From Glutamicibacter sp. PS (GTDB lineage Bacteria > Actinomycetota > Actinomycetes > Actinomycetales > Micrococcaceae), in assembly GCA_031317595.1 (NCBI GenBank), contig JANCMB010000001.1:2793610-2857609 (forward strand): a stretch of DNA of 64,000 bases. Direction: 5' to 3'. This document shows, one piece after another, positions 1 through 64,000 of the stretch (the first letter of the stretch is position 1; every line of letters starts with the position of its first letter). The position numbers and the translations under genes were made by a program. The notes under the pieces are model-generated. The model had not been told where the DNA came from, searched no databases, and was given only the letters and a program-made list of their open reading frames with translations.

Positions 1-39
1 TGGTTGCGCCACGATGTGCTGATGCTGGATCTGGTGTAG
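1..39 (+). CDS. ureG: Urease accessory GTPase UreG, C-terminal tail (partial)
   Basis: Twelve codons (WLRHDVLMLDLV) followed by TAG run in from the left edge. UreG is the GTPase that, with UreD, UreF and UreH-type partners, delivers nickel to apo-urease. A short basic/hydrophobic tail of this kind just before ureD fits the usual ureG-ureD order. Only the tail is visible, so the call rests on the neighbour (a clear UreD) and on the nickel transporter next door. It could be the tail of another gene. Confidence 0.5.
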   Translation, partial: WLRHDVLMLDLV

Positions 40-98
40 CCACCGAAACCGGAACGCTGCGCCTTGTCACACTGAATACAGGCGTTGGTTGCACCCGG

Positions 99-863
99 GT
101 GAGCCAGCAATTCCACCGCGGAGCACTGCGCATCCTGCGCGCCCACCCCACCGCGGAGCGCACCACCATTACCGTGGTCAATCCGGGCGGCGGATACCTC
201 AGCGGCGACCGCTACCTGCTGGAGTATCACGGCGGCGTGGACACCCGCGCCCTGCTGACTACCCAGTCGGCCACCAAGGTCTATCGCAACACCGGTGAGC
301 CCGCACGCAGCGAACAGCGCTTCAGTTTGGACTCGGGGGCGGTATTGGAAAACGTCCCCGACCAGCTGATCGCCTATGCGCAAGCGCGCTACGAACAAGA
401 CACCGTGATCGAGTTGGCCGATGCCAGCGCCGGTTACTTTGGGGCCGAAATAATCACGCCGGGCTGGTCCCCGGATGGTGAAAGCTTCCGTTACGAGCAG
501 GTCCGTTTACGTACCCGGCTGAGTATTGCCGGCACACCGCTGCTGTATGAAAACCTGCTACTCACCCCAAGCGAACAAGCGATCGACGACCCCGCCTGGT
601 TGGGTACGCAGAGTCATTGTGCCTCGGTGGTCATTGCCGGGGCCGGCGTCGATGAGCGGCTCCTTGGCGAAATTCGCACGCTCTGTGCGGACACAGAACC
701 ACAGATACTCAGTGGTTGCGGATTGTTGGCCGGGCCGGGCGTGGTGGTCCGAGCGCTGGGGACGGACACCGGTCGGCTACGTGCGCTGGTCGATGATCTC
801 GGTCGGCTCTACCAGCGTGCCCGCGGTCTGCCCGGCACCGGGTGGGACCTGCGTAAATACTGA
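99..863 (+). CDS. ureD: Urease accessory protein UreD (UreH)
   Basis: UreD is the scaffold that binds apo-urease and receives nickel from UreG/UreE for insertion in the urease active site, in the cytoplasm. Family features include the HRGALRILRAHP block near the start, VVNPGGGYLSGDRY, the TTQSATKVYR block and the acidic/aromatic middle part. Length (about 254 aa) is in the family range. The start is doubtful: position 99 (GTG) lies inside the conserved N-terminus. The same frame stays open to the left edge and reads TGTLRLVTLNT just upstream, which looks like normal UreD sequence. The true start is therefore probably upstream and would overlap ureG. The gene is followed 24 bp later by a NiCoT nickel importer, consistent with a nickel/urease operon. 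Confidence 0.9.
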   Translation: MSQQFHRGALRILRAHPTAERTTITVVNPGGGYLSGDRYLLEYHGGVDTRALLTTQSATKVYRNTGEPARSEQRFSLDSGAVLENVPDQLIAYAQARYEQDTVIELADASAGYFGAEIITPGWSPDGESFRYEQVRLRTRLSIAGTPLLYENLLLTPSEQAIDDPAWLGTQSHCASVVIAGAGVDERLLGEIRTLCADTEPQILSGCGLLAGPGVVVRALGTDTGRLRALVDDLGRLYQRARGLPGTGWDLRKY

Positions 864-887
864 CATTTTCATTTCAAGGAGCACAGC

Positions 888-1946
888 ATGACTCAAAGCT
901 CGGTAGCCGGCCAGAAGCATCAGGTTCTCAAGGTATTGGGCGGGGTTCTGGCACTGAATCTCGTGGCCTGGGGACTTTTCGCCCTCGCGGTGGCCGGCCA
1001 CGGCTTCGCCCTGCGCGGCGGGCAACTCTTTACCGCCGGACTCGCGGCCAGCGCCTTTCTGTTGGGGGTACGCCATGCCTTCGACGCCGATCATATCGCC
1101 GCCATTGATAACACCACCCGTACCCTCTCAGGCCGAGGCTTACCGCATGCCAGCACCGGTTTCTGGTTTGCGCTGGGCCATTCGAGCGTGGTGCTCGGTG
1201 CCATGGTGCTACTGGCCGCCGGAGCTACAGCCTTAGCCGGTGCCCTGGAGAATCCCGAGTCGTTGTTCCTGCAAATTACTGGCGTTTGGGGTCCGGCGGT
1301 AGCCGGGAGCTTCCTGGTGCTTATCGGGCTGATTAATTTGGTCGCGCTGGTGCAGCTCGTCCGGTCGATCCGAGCCCTTCGCTCCGGGGCGGACACCGCC
1401 CAAAGCTTGGAAACCGCATTGGCGAAACGCGGGGTGCTGGCTCGGGTCATCGAGCCCTTGGCTCGAAAAGTTGATTCGCCGGCCAAGCTCTACCCACTGG
1501 GTTTGCTCTTCGGGCTGGGCTTCGACACCGCGGCCACGATCGGCCTGTTGGTCATCTCCGGCGGTGCGGCCCTCGCCCTGCCCTGGTACGTCATGCTGTG
1601 TCTGCCGTTGCTCTTTACCGCGGGCATGGTGACCTGCGACAGCCTCAACGGCCTGGCCATGGGCGGGGTCTACCGCTGGGCGCATAAGGAACCGGTCCGC
1701 CGGGCCGGGTATGCGCTGGTGGTCACCACCTTCTCCGTGTTCGTGGCCTTCGCGGTGGCCGCGGTGGTGCTCGGCGGGCTCGTCGAAACCCTGCGTGGCG
1801 AACCAGTCGGGGTGATTTCCTTGGTGTCCGGCATTGATTTGGAGTACTTCGGGCTGATCACCGCCGGCCTGTTCCTCGCAGTGTGGTTGGTTTCCTGGGG
1901 GCTGTGGAAGCTTTCGGCACCACGGCGCACGTCCGTGACCAGCTAG
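888..1946 (+). CDS. NiCoT-family nickel/cobalt transporter
   Basis: High-affinity Ni2+/Co2+ permease of the inner membrane (NixA/HoxN/NicT family). The signature H63-A-F-D-A-D68-H69 in the second membrane segment is present, as are FALGHSSVV (about 95-103) and LGFDTAAT (about 210-217). The 352-aa length and about eight hydrophobic segments fit. An AAGGAG Shine-Dalgarno lies 7-8 bases before the ATG. It sits 24 bp after ureD, so the likely role is nickel supply for urease. The family signature does not separate nickel from cobalt. The stop overlaps the stop of the convergent WYL gene (CTAG). Confidence 0.92.
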   Translation: MTQSSVAGQKHQVLKVLGGVLALNLVAWGLFALAVAGHGFALRGGQLFTAGLAASAFLLGVRHAFDADHIAAIDNTTRTLSGRGLPHASTGFWFALGHSSVVLGAMVLLAAGATALAGALENPESLFLQITGVWGPAVAGSFLVLIGLINLVALVQLVRSIRALRSGADTAQSLETALAKRGVLARVIEPLARKVDSPAKLYPLGLLFGLGFDTAATIGLLVISGGAALALPWYVMLCLPLLFTAGMVTCDSLNGLAMGGVYRWAHKEPVRRAGYALVVTTFSVFVAFAVAAVVLGGLVETLRGEPVGVISLVSGIDLEYFGLITAGLFLAVWLVSWGLWKLSAPRRTSVTS

Positions 1947-2899
1947 TCGGCGGTGGCCCGGGCCAGTCGAGCCGACCATTCGTGGAGCATCTGGACCAAG
2001 GCGGCGGGGCGTACCTCGCTGAGTTCCGCGGCGGTGCTAGCGAGCGCAAACGCGGCCCAGCGCAGGTCGTTGGTGTCGGCTCGTACCCGGCAGGCTTGCG
2101 CGCCGAGCTCTTCAACTTCAAACCAGCGTCCGATGGCGCGCCGGACGTCGCCGGTCGGGGCGTGGATCACCGCGCTGCATTCGTGGCGCTCGCTGCCGCG
2201 TAGCCCACGCCGAACGAATTCGGCCGCATCCCCGCCGGGGATGGGCCGGGGCGTGAAACGTAATGCCTGCGCCTTGGCGTCTCGGGCCCGGTCAACGCGG
2301 AAGCTGCGCCAATCTTGCCGGTCGAGGTCGAAGGCAACCAGGTAATACCGGTTGGCCACGCTGACGAGGTTGACCGGTTCTACCCGTCGGGAGGTGGCAC
2401 CGCCACGGGCATCGACGTAGTCGAAGGAGATGCGCTCACGGTCGCGGCAGCCCTGTGCGAAAACCACGAGAGCTTCGGGTTCGGCGAATTCGGGAGCCGG
2501 TTCGCCTGACCCCAACGGCACCGTTGCCGTGGCTAACGCCTGTACCTGTTTCCGCAACCGGGCCGGGAGCACCGGAACCACCTTGGTCAGCGCGCGCACC
2601 GATGCTTCGGCAAGCGAGCTCACCCCGGCGTGGGCGGCGGACTGCAGGCCCACCACGAGCGCGACGGCTTCATCATCGTCGAGCACCAGTGGGGGCAGTG
2701 CCGCACCGGCGGCCAGCTGGTAGCCACCGCCCACTCCCCGTTCGGCCTGCACCGGGTAGCCCAGATCCCGCAAACGTTCGACGTCGCGCCGTAGCGTGCG
2801 CAGGGAAACATCGAGTCGTTGCGCCAACTCGTCGCCGGACCAGTAACGATGCGTCTGGAGTAGCGACAGTAAGCGGATGAAGCGTTCGCTGGAGCTCAT
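1943..2899 (-). CDS. YafY-type transcriptional regulator, HTH + WYL domains
   Basis: Predicted DNA-binding regulator of 318 aa. Residues about 1-60 form a DeoR/HTH_11-like winged helix (LAQRLDVSLRTLRRDVERLRDLGYPV) and are followed by the YafY hallmark GVGGGYQL and the LPPLVLDDDEAVAL segment. A WYL sensor domain covers roughly 140-230 (SRRVEPVNLVSVANRYYLVAFD) and binds a small ligand or nucleic acid in characterised members. It is divergent from the DinB-family gene at 2991 across 91 bp, an arrangement common for YafY regulators controlling a small DinB/ABM protein. Direct control of that gene is inference. ATG at 2899. Confidence 0.88.
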   Translation of the reverse strand: MSSSERFIRLLSLLQTHRYWSGDELAQRLDVSLRTLRRDVERLRDLGYPVQAERGVGGGYQLAAGAALPPLVLDDDEAVALVVGLQSAAHAGVSSLAEASVRALTKVVPVLPARLRKQVQALATATVPLGSGEPAPEFAEPEALVVFAQGCRDRERISFDYVDARGGATSRRVEPVNLVSVANRYYLVAFDLDRQDWRSFRVDRARDAKAQALRFTPRPIPGGDAAEFVRRGLRGSERHECSAVIHAPTGDVRRAIGRWFEVEELGAQACRVRADTNDLRWAAFALASTAAELSEVRPAALVQMLHEWSARLARATAD

Positions 2900-2990
2900 G
2901 AAAATATTCTCTTCTTATTGAGGACAAAAACTGACACTTATTGCTTCTACTCTTGAACCTACCAAGCCACTTCAACCCAAGGAGCACCCC

Positions 2991-3539
2991 ATGAGCACCA
3001 CGATGGTCACCCCAGATACCACGCTGACCGGCGAACGCGCAGACCTGCACCAGGCCCTGGCCAATGCGCGGCATTTCCTGAAGTTCACCACCCGCGAGCT
3101 GAGCGATGATCAGGCCCGTTTGCGCACCACCGCCAGCGCGCTGACCCTCGGCGGTCTGATCAAACACGTCACCGGCGTGGAGGAGCAGTGGCGCAATTTC
3201 ATCGTGCAGGGGCGTGCCGCAATGGGTTGGGACGGCACGGATTTCAGCACGATCACCGAGGAAATGATGGAAGCCTTCCACGAAGAGTTCCGGATGAACG
3301 CGGACGAAACGCTTGCAGGACTACTGCAGCGCTACGACGAGGTCGCTGCCGCCACCGACGAACTGCTCGCCACGGTGGATCTGGATCAAGTCCACGAATT
3401 GCCGCAGGCACCTTGGTTCACCGGCACCCACTGGTCGGTGCGCCGCACCCTGTTGCACATCATCGCCGAAACCACCCAGCATGCCGGGCATGCGGACATC
3501 ATCCGCGAATCGCTGGACGGGGCGAAATCCATGGGTTAG
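2991..3539 (+). CDS. DinB family protein (DUF664-like, putative metal-dependent)
   Basis: Four-helix-bundle protein of the DinB/YfiT superfamily, 182 aa. The DUF664-like signature LGGLIKHVTGVEEQW (about 44-58) carries the first His, and HIIAETTQHAGHADIIRE near the C-terminus carries the other metal-ligand His residues. In actinomycetes this superfamily includes mycothiol-dependent S-transferases and isomerases, so a thiol-detoxification role is possible; the substrate cannot be read from sequence. AAGGAG lies 7 bases before the ATG. Divergent from the WYL regulator, which is a plausible repressor. Confidence 0.85.
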   Translation: MSTTMVTPDTTLTGERADLHQALANARHFLKFTTRELSDDQARLRTTASALTLGGLIKHVTGVEEQWRNFIVQGRAAMGWDGTDFSTITEEMMEAFHEEFRMNADETLAGLLQRYDEVAAATDELLATVDLDQVHELPQAPWFTGTHWSVRRTLLHIIAETTQHAGHADIIRESLDGAKSMG

Positions 3540-3541
3540 CG

Positions 3542-3598
3542 CGATGGCGCCCTGTGCGCCCGCACGGTTCCATGCCGCTAGGACGCACAGGGCCATCG
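3542..3598 (+). terminator. Hairpin terminator after the DinB-family gene
   Basis: The arms starting CGATGGC..CCCTGTGCG and ending CGCACAGGG..CCATCG pair over 15 bp with a 2-base bulge, directly after the stop at 3539. No clear T-run follows, as is common in high-G+C actinomycetes. Confidence 0.6.
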
Positions 3599-3705
3599 AG
3601 CGTTAGCTGCTCGGGAGACTCGTCGGTCAACGCCGTACACTAGAAATCACATCACTAGCACCATAGAATGGAATCAAAATATCGCTATATGAAAGTGAGT
3701 TTGTC

Positions 3706-4182
3706 GTGAGCCAGTACTCCACCCCGCTGACCGTCGGCCAGAAAGCCCCGAATTTCTCCCTGCAGGACGCCAACGGAAACACCGTCTCCTTGGCAGATCA
3801 GGCCGGCAAGAACGTCATCGTCTACTTCTACCCGAAGGCCGCCACTCCCGGCTGCACCACCGAGGCCTGCGACTTCCGCGATAACCTCAACTCGTTGCAG
3901 GGCGCCGGCTACACCGTGCTGGGTATTTCGCCTGACCAGCCAGAAGACATCGCCAAGTTCGCCGCCGATGAGTCGCTGAACTTCCCGCTACTGTCCGATC
4001 CGGACAACAATGTCGCCAAGGCCTACGGCTCATACGGCGAGAAAAACATCAACGGCAACACCATTGTCGGCACCCTGCGCTCGACCGCAGTCGTCGACGC
4101 CGAAGGCACCATCAGCCACATTGAATACGGCGTTGACGCCCAGGGGCACGTGGCGCGCCTGCGCGAAACTTTGGGCGTCTAG
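3706..4182 (+). CDS. bcp: Thioredoxin-dependent peroxiredoxin Bcp/PrxQ
   Basis: Cytoplasmic thiol peroxidase that reduces H2O2 and organic hydroperoxides with thioredoxin as electron donor. It has a thioredoxin-fold AhpC/TSA domain across its 158 aa. The peroxidatic Cys50 in TPGCTTEAC and resolving Cys55 five residues later are the PrxQ/Bcp arrangement. FYPKAATPGC is the canonical active-site block. Starts with GTG at 3706. It is a single gene, ended by the hairpin at 4218-4261. Confidence 0.95.
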   Translation: MSQYSTPLTVGQKAPNFSLQDANGNTVSLADQAGKNVIVYFYPKAATPGCTTEACDFRDNLNSLQGAGYTVLGISPDQPEDIAKFAADESLNFPLLSDPDNNVAKAYGSYGEKNINGNTIVGTLRSTAVVDAEGTISHIEYGVDAQGHVARLRETLGV

Positions 4183-4217
4183 CCTCACCAACAACTCGCC
4201 ACCCGGCGAATCAATAG

Positions 4218-4261
4218 CAATGCCGCGACCCCTCTTCCAAGGAGAAGGGGCCGCGGCATTG
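4218..4261. terminator. Bidirectional hairpin terminator between bcp and the ASCH gene
   Basis: CAATGCCGCG pairs with CGCGGCATTG, and the stem continues inward (CCCCT/AGGGG, CC/GG) with mismatches to give about 17 pairs. It lies between two convergent stop codons, so it can serve both. Confidence 0.7.
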
Positions 4262-4271
4262 TTGGTATCGC

Positions 4272-4706
4272 CTAGTTCGCGAACTTCGGCGGCCAACAAA
4301 CTTCAAAGCGCTCCATGATCACCTTGTGCCCCGGCTTGTCAGTATCTGCGGGCGACCATTCATTACCCATGGAACCTTGGGTGCGACGCCAGAATGCTTC
4401 ATGCTCGCGGCGCCAATACTCCAGCGACAAGTCCCCTTCGCCTTCCGCGGCGGCAAAATCGGCGTCCACGTCGTAGAAGCTGCGTTTCTCCACGGACGAG
4501 ACCCGCGTAATGAGCCGCGGTTGGCCACGGCCGTCGCAAATCATCCAATAACGACCCACCTCGGGCAACGGTTCATCGAACTGCGCGTACTCGATCTCCA
4601 GTGAAGAGGTAGCCCGCTTGGTCCCGTGGCTCACGGCATGCAACAGCTCGTCGGCTAACTCCGGGCTATCCCCGAAACACTCGACCGTGTATTCATTAGA
4701 GATCAT
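4272..4706 (-). CDS. ASCH domain-containing protein
   Basis: Small protein (144 aa) of the ASCH/PUA-like fold, a predicted RNA- or modified-nucleoside-binding beta-barrel. Family marks are GTKRATSSL near residue 30, VGRYWMICDGRGQPRLI and ISRV/ITRV strands, and the C-terminal pattern of an acidic helix, WRREHEAFW, and VIMERFEVCW. Some bacterial ASCH proteins hydrolyse N4-acetylcytidine, but this one cannot be assigned to that activity by eye. It is convergent with bcp. ATG start at 4706 next to the low-G+C island. Confidence 0.85.
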   Translation of the reverse strand: MISNEYTVECFGDSPELADELLHAVSHGTKRATSSLEIEYAQFDEPLPEVGRYWMICDGRGQPRLITRVSSVEKRSFYDVDADFAAAEGEGDLSLEYWRREHEAFWRRTQGSMGNEWSPADTDKPGHKVIMERFEVCWPPKFAN

Positions 4707-5372
4707 TACCTCCGCTTATGAGGTAAGAAACCGCTCGCTCATTTAGCTCTCAGATCATGGTCCACCACCAGAACAGCCGAAAACTTGGATCCAACGTGAC
4801 ACAGTCCAGCCTCTCACCTTAGGCAGTAAACATTCTGATAAATATTGAAATTATCATTGATTCGGATATCAGACTTTCCATTTCCCTGATAGCCTCAACG
4901 TATGGAGGAACCCTGCACCACTTCGCGTAGACTTTCGGATAAAAATCCGCTCAGGTCATCGACTCCAAAACCAGCGCCAGTCAGTACGAGTTGGAACGCC
5001 CGGATGTATGCCACTGATATAAGGCACAGTCGGAGCATCCCGATCGCCGCGGCTAGAGTTGTCAGTTGGGTTCGCGGTGAGTCGGCACGTAATTCGGAAC
5101 CAAAGTGCGCTCAATCAAAACGTCGCTCACGATCAGGCGAAATGTTTCCTTCACTCTCAGTAACTACGCCGACCGAGCGCAGCCGGCTGGCGGTATACGA
5201 CCGACAGCCGATGAACCGGCGCATTAGAATCGACGGCGATATATGATCCCTATCCGCCAATCTTTCCCGTACCTCATTGACAACCTAATCGCCTCAAGAA
5301 CATAAACTTACGTACGATTTCTCCCCAAGGATGCGTCGGGATTCTTCAGGCACAGGCAGAAAAGGAATCAAC
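4707..5372. other. Gene-poor left flank of the defence island
   Basis: A stretch of about 670 bases without a convincing intact gene, A+T-richer than the sequence to its left. It contains a possible TetR C-terminal relic on the minus strand (4895-5110) and must hold the promoter of the downstream four-gene operon. I could not find a clear -35/-10 pair, attachment-site repeat or tRNA remnant. Confidence 0.5.
4895..5110 (-). pseudogene. Possible degraded TetR-family C-terminal fragment
   Basis: The minus strand has a 71-codon open stretch with no proper start, bounded upstream by an in-frame TGA (plus-strand TCA at 5111). It reads AHFGSELRADSPRTQL..., then AAAIGMLRLCLISVAYIR and a final acidic/helical tail. 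This resembles the end of the ligand-binding domain of actinobacterial TetR regulators. The frame also continues upstream of the stop (SEGNISPDRERRFD). I read it as a relic left at the island edge. The resemblance is by eye and weak. Confidence 0.3.
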
Positions 5373-7904
5373 ATGGACTCTAAGCGACGGGCGATTAATT
5401 GGAGCGACCAAGAACTCCAGCTCCTACTCGAAAACTACAAATCCATGCTGGAGGCCGAACTACAAGGCTTACCTTATGTAAAACGCAAATATAATGAAGA
5501 TCTCGCCGCGTCCACTGGACGAAGTGCCGCAGCTATTGAATTCAAATTATGTAACGTCAGCGCAGCGCTTCTGGACATGGGGAAGATTTACATCAAGGGA
5601 TACAAGCCGCGCACAAACTACCAGAGACGATTGTACGAGCTTCTGATGACTCAAGAATCTAATTTTCCTCCTCGGGTAGAAGATTACACGGCAACCGAAA
5701 AAGCGCTCATGACCCGAAAAGGCACGCGGGAATCGACGGATCAACGGCGGCCTTCGAATGCCAGTCCGGAGTCGGGAAGGGCCGGACAAGACGGACATGA
5801 CACGACGGTCTCCGACATCTATTTAACTTCAGAGGTTGTCGAGGACTGTGATCCTAACATCGCATTCTGGGAAAGAGTCTCCACACTGTGGAGTCGCGCG
5901 ACTGGTGGCGAAGAGGTTGCAGACAAACCTTTCTCTGATGCCGTAAGCCCTTCACAAGATTTAGCCCTCAAGAACCTAGAGGGGCCGCGCCCAGCAGGAC
6001 TCGATGAAGCAGGAAAGTGGTTTGCACAAGCAATAGAGAAGTCTAACGTTCCAAACTTTCTATTTCTTATCGGCGGACCCGGTGCCGGAAAGAGTCACAT
6101 GGCTGCTTCTCTCGTGAGGGACTATGCGTGCATATCGGATTACGACGAGAATCTAGCACACAGATCGTATGAGTACTCTGGTATACACCGGAATATCCTG
6201 CTTATCAACGACGCCACAATACCTAATTCGAAGCAGCCATTGGCGCCGCTTACAAATGAAGTAGCCAGATCGCTAACCGAGGGAAAAGATCTAATCGCCT
6301 GCGTAAACCGCGGCATACTTGTCGAAGAAATTCATGACCAATTAAAAGCTGAACCAACCTCGTCCGACATGAAGCTCGCAGCCACCTTATTGAGATACAT
6401 AAATGACGCTTCAAGGTCTGAGTACAACATTCAAGACCTACATCTTTCTCTCCAGAGCAGGTCGTCCTTTATTCGCTCAGGACGGATCGAACGAAGTGGA
6501 CAGTGCATCGCACGGATTATGGCTGTTTATGTCGACGTCTGCTCGCTACTTGAGAAACGCCCATGGGTCGAAATTCTACCAACAGGCGAGGCCGTTTCGC
6601 CCGAGTATCCGACAATTGATTCTACGGGTTTCGAGGAAATGAGGTCCGGGTCTCCGGCGGGAAAACTACTCGAGCAGGTCATCGACTATCTGGATCTGCC
6701 CGAACAAGCCAGATATCTAGAATCAACCAATCCGATCATCGCAAATATAACCTCCTTGGAAAAAGAAGAAATACGGGAGGGCTTCCTCGCGGCCCTAAGA
6801 TCAGCCGAGATCTACTGTGGCAAGAGATTTACCTACCGTGAAATATGGGGAGCAATCGTACGCGCAATTATCGGAGATTTATCAGATTCCTCCACACCAA
6901 CAGATGTACAAGAAAAGTCCTCTGTTGACCCAACAGTACTTCACTCACCCTCAGCAAAAACTCGATTCGACCATCTCATTCAACTGGCACATTTGCGATA
7001 CTCCAACGCGATCTTTGGCACTCCTTGTAAGCCGGATCCTTCACGGGTCGATCCCATACGGAACCCTGTAACAAAGCTGTTGTCAAAAGTAGACCCGCTG
7101 CTCGACGCGGTAGCAGGAGATCCGACTAATACTAACTCCAAAGGCTGGGTTAGTCCGATCACTTCCGCCCTCGGAAGCTACGGTCAAATCGAATCTCCTT
7201 TGGTTATTCTGCAGAAGGATACGGACACGCAGTGCGCGTTCACAAGCATTGGAATCACGAATTTCGAGGAAGCACTCGACCAAGCGTTTCAGGAGGTTAT
7301 TGAAGATTCATCAACATCGGAAAGTGATCGAGCTAAGTATATCAGCTGGTATGGAGCGCATTTAATACGCCTCTACGCTATTTTTAATAGAATTTCGGCG
7401 TTTCAAGAGGATATCAATCTTTGGGTTAGGACGTGGAGAAGCGGCTCCCAAATCCCAAACGAACTCGAAGCCGGCTTGCGCACACTTTTGCGACCTCGTC
7501 GGAACCCTGGCGAGCAAAATTCTCGCTCGTTACTCCCCGTATTCGACAGCCGAACAACACCTATCACAGGTCATGTAACCCAACCGAAGCTGACTATCTC
7601 GACAGAGAGCTTTGATTTATCTCCCGCCAGGAACGGCGAAGAGATTGAATTACGCATCAAAGAAAATGGTGTGCAAGTGGGCCGGATTGAACTTGACGTT
7701 GCGTTGATCAGAGAAGCGCGGTCGTCTGCGGACAACTTCGCAGGTGTCACAGAGATGAGCTCATCCACCTTACCTCGGCTAGAACGAGTACGTGCTGAAA
7801 GACTCGTGCCCTCGAACCTAACGACTGACTACTATCGGCTAGCAATCAACGATAAGGACTACATTGTCCTCGTCAGGCCAGATATTGCTGCAGTAAGAGA
7901 CTAG
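5373..7904 (+). CDS. DptF-like P-loop NTPase with N-terminal helical sensor-like module (island gene 1)
   Basis: Predicted ATPase component of a restriction/defence complex, 843 aa from the ATG at 5373. That ATG has AAAAGGA six bases upstream; an ATG at 5331 would add 14 residues but lacks a spaced Shine-Dalgarno. Residues about 8-85 carry the WSDQEL...GLPYVKRKYN...TGRSAAAIEFKLCNVSA...GYKPRTNYQ module, which I know from N-termini of several modified-DNA or restriction proteins. Walker A GGPGAGKS lies at about 234-241, preceded by NFLFLI. A long helical middle follows, then a small beta-rich C-terminus (from about 745). Gene 2 starts 12 bp later. Size, order and P-loop match DptF of phosphorothioation-dependent restriction, though it is longer than typical DptF; this is inference. 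Codon usage is A/T-rich compared with the flanks. Confidence 0.6.
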   Translation: MDSKRRAINWSDQELQLLLENYKSMLEAELQGLPYVKRKYNEDLAASTGRSAAAIEFKLCNVSAALLDMGKIYIKGYKPRTNYQRRLYELLMTQESNFPPRVEDYTATEKALMTRKGTRESTDQRRPSNASPESGRAGQDGHDTTVSDIYLTSEVVEDCDPNIAFWERVSTLWSRATGGEEVADKPFSDAVSPSQDLALKNLEGPRPAGLDEAGKWFAQAIEKSNVPNFLFLIGGPGAGKSHMAASLVRDYACISDYDENLAHRSYEYSGIHRNILLINDATIPNSKQPLAPLTNEVARSLTEGKDLIACVNRGILVEEIHDQLKAEPTSSDMKLAATLLRYINDASRSEYNIQDLHLSLQSRSSFIRSGRIERSGQCIARIMAVYVDVCSLLEKRPWVEILPTGEAVSPEYPTIDSTGFEEMRSGSPAGKLLEQVIDYLDLPEQARYLESTNPIIANITSLEKEEIREGFLAALRSAEIYCGKRFTYREIWGAIVRAIIGDLSDSSTPTDVQEKSSVDPTVLHSPSAKTRFDHLIQLAHLRYSNAIFGTPCKPDPSRVDPIRNPVTKLLSKVDPLLDAVAGDPTNTNSKGWVSPITSALGSYGQIESPLVILQKDTDTQCAFTSIGITNFEEALDQAFQEVIEDSSTSESDRAKYISWYGAHLIRLYAIFNRISAFQEDINLWVRTWRSGSQIPNELEAGLRTLLRPRRNPGEQNSRSLLPVFDSRTTPITGHVTQPKLTISTESFDLSPARNGEEIELRIKENGVQVGRIELDVALIREARSSADNFAGVTEMSSSTLPRLERVRAERLVPSNLTTDYYRLAINDKDYIVLVRPDIAAVRD

Positions 7905-7916
7905 ATCGGATACAAG

Positions 7917-9305
7917 TTGGAAGATTTCATATTAGACCTCAACAGACCACAATATGTGTCAGTGCCAGAAGGTTTCGTATCCGCTTTAGCATGGAATTGC
8001 TACAAACTCGATACGTCGTCTGATCACGGTCCACCCACCGGTCTGGTTTACAAACAAATTAAACCGAGCTCAATGAAGACTCTGCGGATCGAGGAAACCG
8101 AACCAACCGGTGAGCAGACGATTCAACTTGCAGAAGAGCTCGGTAAGAACGGTGTTACCGTGGATTCAAAATCCCGGGAGTTGTTAGCAGTAGCTGTGGC
8201 CGGGTCCGCAAGCGGCATACGGGCCGAAAAGGGCACTATGCAAGCTGCTTCCCCGATATCACCAACGTTCGCCTTGATGCAAAACATGATTGGCATCCAA
8301 CGAAGCGCTAATCCCCCTGACCTCGGCGGCATACTGGAAAAGATCTATGCCCACGGGCTATCTCTGCACGCGGGCCCTGTCCCCGGAGCATCTGAACGCT
8401 GGATGAAAGCAGCAAAGATTCGGTGCGATTCGGATCCTCTATTAAACGCCATGGACAGGTCAGTCAGAGCAGTGACCTTCGGAAACAGACTGAACGAAGA
8501 AGGTCCGCGTCTGGCCTCGCCCATCGCAGATCTCCCCAATACTCCATTCGAATGGTTTCGTGAGAACTGGGATTTGATTACATCTCCGGTGTGGGTATCG
8601 GCTCTTCCAGCAAGAGTCTGGGCTGATTGGACGATGACGGTCCTTAGACTCGGGTACGCGCTCAGTTTTCTTTGGGAGGCAGAGTGGTATATGCAACTTG
8701 CTCGTAATGCGCTCGACAACAAGATCGTGCCTTGGACCATGGCCGTGGGTGAAGTTCGTACCATCATTCCTTGGGCATCTATGGACTCCAGTGTTTCAGT
8801 ACGTGATGTTTCTTCCGTACTCAAGTGGAAAGTCCATAGAGGAGCTGCCGTTAGAAAACTACTTGTCGACTGGCAAAAGGCCGGAGAGTTTCTAGATATG
8901 AACTTCGAAGAATCGTGTCGGCGACTGTCGCAGCCTGATATGACTAGCAAACTTCAAGAAGCACTTTCGACACGGAAGGCTCACGCGCCACTCGTCTGGG
9001 AGGCAATTCGCTACACCCTCATGACACGTGAAAATAGTGGCGGGAACTCTGACTACTACGGGATGCTTCGATCATCTGGACGCTACCTAACCGTGGAACC
9101 CGGAACTGAGTGGGTTACCGTGGTCGCCAGTCTGACGTGTATTCAACCTGACAACGAAGCAAATGTCGCGGATTTGATGCAGAGTTTCCAGAAAATGGGA
9201 CTTAGCCCCGAGTTATCAGACGTCATCGAAATGTTGGAGCGTGCTGGTCTCGCCCGCGGCAGCGCTGATGCTGATCAGGGTGTTCGAATTCAAAGTGCGT
9301 TCTAG
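7917..9305 (+). CDS. DptG-like protein of unknown fold (island gene 2)
   Basis: 462 aa from TTG at 7917, 12 bp after gene 1 and 12 bp before gene 3, so certainly part of the same operon. No catalytic motif is recognisable. The middle part is rich in Trp (PFEWFRENWDLI, VWADWTM, WEAEWYMQL), suggesting a helical scaffold. The last 80 residues (NVADLMQSFQKMGLSPELSDVIEMLERAGL) look like a winged-helix domain, perhaps DNA-binding. By position and size it corresponds to DptG of the DptFGH module, but sequence identity to that family is unproven. The start has only a weak upstream TCGGA, so translation may be coupled to gene 1. Confidence 0.5.
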   Translation: MEDFILDLNRPQYVSVPEGFVSALAWNCYKLDTSSDHGPPTGLVYKQIKPSSMKTLRIEETEPTGEQTIQLAEELGKNGVTVDSKSRELLAVAVAGSASGIRAEKGTMQAASPISPTFALMQNMIGIQRSANPPDLGGILEKIYAHGLSLHAGPVPGASERWMKAAKIRCDSDPLLNAMDRSVRAVTFGNRLNEEGPRLASPIADLPNTPFEWFRENWDLITSPVWVSALPARVWADWTMTVLRLGYALSFLWEAEWYMQLARNALDNKIVPWTMAVGEVRTIIPWASMDSSVSVRDVSSVLKWKVHRGAAVRKLLVDWQKAGEFLDMNFEESCRRLSQPDMTSKLQEALSTRKAHAPLVWEAIRYTLMTRENSGGNSDYYGMLRSSGRYLTVEPGTEWVTVVASLTCIQPDNEANVADLMQSFQKMGLSPELSDVIEMLERAGLARGSADADQGVRIQSAF

Positions 9306-9317
9306 GAGGACAAGAGA

Positions 9318-12300
9318 ATGCTGGCTAAAATTCTTGCTAAGTGTTTCACAAATCGTGCAGGGCTCAATGCTGCGTACCTGCCGTACGGCGTTAAAAGAGA
9401 GTTCGCCGATGCCATCGTTTCGGCCGCGAATGAAATTGAAGTCAGGCCCGACTATGCATTTCTGATCACGCCAACAGGCGATAGCGGAGCTAAAACTTCT
9501 GGTGAGGCTGTGCAATACAGACAAGGGCGTCATCTGGCGATTATTGCGGACAGGCATCCAGATCTAGGATCCGTGACTGGTGTATTTAGCGCTGTCATGA
9601 ACTCCAGCTTCCCTGAGGCTTCGAGCAGTTCTGTTTCAGTTAGAGAAATTTCCGACGAATTTGTCACGGATCTATTTAGCCGCCTAGGCTGGGTAGAATA
9701 CTCAGATTCCACGCGTCAGTCGTGCAGCGATCTCGTAGCCCAGCTCTTGGAGTTATTGGCAGGTCTATACACGATCGTTGGCCAGGGAACTGCCCCCTGG
9801 AACGTGCAGTGGATGGCGGCCGTCGATCAAGGTCTAACAAATTTTTCGAACATTATTGCGCTAGATTCGCCGACTATGGTCGAAGCTGAAAGTTACTTCA
9901 AGAAGTACCTCTACGCATCATTTGGCATGCCCACTCCGAATGACAGTAGACATTCACATGCAAAACAGTTAGCTGACGCCTTTAATAACTACTGGTCGGA
10001 CTCAGCTTCAATCCAGAATTCCATTGAAATGCTGAGATGCTCAGACGACATCAGCGCGGAACCTTATCCATTGGCTATTATTCCGTGGAAGGACGTCGAT
10101 CGAAAGATGGCAATTTCCGAGAATATCGCTCTGGTTTTCAATTCTCTCGTTTCGATGTCCCTTGAGTATGTGAAGCACTTATCGACACTCACGGAGAAAC
10201 AGTTTCTGGATCCCAGCGGCGGTATTCCGGATCTCCACAAGTTGACCGCGTTCACCGACGGCGGGTTCTCGCTAGGTCTAGGAGAGGGCCTAAGCTCAGA
10301 TGAACCCTATGCGGTGTTCTGGACATACGATACGTGGGAGGATGAGTACAGATCTGAAAGAATTCGGATCAGGCTGCCGTTGAGCAGCGCTCCGACGAAC
10401 AGTGGCCCGGATGCCCATAACGTAAAATTGGTCGCATCCCCCAAAGCCGTTCATTGGGAACAAGATTACATCGAATTTGACGCCAATACCGGAGGGCTAC
10501 AAGTTTACGGTAGGTTGCGTATGCCCGCCAAGACAGAACGCCGAGAAGGCCCCCTCCGAGTTACATTGCGGTCTTCTATCGCACCAGGTGATCCCCTGTT
10601 CGGTTTAGCTGATCCGAACGCTTCATGCACCATTACGGCGATCGATTCTAAACGAGAATCAGTGCTGGTATTACCTATAGCTGGCAAGAATAAATTGAAG
10701 CTGGGAAAACCCGTTTACGTGGCGTCCGATACTTATGGTTCAGCTGCTTCAGAATCTCCTGACGAAGAGCAACTCTTGGTGCAAGAGCTGGACTCATCCG
10801 TAGATAAGTATCGATTTGTTGCATGGGGAGCACAGTCTGGCGATGTCTTGGCTGATGGAGAACCTTGCTCCGACTTCCCTCACCGCCCTGATCTGTTCAT
10901 TTTTGATTCTGTACCTCTGCCCTCTTACACAGTGGTTATCGGTTCACTAAGCGTTGACTTTAAAGCGATCGGTTCTTCAAAGGCCCCCCTGTCACCCGTA
11001 GTTGCAGCTGCTCGTAAAATGCTTCCCTCACGCGAGCCCATGCCACCTAGCGAGAGTGATACGGCCAGAGGTTTCTACGAGACCTGGCTGACGCAGAACT
11101 GTATGGATGAAGTAGCGATGGACGCTCTGGGCCACATTGTAATGTCAGATGACGCCGAGAACATGTTCGATCCCGTAGTTAAAAATAACAGTGGATTTTT
11201 AATGTGTTCTTCCATGTCCAGTCAATGGCACGATATTTCAGATGCGGACGTTCCCGAGGAACTCCTGAAATCCTCGGCAGCCGAATCTTTTCGATTGGCT
11301 TTCAGGAAACTAGACCTCCTCAGAAGACTGAAAGCAGACACGGACAAGAACAGTCATCTAAGACCATCTACTGTATCGTGGCGCCATCTCTGGGAGGGGG
11401 ACCGTCGAACGCTTACAGAGTATCTCGAGTCCTATGCCGAACTCGTCCGTGAATCTAACCGTCTAGGTGATCCCGTTGGGCAGTTCTGGGCTGCGTACCC
11501 GTTCTCCATTAGCGTTTGGTCGACAAAGGGAGGGGCCAAGTCTAGCGCGGTCCTACTGAGTCCATTACACCCAGTTCGTTTAGCTTGGTTAGCTGGCGTT
11601 GAATATACGCTTTGGCACTCTGAGTACTCGGAGTCGCTATCCGGAACTATCGAGGGCTGGAACTTCCCTTATTTCGGACCTCGGGAAGACGAGTTCAGTC
11701 GATTCATAGCAGTCCCAATGGAGACTGGCGCAGAGCAAATCTTCGTAGGCTGGAGCATGCTTGTAGTTGCCAGTATGGCAGACCCGGGCTCTTTGACGGC
11801 TCCCGCCACTGCAGGTGGGAGGGGCCTGCCAGGCACTGCAGCCAGTGGTCTTAACTCAACTGCTGTCTCTGCAGCAATTAGAAACTACAAGAAACTGAAT
11901 CCCCATCTGACGACACTGACGGTAGATTTAGCAGCTCCTGAGTCGCAAGTACGTCTTGCTGAAGTGGATGAAGCGGTTATTGAGGAAAGTTTGGACTGGG
12001 TGACCGACAAGAATGTGCCGCTGCGTGGAGGCCTTAGAGTTTGGGACTCGACGAAACGAGCAGGCAACATACCTATTGCCGCAATAAACAAATTTGTCAA
12101 AAACGCCAAGGGTGTTCCTGTGGCTTGGAATCGTTACGAGCCAAAGCCTAACCAATACATCAGGTCAGATGTTCGAATTTTGCAGGATGGTGGTATTAGA
12201 GTGCGGCTTCGCGACCGTACTGCCTATCCGCAGCGAGGAATCCTAGGCAATGTTCCTCTACGAAGGTTCGAAGCTTCATCACAGAAAATCACACGTAACT

Positions 12301-14939
12301 TCTCATCTAATATACCCGAGGTGTCTTCAGACCATGGTTGGCAACCGTTTGCCGACGCATTAGTAGAGCTAGAAGGAGCTGGCCGGGGGACCGTCATAGA
12401 GACGAAACTTTTTGCGAGTGCCCTCGCAGATGGATCAACCAATTGGACAGTAGCCGGTGAGTCTCTCATGAACCCGAGCGCAATGTCCGAAATCATCAAG
12501 AAGAGCTCGGATGGAGAGCAACACCTGTGGGAGTACCGACCACAGTTTCTGGAAAGTCCAAAGAGCACGCCCGCAATTGAACGAAGGCCCTTCGTTTCCA
12601 TTGCTCGCGTTCCCCTTAGTTTCCGTAGACAAGTTCGTGAACTTCTCCGGCACGTGCACCAAACAGAGCTGCCCGACGAAAACCTTGAGCTGAGCGTATT
12701 GACTCGCTTGGGCGCAAGAGGCATAGGGCTCTCTTCAATGCTTACTATGGGCGGTACACACGCGGCGGGCGCGCTAGGGTTCTATCTAGCGTTTGAATTC
12801 ATGGAAAAATGCAAAGAAACAATGCAGGACCTCTTTGTCCTTCCGATTGACGCATGTGATGGTTTTCTTCGCTCGCTAGCCGCCGAATCTCGCAATACAG
12901 ACTCAACGAAACGAGCCGATCTTCTTATCATTAGGCTGGAGAAAGGACATGTAACGCTGTCTCCACTTGAGATCAAGTTCTACGGAATGTCTTCAAGTGC
13001 GCACGACTCACTGCTTCCCAACGGAACGGAATTAGGAATTCTCAACGAAGCAGCCACTCAAGCGAAAACCACAGCCGACCTACTGAATAAGGTTTCTTTG
13101 GCTTGGAGGAAGGCGCGGCAGGAAGAATCAAACCGTGCTCTTTGGAGCAGTTCTTTCGCAGCACTAATTGAGTCTGGTGTCAGGCTTAGTCCTTCAGCCG
13201 ACGACAACTTAGAAGGTATACGCCATGACCTGCAGGCTGTCGTCAATGGCGACTTTGAAATCCATGTAGGTAGCCCGTTGATCTCATACTTTAAGTTGAA
13301 TGCGCAAACCCCTCAGGGGTACTCGAACGTAGTTCGTGTCGTCGACGATGGTCAGATCGCGAATTCTCTGGGAGCTTTTGGGCTAATGTCAGCATCCGCT
13401 GAACTTGCATTTAATTCTTTAAGCTCAACAAACAATGACTTAGTGCATTCCTGGATAAAACTAGTTGAATGGTCGCTAAGCTCACATCGTGATGCCCCGG
13501 TTGCCTCAGGTTCAAAAGAAAAGCATGTGCCAACAAAGAGCAATGACGGCGGCGAAGAGGTAAGTCCTACTGTCGACTCAATCGACATCGGAGCGAAGGC
13601 CGAGAGTCCCATTGGGACCGAATCATCTAAAGCGGAATCCACGGACGAAATTGGTGGGCAGATTTCACGAGTGCATCGGCATGTTTTAGACGAACCGACA
13701 GTCGGTCCGGATGCGACAATTCCGTCAACCACGGGATCTCATCACAGGGGTTCCGGCTGGGAGCCCAACGATTCACCCGTGTCGGCTCAATCCGAATGTC
13801 AGGTGGACCATGGTATTAAGTTTAAGATCGGCGACGGGCTCAACGGTACAAACGCTGAATTCGAGTTCTGGCCAAGCAACACCAGACTAAACCAGTTGAA
13901 TATTGGGATTGTCGGAGATCTTGGGACCGGTAAGACTCAACTTCTGAAGACCCTCATCTATCAGCTACGCAAATCGAGCATGAGTCGTCAAGACAGTCCC
14001 CTGTCTCTGCTGATATTCGACTACAAACGTGACTTTCAGGACGAGGAATTTTTGAAGTCAGTCGGAGGCAAACTATTAAGGATTGACAATATACCGCTAA
14101 ATTTCTTCGCTCTCCGAGGTGAATACAAGCCAATGAGAGCAAACCAACGAGCGAACGAATTTATCGATGTCCTAGATAAAATTTATGGCGGCATTGGGCC
14201 CGTGCAGAAAGATCGGCTTCAAGTCGCTATCACTGACCTCTATCGCGAGTTGAACCCGTTAGCGCCTACAATTGCTGACGTTCTTGATCGCTATAAGGAC
14301 GGCTCCGACAAACCGGATTCGGTGACCTCAATACTTCGTAAGTTCGTTATTTCAGAGGTATTCTCCACCAACCGTGAGAACCTGCAGTCGTTTGATCAGC
14401 TGATGGACAACGGGGTCGTAGTTGTAGCATTAAACGATTTTGGAACGGACGATGATGGAAAGAACGCACTTGTCGTTTTGTTTTTGAATCTCTACTACGA
14501 TTACATGTTAAATTCTCGGAAGTGGCCTTACCGTGGGTCCGATCCGCAGCTGCGGCAACTCAATTCTTTTTTACTAGTCGATGAGGCAGTTAACATCATG
14601 AAGTACAAATTCCCTGTACTCATGAACCTCTTGCTTCAGGGCCGTGAATTTGGCGTTGGGGTGATACTCGCTTCACAGTACCTCAGCCACTTCCGACAGG
14701 GGCAGGAAGACTATGCTCAGCCGTTGCTGACATGGTTTGTTCACAAGGTACCCGGCGTCTCGCAAAAAGATATGACATTGTTAGGCCTTCCTGAAAGAGC
14801 TGAGCAGATCGCGAAGAAAATCCAAACACTGGAGGTACATCATGCACTCTACAAATCCTTGGATGTCAGCGGGAAGTTCCTGCGTACCCTGCCGTACTAC
14901 GAATTAATGCACGAAGCCGACGGTGGAGTCGATTCCTGA
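9318..14939 (+). CDS. DptH-like giant protein: D..ExK nuclease-like domain plus HerA/FtsK-type ATPase (island gene 3)
   Basis: 1873 aa, with AGGAGG placed right on the stop of gene 2. Residues 1-1100 show no known motif and include alternating beta-rich segments. About 1120-1290 looks like a PD-(D/E)xK nuclease fold: KRADLLIIRL with D1201, then LEIKFYG with E1218 and K1220. After a polar, low-complexity linker (about 1390-1510) comes a HerA/FtsK-like motor. Its Walker A is GDLGTGKT (1533-1540), with a DYKRD motif at 1568-1572 as in HerA/VirD4-type ATPases, a second acidic strand FLLVDEA (D1755, E1756) and the sensor-like ASQYLSHF. DptH of the DptFGH restriction module is likewise a very large protein ending in a HerA-type ATPase. 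A translocating nuclease is the likely role; assignment to DptH itself is inference. Confidence 0.65.
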   Translation: MLAKILAKCFTNRAGLNAAYLPYGVKREFADAIVSAANEIEVRPDYAFLITPTGDSGAKTSGEAVQYRQGRHLAIIADRHPDLGSVTGVFSAVMNSSFPEASSSSVSVREISDEFVTDLFSRLGWVEYSDSTRQSCSDLVAQLLELLAGLYTIVGQGTAPWNVQWMAAVDQGLTNFSNIIALDSPTMVEAESYFKKYLYASFGMPTPNDSRHSHAKQLADAFNNYWSDSASIQNSIEMLRCSDDISAEPYPLAIIPWKDVDRKMAISENIALVFNSLVSMSLEYVKHLSTLTEKQFLDPSGGIPDLHKLTAFTDGGFSLGLGEGLSSDEPYAVFWTYDTWEDEYRSERIRIRLPLSSAPTNSGPDAHNVKLVASPKAVHWEQDYIEFDANTGGLQVYGRLRMPAKTERREGPLRVTLRSSIAPGDPLFGLADPNASCTITAIDSKRESVLVLPIAGKNKLKLGKPVYVASDTYGSAASESPDEEQLLVQELDSSVDKYRFVAWGAQSGDVLADGEPCSDFPHRPDLFIFDSVPLPSYTVVIGSLSVDFKAIGSSKAPLSPVVAAARKMLPSREPMPPSESDTARGFYETWLTQNCMDEVAMDALGHIVMSDDAENMFDPVVKNNSGFLMCSSMSSQWHDISDADVPEELLKSSAAESFRLAFRKLDLLRRLKADTDKNSHLRPSTVSWRHLWEGDRRTLTEYLESYAELVRESNRLGDPVGQFWAAYPFSISVWSTKGGAKSSAVLLSPLHPVRLAWLAGVEYTLWHSEYSESLSGTIEGWNFPYFGPREDEFSRFIAVPMETGAEQIFVGWSMLVVASMADPGSLTAPATAGGRGLPGTAASGLNSTAVSAAIRNYKKLNPHLTTLTVDLAAPESQVRLAEVDEAVIEESLDWVTDKNVPLRGGLRVWDSTKRAGNIPIAAINKFVKNAKGVPVAWNRYEPKPNQYIRSDVRILQDGGIRVRLRDRTAYPQRGILGNVPLRRFEASSQKITRNFSSNIPEVSSDHGWQPFADALVELEGAGRGTVIETKLFASALADGSTNWTVAGESLMNPSAMSEIIKKSSDGEQHLWEYRPQFLESPKSTPAIERRPFVSIARVPLSFRRQVRELLRHVHQTELPDENLELSVLTRLGARGIGLSSMLTMGGTHAAGALGFYLAFEFMEKCKETMQDLFVLPIDACDGFLRSLAAESRNTDSTKRADLLIIRLEKGHVTLSPLEIKFYGMSSSAHDSLLPNGTELGILNEAATQAKTTADLLNKVSLAWRKARQEESNRALWSSSFAALIESGVRLSPSADDNLEGIRHDLQAVVNGDFEIHVGSPLISYFKLNAQTPQGYSNVVRVVDDGQIANSLGAFGLMSASAELAFNSLSSTNNDLVHSWIKLVEWSLSSHRDAPVASGSKEKHVPTKSNDGGEEVSPTVDSIDIGAKAESPIGTESSKAESTDEIGGQISRVHRHVLDEPTVGPDATIPSTTGSHHRGSGWEPNDSPVSAQSECQVDHGIKFKIGDGLNGTNAEFEFWPSNTRLNQLNIGIVGDLGTGKTQLLKTLIYQLRKSSMSRQDSPLSLLIFDYKRDFQDEEFLKSVGGKLLRIDNIPLNFFALRGEYKPMRANQRANEFIDVLDKIYGGIGPVQKDRLQVAITDLYRELNPLAPTIADVLDRYKDGSDKPDSVTSILRKFVISEVFSTNRENLQSFDQLMDNGVVVVALNDFGTDDDGKNALVVLFLNLYYDYMLNSRKWPYRGSDPQLRQLNSFLLVDEAVNIMKYKFPVLMNLLLQGREFGVGVILASQYLSHFRQGQEDYAQPLLTWFVHKVPGVSQKDMTLLGLPERAEQIAKKIQTLEVHHALYKSLDVSGKFLRTLPYYELMHEADGGVDS

Positions 14940-14970
14940 AATCTCACTTCGTACCGGAGAATAGGATCTG

Positions 14971-16344
14971 ATGAAATATGTAGACCTGTTCTCCGGTTGC
15001 GGAGGTTTGAGCCTGGGAATTGAAGCCAGCGGTGCCAAACTGGTGCTGGCCGTTGAAAAGTCCGATCAGGCCTCTCGAAGTTTCCGGCACAATCTCGTTC
15101 ACGACTCTTCGAACGATTCCGAGTGGAAGAGTTACCTTGACCTGCCTCTTGAGCGACAAGTTGAAGAGAAGATCGTCGTTAGCGAAGTTCAAGCGGTTCT
15201 CAGCAATCCGACAATAATGGCGAGACTTCGTCGTCAGAAATTGGACTTTGTAGTTGGGGGACCACCATGCCAAGGGTTCTCTCTTGCTGGTCGGCGTGAG
15301 CGTGACGATGTCAGGAACGAGTTGCCGTATCAGTTCTTGGAGTTTGTTGAGCAAACTTTGCCCAGAATGGTCGTCATTGAGAACGTTCTGGGCATGGGAC
15401 AGTCATTCGAGAAAGGGACTGAATCCTCATTCTCACAATTGCGAATCGCCCTCTCTGAGCTGGGCTATGAGGTACAGGGTGTCCAAGCGAATGCGCTTCA
15501 CTACGGCGCGCCACAGCATCGGCCAAGACTTCTGCTCGTGGGGCTGAAGCAGGAAATAGCAGCTTCGAAAGGAATTCGCGCCACTGAGCATGTTTGGCGG
15601 TCGCATTTTATGGGCGAGCATAATGCCCCTCTGCCGGCGCTAGTCCCTCGACCTACCTTACGCAGTTCCGATATGAGGGTGCTCTCTGACGCAGTTAGAG
15701 ACTTGACGAGTTTCACGGAAAATCGCTCGCCTCAAAGCGATTACGTCCTTGAACTTAATCGAGTATTTGCGCCGACTATTGCTCGCCCAGACAAAGGTCA
15801 TAAGTTGTCGCGCAATCACGTTCTGCGCAAACATCGGCCTAGTACTGTTGATCGGTTTAGACTATATCATTTTCTAAAAGCTGCAGGGCTCGGAGAACGA
15901 ATTCTGCGGCAAATCGCTGATATGGACCCTAAATTGTCCCGCCTACATATTCAAAATGAAATCGAAAGTAACCTAACGGGGGTCCGCGCAGCGTTCAGTC
16001 TAGGATTGCTTCCTGACTATGACGAACATAGCTTAGTTGACTTAATTGAAAATTCTGCGACAAGGAAGCACTCGCAAAAAGTCCTATCTTGGCATGAGCC
16101 AGCTCGTACTGTAGTTACTCTGCCTGATGATTATATACACCCTAAGGAACCAAGGGTGTTTACCGTTCGTGAACTGGCCCGCATGCAAGGTTTCCCCGAC
16201 AACTTCGTCTTCCTGGGCCCAGAAACCACCGGCGCGCATCGTCGAAAATTCGAGGTTCCGCAATACTCTCAGGTCGGTAACGCGGTATCCCCTTGGCTCG
16301 GACTTGCAATTGGGCAGATGATTCATGGACTACTGAATCAGTAG
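14971..16344 (+). CDS. DNA (cytosine-5-)-methyltransferase
   Basis: S-adenosylmethionine-dependent methylase that marks cytosine at C5 in a short target site, 457 aa. Conserved motifs in order: I DLFSGCGGLSLG (residues 5-16), IV GGPPCQGFS with catalytic Cys100, VI ENV (137-139), VIII QHRPRLLLVG, IX RELARMQGFPDNF, X GNAVSPWLG. The region between VIII and IX (about 190-385) is the target-recognition domain and is longer than in minimal enzymes. Sits 31 bp after gene 3 with AGGA before the ATG, so it is probably co-transcribed. Likely role: protect host DNA from, or set the specificity of, the three upstream proteins. No separate type II endonuclease gene is adjacent. Confidence 0.93.
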   Translation: MKYVDLFSGCGGLSLGIEASGAKLVLAVEKSDQASRSFRHNLVHDSSNDSEWKSYLDLPLERQVEEKIVVSEVQAVLSNPTIMARLRRQKLDFVVGGPPCQGFSLAGRRERDDVRNELPYQFLEFVEQTLPRMVVIENVLGMGQSFEKGTESSFSQLRIALSELGYEVQGVQANALHYGAPQHRPRLLLVGLKQEIAASKGIRATEHVWRSHFMGEHNAPLPALVPRPTLRSSDMRVLSDAVRDLTSFTENRSPQSDYVLELNRVFAPTIARPDKGHKLSRNHVLRKHRPSTVDRFRLYHFLKAAGLGERILRQIADMDPKLSRLHIQNEIESNLTGVRAAFSLGLLPDYDEHSLVDLIENSATRKHSQKVLSWHEPARTVVTLPDDYIHPKEPRVFTVRELARMQGFPDNFVFLGPETTGAHRRKFEVPQYSQVGNAVSPWLGLAIGQMIHGLLNQ

Positions 16345-16499
16345 GGTCGCTTTAACCTTCACAGCCTTTAATAAGGCTACGTCGAAGCGGTGTCACCCAC
16401 CTCTTGTTCTCGATCCCGAGACGAGACCTATTTAGTGGCAACAAATATGGAACGGGTGTCTATCATGCGTTACCTCTGCATGTATCGACTACTAATGGA

Positions 16500-17828
16500 T
16501 TATCTGATTTCTCCGGTATGGAATGACCGGCAGACTTCAGCCAATGTCTCCACCAGCAATTGCGCCTGCTCGCGTTCGATCACCATTGGCGGGCGCATCT
16601 TGAGCACATTGTCGTGACGCCCGATGCGGCTGATCAGCACGCCCTTGGCTTTCATGAGTTCGATTAGTTGCTTGGTTGCTGCCGCATTGGGGGCTGATGG
16701 ATTATCCGATTGTACGATGTCGTAGCCGAAGAATAGTCCTTGGCCTCTAACTGCACCGATGATCGGGCAGTCCTTCGCGATCTCACGCATGGCATCGGCA
16801 ATGAACTGACCGTTGGCGACGGCGTTCTCCATCAGGTTGCGATCCCGCATCTGCGAGAGCACCGCGAGCCCCGCGGCCGAGGATACCGGGCTCCCGGCGA
16901 AGGTATTGAAGTACATGTTGTGGCGACCAAATTCATCGAGAAGCTCCTCGGTGGTAACAACCGCACCCACCGGGTGACCGTTGCCCATCGGCTTGCCAAG
17001 GGTGACGAGATCAGGGGTGATGTCGTAGAGCTGGTGCCCCCACATGTGGGTACCGAGGCGTCCGAAACCGGACTGGACTTCGTCGGCAATGAACAGACCA
17101 CCGGCCGCTTGGACACGCTGTGCCAGGCCTTCGACGTAGCCGGCCGGGACCTTCAATAGTCCCTCGGTGGAGAAGATCAGGTCGAAGAGCGAGGCGGATA
17201 TGCCAAAGCCTGCCTGCTGAAGCGAGTCGATCGCACGATCGACCTCGGCGAGGGCCTGGACGCACAGCGCTTCCGCCTGCGCTTCGTCAAGTCCGGTAGC
17301 GTCGGGCACCCGGATAGCGCGCACGTGGGCGCCGAAGGGCTCACGGACGGTGAGGCCCGTGGTCAGCTCGGCCAGTGAGGTGGTGTTGCCGTGATAACTG
17401 AAATCGGAGACGAGGATGCCGGTGTTGCCGGTGTGCTGGCGTGCGATGCGCAAAGCCAGCTCATTGGCTTCGGAGCCGGAGTTGACCAAGAAGAGCCGAT
17501 TAATATGTGCCCCGAAAGTCTCCAGTAGCGTTTCCGCGTAGTCCACCACCATGTGGTTGAGGTACCGCGTGTGTAGGTTCAGGGTACGCATCTGTTGGTT
17601 GACGGCGTCAGCCACGACCTCATTCGCATGCCCCACGTGCGGCACGTTGTTGTAGGCGTCGAGGTAGGTGCGTCCGGCGGCATCGGTGAGCCACACGCCG
17701 CGGCCGCTGACCAGTTCCAGCGGGGTGTCATAGAACAGCGGCGAGTGTGGGCCAAGGGTGGCGACCCGGCGGGCCATTAGGGCAGCCGTGGATGGGGACA
17801 GTTCTTGTTGTGGGGCAACGTTGGTCAT
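16500..17828 (-). CDS. Class-III PLP-dependent aminotransferase (possibly amino-alcohol phospholyase)
   Basis: 442-aa fold-type-I PLP enzyme of the AGXT2/ornithine-aminotransferase class. Seen: NSGSEAN phosphate-loop (116-122), IADEVQSGFGR with Asp249, and the Schiff-base Lys279 in LGKPMGNGHPVGAVV. The ATG overlaps the TGA of the TetR gene (ATGA), so the two are translationally coupled. Across the operator stands an APH-fold kinase. In hydroxylysine and ethanolamine phosphate catabolism the same two families work as kinase plus phospholyase. A phospholyase role is therefore a real alternative to a transaminase; the sequence alone does not decide. Confidence 0.88.
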   Translation of the reverse strand: MTNVAPQQELSPSTAALMARRVATLGPHSPLFYDTPLELVSGRGVWLTDAAGRTYLDAYNNVPHVGHANEVVADAVNQQMRTLNLHTRYLNHMVVDYAETLLETFGAHINRLFLVNSGSEANELALRIARQHTGNTGILVSDFSYHGNTTSLAELTTGLTVREPFGAHVRAIRVPDATGLDEAQAEALCVQALAEVDRAIDSLQQAGFGISASLFDLIFSTEGLLKVPAGYVEGLAQRVQAAGGLFIADEVQSGFGRLGTHMWGHQLYDITPDLVTLGKPMGNGHPVGAVVTTEELLDEFGRHNMYFNTFAGSPVSSAAGLAVLSQMRDRNLMENAVANGQFIADAMREIAKDCPIIGAVRGQGLFFGYDIVQSDNPSAPNAAATKQLIELMKAKGVLISRIGRHDNVLKMRPPMVIEREQAQLLVETLAEVCRSFHTGEIR

Positions 17829-18460
17829 TGCTGCTCTCCGTTCGTGGAGGTCTCTTCTGGGCGTAGGAGCCCGGCGGCCAATAGGCCGATGGCGTGGATT
17901 TGGGCTTCGACCGCTTCTGGGTCGGTGGCGGCGCGGGTACCGGCGGCGCGCAGGGCCCCGTTGAGCGTATTGGCCAGCGCGTCGGTGTCGGCACCAGGGA
18001 CGAGGCGGCCCTCCTGTTGCGCCAGAATCAGGTCATCGCGGATGAAGTTTTCGAAGGACCTCGAGGCGGTTCCGGTGACTCCGGCGAGCACCGGCGCGAG
18101 GTCCGGACCCATGATGCCGTAGAAGCGTCCACGGGGGTCGGCGCTGGCTTCGGTCAGAGCTCGTGCCAAGGCACGAGTGCGTTCCACCAGCCCTTCGGCT
18201 TCTTCGCGCAGTTCCGCACCACGGTGTAGGACGGCTTCAGCCAAGCGCAGGTAGACCGCGCGGACGATTTCTTCGCGGCCGCCGGGAAAGTGGGCGTAGA
18301 TGGTGCCGCGGGCGATCCCTGCGAGTCCGGCGATTTTTTCGAGTGCGGTGCCCGCGTAGCCGCCATCGCTGAGCAATTGCGCAGCAGCGTCCATGATGTC
18401 GTTTCGGGTCCGCAACCGGTTGCGTTCGCGTTGGCTGGTGATCGCAGGAATCTGGCTCAT
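17825..18460 (-). CDS. TetR/AcrR family transcriptional regulator
   Basis: 211 aa from the ATG at 18460, chosen because GAGG lies five bases upstream and the sequence just after it (MSQIPAITSQRERNRLRTRNDIM) begins the usual TetR N-terminus; a longer frame reaches 18547 through the operator. The HTH is about residues 20-65 (TALEKIAGLAGIARGTIYAHFPGGREEIV), followed by an all-helical ligand domain. Probably an autorepressor that also controls the divergent kinase operon through the 12-bp inverted repeat at 18534-18582. It is co-transcribed with the downstream aminotransferase (ATGA overlap). Confidence 0.9.
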   Translation of the reverse strand: MSQIPAITSQRERNRLRTRNDIMDAAAQLLSDGGYAGTALEKIAGLAGIARGTIYAHFPGGREEIVRAVYLRLAEAVLHRGAELREEAEGLVERTRALARALTEASADPRGRFYGIMGPDLAPVLAGVTGTASRSFENFIRDDLILAQQEGRLVPGADTDALANTLNGALRAAGTRAATDPEAVEAQIHAIGLLAAGLLRPEETSTNGEQQ

Positions 18461-18533
18461 GAGTCCTCGGAAGATTCGAAGGGGCGTGGCCTGGGTCGGA
18501 CGACCCGTTGGCACCAGCATAACCAGAAAAACT

Positions 18534-18582
18534 AAAAAGTTGAACACTCTGTACTGTTGACAAACACTCTGTTCAACTTTTT
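18534..18582. promoter_or_regulatory. TetR-type operator with embedded promoter
   Basis: Perfect 12-bp inverted repeat AAAAAGTTGAAC (18534-18545) / GTTCAACTTTTT (18571-18582). The sequence AACACTCTGT also occurs twice inside it as a direct repeat. A consensus -35 TTGACA (18557-18562), 17-bp spacer and -10-like TTTACT (18580-18585) for the rightward operon overlap the right arm, so repressor binding would block it. It lies between the TetR gene and the kinase gene. Confidence 0.75.
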
Positions 18583-18632
18583 ACTGAATATGACCACCAT
18601 CACAGATTTAGCCACGCACCCGAAAGGGCTCC

Positions 18633-19655
18633 ATGATCTCCGCCAGCGCCGCCGAAGCCGCACTCCGGACCGTTCTCCCCCGCTATGGGATCGAGGATTC
18701 GGCCGAACTTGACCTGGTCAAATACCGCGAGAATTACGTCTTCCGGGTGACCACAAACCATGGACACGCCTATGCGGCCCGCATCCACCGCGTGGGCTAT
18801 CACAGCAACGCGGAACTTAACTCGGAAGCCAAGTACCTATTGGAGCTCTCCCACTATGGTTTGCGGGTGCCACAGCTGGTCGCCACCACCGATGGTGCTG
18901 CCAATTGCAGCCACGGAACTGCCGAGACCGAGGTCGTGATCGATCTACAGCACTGGATCGAAGATGCCGCGCCCATGGGCGACATTGTTGCCGCCCTCGA
19001 TTGCGACCCATCCTTGAGCGAGGATGACTTCCATGCTCTGGGCCGCGAACTCGGTCGACTTCATCGGGCCTGCATGAGTATAGGTGTGCCGGAAGACTTC
19101 ACTCGTGGCGCTTGGGACGCCGACGGACTAGCCGGATCGGCCCCACTGTGGGGTGACCCGACGAAGCTGCCAACCCTGGAATCCGGCGAACGCGAGATGA
19201 TCGCCGCGGCAATGCAAAGACTTCATCGCCGGCTACAGCAACTACCGCGCGACGCGGCCCATTTCGGCGTGATCCATGCAGACCTGACCCCAGAAAACGT
19301 GCTGATCAGCGGCACTGACCCCACGCTGATCGACTTCGATGACTTCGGTACCGGATGGCACCTATTCGATCTGGTCACCGTGCTTTTCTTCTACTCCCGC
19401 CACCCGCTGCTCAACGAGTACCGCCGGGGTCTCGAGGCCGGATACCGCTCCGAACGCCCGGGGCTGCCCGACGATTTCTTCGACCCTTGGGAGTACCTGT
19501 TGGTCGCTCGCGGACTGACCTACCTCGGCTGGGCCGCCGAGCGGCACGGAGATGAGGAAGCCAGCTTCATCGAACAGCGCGTGGTTCCCGTAGTACTCGA
19601 ACTTATTGCACGCCAGCACACCACTCCCGTTGCCAACACCGGAGGCCGAGCATGA
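18633..19655 (+). CDS. APH/choline-kinase-fold phosphotransferase
   Basis: 340-aa ATP-dependent small-molecule kinase. The catalytic loop VIHADLTPENVLI carries the base Asp217 and Asn222; the Mg-binding strand is LIDFDDFG (Asp234/Asp236), followed by WHLFDL. This is the homoserine-kinase II/hydroxylysine-kinase-like branch rather than a resistance enzyme, judging by the motif style; that is a judgement by eye. First gene of a four-gene operon (kinase, SDR, amidohydrolase, MFS), facing a class-III PLP enzyme. Likely phosphorylates an amino alcohol or hydroxylated amino acid before the PLP step. Confidence 0.85.
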   Translation: MISASAAEAALRTVLPRYGIEDSAELDLVKYRENYVFRVTTNHGHAYAARIHRVGYHSNAELNSEAKYLLELSHYGLRVPQLVATTDGAANCSHGTAETEVVIDLQHWIEDAAPMGDIVAALDCDPSLSEDDFHALGRELGRLHRACMSIGVPEDFTRGAWDADGLAGSAPLWGDPTKLPTLESGEREMIAAAMQRLHRRLQQLPRDAAHFGVIHADLTPENVLISGTDPTLIDFDDFGTGWHLFDLVTVLFFYSRHPLLNEYRRGLEAGYRSERPGLPDDFFDPWEYLLVARGLTYLGWAAERHGDEEASFIEQRVVPVVLELIARQHTTPVANTGGRA

Positions 19656-20458
19656 ACCCGGAATTGACCGAACACTCCCCCGTCGCCCTGATTTCTGGTG
19701 GCGGCACCGGCATCGGCCGTGCCGCCGCACACCGGTTGCGTGCCGAGGGTTACCGGGTGGTGCTTACCGGCCGCCGCGCCGAGCCGCTCGAGGCGGCCGC
19801 CGCAGAGATCGATGCCTTGGCGCTGCCAGGCGACATGACCGACACCGACAGCACCGAATCCGTGGTGCGGCGCACCCTCGAAACCTATGGTCGGATCGAT
19901 GCGGTGCTGGCCAACGCGGGCGGACACGGCTTTTCTACCGTGGTGGACACCGAAGATAGCTCCTGGGCTGCAAGCCTGGATGCGAATCTGACCACCGCTT
20001 TCAAGCTCTGTCGCGCGGCCCTGCCGCATCTGGTAGAAACCGGTGGACGGATCGTCGTGGTCTCCTCACTGGCCGGCATTGCCGCTGGACCCTCGGTGGC
20101 CGGTTACACGGTGGGCAAGCATGCATTGATCGGACTCACCCGGTCGATGGCCCGCGATTACGGCAAGCGTGGGGTACGCGTCAATGCCATCTGCCCCGGC
20201 TGGGTACGCACGGATATGGCCGACGCGGAAATGGATGAGCTCTCCAGTGCCATGGGGTTGCCGGATCGGGCCGCCGCCTACGCCAAGGTCACCGAGAATG
20301 TCCCGCTGGGCCGCCCGGCCGATCCAGAAGAGATCGCGGGAACCGTGGCCTTCCTGCTCGGACGGGACTCGAGCTACATCACCGGTGCCACCCTCGTCGT
20401 TGACGGCGGGGCCCACATGGTCGATCTGCCCACCATTTCCTTCGACGCCCTGTCCTAA
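19652..20458 (+). CDS. Short-chain dehydrogenase/reductase (SDR)
   Basis: 268-aa NAD(P)-dependent oxidoreductase of the classical SDR family. Cofactor loop GGGTGIG (16-22), NAG (88-90), active-site Ser at about 139, Tyr152 and Lys156 (YTVGK), and the C-terminal TGATLVVDGG block are all present. The ATG overlaps the stop of the kinase gene (ATGA), so it is translationally coupled. Probably oxidises or reduces a hydroxyl intermediate of the pathway encoded by this operon; the exact substrate is unknown. Confidence 0.92.
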   Translation: MNPELTEHSPVALISGGGTGIGRAAAHRLRAEGYRVVLTGRRAEPLEAAAAEIDALALPGDMTDTDSTESVVRRTLETYGRIDAVLANAGGHGFSTVVDTEDSSWAASLDANLTTAFKLCRAALPHLVETGGRIVVVSSLAGIAAGPSVAGYTVGKHALIGLTRSMARDYGKRGVRVNAICPGWVRTDMADAEMDELSSAMGLPDRAAAYAKVTENVPLGRPADPEEIAGTVAFLLGRDSSYITGATLVVDGGAHMVDLPTISFDALS

Positions 20459-20474
20459 CTTTTCGGGAGTACCT

Positions 20475-22136
20475 ATGAGCGATACAACCCTCGTTTATAC
20501 CAACGCCACCGTGCACACGATGGATGCCGAGCTGAGCACCGTAGATGCTTTCGCGGTAGCCGATGGCCGGATCGTGGCCACCTGCGAGCGCGCCCATGCG
20601 CTGCTGGCCGAGGGTGCCGAGTCGGTGGATCTGGGCGGACGCACCGTTCTACCCGGGCTGATCGATGCCCACATTCACCACGCGCAGGGCGGGAAGAAGG
20701 CGCTCTTCGACTTCAATATCCCACCCACCGCCGGCCTCGAGGAAATCTTGCAGGCCATTGGGCGGGCCGTGGCCGAACTGCCCGAGGGGGCTTGGCTCAC
20801 CGGTGGTTCCGTCGGTTCGGGTCTTATCGACCAGGTCAACAGCGCACAGACTCTGGCCCGTCTGGATGAAATCAGTGCCGGGCATCCGGTGTTGCTCACC
20901 GATGATTCGATCCATAACCGTTGGGCGAACTCGGCGGCCATGGAGCTGGCAGGGATCGATGCCATTACGCCCGACCCGGAGGGCGGCCAGATCTGCCGTG
21001 ACGCAAAAGGCCAGCCCACCGGATGGCTGGTGGAAGCTGCGGGCATGATGGCCGAGAAAGCCAAGGAACGCGTTGCCCCTTTCGGGCTGGATAAGCTCAT
21101 GGAAGCCAGCGCGCAGGGCGTGGCCGAATGCAACTCCTTCGGCATCACGGGCTTTCAGGACGCGGCCACTTCGCAGCAGATTATGCAGGCGGTGCACCGA
21201 CTGGATACCGAGGGGCGGCTAAACGCCTGGGTGGTCTCCTCCACTCCGGTGGAGGAGTTCATCTTCGGATTCGACCCGGTGGGCCAAGAGGTTATCGAGG
21301 CCATGCCAGACACCGCCAGCGAGCATCACCGCCCGACCTTCATCAAGATCTTCCTCGACGGGGTGCCACCGACGCGTACCGCCGCCTTCCTCAACCCCTA
21401 TAAGGGCATGAGCGAATCGGACCCGTGCTCCCACGGGAAGATGACCATGAGCCAGGACAAATTGGCCGGATGGTTGCTGCGCACCGCCGCACTAGGCGTG
21501 GGAGCCAAAATCCATTGCACCGGTGATGCCTCGGTACGCGCGGTACTCGACGCCGTCGCCCAGGTGCGTGCCGCCGGGTACGCGCACGTGCGGTACCAGG
21601 TGGCTCACGGCCAGTTCATTGCCACCGAAGACCTGCCACGCTTTGCCGAGTTGAACGTCTCGGCAGATATCTCCCCGGCCATCTGGTATCCGGGAGTCAT
21701 CGCCGAAACCTTCCACGAGGTACTCGACGAACCACAGGCCAGTGAGGTGCAACCCAACCGGCTGCTGCTCGAACACGGGGCCCGGATCGCCGCCGGCAGT
21801 GACTGGCCGGTTGCCCCAACACCCAACCCGTGGCCGGCCATCTACGGACTGGTTACCCGCAAGGATCCCAGCGGGAGCTTTCCGGGAACCCTTTGGGCGG
21901 AACAGGCCATGACCATCTCCGAGGCGCTGGTCTCCTACACCCGAGCCGCCGCGGAGGCCGCCGGACTGGAGGACGTCACCGGCAGCCTCGAGGTGGGCAA
22001 ATCGGCCGACTTCATCGTGCTTCCCATCGACCCGATGCACTGCCCCATCGAGCAGGTCATCGAGCTTCGCCCCGAGGCCACCTATTTCGCCGGCCGCCGC
22101 GTTTACACGGCCGTTGCGGACACAGCGCGCGGCTAA
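20475..22136 (+). CDS. YtcJ-like amidohydrolase (Amidohydro_3)
   Basis: 553-aa metal-dependent hydrolase with a TIM barrel, of the N-substituted formamide deformylase/YtcJ group. His66-x-His68 in GLIDAHIHH gives the first metal ligands; the C-terminal GSDWPVAP and GSLEVGKSADFIVL blocks are typical. The start is the ATG at 20475 with GGGAG six bases upstream; the open frame reaches further left only because it shadows the SDR gene. It hydrolyses an amide or similar bond of the pathway substrate; which one is unknown. Confidence 0.88.
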   Translation: MSDTTLVYTNATVHTMDAELSTVDAFAVADGRIVATCERAHALLAEGAESVDLGGRTVLPGLIDAHIHHAQGGKKALFDFNIPPTAGLEEILQAIGRAVAELPEGAWLTGGSVGSGLIDQVNSAQTLARLDEISAGHPVLLTDDSIHNRWANSAAMELAGIDAITPDPEGGQICRDAKGQPTGWLVEAAGMMAEKAKERVAPFGLDKLMEASAQGVAECNSFGITGFQDAATSQQIMQAVHRLDTEGRLNAWVVSSTPVEEFIFGFDPVGQEVIEAMPDTASEHHRPTFIKIFLDGVPPTRTAAFLNPYKGMSESDPCSHGKMTMSQDKLAGWLLRTAALGVGAKIHCTGDASVRAVLDAVAQVRAAGYAHVRYQVAHGQFIATEDLPRFAELNVSADISPAIWYPGVIAETFHEVLDEPQASEVQPNRLLLEHGARIAAGSDWPVAPTPNPWPAIYGLVTRKDPSGSFPGTLWAEQAMTISEALVSYTRAAAEAAGLEDVTGSLEVGKSADFIVLPIDPMHCPIEQVIELRPEATYFAGRRVYTAVADTARG

Positions 22137-22165
22137 GCCCCGCCCGAACTCAGTTAGGCAATGAC

Positions 22166-23341
22166 ATGTCCATATCCACTCGCACCACCGAACGAAATAT
22201 CTACATCTACATCGCGGCGATCTCCGCCGTGCTCAACGCGGTCCTCCTCGTCGCTCCGATTTTGGCTTCCAAGCTCAGCGCCGATCTGGGGCTGGAGCCG
22301 GCTCAGGTTGGTTTGATCGCGTCCGTGGAACTTGGTTGCTTCTCGCTGGCCACCGTGCCGGCCTTCCTGTGGCTACGCAAGGTCAATATCCGCAAACTCA
22401 CCTTCTGGTGCCTGCTGGTGGTGATCACCGGTAACGTGCTGTCCTCGATGACCGATAGTTTCGGCTCCTTGCTCGCGGTCCGTGCGGTCACCTCGTTCGC
22501 CGCCGGTTCCATCATTGTGGTGATCCTGTCGCTCAGCGCCAAGGCCGCCAACCCCTCGCGGGCCTACGGTCTGTTTGTGGTCAGCCAGCTGGCCATGGGC
22601 GCGATCATTCTCTTTCTGTTCCCGGTGATCTACGCGCAGCGTTCCGTCTCGGCCGTGTACCTGACCCTTGCGGCGCTCGCCGCGCTGTGCCTGTTCTGCA
22701 CGCTCTGCGTCAAGGGCAACGAACTCCACGCGGTGCCCGGTGAGCGCGCCGCCGTTCAGCGTCGCGTCTTCCCCTTCGCCTGCGCGCTGATCGCGGTGCT
22801 CGGCTTCTACGTAGCCCTAGGCGGCGTTTGGACCTTCATGGGTCAGATTGCGATCGCCTCGCAGATCCCACTGGACACCGCTTCGAGCATGATTGGTATC
22901 GCCACCCTCTTCGGTGTCGCGGCCTCCTTCGTCAGCACCTTGGTCGGCGAAAACTCGCGGGCCCGCTACTTCGTGCTCGGTGGCTTCGTGCTGATGGGCA
23001 TCTCCATCGCGTTCCTCTACGGGATGCCCGGGCTGATTCGTTTCGTGCTGGCGGCCGTGCTGTTCAAGATCGCGTGGAGCTGGTTGCTTCCCTTCTTGCT
23101 GGCCGAGGTCTCCCGCGTGGGTGGCCCGCAGGTTATGAACGCCACCAATATGGTCATCGGTGGCGGATTGGCCATCGGTCCTATGCTTGCCGGCACCATC
23201 CTTCAGACCACCGGCAGCTTCACTGTCATGCTCACCGTGGCCCTGAGCATCCTGGCCGTGGCGGTCCTGGCTTCGCTGGTGGTCTTCCGGGCGGCGAATG
23301 TCTCGGCCGACGAACCCGAGCAACAGTCGGTGACGGCCTAA
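22166..23341 (+). CDS. MFS transporter
   Basis: 391-aa inner-membrane permease with about 12 hydrophobic segments, of the major facilitator superfamily. Start placed at ATG 22166 (MSISTRTTERN), giving the normal short N-terminus; the longer frame shadows the amidohydrolase. Last gene of the kinase-SDR-amidohydrolase operon, ended by the strong hairpin at 23350. Most likely imports the substrate handled by this operon. No substrate-specific motif is recognisable. Confidence 0.85.
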   Translation: MSISTRTTERNIYIYIAAISAVLNAVLLVAPILASKLSADLGLEPAQVGLIASVELGCFSLATVPAFLWLRKVNIRKLTFWCLLVVITGNVLSSMTDSFGSLLAVRAVTSFAAGSIIVVILSLSAKAANPSRAYGLFVVSQLAMGAIILFLFPVIYAQRSVSAVYLTLAALAALCLFCTLCVKGNELHAVPGERAAVQRRVFPFACALIAVLGFYVALGGVWTFMGQIAIASQIPLDTASSMIGIATLFGVAASFVSTLVGENSRARYFVLGGFVLMGISIAFLYGMPGLIRFVLAAVLFKIAWSWLLPFLLAEVSRVGGPQVMNATNMVIGGGLAIGPMLAGTILQTTGSFTVMLTVALSILAVAVLASLVVFRAANVSADEPEQQSVTA

Positions 23342-23349
23342 TTCTCCTA

Positions 23350-23398
23350 ACGCAGCATGCCCACCCTCACCAGGATGGTCAGGGTGGGCATGCTGCGT
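23350..23398 (+). terminator. Long hairpin terminator after the MFS gene
   Basis: Perfect 18-bp stem: ACGCAGCATGCCCACCCT (23350-23367) with AGGGTGGGCATGCTGCGT (23381-23398) and a 13-base loop. Lies 8 bases after the stop; no T-run follows. Confidence 0.75.
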
Positions 23399-23538
23399 GC
23401 GTACGAGAATCGGGCCAGTGGCTATTCGTCGCGTTGGCTGAACACTTTGTGGGCCGCTCGATCCGCCTTGTTTGAGTGCAAGGGCACGGGCCACGAAGTG
23501 GGTTAGCGGTGCCCGTGCGAGACACATATATTCCGAAT

Positions 23539-23676
23539 CTATGCCCGAGAGACACCCATGTAGGGCACGCGGTGGATGAGGGCTCCCTGGTCGTCCAGGA
23601 CCCGGACATTGCGAGCATTTCCGAGCTTGCGCCTAGTGGTGGCGCGCCCGTCGACGGTCGTGCCACCACTAGGCAT
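23539..23676 (-). CDS. Possible 45-aa hypothetical protein
   Basis: ATG at 23676 to TAG at 23539, reading MPSGGTTVDGRATTRRKLG then RNVRVLDDQGALIHRVPY. Codons have the G/C-ending bias of the neighbours. Its 5' third coincides with a 13-bp inverted repeat. No Shine-Dalgarno is obvious and no family is recognised, so it may be chance. Confidence 0.2.
   Translation of the reverse strand: MPSGGTTVDGRATTRRKLGNARNVRVLDDQGALIHRVPYMGVSRA
23631..23674. repeat. 13-bp inverted repeat, 18-base loop
   Basis: GCCTAGTGGTGGC (23631-23643) and GCCACCACTAGGC (23662-23674) are perfect complements; the loop contains the palindrome CGTCGACG. It may be a terminator, a regulator site or a mobile-element end. No duplicate copy was seen in the window. 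Confidence 0.45.
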
Positions 23677-23830
23677 GTCCAGCAAAACTGAATACCAAAA
23701 TGGGACTCCTCACCCTAACGCGCTGGGATCTTCCTAAACTGAAGGAAATATTTGGTATTCCATTTCTGGATATTTGCTTGCGATCCCCGTAAGATGGGCC
23801 GCAATCACCTCCCTGAAAGGCGTAACCATC

Positions 23831-25165
23831 ATGTGCGAACACGACCACAGCACCGGGCCGGTCCCGACCGCAAAACTTGAACGACGACATGTCCTTGCCG
23901 GGGCCGCAGCGCTGGCCGGGCTCGGACTTGCCGGCATGGTGCCCGGGGTAGCCCAGGCCGCCGAACACACCGGCAAGGGTGCTCCGGCACATGCGAAAAA
24001 CCGCGCCGAAACCACTCCGCTCATTATCGAGGGTGGTTCGCTGATCGATCCGGCCACCGGAAACCTCGTCGAAGACGCCGTGGTGGTGCTGGCCGGAGGG
24101 ATCGTCCAGGCCGTGGGCACGCGCGACGAGACTCGCAAGGCCGTGGCCAGCTACTCCGCGAACGCGACGCGAATCGACGCGCAGGGCAAGTTCATCCTGC
24201 CCGGATTCGTCGACGCCCACGTTCACGCCCAAGCGTTCGAGGATGCTGCGTTGATCCTCAGCCACGGTGCCACCACGGTGCGCAGCGGCTCAACGAGTTT
24301 CTACCAGGACATCGCCTTGGCCAAGGTCCCCAACTACGCGCCGGGGTTGACCCCGCGCATGCATGCGGCCGGGCTCTTCGTCTCCCCGGATCAGTCCGAC
24401 TCGATCCTGGCCGACCCGGATCTGGCGCCCCTAGCCGCACACCGTCACGCGATCACCGATCCGAAGGACCTGGCTTACCTCACCGGCGTGAACATCGCCC
24501 GCGGCGCAACGGTTATTAAAACGCGCGCCAACCCGCGTGCTGGTCTGGCCGAACAGGACCCATTGGAGCTGGTCTATGATCGCGAGCAGTTGGCGTCGAT
24601 CGTCCATGCCGCTAAGGGCGCGGGCGTGCTGTGCCACAGTTACAGCGCCGAAGGCATCGCCGGGGCGGTGGCCGCTGGCGTGAAGAGCATCGAGCATGGC
24701 GTATTCATGGATGAGCAAACCATGGTGCGCATGGCCCAGCAGGGTACGTACTTCACCCCTACTCTGTATGGCATCGCCGGCATGGCCAACTCCAGCGATC
24801 CGGTACTGGCCGAACGCGGGCGCGAATACGGCCCCGTGCTCGCCGAAGCCGCCCGGGCGGCTAATGAGTTGGGTGTAACCGTGATCGGCGGCACCGATTC
24901 CTTCGGCACCGACGTCACCCCGGTCGGCGCCGAGGCCAAGGCGCTGGCCGACGCTGGGCTGGGCACGCTCAAGGCGTTGCAGTCCATCACGACCGCCCCG
25001 GCCAAACTGCTCGGCGTCGACACTCGCGGTGTGGGCCGACTGGTTCGCCGCGGCGTTGCCGATGTGGTGCTGCTGGGTTCGAACCCGCTAGAAAGCGCAG
25101 CCGCACTGGTGGATGTGCACACCGTGGTGGCGCAGGGCGCGATTGTTCGCAACGACGCAGCTTAG
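23831..25165 (+). CDS. Tat-exported amidohydrolase (imidazolonepropionase-like)
   Basis: 444 aa from ATG at 23831. The N-terminus has a twin-arginine signal: basic part, R18-R19 in LERRHVLAG, hydrophobic stretch and AQA cleavage site at about 43. The mature part is a metal-dependent amidohydrolase: LIDPATG, H130-V-H132 in GFVDAHVHAQ, a Lys in GATVIKTRANP, and HS/SIEHG His motifs before GTDSFGTD. The IGGTD/GVGRLVRRGVADVVLL end is typical of prolidase/imidazolonepropionase-type members. Folded export suggests it acts outside the membrane on an external amide or lactam. Ended by the 25176 hairpin. Confidence 0.88.
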   Translation: MCEHDHSTGPVPTAKLERRHVLAGAAALAGLGLAGMVPGVAQAAEHTGKGAPAHAKNRAETTPLIIEGGSLIDPATGNLVEDAVVVLAGGIVQAVGTRDETRKAVASYSANATRIDAQGKFILPGFVDAHVHAQAFEDAALILSHGATTVRSGSTSFYQDIALAKVPNYAPGLTPRMHAAGLFVSPDQSDSILADPDLAPLAAHRHAITDPKDLAYLTGVNIARGATVIKTRANPRAGLAEQDPLELVYDREQLASIVHAAKGAGVLCHSYSAEGIAGAVAAGVKSIEHGVFMDEQTMVRMAQQGTYFTPTLYGIAGMANSSDPVLAERGREYGPVLAEAARAANELGVTVIGGTDSFGTDVTPVGAEAKALADAGLGTLKALQSITTAPAKLLGVDTRGVGRLVRRGVADVVLLGSNPLESAAALVDVHTVVAQGAIVRNDAA

Positions 25166-25175
25166 CGCGACTTTA

Positions 25176-25211
25176 GGCCGGACCGGCGGACTCTCTTCCG
25201 CCGGTCCGGCC
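25176..25211. terminator. Bidirectional hairpin terminator
   Basis: Perfect 14-bp stem GGCCGGACCGGCGG / CCGCCGGTCCGGCC with an 8-base loop, between the convergent amidohydrolase and lipoprotein genes. Confidence 0.75.
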
Positions 25212-25226
25212 GTCGCAATCCACTAC

Positions 25227-25706
25227 CTACTTTTTCTTCTTAGTCTCGAAGGCCGGCGTAGTGGCCGAGCATTCAACAGGCTTGCCCGGTGCACCGGTTT
25301 TCTTGGCCAGCTCGCGCTCGCCATCCAATAGAATTCGGCAGGTCGCCTTCGCGCCCTTGCCCGGGGTCGCGCTGATCCGGGCATCCGCCTCTGCGGTCAC
25401 CATCGCATCCTTCGTCCAGCTGGCCTTGGCCGCGTTCGACGCGCTGTTCGTGGTGGCTGCCTCCCCAACCGGCACGTTGCTCGAGGACTCACCACGCGAG
25501 GGCGCATCTAGGTAGCTGACCTCGGTGAGTCGATTAATGTCCTTGCCTTCGACCGTGACCTCGTAGGTCACCGACCACGCATCTGCGGTCTGCTTCTTCA
25601 GAAAGTCCGACGCCCCGCAGGCGGTAAGGCTCAGCCCGAGCGCCAGAATCGAACCGGTGGCCAACAGTCGGCGTCCGCGGCGGGCGGTGGTCGTTGAGGT
25701 AGTCAT
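25227..25706 (-). CDS. MmpS-like lipoprotein
   Basis: 159-aa predicted lipoprotein from ATG at 25706 (a GTG at 25724 is also in frame). Basic n-region (TARRGRRLL), hydrophobic h-region and lipobox LTAC. The mature domain follows the MmpS/small beta-sandwich pattern: SVTYEVTVEG, SYLDAPSRGES, then WTKDAMVTAEADARISATPG and ATCRILLDGERE. Anchored outside the membrane; MmpS proteins accompany transporters in mycobacteria, but no MmpL is nearby. The lipoprotein gene at 25740 lies 34 bp upstream and is probably in the same transcript. The very Lys-rich C-terminus (TKKKK) is notable. Confidence 0.7.
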   Translation of the reverse strand: MTTSTTTARRGRRLLATGSILALGLSLTACGASDFLKKQTADAWSVTYEVTVEGKDINRLTEVSYLDAPSRGESSSNVPVGEAATTNSASNAAKASWTKDAMVTAEADARISATPGKGAKATCRILLDGERELAKKTGAPGKPVECSATTPAFETKKKK

Positions 25707-25739
25707 TGATAGAACTTCTTTCACTGAGGTGGGCGGCGA

Positions 25740-26243
25740 CTAGCGCTTGAGGTTAGGGGTGAAGGCGTAGAGGTAGCCGTCAGACTGGCTCACCCACCAC
25801 TTGCCGCACAGATCGGTGGCTTGGGACTCGGTGCCCTCGGGGTAAAAATCTGCCTTCAGCGTCGCTGCCGATTCCTGCTTTTCGGCCAGTTCTTGCGGGG
25901 TGAATTTGCCTCCCGTTGTGCTGTCTTCGTGCTTCAAGGCTTTGACCCGCTCCTCGACGGTTGGCTTACCCTTTGTGGCCATCGCAGTACAGGTCTTGGG
26001 CAACTTGCCGTCGTAGGTCGCGCGGACTATGCGCTCGTTGTTTGTGGTGGACTGCTTGATCTGCACGTCCGTAGCGTCATCTGGAATCCAGTTGGCTACG
26101 ACCTTGGCGCTTTTGCCCTCTGCGGCGGTGGCGTAGCTGTGAGTTTCGGTGTGATCGGAAGCGATGGAGCACCCGGTCATGGCCAGGGCGCCACCGAGCG
26201 CCAGCACGGAAAGTCCTAGTTTGGAGGCTTGTTTCATCGTCAT
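25740..26243 (-). CDS. Predicted membrane lipoprotein of unknown function
   Basis: 167 aa with a signal peptide (KQASKLGLSVLALGGALAM) and lipobox MTGC, so it is predicted to be lipid-anchored on the outer face of the membrane. The mature part includes the VVANWIPDDATDVQIKQSTT segment, a Cys pair (KTCTAM and DLCGKWW) that could form a disulphide, and a Trp-rich end. First gene of a two-lipoprotein unit with 25227-25706. Family not recognised. Start ATG at 26243; MK follows three codons later and is an alternative. Confidence 0.75.
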   Translation of the reverse strand: MTMKQASKLGLSVLALGGALAMTGCSIASDHTETHSYATAAEGKSAKVVANWIPDDATDVQIKQSTTNNERIVRATYDGKLPKTCTAMATKGKPTVEERVKALKHEDSTTGGKFTPQELAEKQESAATLKADFYPEGTESQATDLCGKWWVSQSDGYLYAFTPNLKR

Positions 26244-26434
26244 AGTTCAAGACTAGAAAATCCGATTTATCTTCTCGCGCCCCGTACGGTTGATTTGCCT
26301 GGAGCGCCTCTCCACCCCGGGTATGAGCCATAGCGGCCCTCACCTACACCACGCCGTTGACCGCCACGGGAATCCGCAGAAGTAGGGCCCTGCGGACCAC
26401 TTCGAGGGCACTGAATCATAGGTCCGCCCATTGC

Positions 26435-26465
26435 TTGACTTAGAGCGCGCTCTAAGTTTTAGGCT
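26435..26465 (+). promoter_or_regulatory. MerR-type promoter/operator
   Basis: -35 TTGACT (26435-26440), 19-bp spacer and -10 TAGGCT (26460-26465), overlain by the perfect 20-bp palindrome ACTTAGAGCGCGCTCTAAGT (26438-26457). The overlong spacer with a centred palindrome is the hallmark of MerR-activated promoters. The ATG of merR begins 8 bases after the -10, so the mRNA is probably leaderless. Confidence 0.85.
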
Positions 26466-26472
26466 TTGAACC

Positions 26473-26895
26473 ATGGTTGATCAGGCAAAGGAAATCGGCG
26501 TAACCGAACGCTTATCGGTCGCCCAGATGAGTGAGGTTACGGGCGTTTCCAGCCATACTCTGCGCTACTACGAGCGCGCTGGATTAATAAGCCGAATTCC
26601 GCGCACCAGTGGAAATCAGCGCCGCTACCGAACTTCCGATGTGGAGTGGGTACGTTTTCTGCAGCGTTTGCGCGCCACCGGGATGCGAATAGCGCAGATG
26701 CGTGAATACGCAGCGCTACGTGCCGCTGGTGACGCCACCGTGGGGCAGAGGCTGGAGTTACTCAATGAACATCACTCGGCATTACGAGAGCACATTGCCA
26801 CCCTTCATTCCCACGAGCGCGAACTACGCAGAAAAATCGAGATCTATCAGGAACTGAAAGCAACCAACGAAAGAGACCAGCATGGTAGCGAATAA
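26473..26895 (+). CDS. MerR family transcriptional regulator
   Basis: 140 aa. MerR winged HTH at about 14-82: SVAQMSEVTGVSSHTLRYYERAGLI, then RYRTSDVEWVRFLQRLRATGM. A dimerisation coiled coil (about 90-130, LLNEHHSALREHIATLHSHEREL) follows. No Cys metal-site motif is present, so it belongs to the small-molecule/redox (AdhR/NmlR-like) side rather than the metal sensors. It overlaps the CMD gene by 14 bp and very likely controls both through the palindrome at 26438-26457. Confidence 0.93.
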   Translation: MVDQAKEIGVTERLSVAQMSEVTGVSSHTLRYYERAGLISRIPRTSGNQRRYRTSDVEWVRFLQRLRATGMRIAQMREYAALRAAGDATVGQRLELLNEHHSALREHIATLHSHERELRRKIEIYQELKATNERDQHGSE

Positions 26896-27295
26896 CGTAA
26901 CACGAGAAGACCGATTCGCGGCAGGTAAGGAGATTCTCGATGCTATCGACGGTAAGGCCGGGCAAGCCGTCATCGACTCACTTGCCGACATCTCCCCCGA
27001 GTTAGGACATCAGATCGTAGCCTGGGGTTTCGGGGAGATTTACGCCCGCGACGAGTTACGTCCCGTGCAGCGCCAGCTAGTGACCCTAGGTATGTTGACG
27101 GCATTAGGTGGTTGCGAGGCGCAGTTGGAGGTCCACATCGGAGCGTCCCTTAACGTCGGCTTGAGTGCCCAAGAAATAACCGAAGCTCTCCTACATGCTT
27201 CCGTCTATTGCGGATTCCCTAAGGCACTTAACGCGGTCGCTGTCGCACGGAAAGTCTTCACCGAACGCGGTCTCATGCCTGTTCAGCCGACATGA
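26882..27295 (+). CDS. Carboxymuconolactone decarboxylase (CMD) family protein
   Basis: 137-aa all-helical protein of the AhpD/gamma-CMD superfamily. The core reads QLVTLGMLTALGGCEAQLEVHIGASLNVG, then QEITEALLHASVYCGFPKALNA. It has Cys and His in the positions seen in the 4-carboxymuconolactone decarboxylase branch and lacks the AhpD CxxC pair. Its start overlaps merR (14 bp), so the two form one operon. MerR plus CMD pairs are common and usually linked to aldehyde, quinone or oxidative stress; the true substrate is unknown. Confidence 0.9.
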   Translation: MVANNVTREDRFAAGKEILDAIDGKAGQAVIDSLADISPELGHQIVAWGFGEIYARDELRPVQRQLVTLGMLTALGGCEAQLEVHIGASLNVGLSAQEITEALLHASVYCGFPKALNAVAVARKVFTERGLMPVQPT

Positions 27296-27392
27296 ATCAC
27301 CGCCCCGGCGCCGCCATTGCAAGCTATGCGCCTAACTAAACGAGTACGACATTCATGGCTTTGACTTTCAAAGCGCCCAAACCTGATCCCCG

Positions 27393-28415
27393 CTAGGCCC
27401 CCACGCCGTATCCGGTGTAACTCACGATCGCCAGAAGACCGGCCAGCAGGACCAGCGTGAAGGGCACCGCCATCGCGGCAAAGAAGCCCCACCGATCGCG
27501 CATGATCGCGATGAACTCGCGCAGGAAGGCGCTGGGCCGGTAATAGGCCGCGGTCTTGCTCCCGAAGGTCCGCGCGCTGTAACCCATGGCGCGCGAGGCC
27601 AGCCCGGCACGGAGGTTGTGATAGTCGCTGGTTACGATCCAGAGCTGACCCTCGGGACGTCGAGCTCGAATAAGTTCGGCGGAGAACCGCAGGTTTTCGG
27701 TGGTGTCCTTGGCTCGGTCTTCGACGATGATGTCCTCTTCGGCTATACCCTGCTCGCGAAGGTAACGAGCCATGGATTCGCCTTCCGGTTCGATTTCATC
27801 GGGTCCTTGCCCGCCGCTGGGCACCATTAGCGGCGCCGGGTCTTGGGGCAGCCGATAGAGTTCGATGCCGCGATCCAGGCGACTGCGTAGTAGCGGGGTG
27901 ACCTTGCCGTTGATGGCGCGTGAGCCGAGCACAACGATGGCCGCCGCCGCGCGGCGGATGGCGAAGAGCCCGTAGAACCAGGCGTAGAGCAGCAACATGC
28001 TGAACATGCAGGCTATATACCCGGAGGCCACGAAGAGGATGAAGGCCAGAGCCACCGACCACCACTGGTTCATGCCCACCAGAATCACCGCGATTACAGG
28101 CAGCCCCAGCACCAGCAGGCCGAAGATCATCGAGAGCAGGTTCGAGAGGCGCCGTCCCTCACGTTTGAGCATGAGCACGCCGTTATAGATCAGCACAAAA
28201 CCGAAGATCAATACCGCGAAGGGAACGGCCAGCAGCAAGAGGGCCGCAATTATGGTGCCGTCGGGCAACGCCGTTTCGATAATGGTTAGCCCCAAAGCCA
28301 GCGTGGAGAGCACCGCGAGGCTGAGCACCACGGCGTTGCGTAACCGCCGGGGCTCACGCCGATAGAGCCAAGTCAGTAGCAACCAGAGGAAGAGTGTCGT
28401 CAGCAGCGTGCCCAT
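27393..28415 (-). CDS. YdcF/SanA family membrane protein (DUF218)
   Basis: 340 aa. Five or so N-terminal hydrophobic segments (1-150) precede a cytoplasmic-fold DUF218 domain: AIVVLGSRAINGK, LRSRLDRGIELYR, PSGGQGPDEIEPEGE, and ESMARYLREQGI with IIVEDRAKDTTENL. Another hydrophobic segment lies at the end (VPFTLVLLAGLLAIV). The GGQGPDE motif is the actinobacterial form of the family GGxGxxE site. The family is linked to envelope/peptidoglycan or S-adenosylmethionine binding, but its activity is not settled. Single gene, convergent with the CMD gene. Confidence 0.88.
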   Translation of the reverse strand: MGTLLTTLFLWLLLTWLYRREPRRLRNAVVLSLAVLSTLALGLTIIETALPDGTIIAALLLLAVPFAVLIFGFVLIYNGVLMLKREGRRLSNLLSMIFGLLVLGLPVIAVILVGMNQWWSVALAFILFVASGYIACMFSMLLLYAWFYGLFAIRRAAAAIVVLGSRAINGKVTPLLRSRLDRGIELYRLPQDPAPLMVPSGGQGPDEIEPEGESMARYLREQGIAEEDIIVEDRAKDTTENLRFSAELIRARRPEGQLWIVTSDYHNLRAGLASRAMGYSARTFGSKTAAYYRPSAFLREFIAIMRDRWGFFAAMAVPFTLVLLAGLLAIVSYTGYGVGA

Positions 28416-28620
28416 GGCTTGATCGTATCAACGTAGCCACCGGCGGGGTCGTGCATTTTCGCTACGCCGCATGACTTCCCGTGCGATAGCTCACATCTAC
28501 CGTCGATCCATGCCGGCGAAATAATTATCGCAACTCAGCGCCCTGATACCGGTGCACTGCCGGAGTGCTCACAAGTTACCATTCGGTCTCTTTGGCTAAG
28601 AAAACAATGGTGAAAATGTT

Positions 28621-28639
28621 TTAGGTTATGCTTACCAAG
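28621..28639 (+). promoter_or_regulatory. DtxR/IdeR-like iron box
   Basis: TTAGGTTATGCTTACCAAG matches the DtxR/IdeR consensus TTAGGTTAGGCTAACCTAA at 15 of 19 positions by direct comparison. It lies 43 bp before the start of the substrate-binding protein gene, where a bound repressor would block transcription when iron is plentiful. Confidence 0.65.
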
Positions 28640-28682
28640 GCTTCTTACCACTACGACCCGCTGACTTGCCTCTAGGACCTCA

Positions 28683-30218
28683 ATGAAACACCCCCGCCTC
28701 AAGTCCCTAGCCGCCCTGACCCTCGTGGCCTTAGGGCTGAGCTCCTGCGCTGCCGGCGGCAACGATGCCCCGGCCGTAGATTCCGAGGCTCGCCTCGTGG
28801 TGGATAACTTCCGCGCGCCGGTTTCGAACTGGGCCCTCGAAAGCGATGATGCCTATGTGCTCTCGATTTCCGGCTGCCTAGAGACGCTGACCCGCTACGA
28901 CCAGAAGGCACAGGAAGTTGTGCCCATGCTGGCTACCGAGTGGAAACAAAGCGCCGAAAAGACCTGGGACTTCACCCTGCGCGAGGGTGTGACCTTCCAG
29001 GACGGCAGCGCCCTCGACGCCCAGTCAGTCACGGACGCGCTGAACCATGTACTGAAGGCCACCGCCCCGGCCCGTGCGGTCAACCCGAAGACTATCTCCG
29101 CCGTCGAGGCACTCGACGAGAACACCGTGCGAGTGAGCACCCCCTCGGCCGACCCGCTGCTTCCCTACCGGATGGCCAGCGTTAACGCCGGAGTGCTCTC
29201 CCCGGCGGCCTACACCAAGGACGGCATTGACCCCTTCGGCCACTGCACCGGCCCCTTCACCCCGGTCTCCGAACAGGCCGGACAGTCGCTGACCGTGGAC
29301 CGCAATGAAGACTACTGGGGCGGAGATGTGAAGCTCGCCGGCGGCGAGATCCGCTTCATCACCGAGGGCCCCACCCGAGCCACTCAGGTGCAGACCGGCG
29401 AGGCCGACATTTCCATGTCCATCCCCGCGACCTCCCTGGCCACCCTCGAGGCAGACCCGGCCGTCGAGTTGGCCAAGGCCGATTCGCCGCGCACCTCAAC
29501 GCTGTACCTGAATAACTCCCGCGCCCCATTCGATAACGTGGACGTGCGTCGCGCCGTCACCAAGGCGCTGGATGTCTCGGCCATCGCCGACTCGGTCTAC
29601 GAGGGTGCCGCCACCGGTGCCACTGGCCCCTTCGCCCCCAGCGAGCCGTGGGCGCTCGCCGATGCTCAGGTTCCGGCCACGGACGTCGAGGCCGCCAAGA
29701 AGCTTGTCGAGTCCTCCGGCTTCACCCAGGACAAGCCGCTGGAGATCATCGCGATCACCGAGCGCGCCGAATTCGCCGCCGTGGGCACCATCATTCAGGA
29801 ACGCCTCAAGCAGATCGGCATCGAGTCCACCGTGGTCACCAAGTCCTACGGTGCGGTGGAACCGCAGCTGCTCAAGGGCGACTACGACATGCTACTCAGC
29901 CAGCGCAACCGGATGATCGACATCGCCAACCCGATCGGGTTCCTGCAGGCCGACTACACCTGCGAGGGTAGCTACAACCTCAGCGGCTACTGCAACCCGG
30001 AGTACGACAAGCTCGTTAGCGCGGCGGCCGCCGAGAAGGACGAGAAGGCCCGCAACGACCTGTACCGTCAGGCCGGTCAGCTCCTGGCCGACGATGCGGT
30101 GAACGTGTGGCTCGTGAACGAGCAGGCCATCGACGGGGTCCGTACCGAGGTTAGCGGCTACGTCCAAGACCCGCTGACTCGATATGTGATGACCAAGGAC
30201 CTAGCCAAGACCAAGTAG
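28683..30218 (+). CDS. ABC transporter substrate-binding lipoprotein (SBP_bac_5, dipeptide/nickel type)
   Basis: 511-aa extracellular solute-binding lipoprotein. Signal peptide with lipobox LSSC (Cys22), then the family-5 fold: VPMLATEWKQSAEKTWDFTLREGVTFQDG is the diagnostic block, followed by SVTDALNHVL and LYLNNSRAPFDNVDVRRAV. First gene of a four-gene importer operon; the next start follows with one base between. The iron box upstream suggests the ligand is an iron- or metal-chelate (as for opine metallophore importers of this family) rather than a plain peptide; this is inference. Confidence 0.93.
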   Translation: MKHPRLKSLAALTLVALGLSSCAAGGNDAPAVDSEARLVVDNFRAPVSNWALESDDAYVLSISGCLETLTRYDQKAQEVVPMLATEWKQSAEKTWDFTLREGVTFQDGSALDAQSVTDALNHVLKATAPARAVNPKTISAVEALDENTVRVSTPSADPLLPYRMASVNAGVLSPAAYTKDGIDPFGHCTGPFTPVSEQAGQSLTVDRNEDYWGGDVKLAGGEIRFITEGPTRATQVQTGEADISMSIPATSLATLEADPAVELAKADSPRTSTLYLNNSRAPFDNVDVRRAVTKALDVSAIADSVYEGAATGATGPFAPSEPWALADAQVPATDVEAAKKLVESSGFTQDKPLEIIAITERAEFAAVGTIIQERLKQIGIESTVVTKSYGAVEPQLLKGDYDMLLSQRNRMIDIANPIGFLQADYTCEGSYNLSGYCNPEYDKLVSAAAAEKDEKARNDLYRQAGQLLADDAVNVWLVNEQAIDGVRTEVSGYVQDPLTRYVMTKDLAKTK

Positions 30219-30219
30219 C

Positions 30220-31179
30220 GTGACACCGGTTCTTTCACTCCTGCTGCGCCGTGCCCTCGGGCTCGGCGCAGCAGTGCTGCTTTCCTCCATCGCCGTATTT
30301 CTGGTGCCCTTCGTTTCCCCGGGCGACCCGGTGCGCAATCTGTTGCGCGCGCGTATGGATTTGGGCACCGCCGATGATGCCACGGTGGCGGCCTATGCCG
30401 AGCAGCTGGGTCTGAATGAACCGTTGTGGAAGCAGTATCTGGACTGGCTCGGGCGTTTTCTGCACGGAGATATGGGACTGTCCTACGTCAGCGGCACCCC
30501 GGTGGTGGACCGCGTGCTACCGGCGCTGGGGGTCACCCTGTTGCTGGCCGGCAGTGCCATCCTGATCGCCGTGCTCGTGTCCATCGTGTTGGGCGTCATC
30601 AGCGCGCTGCGCGCCGAGAAGCTCAGCGACAGGACCATCACCTCCATCACCCATGCGTTAATCGCCATCCCCGAGTACGCCATGGCCCCATTGGCGGTGC
30701 TGCTCTTCGCCGTCCGCTTGGCTTGGCTGCCCTCCGCGGGGCTGAGCTCTGCGGCGTCGCTGGTCCTGCCGGTGGCGGTACTCTGCCTCCGCCCGATCAG
30801 TTTCTTCACCATCGCGGTACGCTCCGGGGTGCTGGAAACCCTGGGCTCCGAGCACGTGCTGGCGGCACGCGCCCGTGGGCTGAACGAAGCCCGGGTGTTG
30901 CTGCGCCATGTGATCCCCCATTCCCTGTTGCCGCTAAGCACCATGACCGGAGTCTGGTTTGCCGGGTTGCTCGGCGGGTCGGTGATCGTCGAGGTCATCT
31001 TCGCGCTACCGGGCATGGGCCGACTGGTTTACGACGCGATCGTCGACTCGGATCTGCCCATGGCGCAGGGCGGAGTGGTACTCGTGGTGATGTGCGCGGT
31101 GCTGGTGACCACCGTGGTGGATCTGATCCATCAGCTTTCGGACCGCTCGGCCAATTTGGAGGTCTCCGGTGTCTCGTAA
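30220..31179 (+). CDS. ABC transporter permease, DppB/NikB type
   Basis: 319 aa with six membrane segments, the first of two permease subunits. N-terminal LLRRALGLGAAVLLSSIAVFLVPF and the EAA-like loop AARARGLNEARVLLRHVIPHSLLP, which docks to the ATPase, are visible. Starts at GTG one base after the stop of the binding-protein gene, and overlaps the next permease gene by 11 bp. Forms a channel heterodimer with the product of 31169-32023. Confidence 0.92.
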   Translation: MTPVLSLLLRRALGLGAAVLLSSIAVFLVPFVSPGDPVRNLLRARMDLGTADDATVAAYAEQLGLNEPLWKQYLDWLGRFLHGDMGLSYVSGTPVVDRVLPALGVTLLLAGSAILIAVLVSIVLGVISALRAEKLSDRTITSITHALIAIPEYAMAPLAVLLFAVRLAWLPSAGLSSAASLVLPVAVLCLRPISFFTIAVRSGVLETLGSEHVLAARARGLNEARVLLRHVIPHSLLPLSTMTGVWFAGLLGGSVIVEVIFALPGMGRLVYDAIVDSDLPMAQGGVVLVVMCAVLVTTVVDLIHQLSDRSANLEVSGVS

Positions 31180-32023
31180 AACGACCCGCCTGCTTCTAAG
31201 CGCCCCGGCCATTGTGCTCGCGCTGATCCTGCTGGCCACCGTCTTCGCGCCGGTGTTGGCACCCTATGATCCCAACGCGCAGGATCTTGCCGCCCGGCTT
31301 CAGGGGCCGAGCCTGGCCCATTGGCTGGGCACCGATGATCTGGGCCGCGACACCCTCACCCGCTTGCTCATCGGCGGACGCTATTCGCTGTCCATCGCGT
31401 TGCTGACCACGCTCCTGTCGCTGGCCGTGGGCACCGTGCTGGGGTTGCTCAGTGCCCTGCGCGGCGGATGGCTCGATGAGCTGTTCTCCCGCACCAGCGA
31501 CCTGCTCTTGGCGTTGCCGGAGATCGTGATCGCCCTGCTGATTATCGCGGTGGTCGGTCCGGGGTACCTCTCGATGATTCTGGCGGTATCCGTGGTGTCG
31601 TGGACGCCCACCGCCCGGCTTGTCCGCTCGCTCAGCGCCCAGGTGCTCGCCAGCGGATACGTGAGCGCCTCCCGGCATGCGGGCTGCTCGATCGGCTTCG
31701 TGCTGCGCCGCCACGTGATTCCGGCCCTGCTCGGTCCGGTGCTTGCACAAACTGCGCTCCGTTTCGGGCTGCTGCTGGTGCTACTCGGTTCCCTGTCCTA
31801 CCTGGGCATCGGGGTACAGCCACCGCAGTCGGACTGGGGCTCCATGCTTGCTCAGGCGCAACCGCATGCGGTGCGCTCGGCCTGGGGTCTAATCGCACCG
31901 GGCGGTGCGATCTTCACCGTCAGCCTCTGCGTGACCCTGCTGGGCAACCGCATCACCCACACCTATTCGGACCGCGACATTCTGCAGGTCGCCGGGCCGG
32001 CCCCCGGGGAGCGCCATGCATAA
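31169..32023 (+). CDS. ABC transporter permease, DppC/NikC type
   Basis: 284-aa second permease of the importer. Contains the DppC N-terminal DPNAQDL segment, the LGTDDLGRDTLTRLLIGGRYSL block, and an EAA loop (SASRHAGCSIGFVLRRHVIP). GTG start overlaps the preceding gene, and its end overlaps the ATPase gene by 8 bp, so all subunits are translationally coupled. Confidence 0.92.
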   Translation: MSRKTTRLLLSAPAIVLALILLATVFAPVLAPYDPNAQDLAARLQGPSLAHWLGTDDLGRDTLTRLLIGGRYSLSIALLTTLLSLAVGTVLGLLSALRGGWLDELFSRTSDLLLALPEIVIALLIIAVVGPGYLSMILAVSVVSWTPTARLVRSLSAQVLASGYVSASRHAGCSIGFVLRRHVIPALLGPVLAQTALRFGLLLVLLGSLSYLGIGVQPPQSDWGSMLAQAQPHAVRSAWGLIAPGGAIFTVSLCVTLLGNRITHTYSDRDILQVAGPAPGERHA

Positions 32024-33548
32024 GGCCCTTGAACTACGCGACTACACGCTGCGCCGGGCCGATGGCGCCGCCTTGTTGCAGGGCGTGAACCTGAGCCTGC
32101 GTCCCGGCGAGCTACTGGCACTGGTGGGACGCTCGGGCTCCGGCAAAACCCTGATCACCCGGGCGCTCACCGGGCTCACCTCTCCGCAGCTACACGCCCA
32201 GGGGCAACTGCTACTGGATGGCGAGCGCCTCGATAACGCCGCACCAGAAACTCTGCGCGCGGTGCGCGGGGCACGCATCGGCATGCTGTTTCAGCAGCCC
32301 AAGCGGGTGCTGAATCCGCGGCTGAGCATCGCCGCTCACCTCTATGAGGCCTTGGGCGCCTTCGGTCCGGCACGTCGCGCCGCCGCGGCGCGCCGCATTC
32401 CCGAACTCTTGGCCGAGGCCGGGCTGAAGGATCCACACCGGGTGGCTAGGATGCGGCCAGGTCAGCTCTCCGGCGGCATGGCGCAACGGGCCATGGTGGC
32501 CATTGCCTTGGCCGCCGACCCGGACTACCTGCTCGCCGATGAGCCCACCGCTTCACTAGATTCGGTGCTGAAACATGAGGTGCTGGAACTCCTACGCTCC
32601 CGGCAACGCGAACGCGGGCTCGGGGTGCTACTCATTACCCACGACCTGGCCAGCGTGCGCAGCCTCGCCGATCGCATTGCCGTACTCGAGCACGGCCACC
32701 TCGTCGAGTCCGGGCCTGCCGCCCAGCTGCTGGGCGCACCGGAGCACCCGGCGACGCGCGAGCTACTCGACGCCAGTCTGCACCCACTACCCGGCACCAC
32801 ACCTTCCACCGAAGCCCCGGTCCTCGAAGCGCAGGAAGTGGAGGGGCGCTATCGTGGCGCGAAGCGTGCCGACCCGGCGCTTTGGCCGACCACGCTGACT
32901 CTGCACCGCGGCGAGGTGCTCGGGGTTGTGGGACAATCCGGCTCGGGAAAGTCCACCTTCGCGCGGCTGCTGGCCGGGCTGCAGAAGCCCAGCGCCGGAA
33001 GCGTGCACCGTTCCCACGGTGCCGAAGAACCCAACGCCGTGCAGCTGATTTCTCAGGAACCTGCGGCGAGCTTTGACCGCCGGTTAACCTTGCGTGAGTC
33101 GCTGAGCGCGGCCGTGCACCGGTTGCCCAGTGCGCAGGCCAACGAGTTGATCGATCGTGCCGTGACCCGCGTCGGCCTGGATGTGGCACTGTGCGACAGC
33201 CGCCCGGGTACCTGCTCCGGCGGCCAACTGCAACGCATGTCGATCGCCCGGGCGCTAATGGCCGAACCCCGGGTGCTGATTTGTGATGAGTCCACCTCGG
33301 CGCTGGATACCGTCGCCCAACGCCACATCCTAGATCTGCTCCTGCAACTACGCACCGAGCTCGGGCTCAGCCTGGTGATCATTTCGCACGATATGCAGGT
33401 CATTGGGCATATGGCTGATAGCGTCGCGGTCTTCGGTCAGGGGCGCCTACTCGAGCACCGTCCCGCCGCGGAACTCTTCGCCGCCCCACAGCATGAGCAG
33501 ACGCGCGCGTTGCTCGCCGCCCGCCAGCCGGTCGGTGCCGCTGGCTGA
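32016..33548 (+). CDS. ABC transporter ATP-binding protein with two fused NBDs (DppD-DppF type)
   Basis: 510-aa protein carrying both nucleotide-binding domains in one chain, instead of separate DppD and DppF. NBD1: Walker A GRSGSGKT (38-45), signature LSGGMAQR (about 151), Walker B YLLADEP (171-177). NBD2: Walker A GQSGSGKS (306-313), signature CSGGQLQR (about 401), Walker B VLICDES (421-427, Glu to Asp-Glu-Ser form). The Ser after the catalytic Glu is common in this group. NBD2 is compact, with a short segment between Walker A and Q-loop. Last gene of the operon; powers the import. Confidence 0.93.
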   Translation: MHKALELRDYTLRRADGAALLQGVNLSLRPGELLALVGRSGSGKTLITRALTGLTSPQLHAQGQLLLDGERLDNAAPETLRAVRGARIGMLFQQPKRVLNPRLSIAAHLYEALGAFGPARRAAAARRIPELLAEAGLKDPHRVARMRPGQLSGGMAQRAMVAIALAADPDYLLADEPTASLDSVLKHEVLELLRSRQRERGLGVLLITHDLASVRSLADRIAVLEHGHLVESGPAAQLLGAPEHPATRELLDASLHPLPGTTPSTEAPVLEAQEVEGRYRGAKRADPALWPTTLTLHRGEVLGVVGQSGSGKSTFARLLAGLQKPSAGSVHRSHGAEEPNAVQLISQEPAASFDRRLTLRESLSAAVHRLPSAQANELIDRAVTRVGLDVALCDSRPGTCSGGQLQRMSIARALMAEPRVLICDESTSALDTVAQRHILDLLLQLRTELGLSLVIISHDMQVIGHMADSVAVFGQGRLLEHRPAAELFAAPQHEQTRALLAARQPVGAAG

Positions 33549-33590
33549 TAAACCCTAGACACGACACCGCAGGCGGTGTTGAATGCATGC

Positions 33591-34178
33591 ATGGCTACTT
33601 ACAACATCGGCTATATCGTCGGATCCCTGGCCAAGAATTCAATCAACCGGACCCTGGCTCACGCGCTCATCGGGCTGGCGCCAACCAACCTGAGCTTCAC
33701 CGAAATACCGATCAAAGACCTGCCGCTCTACAGCTACGACTACGACGAGAACTACCCTCCCGAAGGCACCGCACTGAAACAGGCCATCGAGGGATCGGAT
33801 GGACTGCTCATCGTCTCCCCCGAATACAATCGTTCCATCCCCGGCGGGCTCAAGAACGCCATCGACTGGGCCTCTCGTCCGTGGGGGACGAACTCCTTCG
33901 CCCGCAAGCCAACAGGTCTCATCGGGGCTTCCCCCGGAGCCATCGGCACCGCGGTGATGCAATCCTCGATGCGTAGCGTGCTGAGCTTCCTAAACGTCCC
34001 ACAGCTCAATTCGCCGGAGGCCTACGTTCACTATGACGCCGACGCCTTCGATGCGCAGGGCAATGTCACCGATGCGCGCACCCGTGAGTTCCTCCAGCAT
34101 TACATCGACGAATACGCAGCCTTCGTCGAACGTGTGCTGGATGCCACCGCGGCCGGGCATATCGGCGACAGCCAGTAG
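33591..34178 (+). CDS. NADPH-dependent FMN reductase (quinone/chromate reductase-like)
   Basis: 195-aa flavodoxin-fold oxidoreductase. Start taken at ATG 33591 (MATYNIGYIVGSLAKNS), which places the FMN phosphate loop GSLAKNSIN at the family position; a frame from 33576 adds five residues. SPEYNRSIPGGLKNAIDW is the diagnostic flavin/active-site block. Transfers electrons from NAD(P)H to quinones or other acceptors, in the cytoplasm. Stop is directly adjacent to the stop of the convergent ThDP enzyme. Confidence 0.92.
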   Translation: MATYNIGYIVGSLAKNSINRTLAHALIGLAPTNLSFTEIPIKDLPLYSYDYDENYPPEGTALKQAIEGSDGLLIVSPEYNRSIPGGLKNAIDWASRPWGTNSFARKPTGLIGASPGAIGTAVMQSSMRSVLSFLNVPQLNSPEAYVHYDADAFDAQGNVTDARTREFLQHYIDEYAAFVERVLDATAAGHIGDSQ

Positions 34179-35828
34179 TTACCCCGCAAAGATCCCGGTG
34201 GGTACGTGAATCAGTTGTAGCCCACCGGCCACGAAGGCCGCCTCGATCGCCTCGGCGAGCGCACCGGGTTCACGTACCGCACGCCCGGTGCCGCCGAAGG
34301 CCTGCACCAGTAGCGGCCAGTCGGGCTGGGCGAGGTCCACCCCGACCGGCTGGATCGCCCGGTCCAGTTCGTTCTGTCTGATCTCCCCATAACCGCCGTT
34401 ATCCGCCACCACGACCACCAGGTCCAAGCCCTGTTCCACCGCCGTCATGAACTCCTGCACGGCAAACATCAGTGCTCCGTCACCCAGTACACAGAGCACG
34501 GGGCTCTCCGGGTCTGCGACCTTGGCACCGATCGCGGCGGGTAGCCCATAGCCCAAGGTGGCGTAGGCCGGGGTGTAGAGGAAACTACGTGGTTGAGCTA
34601 GGGGCACGAAACTTGCGGTTCCCAGATAGGTCACCTGCGAGGAATCCCCGGAGAGAATCGCTCCTTCGGGCATCCCCGCAGCGACCTGTTCGGCCAGCGC
34701 CGCCAGTCCTCCAGCGATCTGTCGGCCCTGCTCCCTAGCGGCGGTTCGCGCCGTCGCAGCCCGGGCGGCTCCGTCCCCCGGCGTTCGCCACAGCTGAGGT
34801 GCGTCCAGCAACTGGCGAAGCACCCGCTGACTGTGTCCCTGCAGCTGTATATCGCTGGCGAGGTTCACTTGCATCTGGCTGGCGAGCAAATCGATGCGAA
34901 TCACCGTGCCGGATGGGCGTAGCGACTCAAACCAGAGTTCGGCGTCGCCTACCTTCGAACCGATCACCAGCAACACGTCGGCCTCATTAGCCAGCCGTTG
35001 AGCGGCCGGCAAACGAATTTCGCTACCTACGGACAGCGGATGGCTTTCATCGAGGGTCGCCTTGCCGTTCATGGTGGTAACCACCGGGGCATCAAGCGCC
35101 TCGGCCAACTCGCGCAGGGCCTCGGGTGCGGCGCTGGCTCCGCCACCGGCCAGGATAACCGGGGATGTGCTGCGTCCCAGTAGCTCAGCGGCCCGCGCGA
35201 CGGCACGCGGATCTGCTTCGTGATACGCCCGCCATGGTACGGCTCGTTCCTGTTCGGCGGTGCTGTCGCTGGGCCCCTCCAACACGTCTAGCGGTATCTC
35301 GAGGTGGATCGGCCGAGGCCTGCCATAGCGGAATAGTTCAAAGGCATCGTGGATCATCGCCACCGCTTCGGCTCCGGAGGTGACCCGATGCGAGGCATAC
35401 ATGATGGCGGCGGCGGCCCCACTAGCATCCTTGGTTTCGTGCAGGGCGCCGCGGTCGCTTCCCTCTTCTCCACGCGGTACACCCGGCGAGATGACGAGCA
35501 TCGGGCGGGATTCGCAGTAAGCAGTCCCCGCGGCCGAGAGCGCGTTGAGTAGCCCGGGCCCGCTGGTGGTAAGCACGACTCCGGGGAGCCCGGTGCGCTG
35601 ACTCCAACCATCCGCTGCGTAGCCGGCTCCCTGCTCGTGGCGGGTGGTCACCGGGTGAATGCCAAGGTCCCGCAACGGCCGGTAGAGTTCAAGATTGTGG
35701 GTGCCGGGGATCCCGAAGATTGTGTCGATGCCATAGGAACGTAAGGTGGCCATCACGCTGTGTCCTACGGTGGTCGCGGGTGCCTGCCCCGCGGCGGACC
35801 CGGTGTGTGTTGCGGTGTCGGTCATCAT
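34179..35828 (-). CDS. Thiamine-diphosphate-dependent 2-oxo acid decarboxylase/acetolactate synthase-like
   Basis: 549-aa three-domain ThDP enzyme. Catalytic Glu65 in RHEQGAGYAADG, central Rossmann-like domain (about 200-340), and ThDP/Mg motif GDG (449-451)...ADNGGYGEI with Asn477. AAAGGA precedes the ATG pair. The form with GDGALMFAVQEFMTA and NGGYGEI resembles AruI-type 5-guanidino-2-oxopentanoate decarboxylases, but acetolactate synthase-like catabolic enzymes look similar. Sits with an amidohydrolase, an MFS symporter and an aminotransferase, which suits a transamination-then-decarboxylation route. Confidence 0.85.
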   Translation of the reverse strand: MMTDTATHTGSAAGQAPATTVGHSVMATLRSYGIDTIFGIPGTHNLELYRPLRDLGIHPVTTRHEQGAGYAADGWSQRTGLPGVVLTTSGPGLLNALSAAGTAYCESRPMLVISPGVPRGEEGSDRGALHETKDASGAAAAIMYASHRVTSGAEAVAMIHDAFELFRYGRPRPIHLEIPLDVLEGPSDSTAEQERAVPWRAYHEADPRAVARAAELLGRSTSPVILAGGGASAAPEALRELAEALDAPVVTTMNGKATLDESHPLSVGSEIRLPAAQRLANEADVLLVIGSKVGDAELWFESLRPSGTVIRIDLLASQMQVNLASDIQLQGHSQRVLRQLLDAPQLWRTPGDGAARAATARTAAREQGRQIAGGLAALAEQVAAGMPEGAILSGDSSQVTYLGTASFVPLAQPRSFLYTPAYATLGYGLPAAIGAKVADPESPVLCVLGDGALMFAVQEFMTAVEQGLDLVVVVADNGGYGEIRQNELDRAIQPVGVDLAQPDWPLLVQAFGGTGRAVREPGALAEAIEAAFVAGGLQLIHVPTGIFAG

Positions 35829-35850
35829 CTTGTCCTTTTCGTTGCTTCGC

Positions 35851-37548
35851 TCAGCGCTGGGTACTCAGCGCGACGTCGTTCACATACTGCAGATTCCCAT
35901 CGATCCAGGTCTGCTCGAGTCGGATGTCGGCGATCTCCTCCTCCGACACCTGATAGGGGTCGGCTCCGAGGACCACGAAGTCGGCGCGCTTGCCCACACT
36001 CAGCGAACCGAGATCGTCCTCCCGGCCCAGCGCGGTGGCCGCGTTAATGGTGTGCGCACGTACCGCCTGATCCACGCTAATGCACAGGTTCTCATCGCCC
36101 AGCCGGTGTCCACGACGAGTCACTCGGGTGACCGCGGCCTGAATGGCCTCTAAGGGGCGTGGTTCCGCGACCGGGGCATCGGAGGAAATCGTAATTGGTA
36201 CCCCGGCCCGCTCAAACTCGCCCAAGGGATTGAAGCGCTCGCCGGGGGTGCCGATGGCGTCGGTGACGCCCTCACCCCAGTTGTAGTAGTGCTGCGGCTG
36301 GTTGACCGGGTAAATGCCGGCGGCGGCCATCCGGGTAATCTGCTCGGGCGTAGGAAGCCCACAGTGCTCGATGCGGTGCCGGGCGTCCGGGTCCGGACGT
36401 TCGGTTTGTGCCGCCTCGATGGCGGAAATGACCATGTCCAGGGCCACCGGTGACTGCGCGTGCGTGGCGGTCTGCAGGCCGGCCAGGTGAGCTCGACGGA
36501 TCAAGGCGGCATACTCGGCTGGCTCGTGATAGAGCTGGCCGGTACGGCAGGGGTCGCCCACATATCCGTCCGGGAAGTAGGCCGTCCAGCCGCCCAAGGT
36601 GCCGTCGGCATAGAACTTAAACCCGGCGAAGGCTAGGTGCGAATTACCAAAGGCTCCCTGCATGCCGATGGCGATTCCCTCTTCTAGCAGGTGGGAGAGG
36701 AAGTACATGTTGACTCGTAGCTTCAGCTCATTCGCTTCGGCCATGCGTAGATACATGTCGAACTCGCGACGCGAGACCTGAGCGTCACCGATGGTGGTGA
36801 CGCCTCCGGCGAGGAAGTCTTCCTGGGCGATGCGCAGTTGTCGCAGGTGCTCCTCTGGGGCATCGGCGAGATGAAAGTTTGGCCCGTGGTGCCCGACCTT
36901 GACCCCGTCGAGACCGGTGAGAATATTGCAGGCGGCATCCGATAATTCGCCGGTGAGTTCTCCCTGCGCATCACGGAAGAATTCGCCACCCTCGGGGTTC
37001 GGGGTGTGTGCGGTGATGCCATTGAGCTCAAGGGTGTAGCTATTGACCACGCCCCCGTGCCCGGAGGCATTCATCAGATACACCTCCCGATCGGTGGCTA
37101 CCTGATCCAGCTCTTGCCGGGTTGGGTGGCGCTTCTCCGCGAGATTCTGCTGTTCGTAGCCGTAACCGCGCACGGGTAAACCGTTGGGGCTCTGGAGCGC
37201 GGACTCGCGGAGCAACTCGATTATCTCCGGGATACTCCCGGCGCGCTCCGGTCCGCAGTCCACCCAGGTTTTTAGCTGGCCAAACATCAACGGATGCGCA
37301 TGCGCGTCGATAAATCCGGGAAGGATGGTGGCTCCGGGAAAATCACGGTGCATGGGCTTGGGTAACGCAGACTGCGCGGCGACCTGTCGGCAGTGTTCCT
37401 CTGAACCCACCGCGAGGATGCGCCCGGCGTGTACCAATAGGGCACGCGCCTGCGCCACCGGCGAATCCAAGGTGTAGATGTTTTGTGCGGTAATTAGTTG
37501 CGGAGCGAGTAGTGCGCTCGGTGCATCGAAGGAGACAAGCTTTCGCAT
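35851..37548 (-). CDS. YtcJ-like amidohydrolase (Amidohydro_3)
   Basis: 565-aa metal-dependent hydrolase of the same broad group as the gene at 20475. H83-A-H85 in GFIDAHAHP gives two metal ligands. Also GYGYEQQNLAE, NASGHGGVVNS, KFYADGTLGG with the bridging Lys, RIEHCGLP and SSDAPVAEPRPLEAI. The start MRKLVSFDAPS has a signal-free N-terminus, so it is cytoplasmic. Lies 22 bp before the ThDP gene and 24 bp after the symporter gene, making one operon (symporter, amidohydrolase, decarboxylase). Probably releases the acid or amine that the other enzymes use. Confidence 0.9.
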   Translation of the reverse strand: MRKLVSFDAPSALLAPQLITAQNIYTLDSPVAQARALLVHAGRILAVGSEEHCRQVAAQSALPKPMHRDFPGATILPGFIDAHAHPLMFGQLKTWVDCGPERAGSIPEIIELLRESALQSPNGLPVRGYGYEQQNLAEKRHPTRQELDQVATDREVYLMNASGHGGVVNSYTLELNGITAHTPNPEGGEFFRDAQGELTGELSDAACNILTGLDGVKVGHHGPNFHLADAPEEHLRQLRIAQEDFLAGGVTTIGDAQVSRREFDMYLRMAEANELKLRVNMYFLSHLLEEGIAIGMQGAFGNSHLAFAGFKFYADGTLGGWTAYFPDGYVGDPCRTGQLYHEPAEYAALIRRAHLAGLQTATHAQSPVALDMVISAIEAAQTERPDPDARHRIEHCGLPTPEQITRMAAAGIYPVNQPQHYYNWGEGVTDAIGTPGERFNPLGEFERAGVPITISSDAPVAEPRPLEAIQAAVTRVTRRGHRLGDENLCISVDQAVRAHTINAATALGREDDLGSLSVGKRADFVVLGADPYQVSEEEIADIRLEQTWIDGNLQYVNDVALSTQR

Positions 37549-37572
37549 GACAGCCTTTCTTCTGACTGGTGC

Positions 37573-38934
37573 TCAGTGATTCGAGGTGGACTGTGGGGCA
37601 GGATGCGGCTCATCCGTGGCCAGATCGTCTTCCGCTGACTTCTCGCTTACCTCGTCGGTGACCTGAGGTGCGAGGATCAGGCAGGTGGTGCTCAGCGCGA
37701 CCAAGGCAAGGAAGAGAACGATCACCGAGGAGATCGAACCCGTCGTGGCGTAGAGGAAGGTGGCGGTGACCGGCGCTAAACCGGCCCAGACGGCTGCGGC
37801 GATCCCGTTGGACACCGAGATGCTGGTGTAGCGAGCCTGCGGCGGGAACATCTGGGTGAGGATCGTGGCGACCGGCGCGTAAGTGGCGGTCATGGTCAAT
37901 CGCATGGTGATGAATATGGCGAAGATCCAGAAGGTTGAACCGCTTGAGAGCAACAGGAACTGCGGGGCAACTAAGGCTCCGGAACCCAGCAGGCCGATAG
38001 CCATCACCTTCTTACGTCCCCATTTATCGCCAAGCCAGGCCACGAAGAGCGTGGCGACCAGCTCGACGAATGCCGCCGCCGAGAGCGCGTTGAGCACGAG
38101 GGTCTCGTCCAATCCGACCTGCGGTTCGGTGGCATAGGCCGTGGCGAAGGTGGTGGTCAGGTAGTAGCCACCGGATTCTACCGGGAGCAGGCCGATGGCC
38201 AAGAGCATGACCTTCCAGTTCTTCTTCACGGCGTGGACGACCGGAAGGGCGGTTGGCTGCTGAGTCTTGGCTTCGGTGAATACCGGCGATTCCTCGAGGC
38301 GTAGACGAACCCAAAAACCGACGCCGATCAACACGATGGAGATGAGGAAAGGGATACGCCAGCCAAAGCCCATGAGGAAGTCATCACCCTGGGCGGTGAT
38401 GATGGCGAAGATACCGGTGGCGCCCAGCGCGCCAGCGGAGTTACCCAACTGCGGGAATCCACCGTAGAAGGTCTTGTGTTTCTCCGGGGCACTTTCCACG
38501 GCCATCAGCACCGCACCGCCCCATTCGCCACCGACGGCCAGCCCCTGCACAATGCGCAAGATGAGCAGCAGAATCGGCGCGATGACTCCGGCGTTTTCGT
38601 AGGTCGGTAGCAACCCTACCGCCACCGTGGATAGTCCCATGAGGAGCAGGGTGATCACCAGCGAAGGGCGACGTCCGAAGCGATCGCCGATGTGCCCAAA
38701 GATGATGCCACCGATGGGACGGACGAAGAAACCCACGGCGTAGGTGGCAAAGGCGGCAAGCACACCGAGCATGCGATCCGCTTCGGGGAAGAAGAGCGGC
38801 CCGAAGACTAGGGCCGCCGCCGTGGCATAGACGTAGAAGTCGTACCATTCGATGGCCGTACCGACGAACGCGGCGACGCCGGCTCTACGTGCCCGAGCGT
38901 GGCTAAATTGCCCGGTGGTGGTGTTGCTGTGCAT
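37573..38934 (-). CDS. MFS transporter, metabolite:H+ symporter (ShiA/ProP-like)
   Basis: 453 aa from ATG at 38934, chosen because GAGGGAG lies about eight bases upstream; an in-frame ATG at 39021 is less likely. The MHS signature AFVGTAIEWYDFYVYATAAALVF opens the first membrane segment, followed by FVRPIGGIIFGHIGDRFGRR. RRPSLVITLLLMG and GGEWGGAVLM are typical. About 12 segments. Imports an organic acid, amide or zwitterion with protons. First gene of the leftward catabolic operon; faces the Lrp-type regulator at 39157. Confidence 0.9.
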   Translation of the reverse strand: MHSNTTTGQFSHARARRAGVAAFVGTAIEWYDFYVYATAAALVFGPLFFPEADRMLGVLAAFATYAVGFFVRPIGGIIFGHIGDRFGRRPSLVITLLLMGLSTVAVGLLPTYENAGVIAPILLLILRIVQGLAVGGEWGGAVLMAVESAPEKHKTFYGGFPQLGNSAGALGATGIFAIITAQGDDFLMGFGWRIPFLISIVLIGVGFWVRLRLEESPVFTEAKTQQPTALPVVHAVKKNWKVMLLAIGLLPVESGGYYLTTTFATAYATEPQVGLDETLVLNALSAAAFVELVATLFVAWLGDKWGRKKVMAIGLLGSGALVAPQFLLLSSGSTFWIFAIFITMRLTMTATYAPVATILTQMFPPQARYTSISVSNGIAAAVWAGLAPVTATFLYATTGSISSVIVLFLALVALSTTCLILAPQVTDEVSEKSAEDDLATDEPHPAPQSTSNH

Positions 38935-39156
38935 GGTTGCACTCCCTCGCTTTGACCCCATCTCGCGGGGCGGAGCTCGTAATGACGTGAACACTCTAGG
39001 CATAGGTGACGCACCCCACAAAGGCTAAAATTAGGCCCATAGAAGGATCTACCTAAGATTCGCCGGGGAGTCTCGGCAAAGTACTGCTCAAATATTTCTA
39101 GATAATCCGCTTCAGCTTTATTAGTGCGCATCGGCCAGCGCAGATTGGTGTTTCTC

Positions 39157-40071
39157 ATGTTTCACGAACAACTGGCGTCATCATCGCTCGACTCACGGAT
39201 TGTCCAGGCCCTGCAACGTGATGGGCGAATTGGTTACCAAGAGCTCGCCCGTACCCTGGGCGCCTCTCGGGCCACCGTGGCCGATCACATGAATCGTCTG
39301 CTCACCAACGGTGCGGTGCGCGTCTTCGCGGCCTATGACCCCTCCTTCCTCGGCCAGGAAGTCATTGCTCATCTGTCCATCCGCGTCAACGGGGCGAGCC
39401 TGCCGGTTGCGAAACAGATCGCGCGACGCCCCGAGGCGGTGCTCGTGACCTGCATCAGCGGTGCTTGGAATCTCGTGGCCGAAGTGCGGGTGGGGAACTT
39501 GCGGGAATTGGATGAGTTGCTCTCCACATTGCGATGCATACCGACCATCGAAGCCATCGACAGCGTGCTGTATTCGGGGGAACTTTCTGGAGTCTTCATC
39601 TCGCGCTACGACGGCGTCTCCACGGTGGACGAGATCGATCGACACCTGATCTCTCTCCTTCAAGAAGACGGTCGGGCCAGTTACACCAGACTCGCCGATA
39701 CCGTCGGACTATCCATTCCCGCGGCTCGAGCCCGAATTCAGAGACTGCTGAGTACGGGCATTATCCGCATCGCCGCCGTCGAACTCCGCGGAGGCGGCGG
39801 ACGTCTCCTGTCACTGGGCCTGGGGCTGACCCTGGTAGACGATGGCGGAGAAACCCTCGCTCAGCTGCGCGCTCGCGACTGGATTGAATTTGCCACACCT
39901 TGCGTGGGGCGTTACGACGCCGTGGCGACCATGGTTGGGCACTCCCCCAGGGAGTTGCTGGCGCAGCTTGACCTACTGCGGGAGATGCCCGGAATTCGAC
40001 GGCTTGAAAGTTGGCACCACCTCGAACTGATCAAGGAGGACTACTCGCGACAGGCTCAGGTCTCCGTTTAG
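39157..40071 (+). CDS. Double Lrp/AsnC family regulator
   Basis: 304 aa from ATG 39157 (GTG at 39124 is an alternative). Two tandem Lrp-type HTHs: LDSRIVQALQRDGRIGYQELARTLGASRATVADHMNRLL (about 10-50) and a second DEIDRHLISLLQEDGRASYTRLADTVGLSIPAARARIQRLL (about 157-200). Each is followed by an AsnC-type ligand domain. The doubled architecture is known in actinobacteria but less common than single Lrp. Divergent from the symporter-amidohydrolase-decarboxylase operon, so it is the likely regulator, sensing an amino acid or the substrate. Confidence 0.9.
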   Translation: MFHEQLASSSLDSRIVQALQRDGRIGYQELARTLGASRATVADHMNRLLTNGAVRVFAAYDPSFLGQEVIAHLSIRVNGASLPVAKQIARRPEAVLVTCISGAWNLVAEVRVGNLRELDELLSTLRCIPTIEAIDSVLYSGELSGVFISRYDGVSTVDEIDRHLISLLQEDGRASYTRLADTVGLSIPAARARIQRLLSTGIIRIAAVELRGGGGRLLSLGLGLTLVDDGGETLAQLRARDWIEFATPCVGRYDAVATMVGHSPRELLAQLDLLREMPGIRRLESWHHLELIKEDYSRQAQVSV

Positions 40072-40164
40072 ACCGCCCGAAACTGCCTGTTGAAAATTTC
40101 AGTATGTACAACTTATTCTTGGCTGAGCGGAGACACATCCGCTCGCCAACGAAAGTGATGTCTC

Positions 40165-41400
40165 ATGACTACCCTCTCCCTAGCCCGCCGCGCTGCGGGA
40201 TTTGTGCCCTCACCGGTTCGTGACGTCTGGGAGGTGTCCATGCAACCGGGCATGATCTCACTCGCCGGGGGCAACCCGGACCTGTCGCTGATGGGGCTCA
40301 GCTGGATGGCGTCGGTGAGCGCTGAAACGATCCAGAACCAGCCGGGCCGCGCGCTACAGTACGGTTCTGGCACCGGGGACTCGCAGCTTCGCGCCGCCAT
40401 TACCGAGCTGATGGCCGCCGAATCCATTAACGCCGACCCAGAATCCATTCAGGTCACCAGCGGCTCCCAGATGGGTCTGGATCTTATCGTGAAGCTGCTC
40501 TGCGACCCCGGAGATATCGTTCTCGCCGAGGGCCCCACATATGTGGGCGCCCTAGGCGTCTTCGGCGGCGCCGGAGTTCAGACGCGACATGTGGCCATGG
40601 ATGCGCAGGGGCTGATCCCCGAGGATCTGGAACGAGTGCTCGGCGAACTAGCCGCAGTGGGCACTGCTCCCAAATTCCTCTACAGCATCCCCAACTTCCA
40701 CAATCCCACGGGCATCACGCTGGCCACAGAACGCCGCGAACGAGTGGTCCGCATCTGTGCACGGTTCAATATCCCGATCATTGAAGACAACCCGTACGGG
40801 CTGTTGAACTTTGACGATCACACGCGCCCGGCGCTGGTCAGCTTTGATCCTGAGCGCGTAATCTACCTAGGTTCCTTCTCCAAGATCCTCGCCCCCGGGC
40901 TCCGCGTGGGTTGGGTCAGCGCGCCTCACTGGCTACGTCGTCCCTTGCAACTCGCCGCCGAATCAACCACCATTTGTCCCTCGAGTCTCAGTCAGGAACT
41001 AGCCTCGCAGTTCATCGCCACACGCCCGTGGCGCAAGGACATCGCGGCGGCGACGGCAGCCTATCGACGCCGGGCGAACGCATTGTGTCGCGAGCTTTCC
41101 ACGATGCTTCCTCAGAATGTGAACTTCACACTTCCCGTCGGCGGATTCTTTAGCTGGGTGACATTGCCGCAGGACTGGGACACCGCCGAGTTGCTCGAGC
41201 ACGCCATCGCCCGCCAAGTAGTCTTCGTTCAGGGTTCCTCCTTCTATGCCGACGGGCAGGGCACAAACCAACTGCGTCTGGCCTTCAGCGCGGTAGCCGA
41301 AGAACAGCTCGCCGAGGGCGCCCGGCGCCTTGCCAACGCCATGAATGACTACGCCGCCAGCCGGGTAACCGCACCCGCTACACTGACAGTCGATGACTAG
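40165..41400 (+). CDS. PLP-dependent aminotransferase (class I, LysN/2-aminoadipate type)
   Basis: 411-aa fold-type-I transaminase without an N-terminal HTH. MISLAGGNPDLSL near the start, TSGSQMGLDLI, EGPTYVGALGVF, SIPNFHNPTG, EDNPYGLL and SFSKILAPGLRVGW with the PLP-binding Lys. Substrates in this group are 2-aminoadipate, aromatic or branched amino acids, with 2-oxoglutarate as acceptor. Overlaps the TetR gene at 41393 by 8 bp. It may supply the 2-oxo acid for the ThDP decarboxylase at 34179, but that link is only by neighbourhood. Confidence 0.88.
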   Translation: MTTLSLARRAAGFVPSPVRDVWEVSMQPGMISLAGGNPDLSLMGLSWMASVSAETIQNQPGRALQYGSGTGDSQLRAAITELMAAESINADPESIQVTSGSQMGLDLIVKLLCDPGDIVLAEGPTYVGALGVFGGAGVQTRHVAMDAQGLIPEDLERVLGELAAVGTAPKFLYSIPNFHNPTGITLATERRERVVRICARFNIPIIEDNPYGLLNFDDHTRPALVSFDPERVIYLGSFSKILAPGLRVGWVSAPHWLRRPLQLAAESTTICPSSLSQELASQFIATRPWRKDIAAATAAYRRRANALCRELSTMLPQNVNFTLPVGGFFSWVTLPQDWDTAELLEHAIARQVVFVQGSSFYADGQGTNQLRLAFSAVAEEQLAEGARRLANAMNDYAASRVTAPATLTVDD

Positions 41401-42034
41401 TGACAAAAGCAAACTCGCCCCGTATGCGGTAACCGAGGAACAGAAAGCGGCCAAGCGACAGGCGATCTTGGGCAGTACCTGCGCCGTCATCGCGAACCGC
41501 GGGGTGCACCGGTGTTCCTTCGCCGCCGTGGCCACGGACTGCGGACTGAGCGTGGGCATGATCCAGCACTACTTCAGTTCACGGTCGGCGCTACTCTCTG
41601 CCGCCATCGACCACCGCATCCACGAATCGGAAAACGAATGGTTGCGGATCGTACGTGAGCACAGGCCCGGGCTGGATCAACTACGCGCCCTAGTGATGTT
41701 CTCGGTCGATTCGGAACGCGAATTCGGTGACGGGTGGGGGTTTTGGCTCGAGGTATTTGCCGCGGCACGCCACGATGAGGAACTGGCGGGCGCCGTGAAT
41801 GAGGCATTAGAAACGTGGCGCGGATTCTTCATGCGAGCCCTCATCCTAGCCCAAGATTCCGGGGCCGTTCGGGCAGATCGACCGGCGCAACCGACGGCTC
41901 AACTCCTGCTTGCTCTCGTCGATGGTCTGGCGATGCAGACGAGCATTAGTTCGTACGCCGCAACGCCGGAACGGATGCGTGAGCATCTGCTTGGATTCGT
42001 CGACGACTACCTCGGCGGACCAGCACCGAGATAG
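41393..42034 (+). CDS. TetR family transcriptional regulator
   Basis: 213 aa. HTH at about residues 18-65 (RQAILGSTCAVIANRGVHRCSFAAVATDCGLSVGMIQHYFSSRSALL), then a helical ligand-binding domain. The start ATG lies inside the end of the aminotransferase gene, so the pair is co-transcribed and coupled. Probably regulates that operon in response to a metabolite; the operator was not found. Confidence 0.92.
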   Translation: MTSDKSKLAPYAVTEEQKAAKRQAILGSTCAVIANRGVHRCSFAAVATDCGLSVGMIQHYFSSRSALLSAAIDHRIHESENEWLRIVREHRPGLDQLRALVMFSVDSEREFGDGWGFWLEVFAAARHDEELAGAVNEALETWRGFFMRALILAQDSGAVRADRPAQPTAQLLLALVDGLAMQTSISSYAATPERMREHLLGFVDDYLGGPAPR

Positions 42035-42191
42035 TCACAGCCCGCGTCAATACCGTTCTCGATAAGATTGGAATGTCGCCGGCCGCGCGTTTCGCACTGT
42101 CGGCTGCACAGGTTCTCAACGCACGAAGGTCTGAATTCTCACCGTGGGCGTTCGAGGACCGAATCGACCGGCCCGCGGAATGAGGCGCGTC

Positions 42192-43091
42192 ATGAACCGA
42201 ACACCTAACCAGTGGGCCACAGCACCTGCGAGTGGCCTCGCGCTTGGTTACCTGTCCGCGCGCCTGAGCGAAATCAAACTCCTCGAATCCGACGTCCGCG
42301 CAGAAGTACCCGATTCCATCCATCAAATGCGCACTGTGGTTCGCAAGTCCCGCTCCACGCTCGCTGCCTACCGCGAGGAACTGGCTTCCCTGCCCACGCG
42401 GCAAATGAGTAAGGACCTGAAATGGCTGGGTCGCGTGCTTGGCGAAGCACGCGACACCGAGGTAGTACATCACCGGCTGATCCGTCGGCTAGCCGAGCTT
42501 CCTGCCACGTCGCGTAGCGCCGAGATGTCCACCTCCATCGACACGCGGCTTGCTCCAGCTTTCGCTACGGCCAATGCCAACGTTCTGCGCGTCCTGGGCT
42601 CAAACCGTTACGCGCGCCTCCTGGAAAGCCTCGCCAGGTTATCCCCTCCGGAGCAAAGGTCCGCGCCCACCACAAAGCAAATGAAGATAGCCTGCCGACG
42701 GGTTATGCGTTCCGAAATCCATAAGCTACGCATCGCCTATGATCGAGCCGTCGTTACTCCGGAAGGTCATTGCCGTGATGCGGCGCTACATGAGGTTCGA
42801 AAATGCGCCAAACGCCTAATGCACTGCGCCGAAGCGCAACGCGCGATACGGCCACGACGCGCCCCGGAAGTCTTTGCGCTCGCACGAGAGATCTCCCGTG
42901 CCCTCGGTGAGGCGCACGACAGCGTCATTTGCCGCGATCTACTGGCACGGTGGGAGACCAACCAGAGACTTCCGCCGTCCGCACGGGATACCTACCGCCG
43001 TATCACCGAACGGGAAGGCCAGCTTTACGCCGAGGCGCTCCAAGAATTTACGAGGGCCATAACCCGGCTTGAGGAATACCCGCACACCTAA
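42192..43091 (+). CDS. CHAD domain protein
   Basis: 299 aa from ATG at 42192, with GAGG six bases upstream; a GTG at 42144 and an ATG at 42180 are alternatives. The CHAD fold is an all-helical domain with conserved His and basic residues: SIHQMRTVVRKSRSTLAAYRE (about 40-60) and HEVRKCAKRLMHCAEA (about 200-215). CHAD proteins bind inorganic polyphosphate and localise to polyphosphate granules. No CYTH domain accompanies it here. Single gene ended by the hairpin at 43097. Confidence 0.9.
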   Translation: MNRTPNQWATAPASGLALGYLSARLSEIKLLESDVRAEVPDSIHQMRTVVRKSRSTLAAYREELASLPTRQMSKDLKWLGRVLGEARDTEVVHHRLIRRLAELPATSRSAEMSTSIDTRLAPAFATANANVLRVLGSNRYARLLESLARLSPPEQRSAPTTKQMKIACRRVMRSEIHKLRIAYDRAVVTPEGHCRDAALHEVRKCAKRLMHCAEAQRAIRPRRAPEVFALAREISRALGEAHDSVICRDLLARWETNQRLPPSARDTYRRITEREGQLYAEALQEFTRAITRLEEYPHT

Positions 43092-43096
43092 GTAAG

Positions 43097-43133
43097 CGTC
43101 CGCGCCGCACGAGATTTCTCGGCGACGCGGACG
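43097..43133. terminator. Bidirectional hairpin terminator
   Basis: CGTCCGCG (43097-43104) pairs with CGCGGACG (43126-43133) between the convergent CHAD and haem-oxygenase genes. Confidence 0.55.
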
Positions 43134-43146
43134 TCATTTGGCACGA

Positions 43147-43443
43147 CTAGAGTTCGACGACCTCAAATTCCATGAGCTCGGCACCGGTAGCCACCGGCCT
43201 CGTTCCGGAAGGAGCATGCGCCTTGCCCGATCCCTGTTGACGCCAGTTCTCGAAGTCCTCACGGCTGGCCCACTGGGTGTATACGAAGTAACGATCGCCG
43301 CCACCGGTTGGGCGCAACAGCTGGAAGCCCTCGAACCCCGGTGCGGAATCTACGGCATGTTTGCGCGCGGCAAAGCGTGCTTCAAGTTCGGCGTTCGGTG
43401 CCCCCTCCGGGACCGATAGGGCATTGATGACTACTACAGACAA
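43147..43443 (-). CDS. mhuD: MhuD/IsdG-type haem-degrading monooxygenase
   Basis: 98-aa dimeric ferredoxin-fold enzyme that opens haem to release iron. Start chosen at TTG 43443 because MSVVVINA then lines up residue for residue with the MhuD N-terminus; GGAG lies nine bases upstream. An in-frame TTG at 43458 would add five residues. Active-site residues N7, W67 and H76 (GKAHAPSG) match the MhuD set N7/W66/H75, and SPGFxGFQLLRP and PVATGAELMEFEV are nearly as in the family. Cytoplasmic; iron regulation is likely but no box was found upstream. Confidence 0.85.
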   Translation of the reverse strand: MSVVVINALSVPEGAPNAELEARFAARKHAVDSAPGFEGFQLLRPTGGGDRYFVYTQWASREDFENWRQQGSGKAHAPSGTRPVATGAELMEFEVVEL

Positions 43444-43612
43444 GGGGTCAATCTCCAATAGTTCGAAACGGTTTTGAGCTGGTTCCAGCGTACGCCTAGT
43501 CGGACCCGGCGCGCTCCTTCTGGTATCAGCGGTGTTCTCCGAGGAGGATTGCGGCAGCAGTCGACATCTGCATATCGGTTAAGTCCATGTCAACTGAGAC
43601 GGCTAGGCATGC

Positions 43613-44140
43613 TCAGAACAGCCGACCGGTGTCTTCCGGCAGGGGCCGATCAGACTCCCAGACCGTAAACCTAGTATGCGTTTGCCGCATCATGGTGAAA
43701 GTATCACTCCATCTAGCGCCTACGGCTTCGCATGCGTCAGGGATGAGGATTCGCCGGCGGGCATTAGGTTGCGGTCGTTCGAGGGTCACGACCACATCAT
43801 TGTGCGCCCGCGCCGACGCAATAAGCAGTAAATCAGCCCTGTCACTAGCGAATTCCGCGACCGCGGCCGGCGTGTAATCTCAAGAATTCGACCACTCGGA
43901 TAGTTCACGGATATAGGGGACTGAAGCCGAATCGATGCCCCTGAAGAATTCCTTATGTTCTTTGGCCCGGCCGGCCAATCGGTCATCACCTTCCACCAGC
44001 TCATCCCTAACGGCTGCGATGCTTCCGATAGTCCCGCTACTTCCTGCATGCTCGAGCCAACTCCAGAAAGCGGGTACCAGGTCCATCGCGTAGTACCGAT
44101 TTTTAGCTTCTATGAAGACGTTCGCATCAAGCAGGAACAC
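43613..44140 (-). pseudogene. DUF4411 PIN-domain toxin gene with in-frame stop
   Basis: Starts at GTG 44140 and reads MFLLDANVFIEAKNRYY, the DUF4411 PIN start (metal Asp in LLDAN). The frame is closed by a TGA at 43880-43882 after WSNS, then continues in the same frame with DYTPAAVAEFASDRAD and RILIPDACEAVGA to the stop at 43613. Together the two parts make a full-length DUF4411 protein of about 174 aa, so a single substitution (for example GGA to TGA) probably inactivated it. The stop of the upstream antitoxin-like gene overlaps its start (TAGTG). PIN proteins of this type are RNase toxins. Confidence 0.8.
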
Positions 44141-45297
44141 TACCGGACCCCTAATTTCTCAGCCAGTTGCTCGAAGATCGTATGGCTTTTGATGCCCAAG
44201 AGCCGGTACGCGTCCCTGTATGTCGTATTTCCCTGAAGTGCACTAGCGATCACCTCCCGGGCAAATAGGCGCCCAATTCGCCGAGGGTGGCTATTGTAGA
44301 AATTTCCGTGACTCTCGGACTTATCGCGGTGAATCCATCGCTCACGAGCGCTTTCAAGCTCCTGGCCGTACACCAAAAAGTACTCATCACGACCGATCAG
44401 CTTTTCCTCGTATAACCGGTTCAGGATTGCCAAAGTGCTGACATTGAAACGAGTAGCGAGTTCTTCCAAGGCACCTTCATGGTCCAAACCCGAAAAATCG
44501 GCCCGAAGTTGTTCTGCGGGCACAGCGCACAGGGCCGCCACTTTATTAGTCCAACGCTCCAACCCATGGGTGGATTCTGTCGCATTCCCAATGGCACTCA
44601 CGCCGCTGCTTCCGAGCAGCAAGTGCGCTACTTCATGTAACAGAGTGAATACCTTCGCAGGCTTCGAGTCTGCCCCGTTAACAAAAATGAGCGGCGCTAA
44701 CGGGTCTGCAAGGGCAAAGCCGCGAAACTCTAGTGGATCAAGTACCCGATGAGTATTCGCTCCGACGACCCCGTTGACCATAACCAATACGCCAAGACTC
44801 TCGAGGCGTTTAATCAGTTCTTTAATAACGTTGGCGTAATCCGAGCCAAGCTCCCTCAGACTCGCGGTGAACCCCAACAAAGCGCGCAGCCGTTCGGCAA
44901 CCTCTCGCGGCGGCTGGTCTAAATCTTCGGAACCAACTAACGCAACGGACGGAGCGCCAGTTTCAATGAGGTGATTGCGAAACCATTCCTGACGTATCTG
45001 GCACTGAAATACCGTGTCCAGTAGATCTGCCGACGGGCGCGCGATAGGTCGCCCATCCAACGTACGCAGATCAGGTATGGGTAGTGGCTCGTACGGAGGT
45101 TCACTGAGGAAGAGTTGCCCAAATGGGACATGCGTGTCGTGGGCGAACTTTTCCAACTGGTGGAAGGTAGGCGTTTCGGTACCTGCGGCCCACGCCTCAA
45201 AATGAGGAGCCTTCGCCGAGAGTGTGTGCAGATCCCAACCGGCCCGTTCCACAGCCCAGCGAAGTAGCGATGGCCGAACAGTTGCGTGGACGGTCAT
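44140..45297 (-). CDS. XRE-family HTH + ImmA/IrrE metallopeptidase protein
   Basis: 385 aa. N-terminal XRE-like HTH (about 8-60), middle linker, then an ImmA/IrrE zinc-peptidase domain with HEVAH (221-225), and a C-terminal domain. This architecture is the usual partner of DUF4411 PIN toxins. It probably represses the operon and neutralises or controls the toxin. Here the toxin gene is interrupted, so the antitoxin-like partner may have lost its target. ATG at 45297. Confidence 0.88.
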   Translation of the reverse strand: MTVHATVRPSLLRWAVERAGWDLHTLSAKAPHFEAWAAGTETPTFHQLEKFAHDTHVPFGQLFLSEPPYEPLPIPDLRTLDGRPIARPSADLLDTVFQCQIRQEWFRNHLIETGAPSVALVGSEDLDQPPREVAERLRALLGFTASLRELGSDYANVIKELIKRLESLGVLVMVNGVVGANTHRVLDPLEFRGFALADPLAPLIFVNGADSKPAKVFTLLHEVAHLLLGSSGVSAIGNATESTHGLERWTNKVAALCAVPAEQLRADFSGLDHEGALEELATRFNVSTLAILNRLYEEKLIGRDEYFLVYGQELESARERWIHRDKSESHGNFYNSHPRRIGRLFAREVIASALQGNTTYRDAYRLLGIKSHTIFEQLAEKLGVR

Positions 45298-45389
45298 CGC
45301 TCCTCACCTCTCTTTCTATCAAGCGTCCTACTCTCAGTTTACGAGAGCCTGCTTAGGGACGATATAGGTACGTGCGCAAGCCGTAGCCG

Positions 45390-46469
45390 CTATTCATCAC
45401 CTTTAGTGTCCTCGAGCCACACCTGCTCCGGAAGGGTCTCCCAGATGGACGTGTCGGCTGTTTCCACCGAACCATCGGCCACGGCCCTAATGGTGCTTTC
45501 CAGTGTGGTGATGGTCTGCTGCCGTAGGTAGCCGTTGGATTTCTGCCCCAGAACGGCATCGGGGTTTTCGTGATCGCTCATGCCCCGCATTTCGAATAGC
45601 AGCGTGGAAATCCCATACTCGGCGGCGACGCCATTTCGGGCAATGGTGTTTGCGGTGCCGCCGGCATACTTACCGAGATGCCCCCACCCGGTCGGGTCCA
45701 CGCTCTGGTAGACAATGGCGCCCAACCGCTTCGATCCCTCGAGGACTTCCGGGGCCACGTCGGGGGTCGTGGGGTGCAGGATGGATCCGGAGACGAGTTT
45801 TCCGTCCACCGCCGAACGTGTGCCCTGATGGTGCAGGTCGATCATGTAATCGATGTCGTAAGCCTGCAAAACGTTGTAGTGCAACGCTTGGATCTCCGGC
45901 TGGGTCTTGGCCACGTGGTCGCGGTTGATATCAACATTGTTGGCGTTGTAACGAGTCAGATGCCGATCCCCCTTAGCCAGATAGTCATCGAGCGGGAAGT
46001 CCACATCCCCCATGGCCCCATCGGGGTTCAGCATCGGCAGCACCAGGATATTCACGTTATCCAGAACCGAACTCATGCGACCGGTGCCCAAATGCTTGAT
46101 GACCTCGAGGGCACCTTCGGTGGTGAGTTGTTCATTGCCGTGCTGCTGGGTCAGGAAAAGGATCGTGGGGTTTGCTGGGTCGGAAAGGTACTTCGCTAGG
46201 AACAGGTCGCGCCCCTTCACCGACTGCCCGATGAGCTCAAGTTCGAGCGCGGACTGCTTGGCGTCCTGCTTCTTCAGTTCGGCGGCCATGGAATCGTAGG
46301 TATGCAGAATCGAGGTGTTGATCGATTCATTGCCACCGTAGTTAGGCCCCTCTCCGACGGCGAGGGCGGGAACGGAACTTAGGGATAATACCAACGCGGC
46401 GGAGGCCACAACGCCGGCGACTTTGACGGCCTGCGTGCGGACGGGGCGGTGCTGATTGCTGGACGGCAC
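45390..46469 (-). CDS. Secreted M14-family zinc carboxypeptidase
   Basis: 359 aa from GTG at 46469 (GGAG nine bases upstream). Signal peptide: basic start, VKVAGVVASAALVLSLSSVPALA cleaved at about 37. Peptidase_M14 motifs: GQSVKGRDLFLAKY, zinc ligands H110-xx-E113 in TQQHGNE, LNPDGAMGDVDFP, DINRDH, DLHHQGTRSA with the third His at about 213, and a catalytic Glu in LLFEMRG. A single gene; acts outside the cell to trim peptides or peptidoglycan-derived substrates. The size is that of a short M14 enzyme lacking added binding domains. Confidence 0.88.
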   Translation of the reverse strand: MPSSNQHRPVRTQAVKVAGVVASAALVLSLSSVPALAVGEGPNYGGNESINTSILHTYDSMAAELKKQDAKQSALELELIGQSVKGRDLFLAKYLSDPANPTILFLTQQHGNEQLTTEGALEVIKHLGTGRMSSVLDNVNILVLPMLNPDGAMGDVDFPLDDYLAKGDRHLTRYNANNVDINRDHVAKTQPEIQALHYNVLQAYDIDYMIDLHHQGTRSAVDGKLVSGSILHPTTPDVAPEVLEGSKRLGAIVYQSVDPTGWGHLGKYAGGTANTIARNGVAAEYGISTLLFEMRGMSDHENPDAVLGQKSNGYLRQQTITTLESTIRAVADGSVETADTSIWETLPEQVWLEDTKGDE

Positions 46470-46601
46470 GATGCGGTTCTCCTTTGAACAAGATGACGCG
46501 CCCCCAAGTACGCGAAGTGACACCCCTCACCTCATCATGATTCGATTTAGTACACAAGAGCACCGCCACCTACATTTACGGCCCGACAGGGAGCGAGAAT
46601 C

Positions 46602-47795
46602 ATGCCTACCGAGCAATCGTTTGCCGTCATCGGAGCCGGAATCCTCGGAGCCGCGGTGGCCGCCGAGGTATTGCGCCGGTACCCTTCAGCCCAGATCACG
46701 CTCTTAGAAAAAGAGCAACGGGTCGCGGCGCACCAAAGTAGCCATAATTCCGGGGTGGTGCATGCTGGCCTCTATTACAAGCCCGGGAGCCTCAAGGCGA
46801 AGCTCTGCCGTCGCGGGGTCGACCTGATCGAAAATTACTGCGCGGAAAAGGCCCTACCCTACGAACGCTGCGGCAAACTCGTGGTGGCGCTCGATGAGGC
46901 CGAAGAGCAACGGTTGAACGCCATTCACACTACCGCTTTAGCCAACGGCGTACCCGAGGTGTCGATGCTAGGACCTGAGGGACTACGCGAGATCGAACCG
47001 AACGCCACGGGGCGAGCGGCCCTGCACTCCCCTCATACCGCGATCGTGGACTACGCGGCGGTCACCCAATCGCTGGTAGACGATGTGCAGCGTGCGGGCG
47101 GGATACTACGGACCGGGTGCACGGTTAACCGCATCGAGGAACGCGGCGATGTCGCCATACTGCACACCTCCGCCGGTGAGTTCCGGGCCGGGCGAGTGAT
47201 CAGTTGCGCCGGCGGGCAGTCCGATCGCTTGGCCCGCGCCTCCGGCGCCGGAAAACAGCCACGCATCGTGCCTTTCTTCGGTCAGTATTTCCTGCTCGAA
47301 GAACGGCACCAGCAGATCCTTAACGGACTGGTCTACCCGGTGCCGGATCCACGCTACCCCTTCCTCGGGGTGCACCTCACCAAGCGGGTCGACGGCTCGA
47401 TGACCATCGGCCCCAACGCCTTTCTCTCACTCTCCCGCGAGAAATATTCCGGGCTTGGCTTTGACCCCAGAGACCTGATCGAGACACTGGGCAACGCCGG
47501 CTTTTGGCGTTTCTCCGCGGCCAACGCCGGAGCCGCCCTTCGCGAACTGCGCTCGGTGGCCAGCCGGAACTTCTTTGTGGACCAGGCCGCCCGCTATGTC
47601 CCTTCGCTTGCCGGGGCCAGCATCACCCCGTTGCCCCGCGGAATTCGCGCCCAGGCCATGAATGCCCACGGGCGACTCCTCGATGACTTTGCACTCGATC
47701 GCAGCGAGCGGGTACTTCATGTACGCAACGCTCCCTCACCGGGAGCCACCAGTTCGCTAGCCATGGCCGAATACCTAGTGAACTTGCTCGACTGA
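46602..47795 (+). CDS. lhgO: L-2-hydroxyglutarate oxidase/dehydrogenase
   Basis: 397-aa FAD-dependent DAO-family oxidoreductase that oxidises L-2-hydroxyglutarate to 2-oxoglutarate. FAD loop GAGILG (11-16) with Glu36 for the ribose, HNSGVVHAGLYYKPGSLKAKLC (the LhgO signature), IVDYAAVTQSL, and the C-terminal HVRNAPSPGATSSLAMAEYL. The GQYFLL and PVPDPRYPFLGVHLT blocks are typical. Membrane-associated electron delivery to quinone is known in the family. It is a single gene upstream of a VOC protein. Confidence 0.93.
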   Translation: MPTEQSFAVIGAGILGAAVAAEVLRRYPSAQITLLEKEQRVAAHQSSHNSGVVHAGLYYKPGSLKAKLCRRGVDLIENYCAEKALPYERCGKLVVALDEAEEQRLNAIHTTALANGVPEVSMLGPEGLREIEPNATGRAALHSPHTAIVDYAAVTQSLVDDVQRAGGILRTGCTVNRIEERGDVAILHTSAGEFRAGRVISCAGGQSDRLARASGAGKQPRIVPFFGQYFLLEERHQQILNGLVYPVPDPRYPFLGVHLTKRVDGSMTIGPNAFLSLSREKYSGLGFDPRDLIETLGNAGFWRFSAANAGAALRELRSVASRNFFVDQAARYVPSLAGASITPLPRGIRAQAMNAHGRLLDDFALDRSERVLHVRNAPSPGATSSLAMAEYLVNLLD

Positions 47796-47844
47796 TCCGC
47801 TTCGGCCGGTGATCTTTCCATACGATCGGAGTAGTCTCGCTGTC

Positions 47845-48294
47845 ATGGGTGTACAACGAATCGACAATATCGGCATCATGGTCGGCGATCTCGACGCGGC
47901 CGTGGCGTTCTTTGACGCCATCGGGCTGGAACTCGAGGGCCGTGGTTTCGTCGAAGGGCGGGTTGTCGATGACTGCATCGACGTCGACGATACCCGGTGT
48001 GAAATTGCCATGATGCGTGTCCCCGGGGAAAGCACCGGTATTGAGCTCAGCCGGTTCGAGCGTCCAGCGGCCCACTCTGCCCAGCCGGCTGCCCCACCGG
48101 TCAACACACTCGGCCTGCACCGAGCCATGTTTGCCGTCGACGATATTGAAGAGACCCTTCGCCGCCTCGAAGCAGTGGGCGGGAGTTTACTGCGTAGCAT
48201 CGTGGACTATGAAGGGGTCTACCGCCTGTGCTACGTACGAGCCCCCGAAGGGTTCGTGGTGGCGTTGGCCCAACAGTTAGCTTCCGAGGGCTAG
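47845..48294 (+). CDS. VOC/glyoxalase superfamily protein
   Basis: 149 aa from ATG at 47845 (MGVQRIDNIGIMVGDLDAAVAFF), the standard VOC start; an in-frame ATG at 47809 adds 12 residues. Two beta-alpha-beta-beta-beta repeats: first His-free strand RIDNIGIMV, Glu-rich middle IELSRF, the second motif LHRAMFAVDDIEETLRRLEA with its metal His, and the terminal LCYVRAPEGFVVALA. Metal-dependent isomerase, dioxygenase or thiol-transferase; function not readable. Its stop shares CTAG with that of the convergent LuxR gene. Confidence 0.9.
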   Translation: MGVQRIDNIGIMVGDLDAAVAFFDAIGLELEGRGFVEGRVVDDCIDVDDTRCEIAMMRVPGESTGIELSRFERPAAHSAQPAAPPVNTLGLHRAMFAVDDIEETLRRLEAVGGSLLRSIVDYEGVYRLCYVRAPEGFVVALAQQLASEG

Positions 48295-50654
48295 AGGCCC
48301 AGCCGGTTCGCGATGTTCAGCGCCGCGGCCAGGTCCGTGGCGTCGAGCTTTCGATAGAGGCTACGCATCTGCGTCTTCACCGTATTTTCCGATCGGAATG
48401 TAGACACGGCAATCTGGCGCCGCGTTTTCCCGGCACGCAGGTATTCGAGCAGCTCAAGTTCCTTCGGCGTCAATTTGGGCGCGTTGGTGCGCTTGGGGCG
48501 CGGTCCAAGGTCGGCGAGGTAGGCCAGCGCCCGTTGCTGACCGACATTGAGCTCGAGGTCCTTCAGCAGTACGTCGAATCCGCTGATGCCCGACAGCATG
48601 GCACGCACGGCGACGGCGTTTTCTGAAAGTACTGCCGCCAGCTCTGTGCGCGCCGTCGTGGTGCACCGACCGTGATAGCGTTCGACGACGTCGAGGGCTT
48701 GGGTCAGTGGACGCCACAACCCGATGACTTCGGCATCGGTCGCCGTAGAAAGTTGAGCGTCACGGGTGTCGCCCGAGACCCACCCATGGAGCCGCCGCAG
48801 AGCCGAGGATTCGTTGCCGGCGAGAGTGCTCATATGTTGACAGCCACCGGGACTAAGAACGGTCACCAGCCAGAGCGCATCGTTGAGGACTTGAGCACTA
48901 AAGGCACCAAGGGCGTACCGGCGGCTATCGAGCAGATCTACAATCAGTTGCCGACCGCGAGCAGCTTTACCTTCGAGCAAGTACGAAACTGCCAGGAGAA
49001 ACGCGTGAACGCTCCATAGTTCATCTTGGTCGGGTTCATGTGGCAGACGGTCGAGTTCGGTGTGCAACGCATCGGCATCGAGTTCGTTCCAGGCAATAAT
49101 GCCTCGGGCCAGGATAGCCGATCGTTCCACGAGGTCGCGTGCCCACCCTGTGCGCCGGGCGGCCTGCTCACTACGGTAGGCTAATTGGCGCGCCGCGTCA
49201 TGGTTATGATTTAAGGCCTCGACCAGGGCCAATTTGCCGGCCGCGTCGGCCAGTAGGAAATTATTGGCGCTACTCTGCGCCACTTCCACGGCCTGCCCCA
49301 AGACCCAACGAGAGGCGGTAAGGCGGGCGTCGAGAATGAGCGACACACCGATCTGGGTCTTGGCTATGGCGCGCAGTTTTGGCGATGTAATTGCTACGCC
49401 CGAAGCGAATTGCAGGGACTCGTGAAGCCGCGCGGCGACGTCGGCAGATTGCGTATAGTGCCCACACAGTCGCAGGTACACGAAATACAGCAGCGTGAGA
49501 CTCACATACTTCATGCCGCCTGTCGGTTCGAGCTCGTCGACCTGCTGCGCCAATTTACGTACAGCCGCGGACCGTTCCCCGTTTCGCGACGATGTCGGGA
49601 CGGGGGCAACGACCTTTCCGTGATCGACCATCGAAAGTAATCTACTGGCGATGCCTAAATATCCGGACTCATCGATCACATACGCCGGAATTTTGGCAAT
49701 TATCGACGATAAGAATCGTGGCGCACCGATGAACAGGTCGAGACCGTGCTCCAACACCAGTTGTTGTAGCGAATCCCAATTCCTGCAGGTGATCGCCTCC
49801 CGCATGGCACCAAACACGTCCCCCGATTTGGCGCGTGTCGCCAAGCTGGCGTCCTGCAGCAGCGGGATCTTGGCGGGAGCAACCTCTTCAATGCGTTGAC
49901 GTAGTGCAGTTTTCATAAGTTGCGGCATGAAGTACTCGCCCAGGTGATCCTGGAACACAGCACCGGCATTCCGTAGTTCTTCGATGCCGAGCCCCGATGC
50001 CGAGTAGTGGCCGTAGAATTCACGGAGAGCTTGATCGCTAAAGGTCTCCAGAAAGCTTGCCTCTGCAGTCAGATCGCCCTCACGCACGTAACTGAGCCAC
50101 GGTAACACGACGGTTGTCAGCAACCGTTGCGCTGCAGTGGTGTGGCCTTGCGGATCGGTAGCCAGCACGAACAGTGGCAAGGCCCAGCCGCCGGCCAAGC
50201 GGTACATCTCATTGGCACTGAACATGAGCCGCTGGCTGGGATCGATTAACTGCGCCCATGATCGCCATTCGCCTAGGCTCAGCAACACATCCGAGTGTAC
50301 GGCTAAGGCGGCGTCGAAGTGTTGACATAGTTTCCAGGCGTAATTCTGGCTGCCGGTGACAACTGCGGCACGATAGTCGGGATCATCATGGAGCTTACCG
50401 GCCAGATCCCCCATCCAACCTTCGGGCTCCTGCGCGTGATCATCGAGCATGATCACCTCGGTCGGCGCCCGGCCCGTCCAGGTAGCGCAGAACCACTGGC
50501 TGTTCGCGGAAGGCGGCGCATGAACAACCAGCACTCGTTCCCGACCGGTTAGTGCCCCCTGAAAACGAGGGATGGCAGGGTGAGCGGTGATGGCTTGGAA
50601 TTCGCGGACGAATTGCAACCGCATTTCGGCGTTGGGCAAACTCCCTCCAAGCAC
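48291..50654 (-). CDS. LuxR-family regulator, MalT-like architecture with degraded P-loop
   Basis: 787 aa. The N-terminal 250 residues look like the NTPase domain of MalT/LuxR STAND regulators, but the expected Walker A is VHAPPSANSQW and lacks the GxxxxGK[T/S]. A long TPR-like helical middle follows. The C-terminus (about 725-787) is a clear LuxR HTH: LTPKELELLEYLRAGKTRRQIAVSTFRSENTVKTQMRSLYRKL. Start by GTG at 50654 is uncertain, with no good Shine-Dalgarno; ATG at 50624 is an alternative. Possibly a regulator that works without ATP. Target genes unknown. Confidence 0.82.
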   Translation of the reverse strand: MLGGSLPNAEMRLQFVREFQAITAHPAIPRFQGALTGRERVLVVHAPPSANSQWFCATWTGRAPTEVIMLDDHAQEPEGWMGDLAGKLHDDPDYRAAVVTGSQNYAWKLCQHFDAALAVHSDVLLSLGEWRSWAQLIDPSQRLMFSANEMYRLAGGWALPLFVLATDPQGHTTAAQRLLTTVVLPWLSYVREGDLTAEASFLETFSDQALREFYGHYSASGLGIEELRNAGAVFQDHLGEYFMPQLMKTALRQRIEEVAPAKIPLLQDASLATRAKSGDVFGAMREAITCRNWDSLQQLVLEHGLDLFIGAPRFLSSIIAKIPAYVIDESGYLGIASRLLSMVDHGKVVAPVPTSSRNGERSAAVRKLAQQVDELEPTGGMKYVSLTLLYFVYLRLCGHYTQSADVAARLHESLQFASGVAITSPKLRAIAKTQIGVSLILDARLTASRWVLGQAVEVAQSSANNFLLADAAGKLALVEALNHNHDAARQLAYRSEQAARRTGWARDLVERSAILARGIIAWNELDADALHTELDRLPHEPDQDELWSVHAFLLAVSYLLEGKAARGRQLIVDLLDSRRYALGAFSAQVLNDALWLVTVLSPGGCQHMSTLAGNESSALRRLHGWVSGDTRDAQLSTATDAEVIGLWRPLTQALDVVERYHGRCTTTARTELAAVLSENAVAVRAMLSGISGFDVLLKDLELNVGQQRALAYLADLGPRPKRTNAPKLTPKELELLEYLRAGKTRRQIAVSTFRSENTVKTQMRSLYRKLDATDLAAALNIANRLGL

Positions 50655-51208
50655 AAGTTGTGCGACCGCGTGACGATAAAATCCACCTGAAAAGCGACGG
50701 TGATAATTTCATCTGCTATCGACGACATCGTTAAATTATCGTCATTAGCTTATCGCCCGATTTGTCCACAAGATAGTGCCAATGGGTCAGTGCCAGAAAA
50801 GTTGGTCACCATAAACTAGATTTATAGAAGTTACGCCCCGTGGTCGCGGCATTTTCCGCAACCCGGGCGTAACTGCGGTGCCGGCGAGGATCTGCGAGTG
50901 GCTGGGTACATTCCATCCCCCAATCCATGGAATCTGCGGCAGCCGATCCCTCCGAGCACCAAGCGCGCAGGTCGGCTTCGCGGCCATAACGTGTCGCTCC
51001 CGGTGCGGGCGTCACGTTCTACCCTGCGCAAAGACGTCATTAGAACGCCCTCATCCTTACATTCAACTCTACGCTTGAAGCTTCATCTACCGATTTGCTA
51101 GTTTTTCACCCTGCATTTAACCCGTCCAGCACCCAAAGGTATGGGCCACTGTCTCAGTGAATAATAATCACTACGTTTACTTTTTAGCTCGGGTTCCAAA
51201 GAAGACGA
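50655..51208. other. Intergenic region, no gene seen
   Basis: About 550 bases without a supported gene. The only structure noticed is a nested hairpin at 50830-50873. The A+T-rich end (about 51060-51200) may contain promoter-like sequence, but no pair of boxes is convincing. Confidence 0.5.
50830..50873. repeat. Nested inverted repeat
   Basis: GTTACGCCC (50830-50838) is the exact complement of GGGCGTAAC (50865-50873). Inside lies a second small hairpin (GCGG-CATTTT-CCGC). Lone structure in a 550-base gap; may be a terminator or part of a small RNA. Confidence 0.4.
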
Positions 51209-51703
51209 TTATGAGTCAAGGAAGAAATAGCCTCCGTTGAGGCCATCCACAAGGACCCGGTATGCTCGCCCTTGCAAACTTACGTCCAAGAGCCAGTTGG
51301 GCTTCCAAACCGTCCGTACACTGTTCACCTCACGAATTTCCCCGCGCCAGGCGAGGCGTGCTCGCCGCAGCATCGCAGTCGATAATAGCGCCTTGGCTCG
51401 GCCGCGGGCGGTCTCAAATCCAATGGAATTCCACCCCGGGTCGGCTACCGAATTCGGCAGCACAGCTCCTTCGGCCGCAAAGTTCCACGAGTCGGTAACA
51501 AACGCCTTGCCCGAAAAATAGTCAACCAACGCGAATGCCCTCTTGGACTGACCAGCGAAGTATGGGATCTCGAATTCGAACCCCGCAAACGGGTGATGCC
51601 GTAATCGAGCGCCATGAATCCGCAGGCGAGGTTCTTTAGCTCGCAACAGATCGGCGGCCTGGCCTTCATCGAGGACCGTTGTTAGTACCGCTTCAGCCTT
51701 CAC
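51209..51703 (-). CDS. Hypothetical protein coupled to the sodium/solute symporter
   Basis: 164 aa from GTG at 51703, which overlaps the stop of the symporter gene by 11 bp, so it is translationally coupled. Two similar halves can be seen: FEIPYFAGQSKRAFALVDYFSGKAFV and PNWLLDVSLQGRAYRVLVDGLNGGYFFL, each an aromatic strand, a small loop and VD-x(3)-G-x(1-2)-F. The pattern is like the short PepSY/YpeB-type repeats but no family can be named. No signal peptide. Likely an accessory part of the transporter or its cargo pathway. Confidence 0.65.
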   Translation of the reverse strand: MKAEAVLTTVLDEGQAADLLRAKEPRLRIHGARLRHHPFAGFEFEIPYFAGQSKRAFALVDYFSGKAFVTDSWNFAAEGAVLPNSVADPGWNSIGFETARGRAKALLSTAMLRRARLAWRGEIREVNSVRTVWKPNWLLDVSLQGRAYRVLVDGLNGGYFFLDS

Positions 51704-53243
51704 TGCGTGCCGCCACTTCTGCTTGCGCTGCAAGGAATGCATCCTGGCCAAGGAGCATCTTAGCCGGGATAGGCCCAACCTTCGCGGTCTCGTCGAGGGC
51801 GCGCGTAATGCGTTCGGGTACCGGGTGGCTCCGCTGTGTCAACAGCGAGCCCACCACCATTCCCAGCACCGAGGAGAGGATACCTACTACCATCGGGTCG
51901 ATGCCGGTACTACTTGGCAGTCCGGAAAGTTGCCACGCGACCGACGCGCCGGTACCGGCGAGCATGGAACTAATTGCTCCGACAGCGTTCGCTTTCTTCC
52001 ACCACACGGCGCACACATAGGACGGAACGAAGGCACTTCCAAGCACGGTGGTCGAGAAGATGACAATCTCGGCGACCGCCGGTGGATCAAAGGCAGCGAT
52101 GGCATACCCAATGGCCGCCAGTAGCAAAACGGTAATACGTGACACCTTGACCATCTGAGCATCGGTCATCTTGCGATTAATGAAGCGGGCATAGATGTCT
52201 TGGCTAGCGATCGTACCTGCCTGCAGCAGGAGCGCGTCGGCCGTGGACATAATCGCTGCCATAATTGCGGCCATAACGATACCTACCGCAAAGGTCGGCA
52301 GCACGGCGTCAGCCACGGCGAAGACCGCAGTCTCCGGATTGGCAAGGTTGGGCAAGAGGATCAGCGCGAATAGACCCACCAGATAGGGTCCGGGAATGAA
52401 TAGTAGGTTGAAAGCTAACGAATAAGCACCCGCTGTGCGGGCCACCGAAGGTCTCTTCATGGCCATATGGCTAACCACCACATGCGGCCAACCCATATAC
52501 CCGATGGAGAACACGAGAAGTGCACCCAGAATGACACCCCACTGGCCGTGGAACCCTAGATCCGCGCCCCACATCGTCAGCAGGTTTGGGTTAATTTCGC
52601 CGACCGCCTGGTTACCGGCGGTAAACCCGCCGACCTCGACCAGAGTCGCAACGAGTATCCACACCATACCGACGACCATGATGATGGCTTGCACGAAGTC
52701 GGTGTAGGCCACCGCCAGATATCCGCCTAGGAAGGTATAGAGCACGATGACGCCGATCGCGATGGCCAGAGCGAGAGGGAAGGATACCCCGGTAACCATT
52801 TCGAGTCCGCGACCGCCCGCGATGAACTGGGCGAGGACATAGAAGAACATACAGAAAAGGGCGACAGGTGCTGCGATCAACCTGATCCACTTCGACGGAT
52901 ATCGATGCTCCAAGTACTCGATAGACGTAATGGACCCGAGGATCTGGGACAGCTTTCGCATGCGGCGACCAAGCACGGATAGGTTCAAAATACCTCCGCC
53001 CAAATCACCCAAGGCGTACCACATGCCGAAATAGCCCTGAGTGTATCCCAGCGAACCGGCACCCATGAACATATAGCCCGACATGGAGGAGCTCTGCAGG
53101 CGCAACGCAGTGACGCCGGGGCCGAGGCTTCGACCAGCCAGCAGGAATCCCTCGGAATCTGACCTCCCCTTTTTCATGGCCCAGACACCGATACCGGCCA
53201 TGGCGGCAAAGTAGATAATCAGGAACGCTAGCTCAATGCTCAT
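51693..53243 (-). CDS. Sodium:solute symporter (SSS family, PutP/PanF-like)
   Basis: 516 aa from ATG at 53243 (MSIELAFLIIYFAAM), whose start overlaps the stop of the 42-aa gene (ATGA) and has AGGGG upstream. About 13 membrane segments. SSS marks: DSEGFLLAGRSLGPGVTALRLQSSSMSGYMFMGAGSLGY and, later, FLGGYLAVAYTDFVQAIIM, plus GWPHVVVSHMAMK. Sodium-coupled uptake of an organic solute; the PucR regulator divergent from it suggests a purine, allantoin, amino acid or similar nitrogen source. Operon: 42-aa protein, symporter, 164-aa protein. Confidence 0.92.
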   Translation of the reverse strand: MSIELAFLIIYFAAMAGIGVWAMKKGRSDSEGFLLAGRSLGPGVTALRLQSSSMSGYMFMGAGSLGYTQGYFGMWYALGDLGGGILNLSVLGRRMRKLSQILGSITSIEYLEHRYPSKWIRLIAAPVALFCMFFYVLAQFIAGGRGLEMVTGVSFPLALAIAIGVIVLYTFLGGYLAVAYTDFVQAIIMVVGMVWILVATLVEVGGFTAGNQAVGEINPNLLTMWGADLGFHGQWGVILGALLVFSIGYMGWPHVVVSHMAMKRPSVARTAGAYSLAFNLLFIPGPYLVGLFALILLPNLANPETAVFAVADAVLPTFAVGIVMAAIMAAIMSTADALLLQAGTIASQDIYARFINRKMTDAQMVKVSRITVLLLAAIGYAIAAFDPPAVAEIVIFSTTVLGSAFVPSYVCAVWWKKANAVGAISSMLAGTGASVAWQLSGLPSSTGIDPMVVGILSSVLGMVVGSLLTQRSHPVPERITRALDETAKVGPIPAKMLLGQDAFLAAQAEVAARSEG

Positions 53244-53368
53244 TTTTTGGCCCCTGCGTCCTCGCGCTTCCAACCGCGGCTCACCCAAAGGAACGCCCCG
53301 GTGTAAATCACCCACAGCATGGGGACTCCGATAATCACCACGGTGGTAAACGTTGGCAGTCCGAACAT
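53240..53368 (-). CDS. Small (42-aa) membrane protein preceding the SSS symporter
   Basis: ATG at 53368 preceded by GAGGAG at ten bases, ending in TGA that overlaps the symporter start (ATGA). Reads MFGLPTFTTVVIIGVPMLWV then IYTGAFLWVSRGWKREDAGAKK: one or two hydrophobic segments and a basic, Lys-rich tail. Small partner proteins are common in SSS operons (for example DUF997/YhdT and DUF4212 types). Good translation signals and coupling make it a real gene even though it is short. Confidence 0.75.
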   Translation of the reverse strand: MFGLPTFTTVVIIGVPMLWVIYTGAFLWVSRGWKREDAGAKK

Positions 53369-53388
53369 CTCAGCTAGTCTCCTCTGTC

Positions 53389-53401
53389 ATACAGAATGTA
53401 T
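53389..53401. promoter_or_regulatory. Candidate operator in the symporter-PucR intergenic region
   Basis: ATACAGAATGTAT is a palindrome (ATACA/TGTAT with a 3-base centre) midway between two divergent genes. The adjacent GTGAGTCAGATCAC is a second imperfect dyad. Likely sites for PucR, but not proven. Confidence 0.35.
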
Positions 53402-53466
53402 CGTGTGAGTCAGATCACTCGATCGGCTTTGACTGCTAGCTTTCCACATCTGAGAGGACGTCAACA

Positions 53467-55062
53467 GTGACATATGGACGGAATTTCACTAATTTCCATA
53501 CAGATTGTCCGGAACAGTCGCCACTCACGATTTCCGAGCTACTGACTTTTCCCGCAGTGCTGGCTGGAAACCCTCAGGTGTTCGCTCAGGAGTCTGGACT
53601 GGAACGACGCATTCAATGGGCTCATGTTCTAGAGACCGTGGACGCGAGCAGTCACCTGCGAGGTCACGAATTAGTGCTAACCACTGGAATCGCGTGGGGA
53701 ACCGGCATAAATTTCAGAATGTTCGTTGCCGAACTACTTGAACGGCACTGCCCGGGACTCGTGCTGGAGCTCGGTAACGCGGTTCCGCAGGTTCCGGCGG
53801 GCCTACTCACCGCATGCCATGAGCTCGGTTTACCGCTTATTGCGATGCATAAACCGGTAGCCTTCGTGGAGATCACCGAGGCGGTTCACCAACATCTCTT
53901 TTCTTGGCAGACGCGACGGCTAGAAGCCGGTGGCGAGGTCACCGATCACTTCACTGAGCTCATGCAGGTTGGTACCCCAGCGGATTCGGTGCTCGATCAT
54001 TGCGCCCGCATGCTCGGCAGCACCGTGGTGCTTGAAGATTCCGGGTATAACGTTGTCCACTATTGCTCTTCAGGTGACTTGCCCAAAGGATTCTTTGAAG
54101 ATTGGCAGGACCATTCAGCCGCTCAACACCGTCGGGGCAATCCGGAGCGCTATGCGGTCCCGGTGGTAGTACGTGGCAAACGGTTTGGCACACTACTTTG
54201 CCCCGCCGAGGCCGAGCACCCCGCTGGGGTAAACCATGTACTAACCATGGCGGCCAGCGCCCTCGGCACCGATTTGCTCTACCGCCCAGGCCCCCTGCTG
54301 TGGAAGTTGGGGACCGCCAATCGGCTACTCGATCGCCTCCTCAATCATCGAGAACCCGATATGGAACGGTTACACACCGAATTCGAATCCGTGGGGTTCG
54401 CTACGCGCGGCCGATACCTCAGGGGCTTCGCGGTTCAGGTGGCTACCACGGCCGATCCCCAGGAAGCACTTACCGAGCTCAATGATCTGTGGCGCGCTGG
54501 CGGCATGGTGCTCGGCGGTAGCGCGCCAGGAGCACCGCAAGTGCTTTTTGGCCTGTACTCCAGTGAAGAGCGCGCTCATCCGCAGACACTCAGCGATCGC
54601 TGCGATCCTCCACTCTATGTGGGATCTGTGGCCACCGATCTGCCCAAAGCATCGGTCTCCCTCGCACAAGCCTTGGCCGGTCACGAACTGGAATTGCCTG
54701 GCACCGGAAAAGTACGCCAAGTTGCCGACGACCCGCTCGCGTTGTTGGTGCATGAGCTGCGCCACGAACCAGCCATCCAGCGGTTACCGCAGCAACACCT
54801 TGAACCGCTCTTGACTCTGAACCCCGCGCGAAGAGATGACTATATTCGCGTCCTGGAGTCCTATCTGACGCATCCGACTAATCGTTCGAAGGCCGCGGAA
54901 CATAGCCATTTATCGCGTTCAGTGTTTTATCAACGACTGGGCGATCTCGAAAAGCTTCTGCAACTGGATCTCGGTAGTAGCGCAACGCTGACCATACTAT
55001 CCCTCGCACTACACGTTTATCGGCATAGCCGTAGCACTCGTCCACGCCAGCCAGTTACGTAG
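53467..55062 (+). CDS. PucR family transcriptional regulator
   Basis: 531 aa from GTG at 53467 (AGAGGA eight bases upstream). N-terminal PucR-type sensing domain: LTISELLTFPAVLAGNPQV and RIQWAHVLETVDASSHLRGHELVLTTG (about 20-75). A GAF-like middle follows (VLDHCARMLGSTVVLEDSGYNVVHY), then the C-terminal CdaR/PucR HTH (YIRVLESYLTHPTNRSKAAEHSHLSRSVFYQRLGDLEKLL, about 460-505). Regulates the divergent SSS symporter operon, by orientation. PucR members answer to purine-catabolic or other nitrogen signals. Confidence 0.92.
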   Translation: MTYGRNFTNFHTDCPEQSPLTISELLTFPAVLAGNPQVFAQESGLERRIQWAHVLETVDASSHLRGHELVLTTGIAWGTGINFRMFVAELLERHCPGLVLELGNAVPQVPAGLLTACHELGLPLIAMHKPVAFVEITEAVHQHLFSWQTRRLEAGGEVTDHFTELMQVGTPADSVLDHCARMLGSTVVLEDSGYNVVHYCSSGDLPKGFFEDWQDHSAAQHRRGNPERYAVPVVVRGKRFGTLLCPAEAEHPAGVNHVLTMAASALGTDLLYRPGPLLWKLGTANRLLDRLLNHREPDMERLHTEFESVGFATRGRYLRGFAVQVATTADPQEALTELNDLWRAGGMVLGGSAPGAPQVLFGLYSSEERAHPQTLSDRCDPPLYVGSVATDLPKASVSLAQALAGHELELPGTGKVRQVADDPLALLVHELRHEPAIQRLPQQHLEPLLTLNPARRDDYIRVLESYLTHPTNRSKAAEHSHLSRSVFYQRLGDLEKLLQLDLGSSATLTILSLALHVYRHSRSTRPRQPVT

Positions 55063-55279
55063 CACGTCCACGAAAAAATCAGGCAGTTTGAGTACCGGGC
55101 ACGCGCGCCTAACAGTCAACCATCTGCATAGGTTGGCTTTAGCGATTCATTGCGCATCCGCGGGCTTCGCAGGTCGATGCTCGCCTGTCACGTGCTGGGT
55201 GGTGGTCAGGAATGCGCGGGGACTTCCCGCGCCATGCCTCGAGACCGGCTCCCCCGGACCTCGCCAGCCGGTACGCAGC

Positions 55280-55304
55280 GGCCGCGGACCACCGGTCCGC
55301 GGCC
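55280..55304 (+). repeat. Inverted repeat in the leader of the secreted protein gene
   Basis: GGCCGCGGAC (55280-55289) pairs with GTCCGCGGCC (55295-55304) around a 5-base loop, 30 bases before the ATG at 55335. It would fold in the 5' leader; role unknown. Confidence 0.4.
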
Positions 55305-55334
55305 ACCCACTCGTTAGCGATTGAGGAGCGAACA

Positions 55335-55667
55335 ATGAAGCGATTATTAGCCACGGCCGCCGTTGCCGCACTTTCGGTACTCGGTGCCGTAGCCCCAGCC
55401 AGTGCCGCACCGCCTGCCGGGGCCGTCTGCCCAGGCTGGGACACCGGACACCTTGGCGCCGGCGGTGCCACTTCAACCACCATCACGGCTCCGGATGGAA
55501 TGGTGATCACCGGAGTCTGCGTCAAGGCGGGCTCTGCACAGCAGGGTAACGGACCGGAAATTACCTATTACGACCCAGGGGTGACCAGCGTGACGATCTG
55601 GCACTCTTCGGGCAAGCAAATCTCGCACTATTCGGTGATGTACTCGGAGGGCGGTCCAAGCAGCTAG
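55335..55667 (+). CDS. Small secreted protein
   Basis: 110 aa from ATG at 55335 (GAGGAG six bases upstream; the longer frame to 55212 has no such signal). Signal peptide MKRLLATAAVAALSVLGAVAPASA, cleaved before APP. Mature part has two Cys (VCPGW and GVCVKAG) and repeated Thr/Gly strands, resembling a small beta-sandwich. Family not recognised. Single transcription unit, ended by the hairpin at 55695-55727. Confidence 0.8.
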   Translation: MKRLLATAAVAALSVLGAVAPASAAPPAGAVCPGWDTGHLGAGGATSTTITAPDGMVITGVCVKAGSAQQGNGPEITYYDPGVTSVTIWHSSGKQISHYSVMYSEGGPSS

Positions 55668-55694
55668 GATCACTTCGAGTTCCTCCAAGCTACA

Positions 55695-55727
55695 GGTTCC
55701 CGGGCGCGCGGCACCCGGGAACCTTTT
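55695..55727 (+). terminator. Rho-independent terminator
   Basis: GGTTCCCGGG / CCCGGGAACC (10 bp, 9-base loop) followed by TTTT. Lies 27 bases after the secreted protein stop. Confidence 0.8.
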
Positions 55728-55788
55728 GTGTAGGTATCGCGCCCGATGCGCCCGGAATACGGACCCACCAGGCAGCGTTGTGGCAGTC

Positions 55789-56814
55789 ATGACTACGCTT
55801 GAACTCGGCCTTGACACCTTTGGAGGCGTAACCGTCGACGCACACGGCGAACCCCTCCCACATCCGCGGGTGATCCGCAATCTCGTCGAGGACGCGGCGC
55901 TCGCCGACGAACTCGGTCTGGACTTCTTCGGTGTCGGGGAACATCATCGCCCCGACTTCGCTGTCTCGAGCCCCGAGATGGTGCTGGCCGCGATCGCCTC
56001 CCGCACCCAGCGCATCCGCCTCGGCTCAGCCGTCACGGTGCTCAGCTCGGACGACCCCGTACGGGTGTTCCAGCGCTTCGCGACCCTCGATGCCGTTTCC
56101 GAGGGTCGCGCGGAAATCGTCGCCGGGCGAGGGTCTTTCACCGAATCGTTTCCGCTGTTCGGCTACGACCTGTCGGACTACGAGCTACTATTCGAGGAAA
56201 AGCTGACTCTATTGGTGCGGCTATTAGAAGAGCAACCCGTGAGCTTCAGCGGCAGCACTCGGTCGGCCCTAAAGAACCAGCGCGTCTATCCGTCCACCGA
56301 AAATGGGCTACGCGCCTGGGTGGGCGTGGGAGGTAGCCCCGACTCGGTGGTGCGCACCGCAAGACACGGGCTTGGACTGTTTCTGGCGATTATTGGTGGA
56401 CCCGCCGCACGCTTCACCCCGTATATTGACCTGTTCCACCGCTCGCAGGAGGAGTTTGGCACCGCCGGGCAGCCGATTGCCGTGCATTCGCCCGGCTTTA
56501 TCGCCGAGACCGATGCCGAGGCTCGCGAAATCACCTACCAAGGTTGGATGGACATGCGCACTCGCATGGGCCGCGAGCGTGGCTGGCCCGCCCCTCAGTC
56601 CGGCGATTTCGACCGCGAGATTGACAGCGGGGCCCTATACATCGGTAGCCCTGAAACGGTGGCCCGCAAGATCGCCTCAACCGTGCGCACGCTGGGCATC
56701 GACCGATTCGATCTGAAATACGACCAAGCGCAACTACGGCACGGCGACCTGTCGCGCTCTATCGAGCTCTACGGCTCGCAAGTGATGCCCCTGGTCCGCG
56801 ACATGCTCGCCTGA
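55789..56814 (+). CDS. LLM class flavin-dependent oxidoreductase
   Basis: 341 aa from ATG at 55789 (MTTLELGLDTFGGV); the frame to 55726 would place the terminator hairpin in the coding region. Luciferase-like TIM barrel: LGLDFFGVGEHHRPDFAVSSPEMVLAAIASRTQRIRLGSAVTVLSSDDPVRVFQRFATLD is the family opening. It belongs to the FMN-dependent monooxygenase group with YtlD/YtmO-like members, from the EHHRPDFAVSSP block. Followed 120 bp later by an OYE-family gene, probably a second transcription start. Confidence 0.9.
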   Translation: MTTLELGLDTFGGVTVDAHGEPLPHPRVIRNLVEDAALADELGLDFFGVGEHHRPDFAVSSPEMVLAAIASRTQRIRLGSAVTVLSSDDPVRVFQRFATLDAVSEGRAEIVAGRGSFTESFPLFGYDLSDYELLFEEKLTLLVRLLEEQPVSFSGSTRSALKNQRVYPSTENGLRAWVGVGGSPDSVVRTARHGLGLFLAIIGGPAARFTPYIDLFHRSQEEFGTAGQPIAVHSPGFIAETDAEAREITYQGWMDMRTRMGRERGWPAPQSGDFDREIDSGALYIGSPETVARKIASTVRTLGIDRFDLKYDQAQLRHGDLSRSIELYGSQVMPLVRDMLA

Positions 56815-56934
56815 CCGGCCTACCAAACGAAGGAATAGCCGCAACAACTCCAGCGTTGCCCGGCATGTACCCATCGACAAAGTGCGCAGCGCATCGCATC
56901 CCATCGCACTGCGCGCCATGAGGAAAGGAACACC

Positions 56935-58032
56935 TTGACGAACACCACGACCCAGGATTTGTTCTCCGAAATCTCGTTCGGTTCCCTGAGACTGCCGAAC
57001 AAGCTGGTGATGGCTCCGCTGACCCGTCTGCGCGCCGATGAACGCGGCGTACCAACCGACATTATGGTCGAGCACTATGCGCAGCGCGCTTCGCTGGGAC
57101 TGATCGTCACCGAGGGCACCTGGCCGACCATCGAGGGGCGCACCTGGATCGGCCAACCAGGCATTGAGGCCGAGGAGCATGTAGCTGGTTGGCGGAGGGT
57201 GTCCGACGCGGTGCATGCCGCCGGTGGTCGCATCTTCATGCAGATCATGCACGGTGGCCGCATTTCGCACGAGTTGCTCACCGGTACCGGACGGATCGTG
57301 GCACCCAGCGCTCTGGCCGCACCAGATCCGATCCGCACCCCCGAGGGCAAAGCCGACGCGCCGGTACCCCATGCATTGCAGGTCGAAGAAATCACCGAGG
57401 TAATCGCTGGGTTCGTAAAAGCCGCGCAAAACGCGATTGACGCTGGCATGGATGGAGTGCAGATCCACGGCGCCAACGGTTACCTGCTGCACCAGTTCAC
57501 ATCACCCGCCTCGAACGTGCGCACCGACGGTTACGGAGGGTCCCCGGAGAACCGGGCCCGTCTGAGTATCGAGGTGGCCCGCGCGGTGTCCGAGGCCATC
57601 GGCGGCGAACGCACGAGCATCCGCCTCTCACCGCAACACAATATCCAAGGTGCGCTAGAAACCGACGACTCGGATGCGCTGGCCACCTATGAGGCCTTGG
57701 CCTCCGGCCTAGCCCCGTTGAGCCTGGCCTTCGTGGACGTACTCAGCGCGGATCCCGCCGGTGAACTGGTACAGTCGGCGCGTCGCCTGGCCCAGGCACC
57801 GCTCGTGGTGAACACCGGATTCTCGGAACAAACTACCCGCACTCAGGCCAGCGAACTGCTCAAGTCCGGCGCCGCGGATGCGGTGGCAGTGGGTCGCGCG
57901 GCCATCGCGAACCCGGATCTGGTGCATCGCTGGAGCCAAGATCTCGAGGAGAACACCGCGGATCCCGCGACGTTCTACACCGGCGACCACGTGGGATACA
58001 CCGACTATCCCAGCTTGGCTGATCTCAACTAG
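56935..58032 (+). CDS. Old yellow enzyme family alkene reductase
   Basis: 365 aa, TTG start at 56935 with AAAGGA six to seven bases upstream. FMN-containing TIM barrel that reduces activated C=C bonds with NAD(P)H. Motifs: MAPLTRLRA, YAQRASLGLIVTEGTW, QIMHGGRISH, GVQIHGANGYLLHQFTSPASNVRTDGYGGSPENRARL with the active-site His/Asn. Resembles the NemA (N-ethylmaleimide reductase) class. Ended by the hairpin at 58044. Confidence 0.94.
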   Translation: MTNTTTQDLFSEISFGSLRLPNKLVMAPLTRLRADERGVPTDIMVEHYAQRASLGLIVTEGTWPTIEGRTWIGQPGIEAEEHVAGWRRVSDAVHAAGGRIFMQIMHGGRISHELLTGTGRIVAPSALAAPDPIRTPEGKADAPVPHALQVEEITEVIAGFVKAAQNAIDAGMDGVQIHGANGYLLHQFTSPASNVRTDGYGGSPENRARLSIEVARAVSEAIGGERTSIRLSPQHNIQGALETDDSDALATYEALASGLAPLSLAFVDVLSADPAGELVQSARRLAQAPLVVNTGFSEQTTRTQASELLKSGAADAVAVGRAAIANPDLVHRWSQDLEENTADPATFYTGDHVGYTDYPSLADLN

Positions 58033-58043
58033 CGAGCCGCACG

Positions 58044-58115
58044 CAGCCGCCGCGCTGCTCGCAGAGCGGGCGTCGCGGCGGCTGGACCACTTTTGGGCTT
58101 TTTTCACAGCCCAAA
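58044..58115 (+). terminator. Tandem hairpins after the OYE gene
   Basis: CAGCCGCCGCG (58044-58054) is the exact complement of CGCGGCGGCTG (58074-58084). A second small hairpin (TTTGGGC...GCCCAAA) with a TTTTTT run follows at about 58095-58115. Together they form a strong termination signal. Confidence 0.7.
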
Positions 58116-58254
58116 GCCGATAATCGGGTAATTATCATTGACCCCTTTCGAGTGGATTCGTAACCTGAGTCACATACACTTTGGAATTCTGATTCCATAA
58201 AGCGAAATCAGAAGGCCGCTTAGGTGCCCCTCCGCCACCCGAAAGTTTGGTCCC

Positions 58255-59688
58255 ATGTCTACCCCACCCCCGGATACTCATCGCGCCGCAGCCCGTAGCA
58301 AGATGCCGCTTGCCGAGCAGATCGAAACCACCTACCAGCGAATCGGCGTCACCAGCGCCCACCGCCAAATCGTCTTCATGATCTTGCTCGGCGTCTTCTT
58401 CGATGCCCTTGAGCAGAATGCCGTGGGCATCACCGGCCCCATCCTGCGCGAATCTTGGGGACTCGACGCCTCCGGCATCGGTTTCCTCAACACCATGACC
58501 TTCACCGCCACGGCGCTGGGTCGCGTGGCTACCGGGTTGATCGTCGACCGCTTCGGCCGGCGCAATATGCTCACCGTCAACCTGCTGATCTTCGCCGTCG
58601 GTTCATTGCTCTGCGCCTTCGCCCCGAACTACGGCGTGCTCGCCGCAGGGCGTTTCATCGTCGGCTTCGGCTTAGGCGGCGAGATCGCCGTGGCCGTGAT
58701 CATGATGGCGGAGTTCTTCTCCGCCAAACACCGCGGCACCGCAGTGGGCCTAATCAACGTGACAGCCGCAGGGCTGGGCAACATGCTGGCGCCAGCCTTC
58801 GGCATCTTGGTCTTTACCCTCATCGACGGACCGGATAAGTGGCGCTGGGTCTTCGGCCTGCTCTTCCTGCCCGCCATTCTGGTGCTCTGGTTCCGCCGCT
58901 ACGTGCCCGAAACCCCACGATATCTAGCGGCCACCGGGCAGATCGACAAAGCCAACGAGGTGCTAGGACGGCTAGCCACCGGCAAGCTGGCCGGCCCCGC
59001 GCCCACCACCGAGCAGTACATCGCCTCGCCCGAATTAGCCGCCGCGGCGGGCGTCGCCTCGGCAGGCAACAGTTGGCGGAAGGTCTTCACCCGCAAGCTG
59101 CTGCCACGCACTAGCCTGTTGGTGATCGCCGTGGGCATGTCCTACGCCGCACAGATCTCTATGCTCACGCTGATGCCGATGATTCTGGTCGCCCAGGGCT
59201 ACGCGGTGAACACCTCGCTGTGGTTCACCCTGCTAATGCAGGCCGGTTCGTTGCTCGGCGCGATCAGCGCCTCGGTGGTGGCGAACAGATTCCCGCGCAA
59301 GCTCGTGCTCACCGTGGCCGCAGCCCTGGGCTGCTTCTCGGGTCTGGCCATCGCGCTGCTGGGCAGTAACATCCTTTTCGTGCTGATCTTCGGCGTCATC
59401 TTCAACTACTCGATCATCGTGCTGAACACGACCATCTGGCTCTTCGCCCCGGAGCAGTACCCGACCAAGGTGCGCGGCTTCGGCACCTCGATCATTCTGG
59501 CGGCCGGCTCGCTCTCCGGCGGCCTGTTCCCGCTGGTTACCGGCGCGGTTTTCGACGCCGGCGGACTGACCGCGATGTTCTCGGTGATGGCCGGGCTGTT
59601 CGTCATCTTGGCCATCAGCGTGCAGTTCGTGCCCGAGACCTTCGGCAAGCCCCTCGAGGAGGATAACGATGCCATCTACGGGCACTGA
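58255..59688 (+). CDS. MFS transporter (sugar/aromatic-acid porter type)
   Basis: 477 aa with about 12 membrane segments. Motif A in GLIVDRFGRRNMLTVNLL, then GFGLGGEIAVAVIMMAEFF, the central loop PETPRYLAATGQ, and the final PETFGKPLEED tail as in the sugar porter/AAHS families. The end overlaps the next gene by 20 bp, so it is co-transcribed and coupled with the racemase-like gene. Imports a substrate for that gene and possibly for the amidohydrolase group at the right edge. Confidence 0.88.
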   Translation: MSTPPPDTHRAAARSKMPLAEQIETTYQRIGVTSAHRQIVFMILLGVFFDALEQNAVGITGPILRESWGLDASGIGFLNTMTFTATALGRVATGLIVDRFGRRNMLTVNLLIFAVGSLLCAFAPNYGVLAAGRFIVGFGLGGEIAVAVIMMAEFFSAKHRGTAVGLINVTAAGLGNMLAPAFGILVFTLIDGPDKWRWVFGLLFLPAILVLWFRRYVPETPRYLAATGQIDKANEVLGRLATGKLAGPAPTTEQYIASPELAAAAGVASAGNSWRKVFTRKLLPRTSLLVIAVGMSYAAQISMLTLMPMILVAQGYAVNTSLWFTLLMQAGSLLGAISASVVANRFPRKLVLTVAAALGCFSGLAIALLGSNILFVLIFGVIFNYSIIVLNTTIWLFAPEQYPTKVRGFGTSIILAAGSLSGGLFPLVTGAVFDAGGLTAMFSVMAGLFVILAISVQFVPETFGKPLEEDNDAIYGH

Positions 59689-60352
59689 GCGCCGCGCAGC
59701 CAGCATCGTGCTGGTCAACCCGAATACGAACGAGGCCACCACGGCCATGATGGCCGACTTGGGCAGAGCCAGCCTCGCCGAGCATCCAGCGGCCACGGTC
59801 CACGGGGTCACCGTGCGGCGCGGGCCTGCGATGATCATCGATCCGGCGGCGCTGGCCGACTCCGCGCAGGCGGTCATCGAGCGGATCGCCGCGCTGGATG
59901 CCGCGGCCGTGGATGCCGTGGTCGTCTCGGCCATCGGGGATCCGGGGCGCGACGAGCTGGAGGTCCGGCTCCCGGTCCCGGTGGTCGGAATCGGCCAGGC
60001 GGCCATCCTCGAGGCCGCGGCCGACGGGCGGAAGTTCGCGATGGCCACCACCACGCACGAGCTGGCCGGGTCGCTGAGCGCATTGGTCGAGCACTACGGA
60101 TGCTCGGCGACCTTCCACGGAGTCTTCCTCACCCGCAGCGCCCCGCTGGAGCTGGCCGCGGATCCGGACGAGCAGGAGGCCCAGCTGCGCGAGGCCACCG
60201 AGGCCGCGGTGGCGGCCGGTGCCGAGGCGGTCATCATCGCCGGCGGGCCGTTGAGCGAAACCGCGCGCCGGCTGCGGGAAACCAGCAGCGCGGTGATCAT
60301 TGAACCAATCCCGGCAGCCATCGCCCGCGTCCAGCGGCTGCTGGCGCGCTGA
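59669..60352 (+). CDS. Asp/Glu/hydantoin racemase-family protein lacking the catalytic cysteines
   Basis: 227 aa. Family marks: IVLVNPNTNEATT at the start, VDAVVVSAIGDPGRDEL in the place of the ACFGDPG motif, and EAVIIAGGPLSE near the C-terminus. The two catalytic Cys of hydantoin/Asp-Glu racemases are replaced by Ala (about 88) and Gly (about 192); the only Cys is in HYGCSA. It is therefore probably not a cofactor-free racemase in the standard way. It may be an isomerase, decarboxylase or lyase using other residues. Coupled to the MFS gene; a 16-bp hairpin follows the stop. Confidence 0.82.
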   Translation: MPSTGTERRAASIVLVNPNTNEATTAMMADLGRASLAEHPAATVHGVTVRRGPAMIIDPAALADSAQAVIERIAALDAAAVDAVVVSAIGDPGRDELEVRLPVPVVGIGQAAILEAAADGRKFAMATTTHELAGSLSALVEHYGCSATFHGVFLTRSAPLELAADPDEQEAQLREATEAAVAAGAEAVIIAGGPLSETARRLRETSSAVIIEPIPAAIARVQRLLAR

Positions 60353-60356
60353 GAAG

Positions 60357-60395
60357 CGCCGGTGCCCGGCACCTTGTCCGTGCCGGGCACCGGCG
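60357..60395 (+). terminator. Hairpin terminator after the racemase-like gene
   Basis: CGCCGGTGCCCGGCAC (60357-60372) pairs perfectly with GTGCCGGGCACCGGCG (60380-60395) around a 7-base loop. Confidence 0.75.
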
Positions 60396-60399
60396 TTCC

Positions 60400-60597
60400 G
60401 CTGCAGCGCCATCGTGCGAGAAGGTGCGCGCCCTTTTTGTTGGTAGGTGGCGCCGTCGCCACCGCATGCCCTTCGTCAACCAAGGTGCGCATGGCAACAC
60501 GCAAGGCGGGAATGCTTCGGCCTGTTTCCTCGGCAATCTGGGCCAACTTCGTCGGATTGGAGCGCCCCAGGCTGCCCAGCACCGACTCTCCTCGTGC
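60400..60597 (-). pseudogene. Remnant of an HTH-containing gene
   Basis: Minus-strand frame reads RGESVLGSLGRSNPTKLAQ then IAEETGRSIPALRVAMRTLV and DEGHAVATAPPT, which looks like a winged HTH of a regulator. It has no start of its own, is in a different frame from the amidohydrolase fragment directly upstream and runs into a terminator hairpin. Interpreted as a fragment joined by deletion or rearrangement. Confidence 0.4.
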
Positions 60598-60884
60598 GGA
60601 CCGATGTGGGTGCCGGAGAGGTCCAGGACGAAGTAGTCCGCCTTCGCCCCCGGGATCAGCCGGCTCAGGCCCTCGCGGCCCAGCGCCTCGGCCGGCTCCA
60701 GAGTGGCGGCACGGAACAGGTTACGCCCCTGCGCACTGGTGACCGAGTCGGACCCTACTACTGCAGGCCCGGCGTAGCTGCGGCCAACGAAGAACACAGT
60801 TCCGTCCTCATGCACCAGCTCGCCCTGAGGCCAGATGCGCTGGTAGCCGCTCTCATAGCCGGATAGCAAATGCCGCGCGGACAC
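60598..60884 (-). pseudogene. Internally deleted amidohydrolase relic
   Basis: Starts at GTG 60884 with a plausible N-terminus (SARHLLSGYESGYQRIWPQG, then GTVFFVGRSYAGPA) and then jumps at about 60750 to VTSAQGRNLFRAATLEPAEA and ADYFVLDLSGTHIGPH. The second part is nearly the same as residues in the middle of the amidohydrolase at the right edge (SLTSAQGRDLFRAATLEPAEA, ADYFVLDLNGSHIGPH). The relic therefore keeps the front and one late block of a paralogue and has lost the barrel between. No functional enzyme is expected. Confidence 0.7.
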
Positions 60885-61246
60885 AAATTACCTGCTCCGC
60901 TCACCGCACTTCGAAAATAGTGGAATTCCGTGATGCCGTCTTTCACGCGCCGCAAACCAGCCAGCCGCATCACAATCCGCTTCGGTTTACCGAAAATTAG
61001 CGACGCCGATCAAACACGCCCGAACTGTGTCGCCGCGGGACCACACCGTGACGCCCTGAACGATTCATCCGCTACTTGTTCAAAAACTACAGCTTTCACC
61101 CGACACCTTGCTGGCGCCACGAACTTCAGGCAATTAAATACAGTGATTCATTGAAGATCAGCCAGGAGCGCTGATTTTATTTTGCATTAGGTAGATTTAT
61201 GCATAGTATATCCATTAACTGTTGCAGATAATGACTAGGATTCGCA
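60885..61246. other. Intergenic region, no gene seen
   Basis: About 360 bases, A+T-rich from about 61120 on. Probably holds divergent promoters of the relic and of the secreted-protein gene; no clear motif was found. Confidence 0.45.
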
Positions 61247-61858
61247 TTGAGAAAATCTGTTAGACGTGCTCTGGCTAGCGTCATCATCGTGGTATTCACT
61301 GCAACTGCGCCTGCCTACGCGGATGTCAACTCCCTCTCTTCTTCACACACCGCAAGCGAGCGGCATGCAATTGGCCAAGTTCGCCCCGACACGTTCACCA
61401 CGACCCCCGGAGAGCCGGCCCGCGGGTCTGTCACCTATTATCGGTATGACGTGATCAATCTGAAGAAAACGAAGAATTGGACAAATACGAAGAAGCAGCT
61501 GGGCGCCTGCAAAGTTTCTAAAGGCGTTGGTGGCAGTTGCACTATTAGTCAGGGCTACTCTGTAGGGACGGATGTCTCAGTAAGCCTCGGTGCGAATGTT
61601 AAGGATATTGCCGCATCCGTTGGCTTCAATATTCACTATTCTGCAAACGGGTCGGTTTCGTGGACATCCCCGGCAATCAGCAAAAAGTCTTCAGTAACTT
61701 ACAAGGCCTATTCCATTGGCACGAAGGCGACCTACCAAATTAGAAAGATGAAGGGCGTCAAGACTCTGGGGCAAAAAAAGACTCGCTGGACTACAGTGGG
61801 GACTTCAGGGACGCTGACAGCGTTTTCCCCTAATGTTGGTTTTGACATAAAGAAATAG
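61247..61858 (+). CDS. Secreted beta-rich protein of unknown function
   Basis: 203 aa, TTG start at 61247 preceded by TAGGAT. Signal peptide (RKSVRRALASVIIVVFTATAPAYA, cleaved before DVN). The mature part is Ser/Thr/Lys-rich with alternating strands: GYSVGTDVSVSLGANVKDI, GFNIHYSANGSVSWT, SVTYKAYSIGTKATYQIRK. This alternation is typical of extended beta-sheets, such as pore-forming or fibre proteins, but no family can be named. Two Cys (GACKVS and GSCTIS) may form a disulphide. Lower G+C than neighbours. Followed 11 bp later by a small membrane protein. Confidence 0.75.
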   Translation: MRKSVRRALASVIIVVFTATAPAYADVNSLSSSHTASERHAIGQVRPDTFTTTPGEPARGSVTYYRYDVINLKKTKNWTNTKKQLGACKVSKGVGGSCTISQGYSVGTDVSVSLGANVKDIAASVGFNIHYSANGSVSWTSPAISKKSSVTYKAYSIGTKATYQIRKMKGVKTLGQKKTRWTTVGTSGTLTAFSPNVGFDIKK

Positions 61859-61869
61859 GAAAGAACCAA

Positions 61870-62115
61870 TTGACTACTCGCTCGAAATTCTTTCGGCTCT
61901 TCGGCTGGTCCGTTGCCGCCACTGCCACCATACTCGGGGTAATCTTTGCAACCATGCGGGAAATAACGGTCTGGAATCCGGAATCAGGGGATCCTGAAGT
62001 CTTAACGTCAAGCACCATCGACGTTGAACCTGCGGGTCTCGTGTTGCTTGCGGTCGGAATACTCTCGCTCGTCGCTCTAAGTATCGCTGAGTCGACGAAA
62101 CGACGAGAACTATAG
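61870..62115 (+). CDS. Small two-segment membrane protein
   Basis: 81 aa, TTG start at 61870, AGGAAAG seven bases upstream. Two hydrophobic segments: GWSVAATATILGVIFATM (about 11-28) and PAGLVLLAVGILSLVALSIA (about 53-73), with a charged hydrophilic loop between. The 11-bp gap from the secreted-protein gene shows they form an operon. Possible roles are partner, membrane anchor or immunity; nothing in the sequence decides. Confidence 0.7.
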   Translation: MTTRSKFFRLFGWSVAATATILGVIFATMREITVWNPESGDPEVLTSSTIDVEPAGLVLLAVGILSLVALSIAESTKRREL

Positions 62116-62710
62116 CGTCACCTGCCATACTTCGGCTGTGTTTCGGCACTTGATTGATGTGTGCCAACGGCTCCGTCCGGCGTCGCACGTCGGTTCGCCT
62201 TTGCATGCTTCGATAAAGTAACGGCCACCGCCGCTGACGAAGAAGCAGACCACAGAACGCCCCGCCGATATTTTATGCGACGGGGCGTTCGCGGTCTTAC
62301 AGGCAGGCTCATCGGCATCCATACAAGATCCCTCTTACGAACTAGGTCGCCACAGATTTCAGTGCCAGGGTGGACCACCGCAGTTCCCGTGTTCCCTTTC
62401 CCACCGCAGGATTCGCCCGTCGGTGCCTTCCGCTTCGGCGTGCTACCCCTCGGACAGGACCTTCCTCACCCAAGAGCGCAAGGCTTCATGAGGTACGGTG
62501 ATTTGCACCGCGATCTAGGCGGCCGCCCGGTTTCAGGTTACAGTGACCCCTGCGCCCCCAAGGAACAGCAAAGTGGAATGCTCGCCGGACTCTGGGGCGT
62601 TTCGAGTCCGCAATGCCCTCTTTCGTGTAGACCTTTCGAGATAACTGATTTGGCCACCGTCATGCTTGGGACTCTTCATCGTGGCGCAGTACCTTCCATT
62701 TACAACTGAA
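62116..62710. other. Intergenic region, no gene supported
   Basis: Nearly 600 bases. A long plus-strand frame (62161-62709) has Pro/Gly/Arg-rich, low-quality sequence and no Shine-Dalgarno, and was rejected. One hairpin (62255-62290) can terminate the upstream operon. No mobile-element ends were found. Confidence 0.4.
62255..62290. terminator. Hairpin, probable terminator
   Basis: GAACGCCCCG (62255-62264) pairs exactly with CGGGGCGTTC (62281-62290); the loop is A/T-rich. Follows the two-gene cassette. Confidence 0.55.
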
Positions 62711-64000
62711 CTAGTGCACCGGGAAGCTCGGCGGGAACAGCTCACTGGTGGGCCGGCGCTTATAGTCGCTGTTGCTGAATGCGGCCATGTATTTGTCGAG
62801 AAAGGCCTGGGCGCGCTGCTGGTAATCGCTGGTGTCCACGGTAACGATCTGCTTGTCCTCGACGATGGTGCGCCCGGCGACGACCACCCGGGTGATGTCG
62901 CGGCCGTCGCAATTCATGATGAGCGTGCGGATCGGGTCGGCATGCGGCCCGATGTGGGAACCGTTGAGGTCCAGCACGAAATAGTCGGCCTGTGCACCGG
63001 GTGCCAGCCGGCCCAGGTCCTCGCGGCCCAGCGCCTCGGCCGGCTCCAGGGTGGCGGCGCGGAAGAGGTCCCGTCCCTGCGCGCTGGTGAGCGAACCGGT
63101 ATGCGCCTTGGTCATACCCATCGCCAAGTCCATCGCGCGAATCATGTTCGGCGGGGCGGAGTCGGTGCCCAGCACCACCCGCACTCCCTGCTCGCGATAG
63201 GAGTCGAAGTCTTCAAGACAAACACCGTAGTGCGCGGTAGGAATCGGGCAAAAAATCACCGATGCTCCCGAGGTGGCGAGTAGCGCAAGATCGTCGCCCT
63301 GACCAAACTCTTCGGGCATATGCCGATTTCCGGGCACCGTCCAGGCGTGCGGTATAAAAGTTCTTTCGTTCAGGAAGCCCAGCGAATCCAAGTACGGTAG
63401 CGGGCGCATTCCGGTGCGTTCCATGATGATCTGCACTTCGAACAGCCCCTGCGCCGCGTGCAAACGTACCGGAACACCTAATTCGTCAGCGGCCTGACGG
63501 GTAAGTTTGAGCGTTTGTTCGGTTTGGGTTTCGATGCGGGCCGGCAGCAGGGCGGTGCGGATCAGCCCGTCGGCGGTGTTTTCATAGTCCCGGCAGAAGG
63601 CGATCGCCTGCTCCAGTCCATCCAGGCCCTTGACCTCGTCCTCGTGCAGCAGCGGGCCGGTGCCATCGGTGTAGGGCACATGGGTGCGGTAGCTGGGCCC
63701 GAGGTAGGCGCGCAGTCCCAGCTCCTCGACGGCCCGTGCCATCTGGGCCATGTCCGCATAGTCCTCGCACCACGGCTTATAGGTCTCCGCGGCAATGGGC
63801 ATGATCGTCGTGATGCCGTTGCGCACCAGCTGGCTGATGGCGAAGCGGCGGCGGAAGGCCTCCTCTTCCTCGGTGAAGACCGCCCCGTGGTTGTGCAGAT
63901 AGTCCTCGGACCAGGCAAGGCCGCGGCGTAGGTCCCCGCCGGTGAAGGAGTCGAAGATCGCGTGGTCGATATCCGAGAGGGCATTCAGGTCGATGAATCC
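62711..64000 (-). CDS. Chlorohydrolase/cytosine deaminase-type amidohydrolase (N-terminus off the window)
   Basis: Frame stays open from the TAG at 62711 to the right edge, at least 429 codons, so the start lies outside. TRZ/ATZ-like amidohydrolase: VRNGITTIMP, LGPSYRTHVP, VPVRLHAAQG (His metal ligand), TFIPHAWTVPGNRH, GTDSAPPNMIRAMDLAMG (metal Asp), then LTSAQGRDLFRAATLEPAEALGREDLGRLAPGAQADYFVLDL. Metal-dependent deaminase, dechlorinase or hydrolase of an N-heterocycle or amide. A decayed paralogue sits at 60598-60884, and an MFS/racemase-like pair upstream may belong to the same pathway. Confidence 0.88.
   Translation of the reverse strand, partial: GFIDLNALSDIDHAIFDSFTGGDLRRGLAWSEDYLHNHGAVFTEEEEAFRRRFAISQLVRNGITTIMPIAAETYKPWCEDYADMAQMARAVEELGLRAYLGPSYRTHVPYTDGTGPLLHEDEVKGLDGLEQAIAFCRDYENTADGLIRTALLPARIETQTEQTLKLTRQAADELGVPVRLHAAQGLFEVQIIMERTGMRPLPYLDSLGFLNERTFIPHAWTVPGNRHMPEEFGQGDDLALLATSGASVIFCPIPTAHYGVCLEDFDSYREQGVRVVLGTDSAPPNMIRAMDLAMGMTKAHTGSLTSAQGRDLFRAATLEPAEALGREDLGRLAPGAQADYFVLDLNGSHIGPHADPIRTLIMNCDGRDITRVVVAGRTIVEDKQIVTVDTSDYQQRAQAFLDKYMAAFSNSDYKRRPTSELFPPSFPVH

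Follow-up and report, generated by a model that had tools for sequence, protein, structure and literature searches.

An F-G-H gene set of the Dnd/Ssp superfamily linked to a C5-cytosine methyltransferase in Glutamicibacter sp. PS and other bacteria

The closest described relatives of the locus reported here are the F-G-H gene sets DndFGH/DptFGH and SspFGH, the restriction arms of double-stranded and single-stranded DNA phosphorothioation, respectively. According to the SspFGH report (PMC8092258), SspFGH pairs with sspBCD, damages DNA without its mark, and resembles unrestrained DndFGH. The means by which DndFGH distinguishes marked from unmarked DNA is debated there, the difficulty being all the greater because the sulfur mark occupies just a fraction of its sites. 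Rakesh et al. 2024 regard DndFGH as acting standalone, without an inbuilt modification module (PMC10853773). The same authors (Rakesh, Aravind and Krishnan 2024; PMC10853773) described CxC/DndE systems with a cytosine methylase. A coupling of F-G-H to a 5-methylcytosine (m5C) methylase was not found in the open-access literature searched; supplementary tables or other DndFGH papers may contain it.

The locus and its four proteins

We analyzed a 64,000-nucleotide stretch of Glutamicibacter sp. PS (the window). It holds four co-oriented open frames in the order F-G-H-M, all on the + strand, with gaps of 12 bp (F/G), 12 bp (G/H), and 31 bp (H/M). The features are as follows.

5331..7904, + strand: F, predicted DptF/SspF-like P-loop protein (ORF; 857 aa, or 843 aa from the in-frame ATG at 5373)
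5394..5696, + strand: N-terminal extra domain of F, residues 22-122, PDC-S36-like (PADLOC E 3e-26)
6072..6095, + strand: Walker A of F, GGPGAGKS, residues 248-255 (Lys254 in 75/75)
7917..9305, + strand: G, DptG/DndG-like protein (TTG start, 462 aa)
9318..14939, + strand: H, predicted DptH-like nuclease-translocase (1873 aa; PADLOC DndH E 3e-67; PDB 7es4 DptH E 1e-50)
11718..12614, + strand: Rossmann, methyltransferase-like fold in H, residues ~801-1099, with no [NSD]PP[FYW] motif
12843..13061, + strand: PD-(D/E)xK-type motif of H (P1176, D1178, R1199, D1201, E1218, K1220, Q1248; all invariant, 75/75)
13800..14912, + strand: HerA/FtsK motor domain of H, residues 1495-1865 (hhalign to canonical DptH E 3e-55)
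14971..16344, + strand: M, C5-cytosine DNA methyltransferase (457 aa; Pfam PF00145 E 3e-47)

The open frames bear out the arrangement and spacing given in the first-pass annotation. The locus is also A+T-richer than its flanks, as claimed there, with a G+C content of 48.6 to 51.5% across the 2-kb blocks of 6001-16000 versus 62 to 65% in blocks 18001-26000 and 63 to 64% in 1-4000. An empty insertion site in the genus was sought via the downstream gene; apart from that in its own genome, there was a single good match among 18, and hence no insertion site was shown. No relative was found in the viral contigs searched.

F is, by homology, a P-loop protein like DptF and SspF. It aligned with canonical DptF at E 8.5e-9 (hhalign, residues 231-517, 210 columns) and with SspF at E 7e-12, the best among the sets tested; the PADLOC SspF model gave 1e-3. 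In DndFGH/DptFGH, F is a P-loop kinase-like protein with an ND pair conserved after strand 2 and a long lid. In the 75 aligned sequences, which include that of the window, Lys254 and Asp294 were each present in 75/75, whereas the preceding residue, 293, was Asn in just 18 and Gln in the other 57. The earlier description of F as a P-loop ATPase with an N-terminal sensor-like module holds for the Walker A and the PDC-S36 match, with the start placed either at 5331 or at the ATG 5373 chosen at first pass. The PDC-S36-like domain was present in loci L019, L020, L021, and L026 and absent from L022 and L025.

The second protein has the 462 aa reported earlier and a DndG fold, and it is probably DNA-binding. 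G had no significant sequence match in Pfam, PADLOC, or NCBIfam, neither F nor G reached a curated Dpt model in these three libraries (a point against the reading given below), and F, G, and H had no match at E 1 to the NCBIfam Dpt models. H, previously read as a giant protein with D..ExK and a HerA-type ATPase, is predicted to carry a PD-(D/E)xK nuclease that retains its key residues and, at its end, a DndH-type HerA/FtsK ATPase in which Walker A, D1755, E1756, and Q1787 were invariant (75/75). Folding of H covered residues 690-1480, among them the Rossmann fold, a candidate for the inactive adenine-methyltransferase fold that precedes the nuclease in DndFGH/DptFGH. M, likewise correctly named at first pass, lies above the Pfam cut-off; its PPCQ and ENV motifs were found in 74/75 rows, the other being gapped.

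The first-pass annotation assigned F, G, and H to a DptFGH-type module and named three checks beforehand, one of them placement in another named system. The fold of G and the type of H agree with that assignment, but F aligns better with SspF than with DptF; thus, homology places the set as a branch within the Dnd/Ssp F-G-H superfamily rather than within DptFGH proper. When BREX, DISARM, Druantia, and MADS hallmarks were sought with PADLOC in the four window proteins, M matched only methylase models (DrmMII and DruM, among the 25 of 62 families listed) and the motor of H matched mad8. The likeness of F to SspF had been overlooked at first pass, as had the presence of a Vsr gene in many of the other loci.

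Linkage of F-G-H to a cytosine methylase

We consider it likely that the locus is a restriction-modification (R-M) system, in which M would mark cytosine and FGH would attack DNA lacking the methyl mark. Related loci were collected in a scan seeded solely by the motor part of H, which kept 80 of 84 candidates, all of this branch, a narrowness that counts against the R-M reading. A locus was treated as complete when F, G, and H matches were all present, and the F-G-H order was met in the window and in the complete loci. All 68 complete loci had a methylase, within 2 kb in 67 of them and at a median gap of 13 bp, so the co-occurrence named beforehand as another of the checks was found to be conserved. 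As expected of an R-M system, a modification enzyme is linked to a nuclease (the latter predicted by motif) in 68/68 loci. The methylase lay upstream on the same strand (51 loci), downstream on the opposite strand (12), downstream on the same strand (3), or upstream on the opposite strand (1), and this variety means that the linkage is not one inherited gene order. Methylase-linked FGH was found in species of several phyla. Moreover, when 75 loci were grouped at 45% identity of H, a methylase was found in each of the 16 clusters, at a distance of 7.9 kb in L027.

Twelve of the 80 loci had an incomplete F-G-H and do not enter these figures (L024, L028, L031, L034, L035, L036, L054, L060, L079, L081, L084, and L094). 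Of these, L024, L028, and L079 had a methylase; in the other nine none was seen in the available DNA, which mostly breaks off at contig ends. L031 (H of 1812 aa) and L034 (H of 1562 aa) are contig fragments without a recognized G or methylase in the available DNA; they count against the R-M reading and could be real exceptions to the linkage.

As a control, we examined canonical dptFGH loci, of which 23 were complete (3 of 26, L128, L144, and L149, were dropped as incomplete); none of the 23 had a methylase. Because canonical DptF was above the cut-off only twice in 398 genomes of one phylum, we drew additional control loci from one order and from plasmid records, and the control is taxonomically narrow (16/23 complete loci from that order). 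The difference from the system loci (Fisher p 1e-20) is overstated, since related loci are not independent.

These counts bear on the most serious alternative, namely, that FGH is a standalone sensor of invaders, responding to phage nucleotides or proteins, and that M and Vsr serve another purpose, with the M protein being, for instance, a direct inhibitor or maintenance partner. This would fit the view of DndFGH taken by Rakesh et al. 2024 (PMC10853773). It would also fit L067, which shares ~91% identity with L064 in F, G, and H but has a methylase of 32% identity, located at the other end of the locus. No stretch of F, G, or H differed more between L067 and L064 than in same-methylase pairs, and across ten close pairs no divergence specific to a methylase change was seen that would indicate co-varying target recognition in M and FGH; the steep dip in H close to the linker that precedes the motor was seen in same-methylase pairs too. 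A change of methylase with FGH kept counts against the R-M reading in that a strict match of sites between M and FGH requires both methylases to share a site, although L067 is a metagenome contig and may be misassembled. A standalone sensor does not, however, account for a methylase in every complete locus at varied positions against none in the canonical loci, nor for a methylase tree in which the system methylases fall mostly in one group, and we regard it as unlikely. That group holds five outside rows, two of them long-branch. For this tree, 15 of 75 near-identical system rows were thinned, and L186 and L188 (the system's own genes), L198 and L199 (low score), and L192, L194, L197, and L235 (length rule) were removed. 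Pairwise distances co-varied among F, G, and H (r 0.99) and with M (0.72 to 0.73), above all 999 permutations; shared descent contributes part of this.

A Vsr gene lay within 3 kb in 45 of the 68 complete loci, pointing to genuine m5C in the genomes concerned; the window genome had no vsr, which counts against the R-M reading. The direction in which the mark is read is fixed by no result here, and FGH might attack methylated DNA, as in type IV logic, with M as a decoy or a means of marking invaders for destruction. We judge this very improbable, as a working methylase would mark the host's own chromosome and the frequent Vsr suggests a methylated host genome.

Defense genes cluster, and a methylase from an unrelated R-M system could come to lie beside FGH by chance. 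M-like methylases are indeed common (at E 1e-10, 296 plasmid records matched the methylase of an alphaproteobacterial system locus, and 293 of these fell below 60% identity), and relatives of M without FGH in the available DNA, which count against the R-M reading, were found in L225 and L227 (~20 kb each) and L226 (4.9 kb). The short gaps and the methylase in all 16 H clusters nevertheless make chance linkage scarcely credible. In favor of the R-M reading, M was the single PF00145 match at E 1e-10 in the window's genome, and a single match was likewise found in 36 of 53 system genomes.

Just as implausible, on a search for Dnd genes, is a phosphorothioate system with dnd or ssp genes elsewhere in the genome and an incidental methylase, which the sspBCD pairing of SspFGH (PMC8092258) and the nearness of F to SspF might favor, whereas DndC was above the cut-off in 1 of 53 system genomes (L030 left out), with weaker matches in 2 more, versus 18/18 canonical genomes, and the dndC profile matched none of the 68 loci while giving weak matches in four Ssp-type loci. 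The presence of dnd partners was the remaining check named beforehand. The first-pass statement that no dndBCDE genes are visible extends to the neighborhood of the complete loci (dndB-E in 0/68) and, for DndC, to the window's whole genome, which had no match.

Proposed mechanism

Under the R-M reading, M would methylate the cytosine of a short target site wherever this occurs in the host genome, and F, G, and H would assemble into a complex like DndFGH or SspFGH. G, with its DndG fold, and parts of H would engage DNA, F would bind nucleotide and gate the complex, and the HerA motor of H would travel along the DNA while its D-ExK domain nicked or cut DNA without the methyl mark. Phage or plasmid DNA entering the cell would be unmethylated and thus attacked; host DNA would be spared because it is methylated. 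A precedent is SspFGH, for which toxicity in the absence of its mark has been reported (PMC8092258). The Vsr nuclease of many relatives would repair T:G mismatches created by methylcytosine. The gene content suggests a DNA-checking machine fitted to a different self-mark, cytosine methylation in place of sulfur. That FGH reads cytosine methylation, and that it was "rewired" from another mark, as proposed at first pass, we infer from homology and linkage.

More tentatively, F-G-H may be a mark-independent DNA-checking engine used with several self-marks: Dnd double-strand and Ssp single-strand phosphorothioate, 5-methylcytosine in the present branch, and perhaps, in L261-L263, N6-methyladenine. 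Since F-G-H stays nearly constant when the methylase is replaced, the m5C branch would need no target recognition matched to the methylase and would sense missing methylation otherwise; we think this possible but doubtful. A relative relying on ordinary cytosine methylation, which can be mapped base by base and supplied by one enzyme, would open the self/non-self step of the entire superfamily to direct tests, and it would qualify the published view of DndFGH without an inbuilt modification partner. For annotators, M, F, G, H, and often Vsr form a recognizable gene set, although none of the curated models in the three libraries searched picks up its F or G.

Comparison with known systems

With DndFGH/DptFGH, the set shares the F-G-H order, the DndG fold of G, a P-loop F, and an H with a HerA motor, a D-ExK motif, and, before that motif, a putative methyltransferase-like fold. 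It differs in its m5C methylase, often with Vsr, in loci without dndBCDE, and in an F and G that fall below all curated Dpt models. With SspFGH, it has in common the gene order and the best alignment of F, but its H and G are poor matches to SspH and SspG (E 0.02 and 0.09 or worse) and the partner gene is an m5C methylase. Cytosine methylation instead of phosphorothioation has also been proposed for the CxC/DndE systems, whose methylase, unlike that found here, joins a DndD/CxC-DndE modification core and an HKD nuclease-helicase rather than F-G-H (PMC10853773). Type II R-M systems with an m5C methylase and Vsr share those two genes; they use a single endonuclease, whereas the presumed restriction part here is a three-protein ATPase-translocase set.

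The F, G, H and M genes

The four co-oriented genes described in the first-pass annotation as a DptFGH-type module coupled to a C5-cytosine methyltransferase are open and real, with the gaps it reported, and the base composition of the window bears out its claim that they are lower in G+C than their flanks. Pfam confirms M as a C5-cytosine methyltransferase. H ends in a HerA-type ATPase and matches both the DndH models of PADLOC (E 3e-67) and the solved DptH structure (7es4), and F combines a Walker A motif with an additional N-terminal domain resembling PDC-S36 of PADLOC. G had no significant sequence match in Pfam, PADLOC or NCBIfam. Similarly, none of the F and G pairs of loci L064 and L056 (another phylum) exceeded a curated cutoff in Pfam or NCBIfam or matched a PADLOC model at E 0.01; generic P-loop models touched the L056 F at E 0.004. 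SspF was matched by the F proteins of two further loci, L085 (5e-9) and L092 (5e-8). The region ahead of F is arranged as follows.

3706 to 4182: gene adjoining the next; by eye, presumably peroxiredoxin-like
4272 to 4706, opposite strand, upstream of F: small gene whose product, by the look of its sequence, we take to be an ASCH-domain protein
4710 to 5330, ∼0.6 kb ahead of F: a single ORF of 114 aa (4902 to 5246); G+C starts falling here
5331, or an alternative in-frame ATG at 5373: start of F

Methylase linkage, DndC and Vsr across genomes

Our genome scan was seeded only by two conserved stretches of the H motor and was therefore blind to the methylase. We kept 80 of 84 candidates, of which 68 had a complete F-G-H as judged by profiles made in this analysis and 12 were incomplete; two of the latter (L031 and L034) might be exceptions to the linkage. 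All 68 complete loci contained an m5C methylase, so the association seen in the window recurs. It lay no more than 2 kb from F or H in 67 of them (median gap, 13 bp) and 7.9 kb from F-G-H in the other (L027). Among these 67, the methylase was mostly upstream and co-oriented (51); the others were downstream, in the opposite (12) or the same (3) orientation, apart from one that was upstream and oppositely oriented. The complete loci came from Pseudomonadota (54), Actinomycetota (7), Planctomycetota (3), and Myxococcota, Verrucomicrobiota, Bacteroidota and an unplaced deltaproteobacterium (one each), although the 16 clusters into which 75 loci fall at 45% H identity are a fairer gauge of independent cases. 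As a control we used 26 canonical dptF loci, 23 of them complete (16 of the 23 from one order). Neither the methylase profile nor Vsr was found in any of the 23, and 19 carried dndB-E genes. Second m5C methylases occur near the system in L039, L072 and L089; in the methylase tree, the second methylases from L039 and L089 group with the system methylases.

DndC, the phosphorothioation marker, exceeded its cutoff in all 18 genomes with canonical DptF and in 1 of 53 system-carrying genomes, with weaker matches in 2 more. The first-pass reading required that no dnd partner reside elsewhere in the window's genome, and a genome-wide search for DndC there gave no match. All 53 system genomes had PF00145 matches at E 1e-10, 36 of them a single one; in the window's genome the lone match is M. 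Vsr was found within 3 kb of the system in 45 of the 68 complete loci and over cutoff in 40 of the 53 genomes, with none over cutoff genome-wide in the window's genome. Vsr mends the T:G mismatches that methylcytosine leaves, which argues that genomes with Vsr are methylated. This sign calls for caution in that Vsr itself may stabilize the methylase, a possibility raised by Caulobacter, in which a Vsr-like protein is reported to cause a DNA damage response once the methylase has been lost (PMC12907096).

Co-variation and methylase exchange

Pairwise distances agreed closely among F, G and H (r 0.99) and less so between M and these (0.72 to 0.73), all exceeding 999 permutations, an agreement to which common descent contributes. 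In a methylase tree of 82 rows, one supported group of 67 comprised 60 system methylases, 2 locus-linked second methylases and 5 outside sequences (2 of them long-branch rows). M is not exclusive to the system, because L225 and L227 encode relatives (44 to 47% identity) with no F-G-H within about 20 kb; a third relative, L226, is on a 4.9-kb contig and so says little about F-G-H absence.

Methylases have moved between F-G-H lineages: in five loci (L067, L080, L040, L083 and L086) M is of a type characteristic of a different F-G-H cluster. As L040 and L083 are sisters, this amounts to at least three or four events. L067 and L064 are 91%, 92% and 91% identical in H, G and F, respectively, and 32% in M, which in L067 lies at the other end of the locus in the opposite orientation. 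Nowhere did F, G or H diverge beyond what same-methylase pairs show. No Vsr was seen in L067, whose contig stops 2.6 kb past H. Judging from these sequences, either the two methylases would share a target or F-G-H would not need a matched recognition part. It is conceivable, if doubtful, that F-G-H is a mark-independent checking engine with no target-recognition part matched to its methylase; we lowered our estimate because L067, a metagenome contig, is possibly misassembled.

In Arenimonas daejeonensis (L079:211-11173), F, G and H are fragmented into multiple frames, whereas those of M and Vsr are open, a pattern that fits restriction loss being harmless and modification loss harmful; sequencing error is also possible. 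The 21.9-kb stretches of L041 (Bordetella hinzii) and L043 (Solimonas variicoloris) are identical at 21,700 of 21,953 positions, reflecting either recent transfer or a mislabelled assembly.

Related triplets, proposed mechanism and known systems

Other F-G-H triplets have different neighbors. In L261, L262 and L263 (about 4.6 to 19.6 kb of each) they adjoin a different gene pair, perhaps marking an m6A-partnered branch. The F protein of L261 bears a NERD and a kinase domain, and one member of the adjoining pair carries both N6-methylase and HSDR_N domains; L262 contains, in addition, TniB-like and Mu-type transposase genes. The neighbors of the L260 triplet (3741-14182) are a restriction enzyme of the AspBHI type and a small m5C methylase with a low score against the system methylase profile. 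L131 (MT836369.1), an unverified fecal "Bacteriophage sp." record, holds a partial G, a long H and a Vsr of this system and may be a bacterial contig rather than a phage. In L259 (6775-16415) a triplet is followed by a gene for DUF4007, a family named in BREX-related systems in a 2026 paper on BREX (PMC12839542), which also restates a point made by Rakesh, Aravind and Krishnan in 2024 (PMC10853773).

The first-pass finding stands, and its spread is wider than the window could reveal. We found no description of F-G-H coupled with a cytosine methylase in the titles, abstracts and passages covered by our search of the open-access literature. The sequences show homology, linkage, invariant motifs and the near-absence of DndC, and we consider it probable that this is a restriction-modification system in which F-G-H acts on DNA without M's mark. 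M would place methylcytosine on host DNA, and an F-G-H complex would inspect DNA, its nuclease attacking sites without the mark; we infer the assembly, trigger, cutting and defense role of this complex. The nearest experimental precedent we found is SspFGH, which is described as damaging DNA without its mark and harming cells in which the modification genes are absent; the authors of that work compare it to unrestrained DndFGH (PMC8092258).
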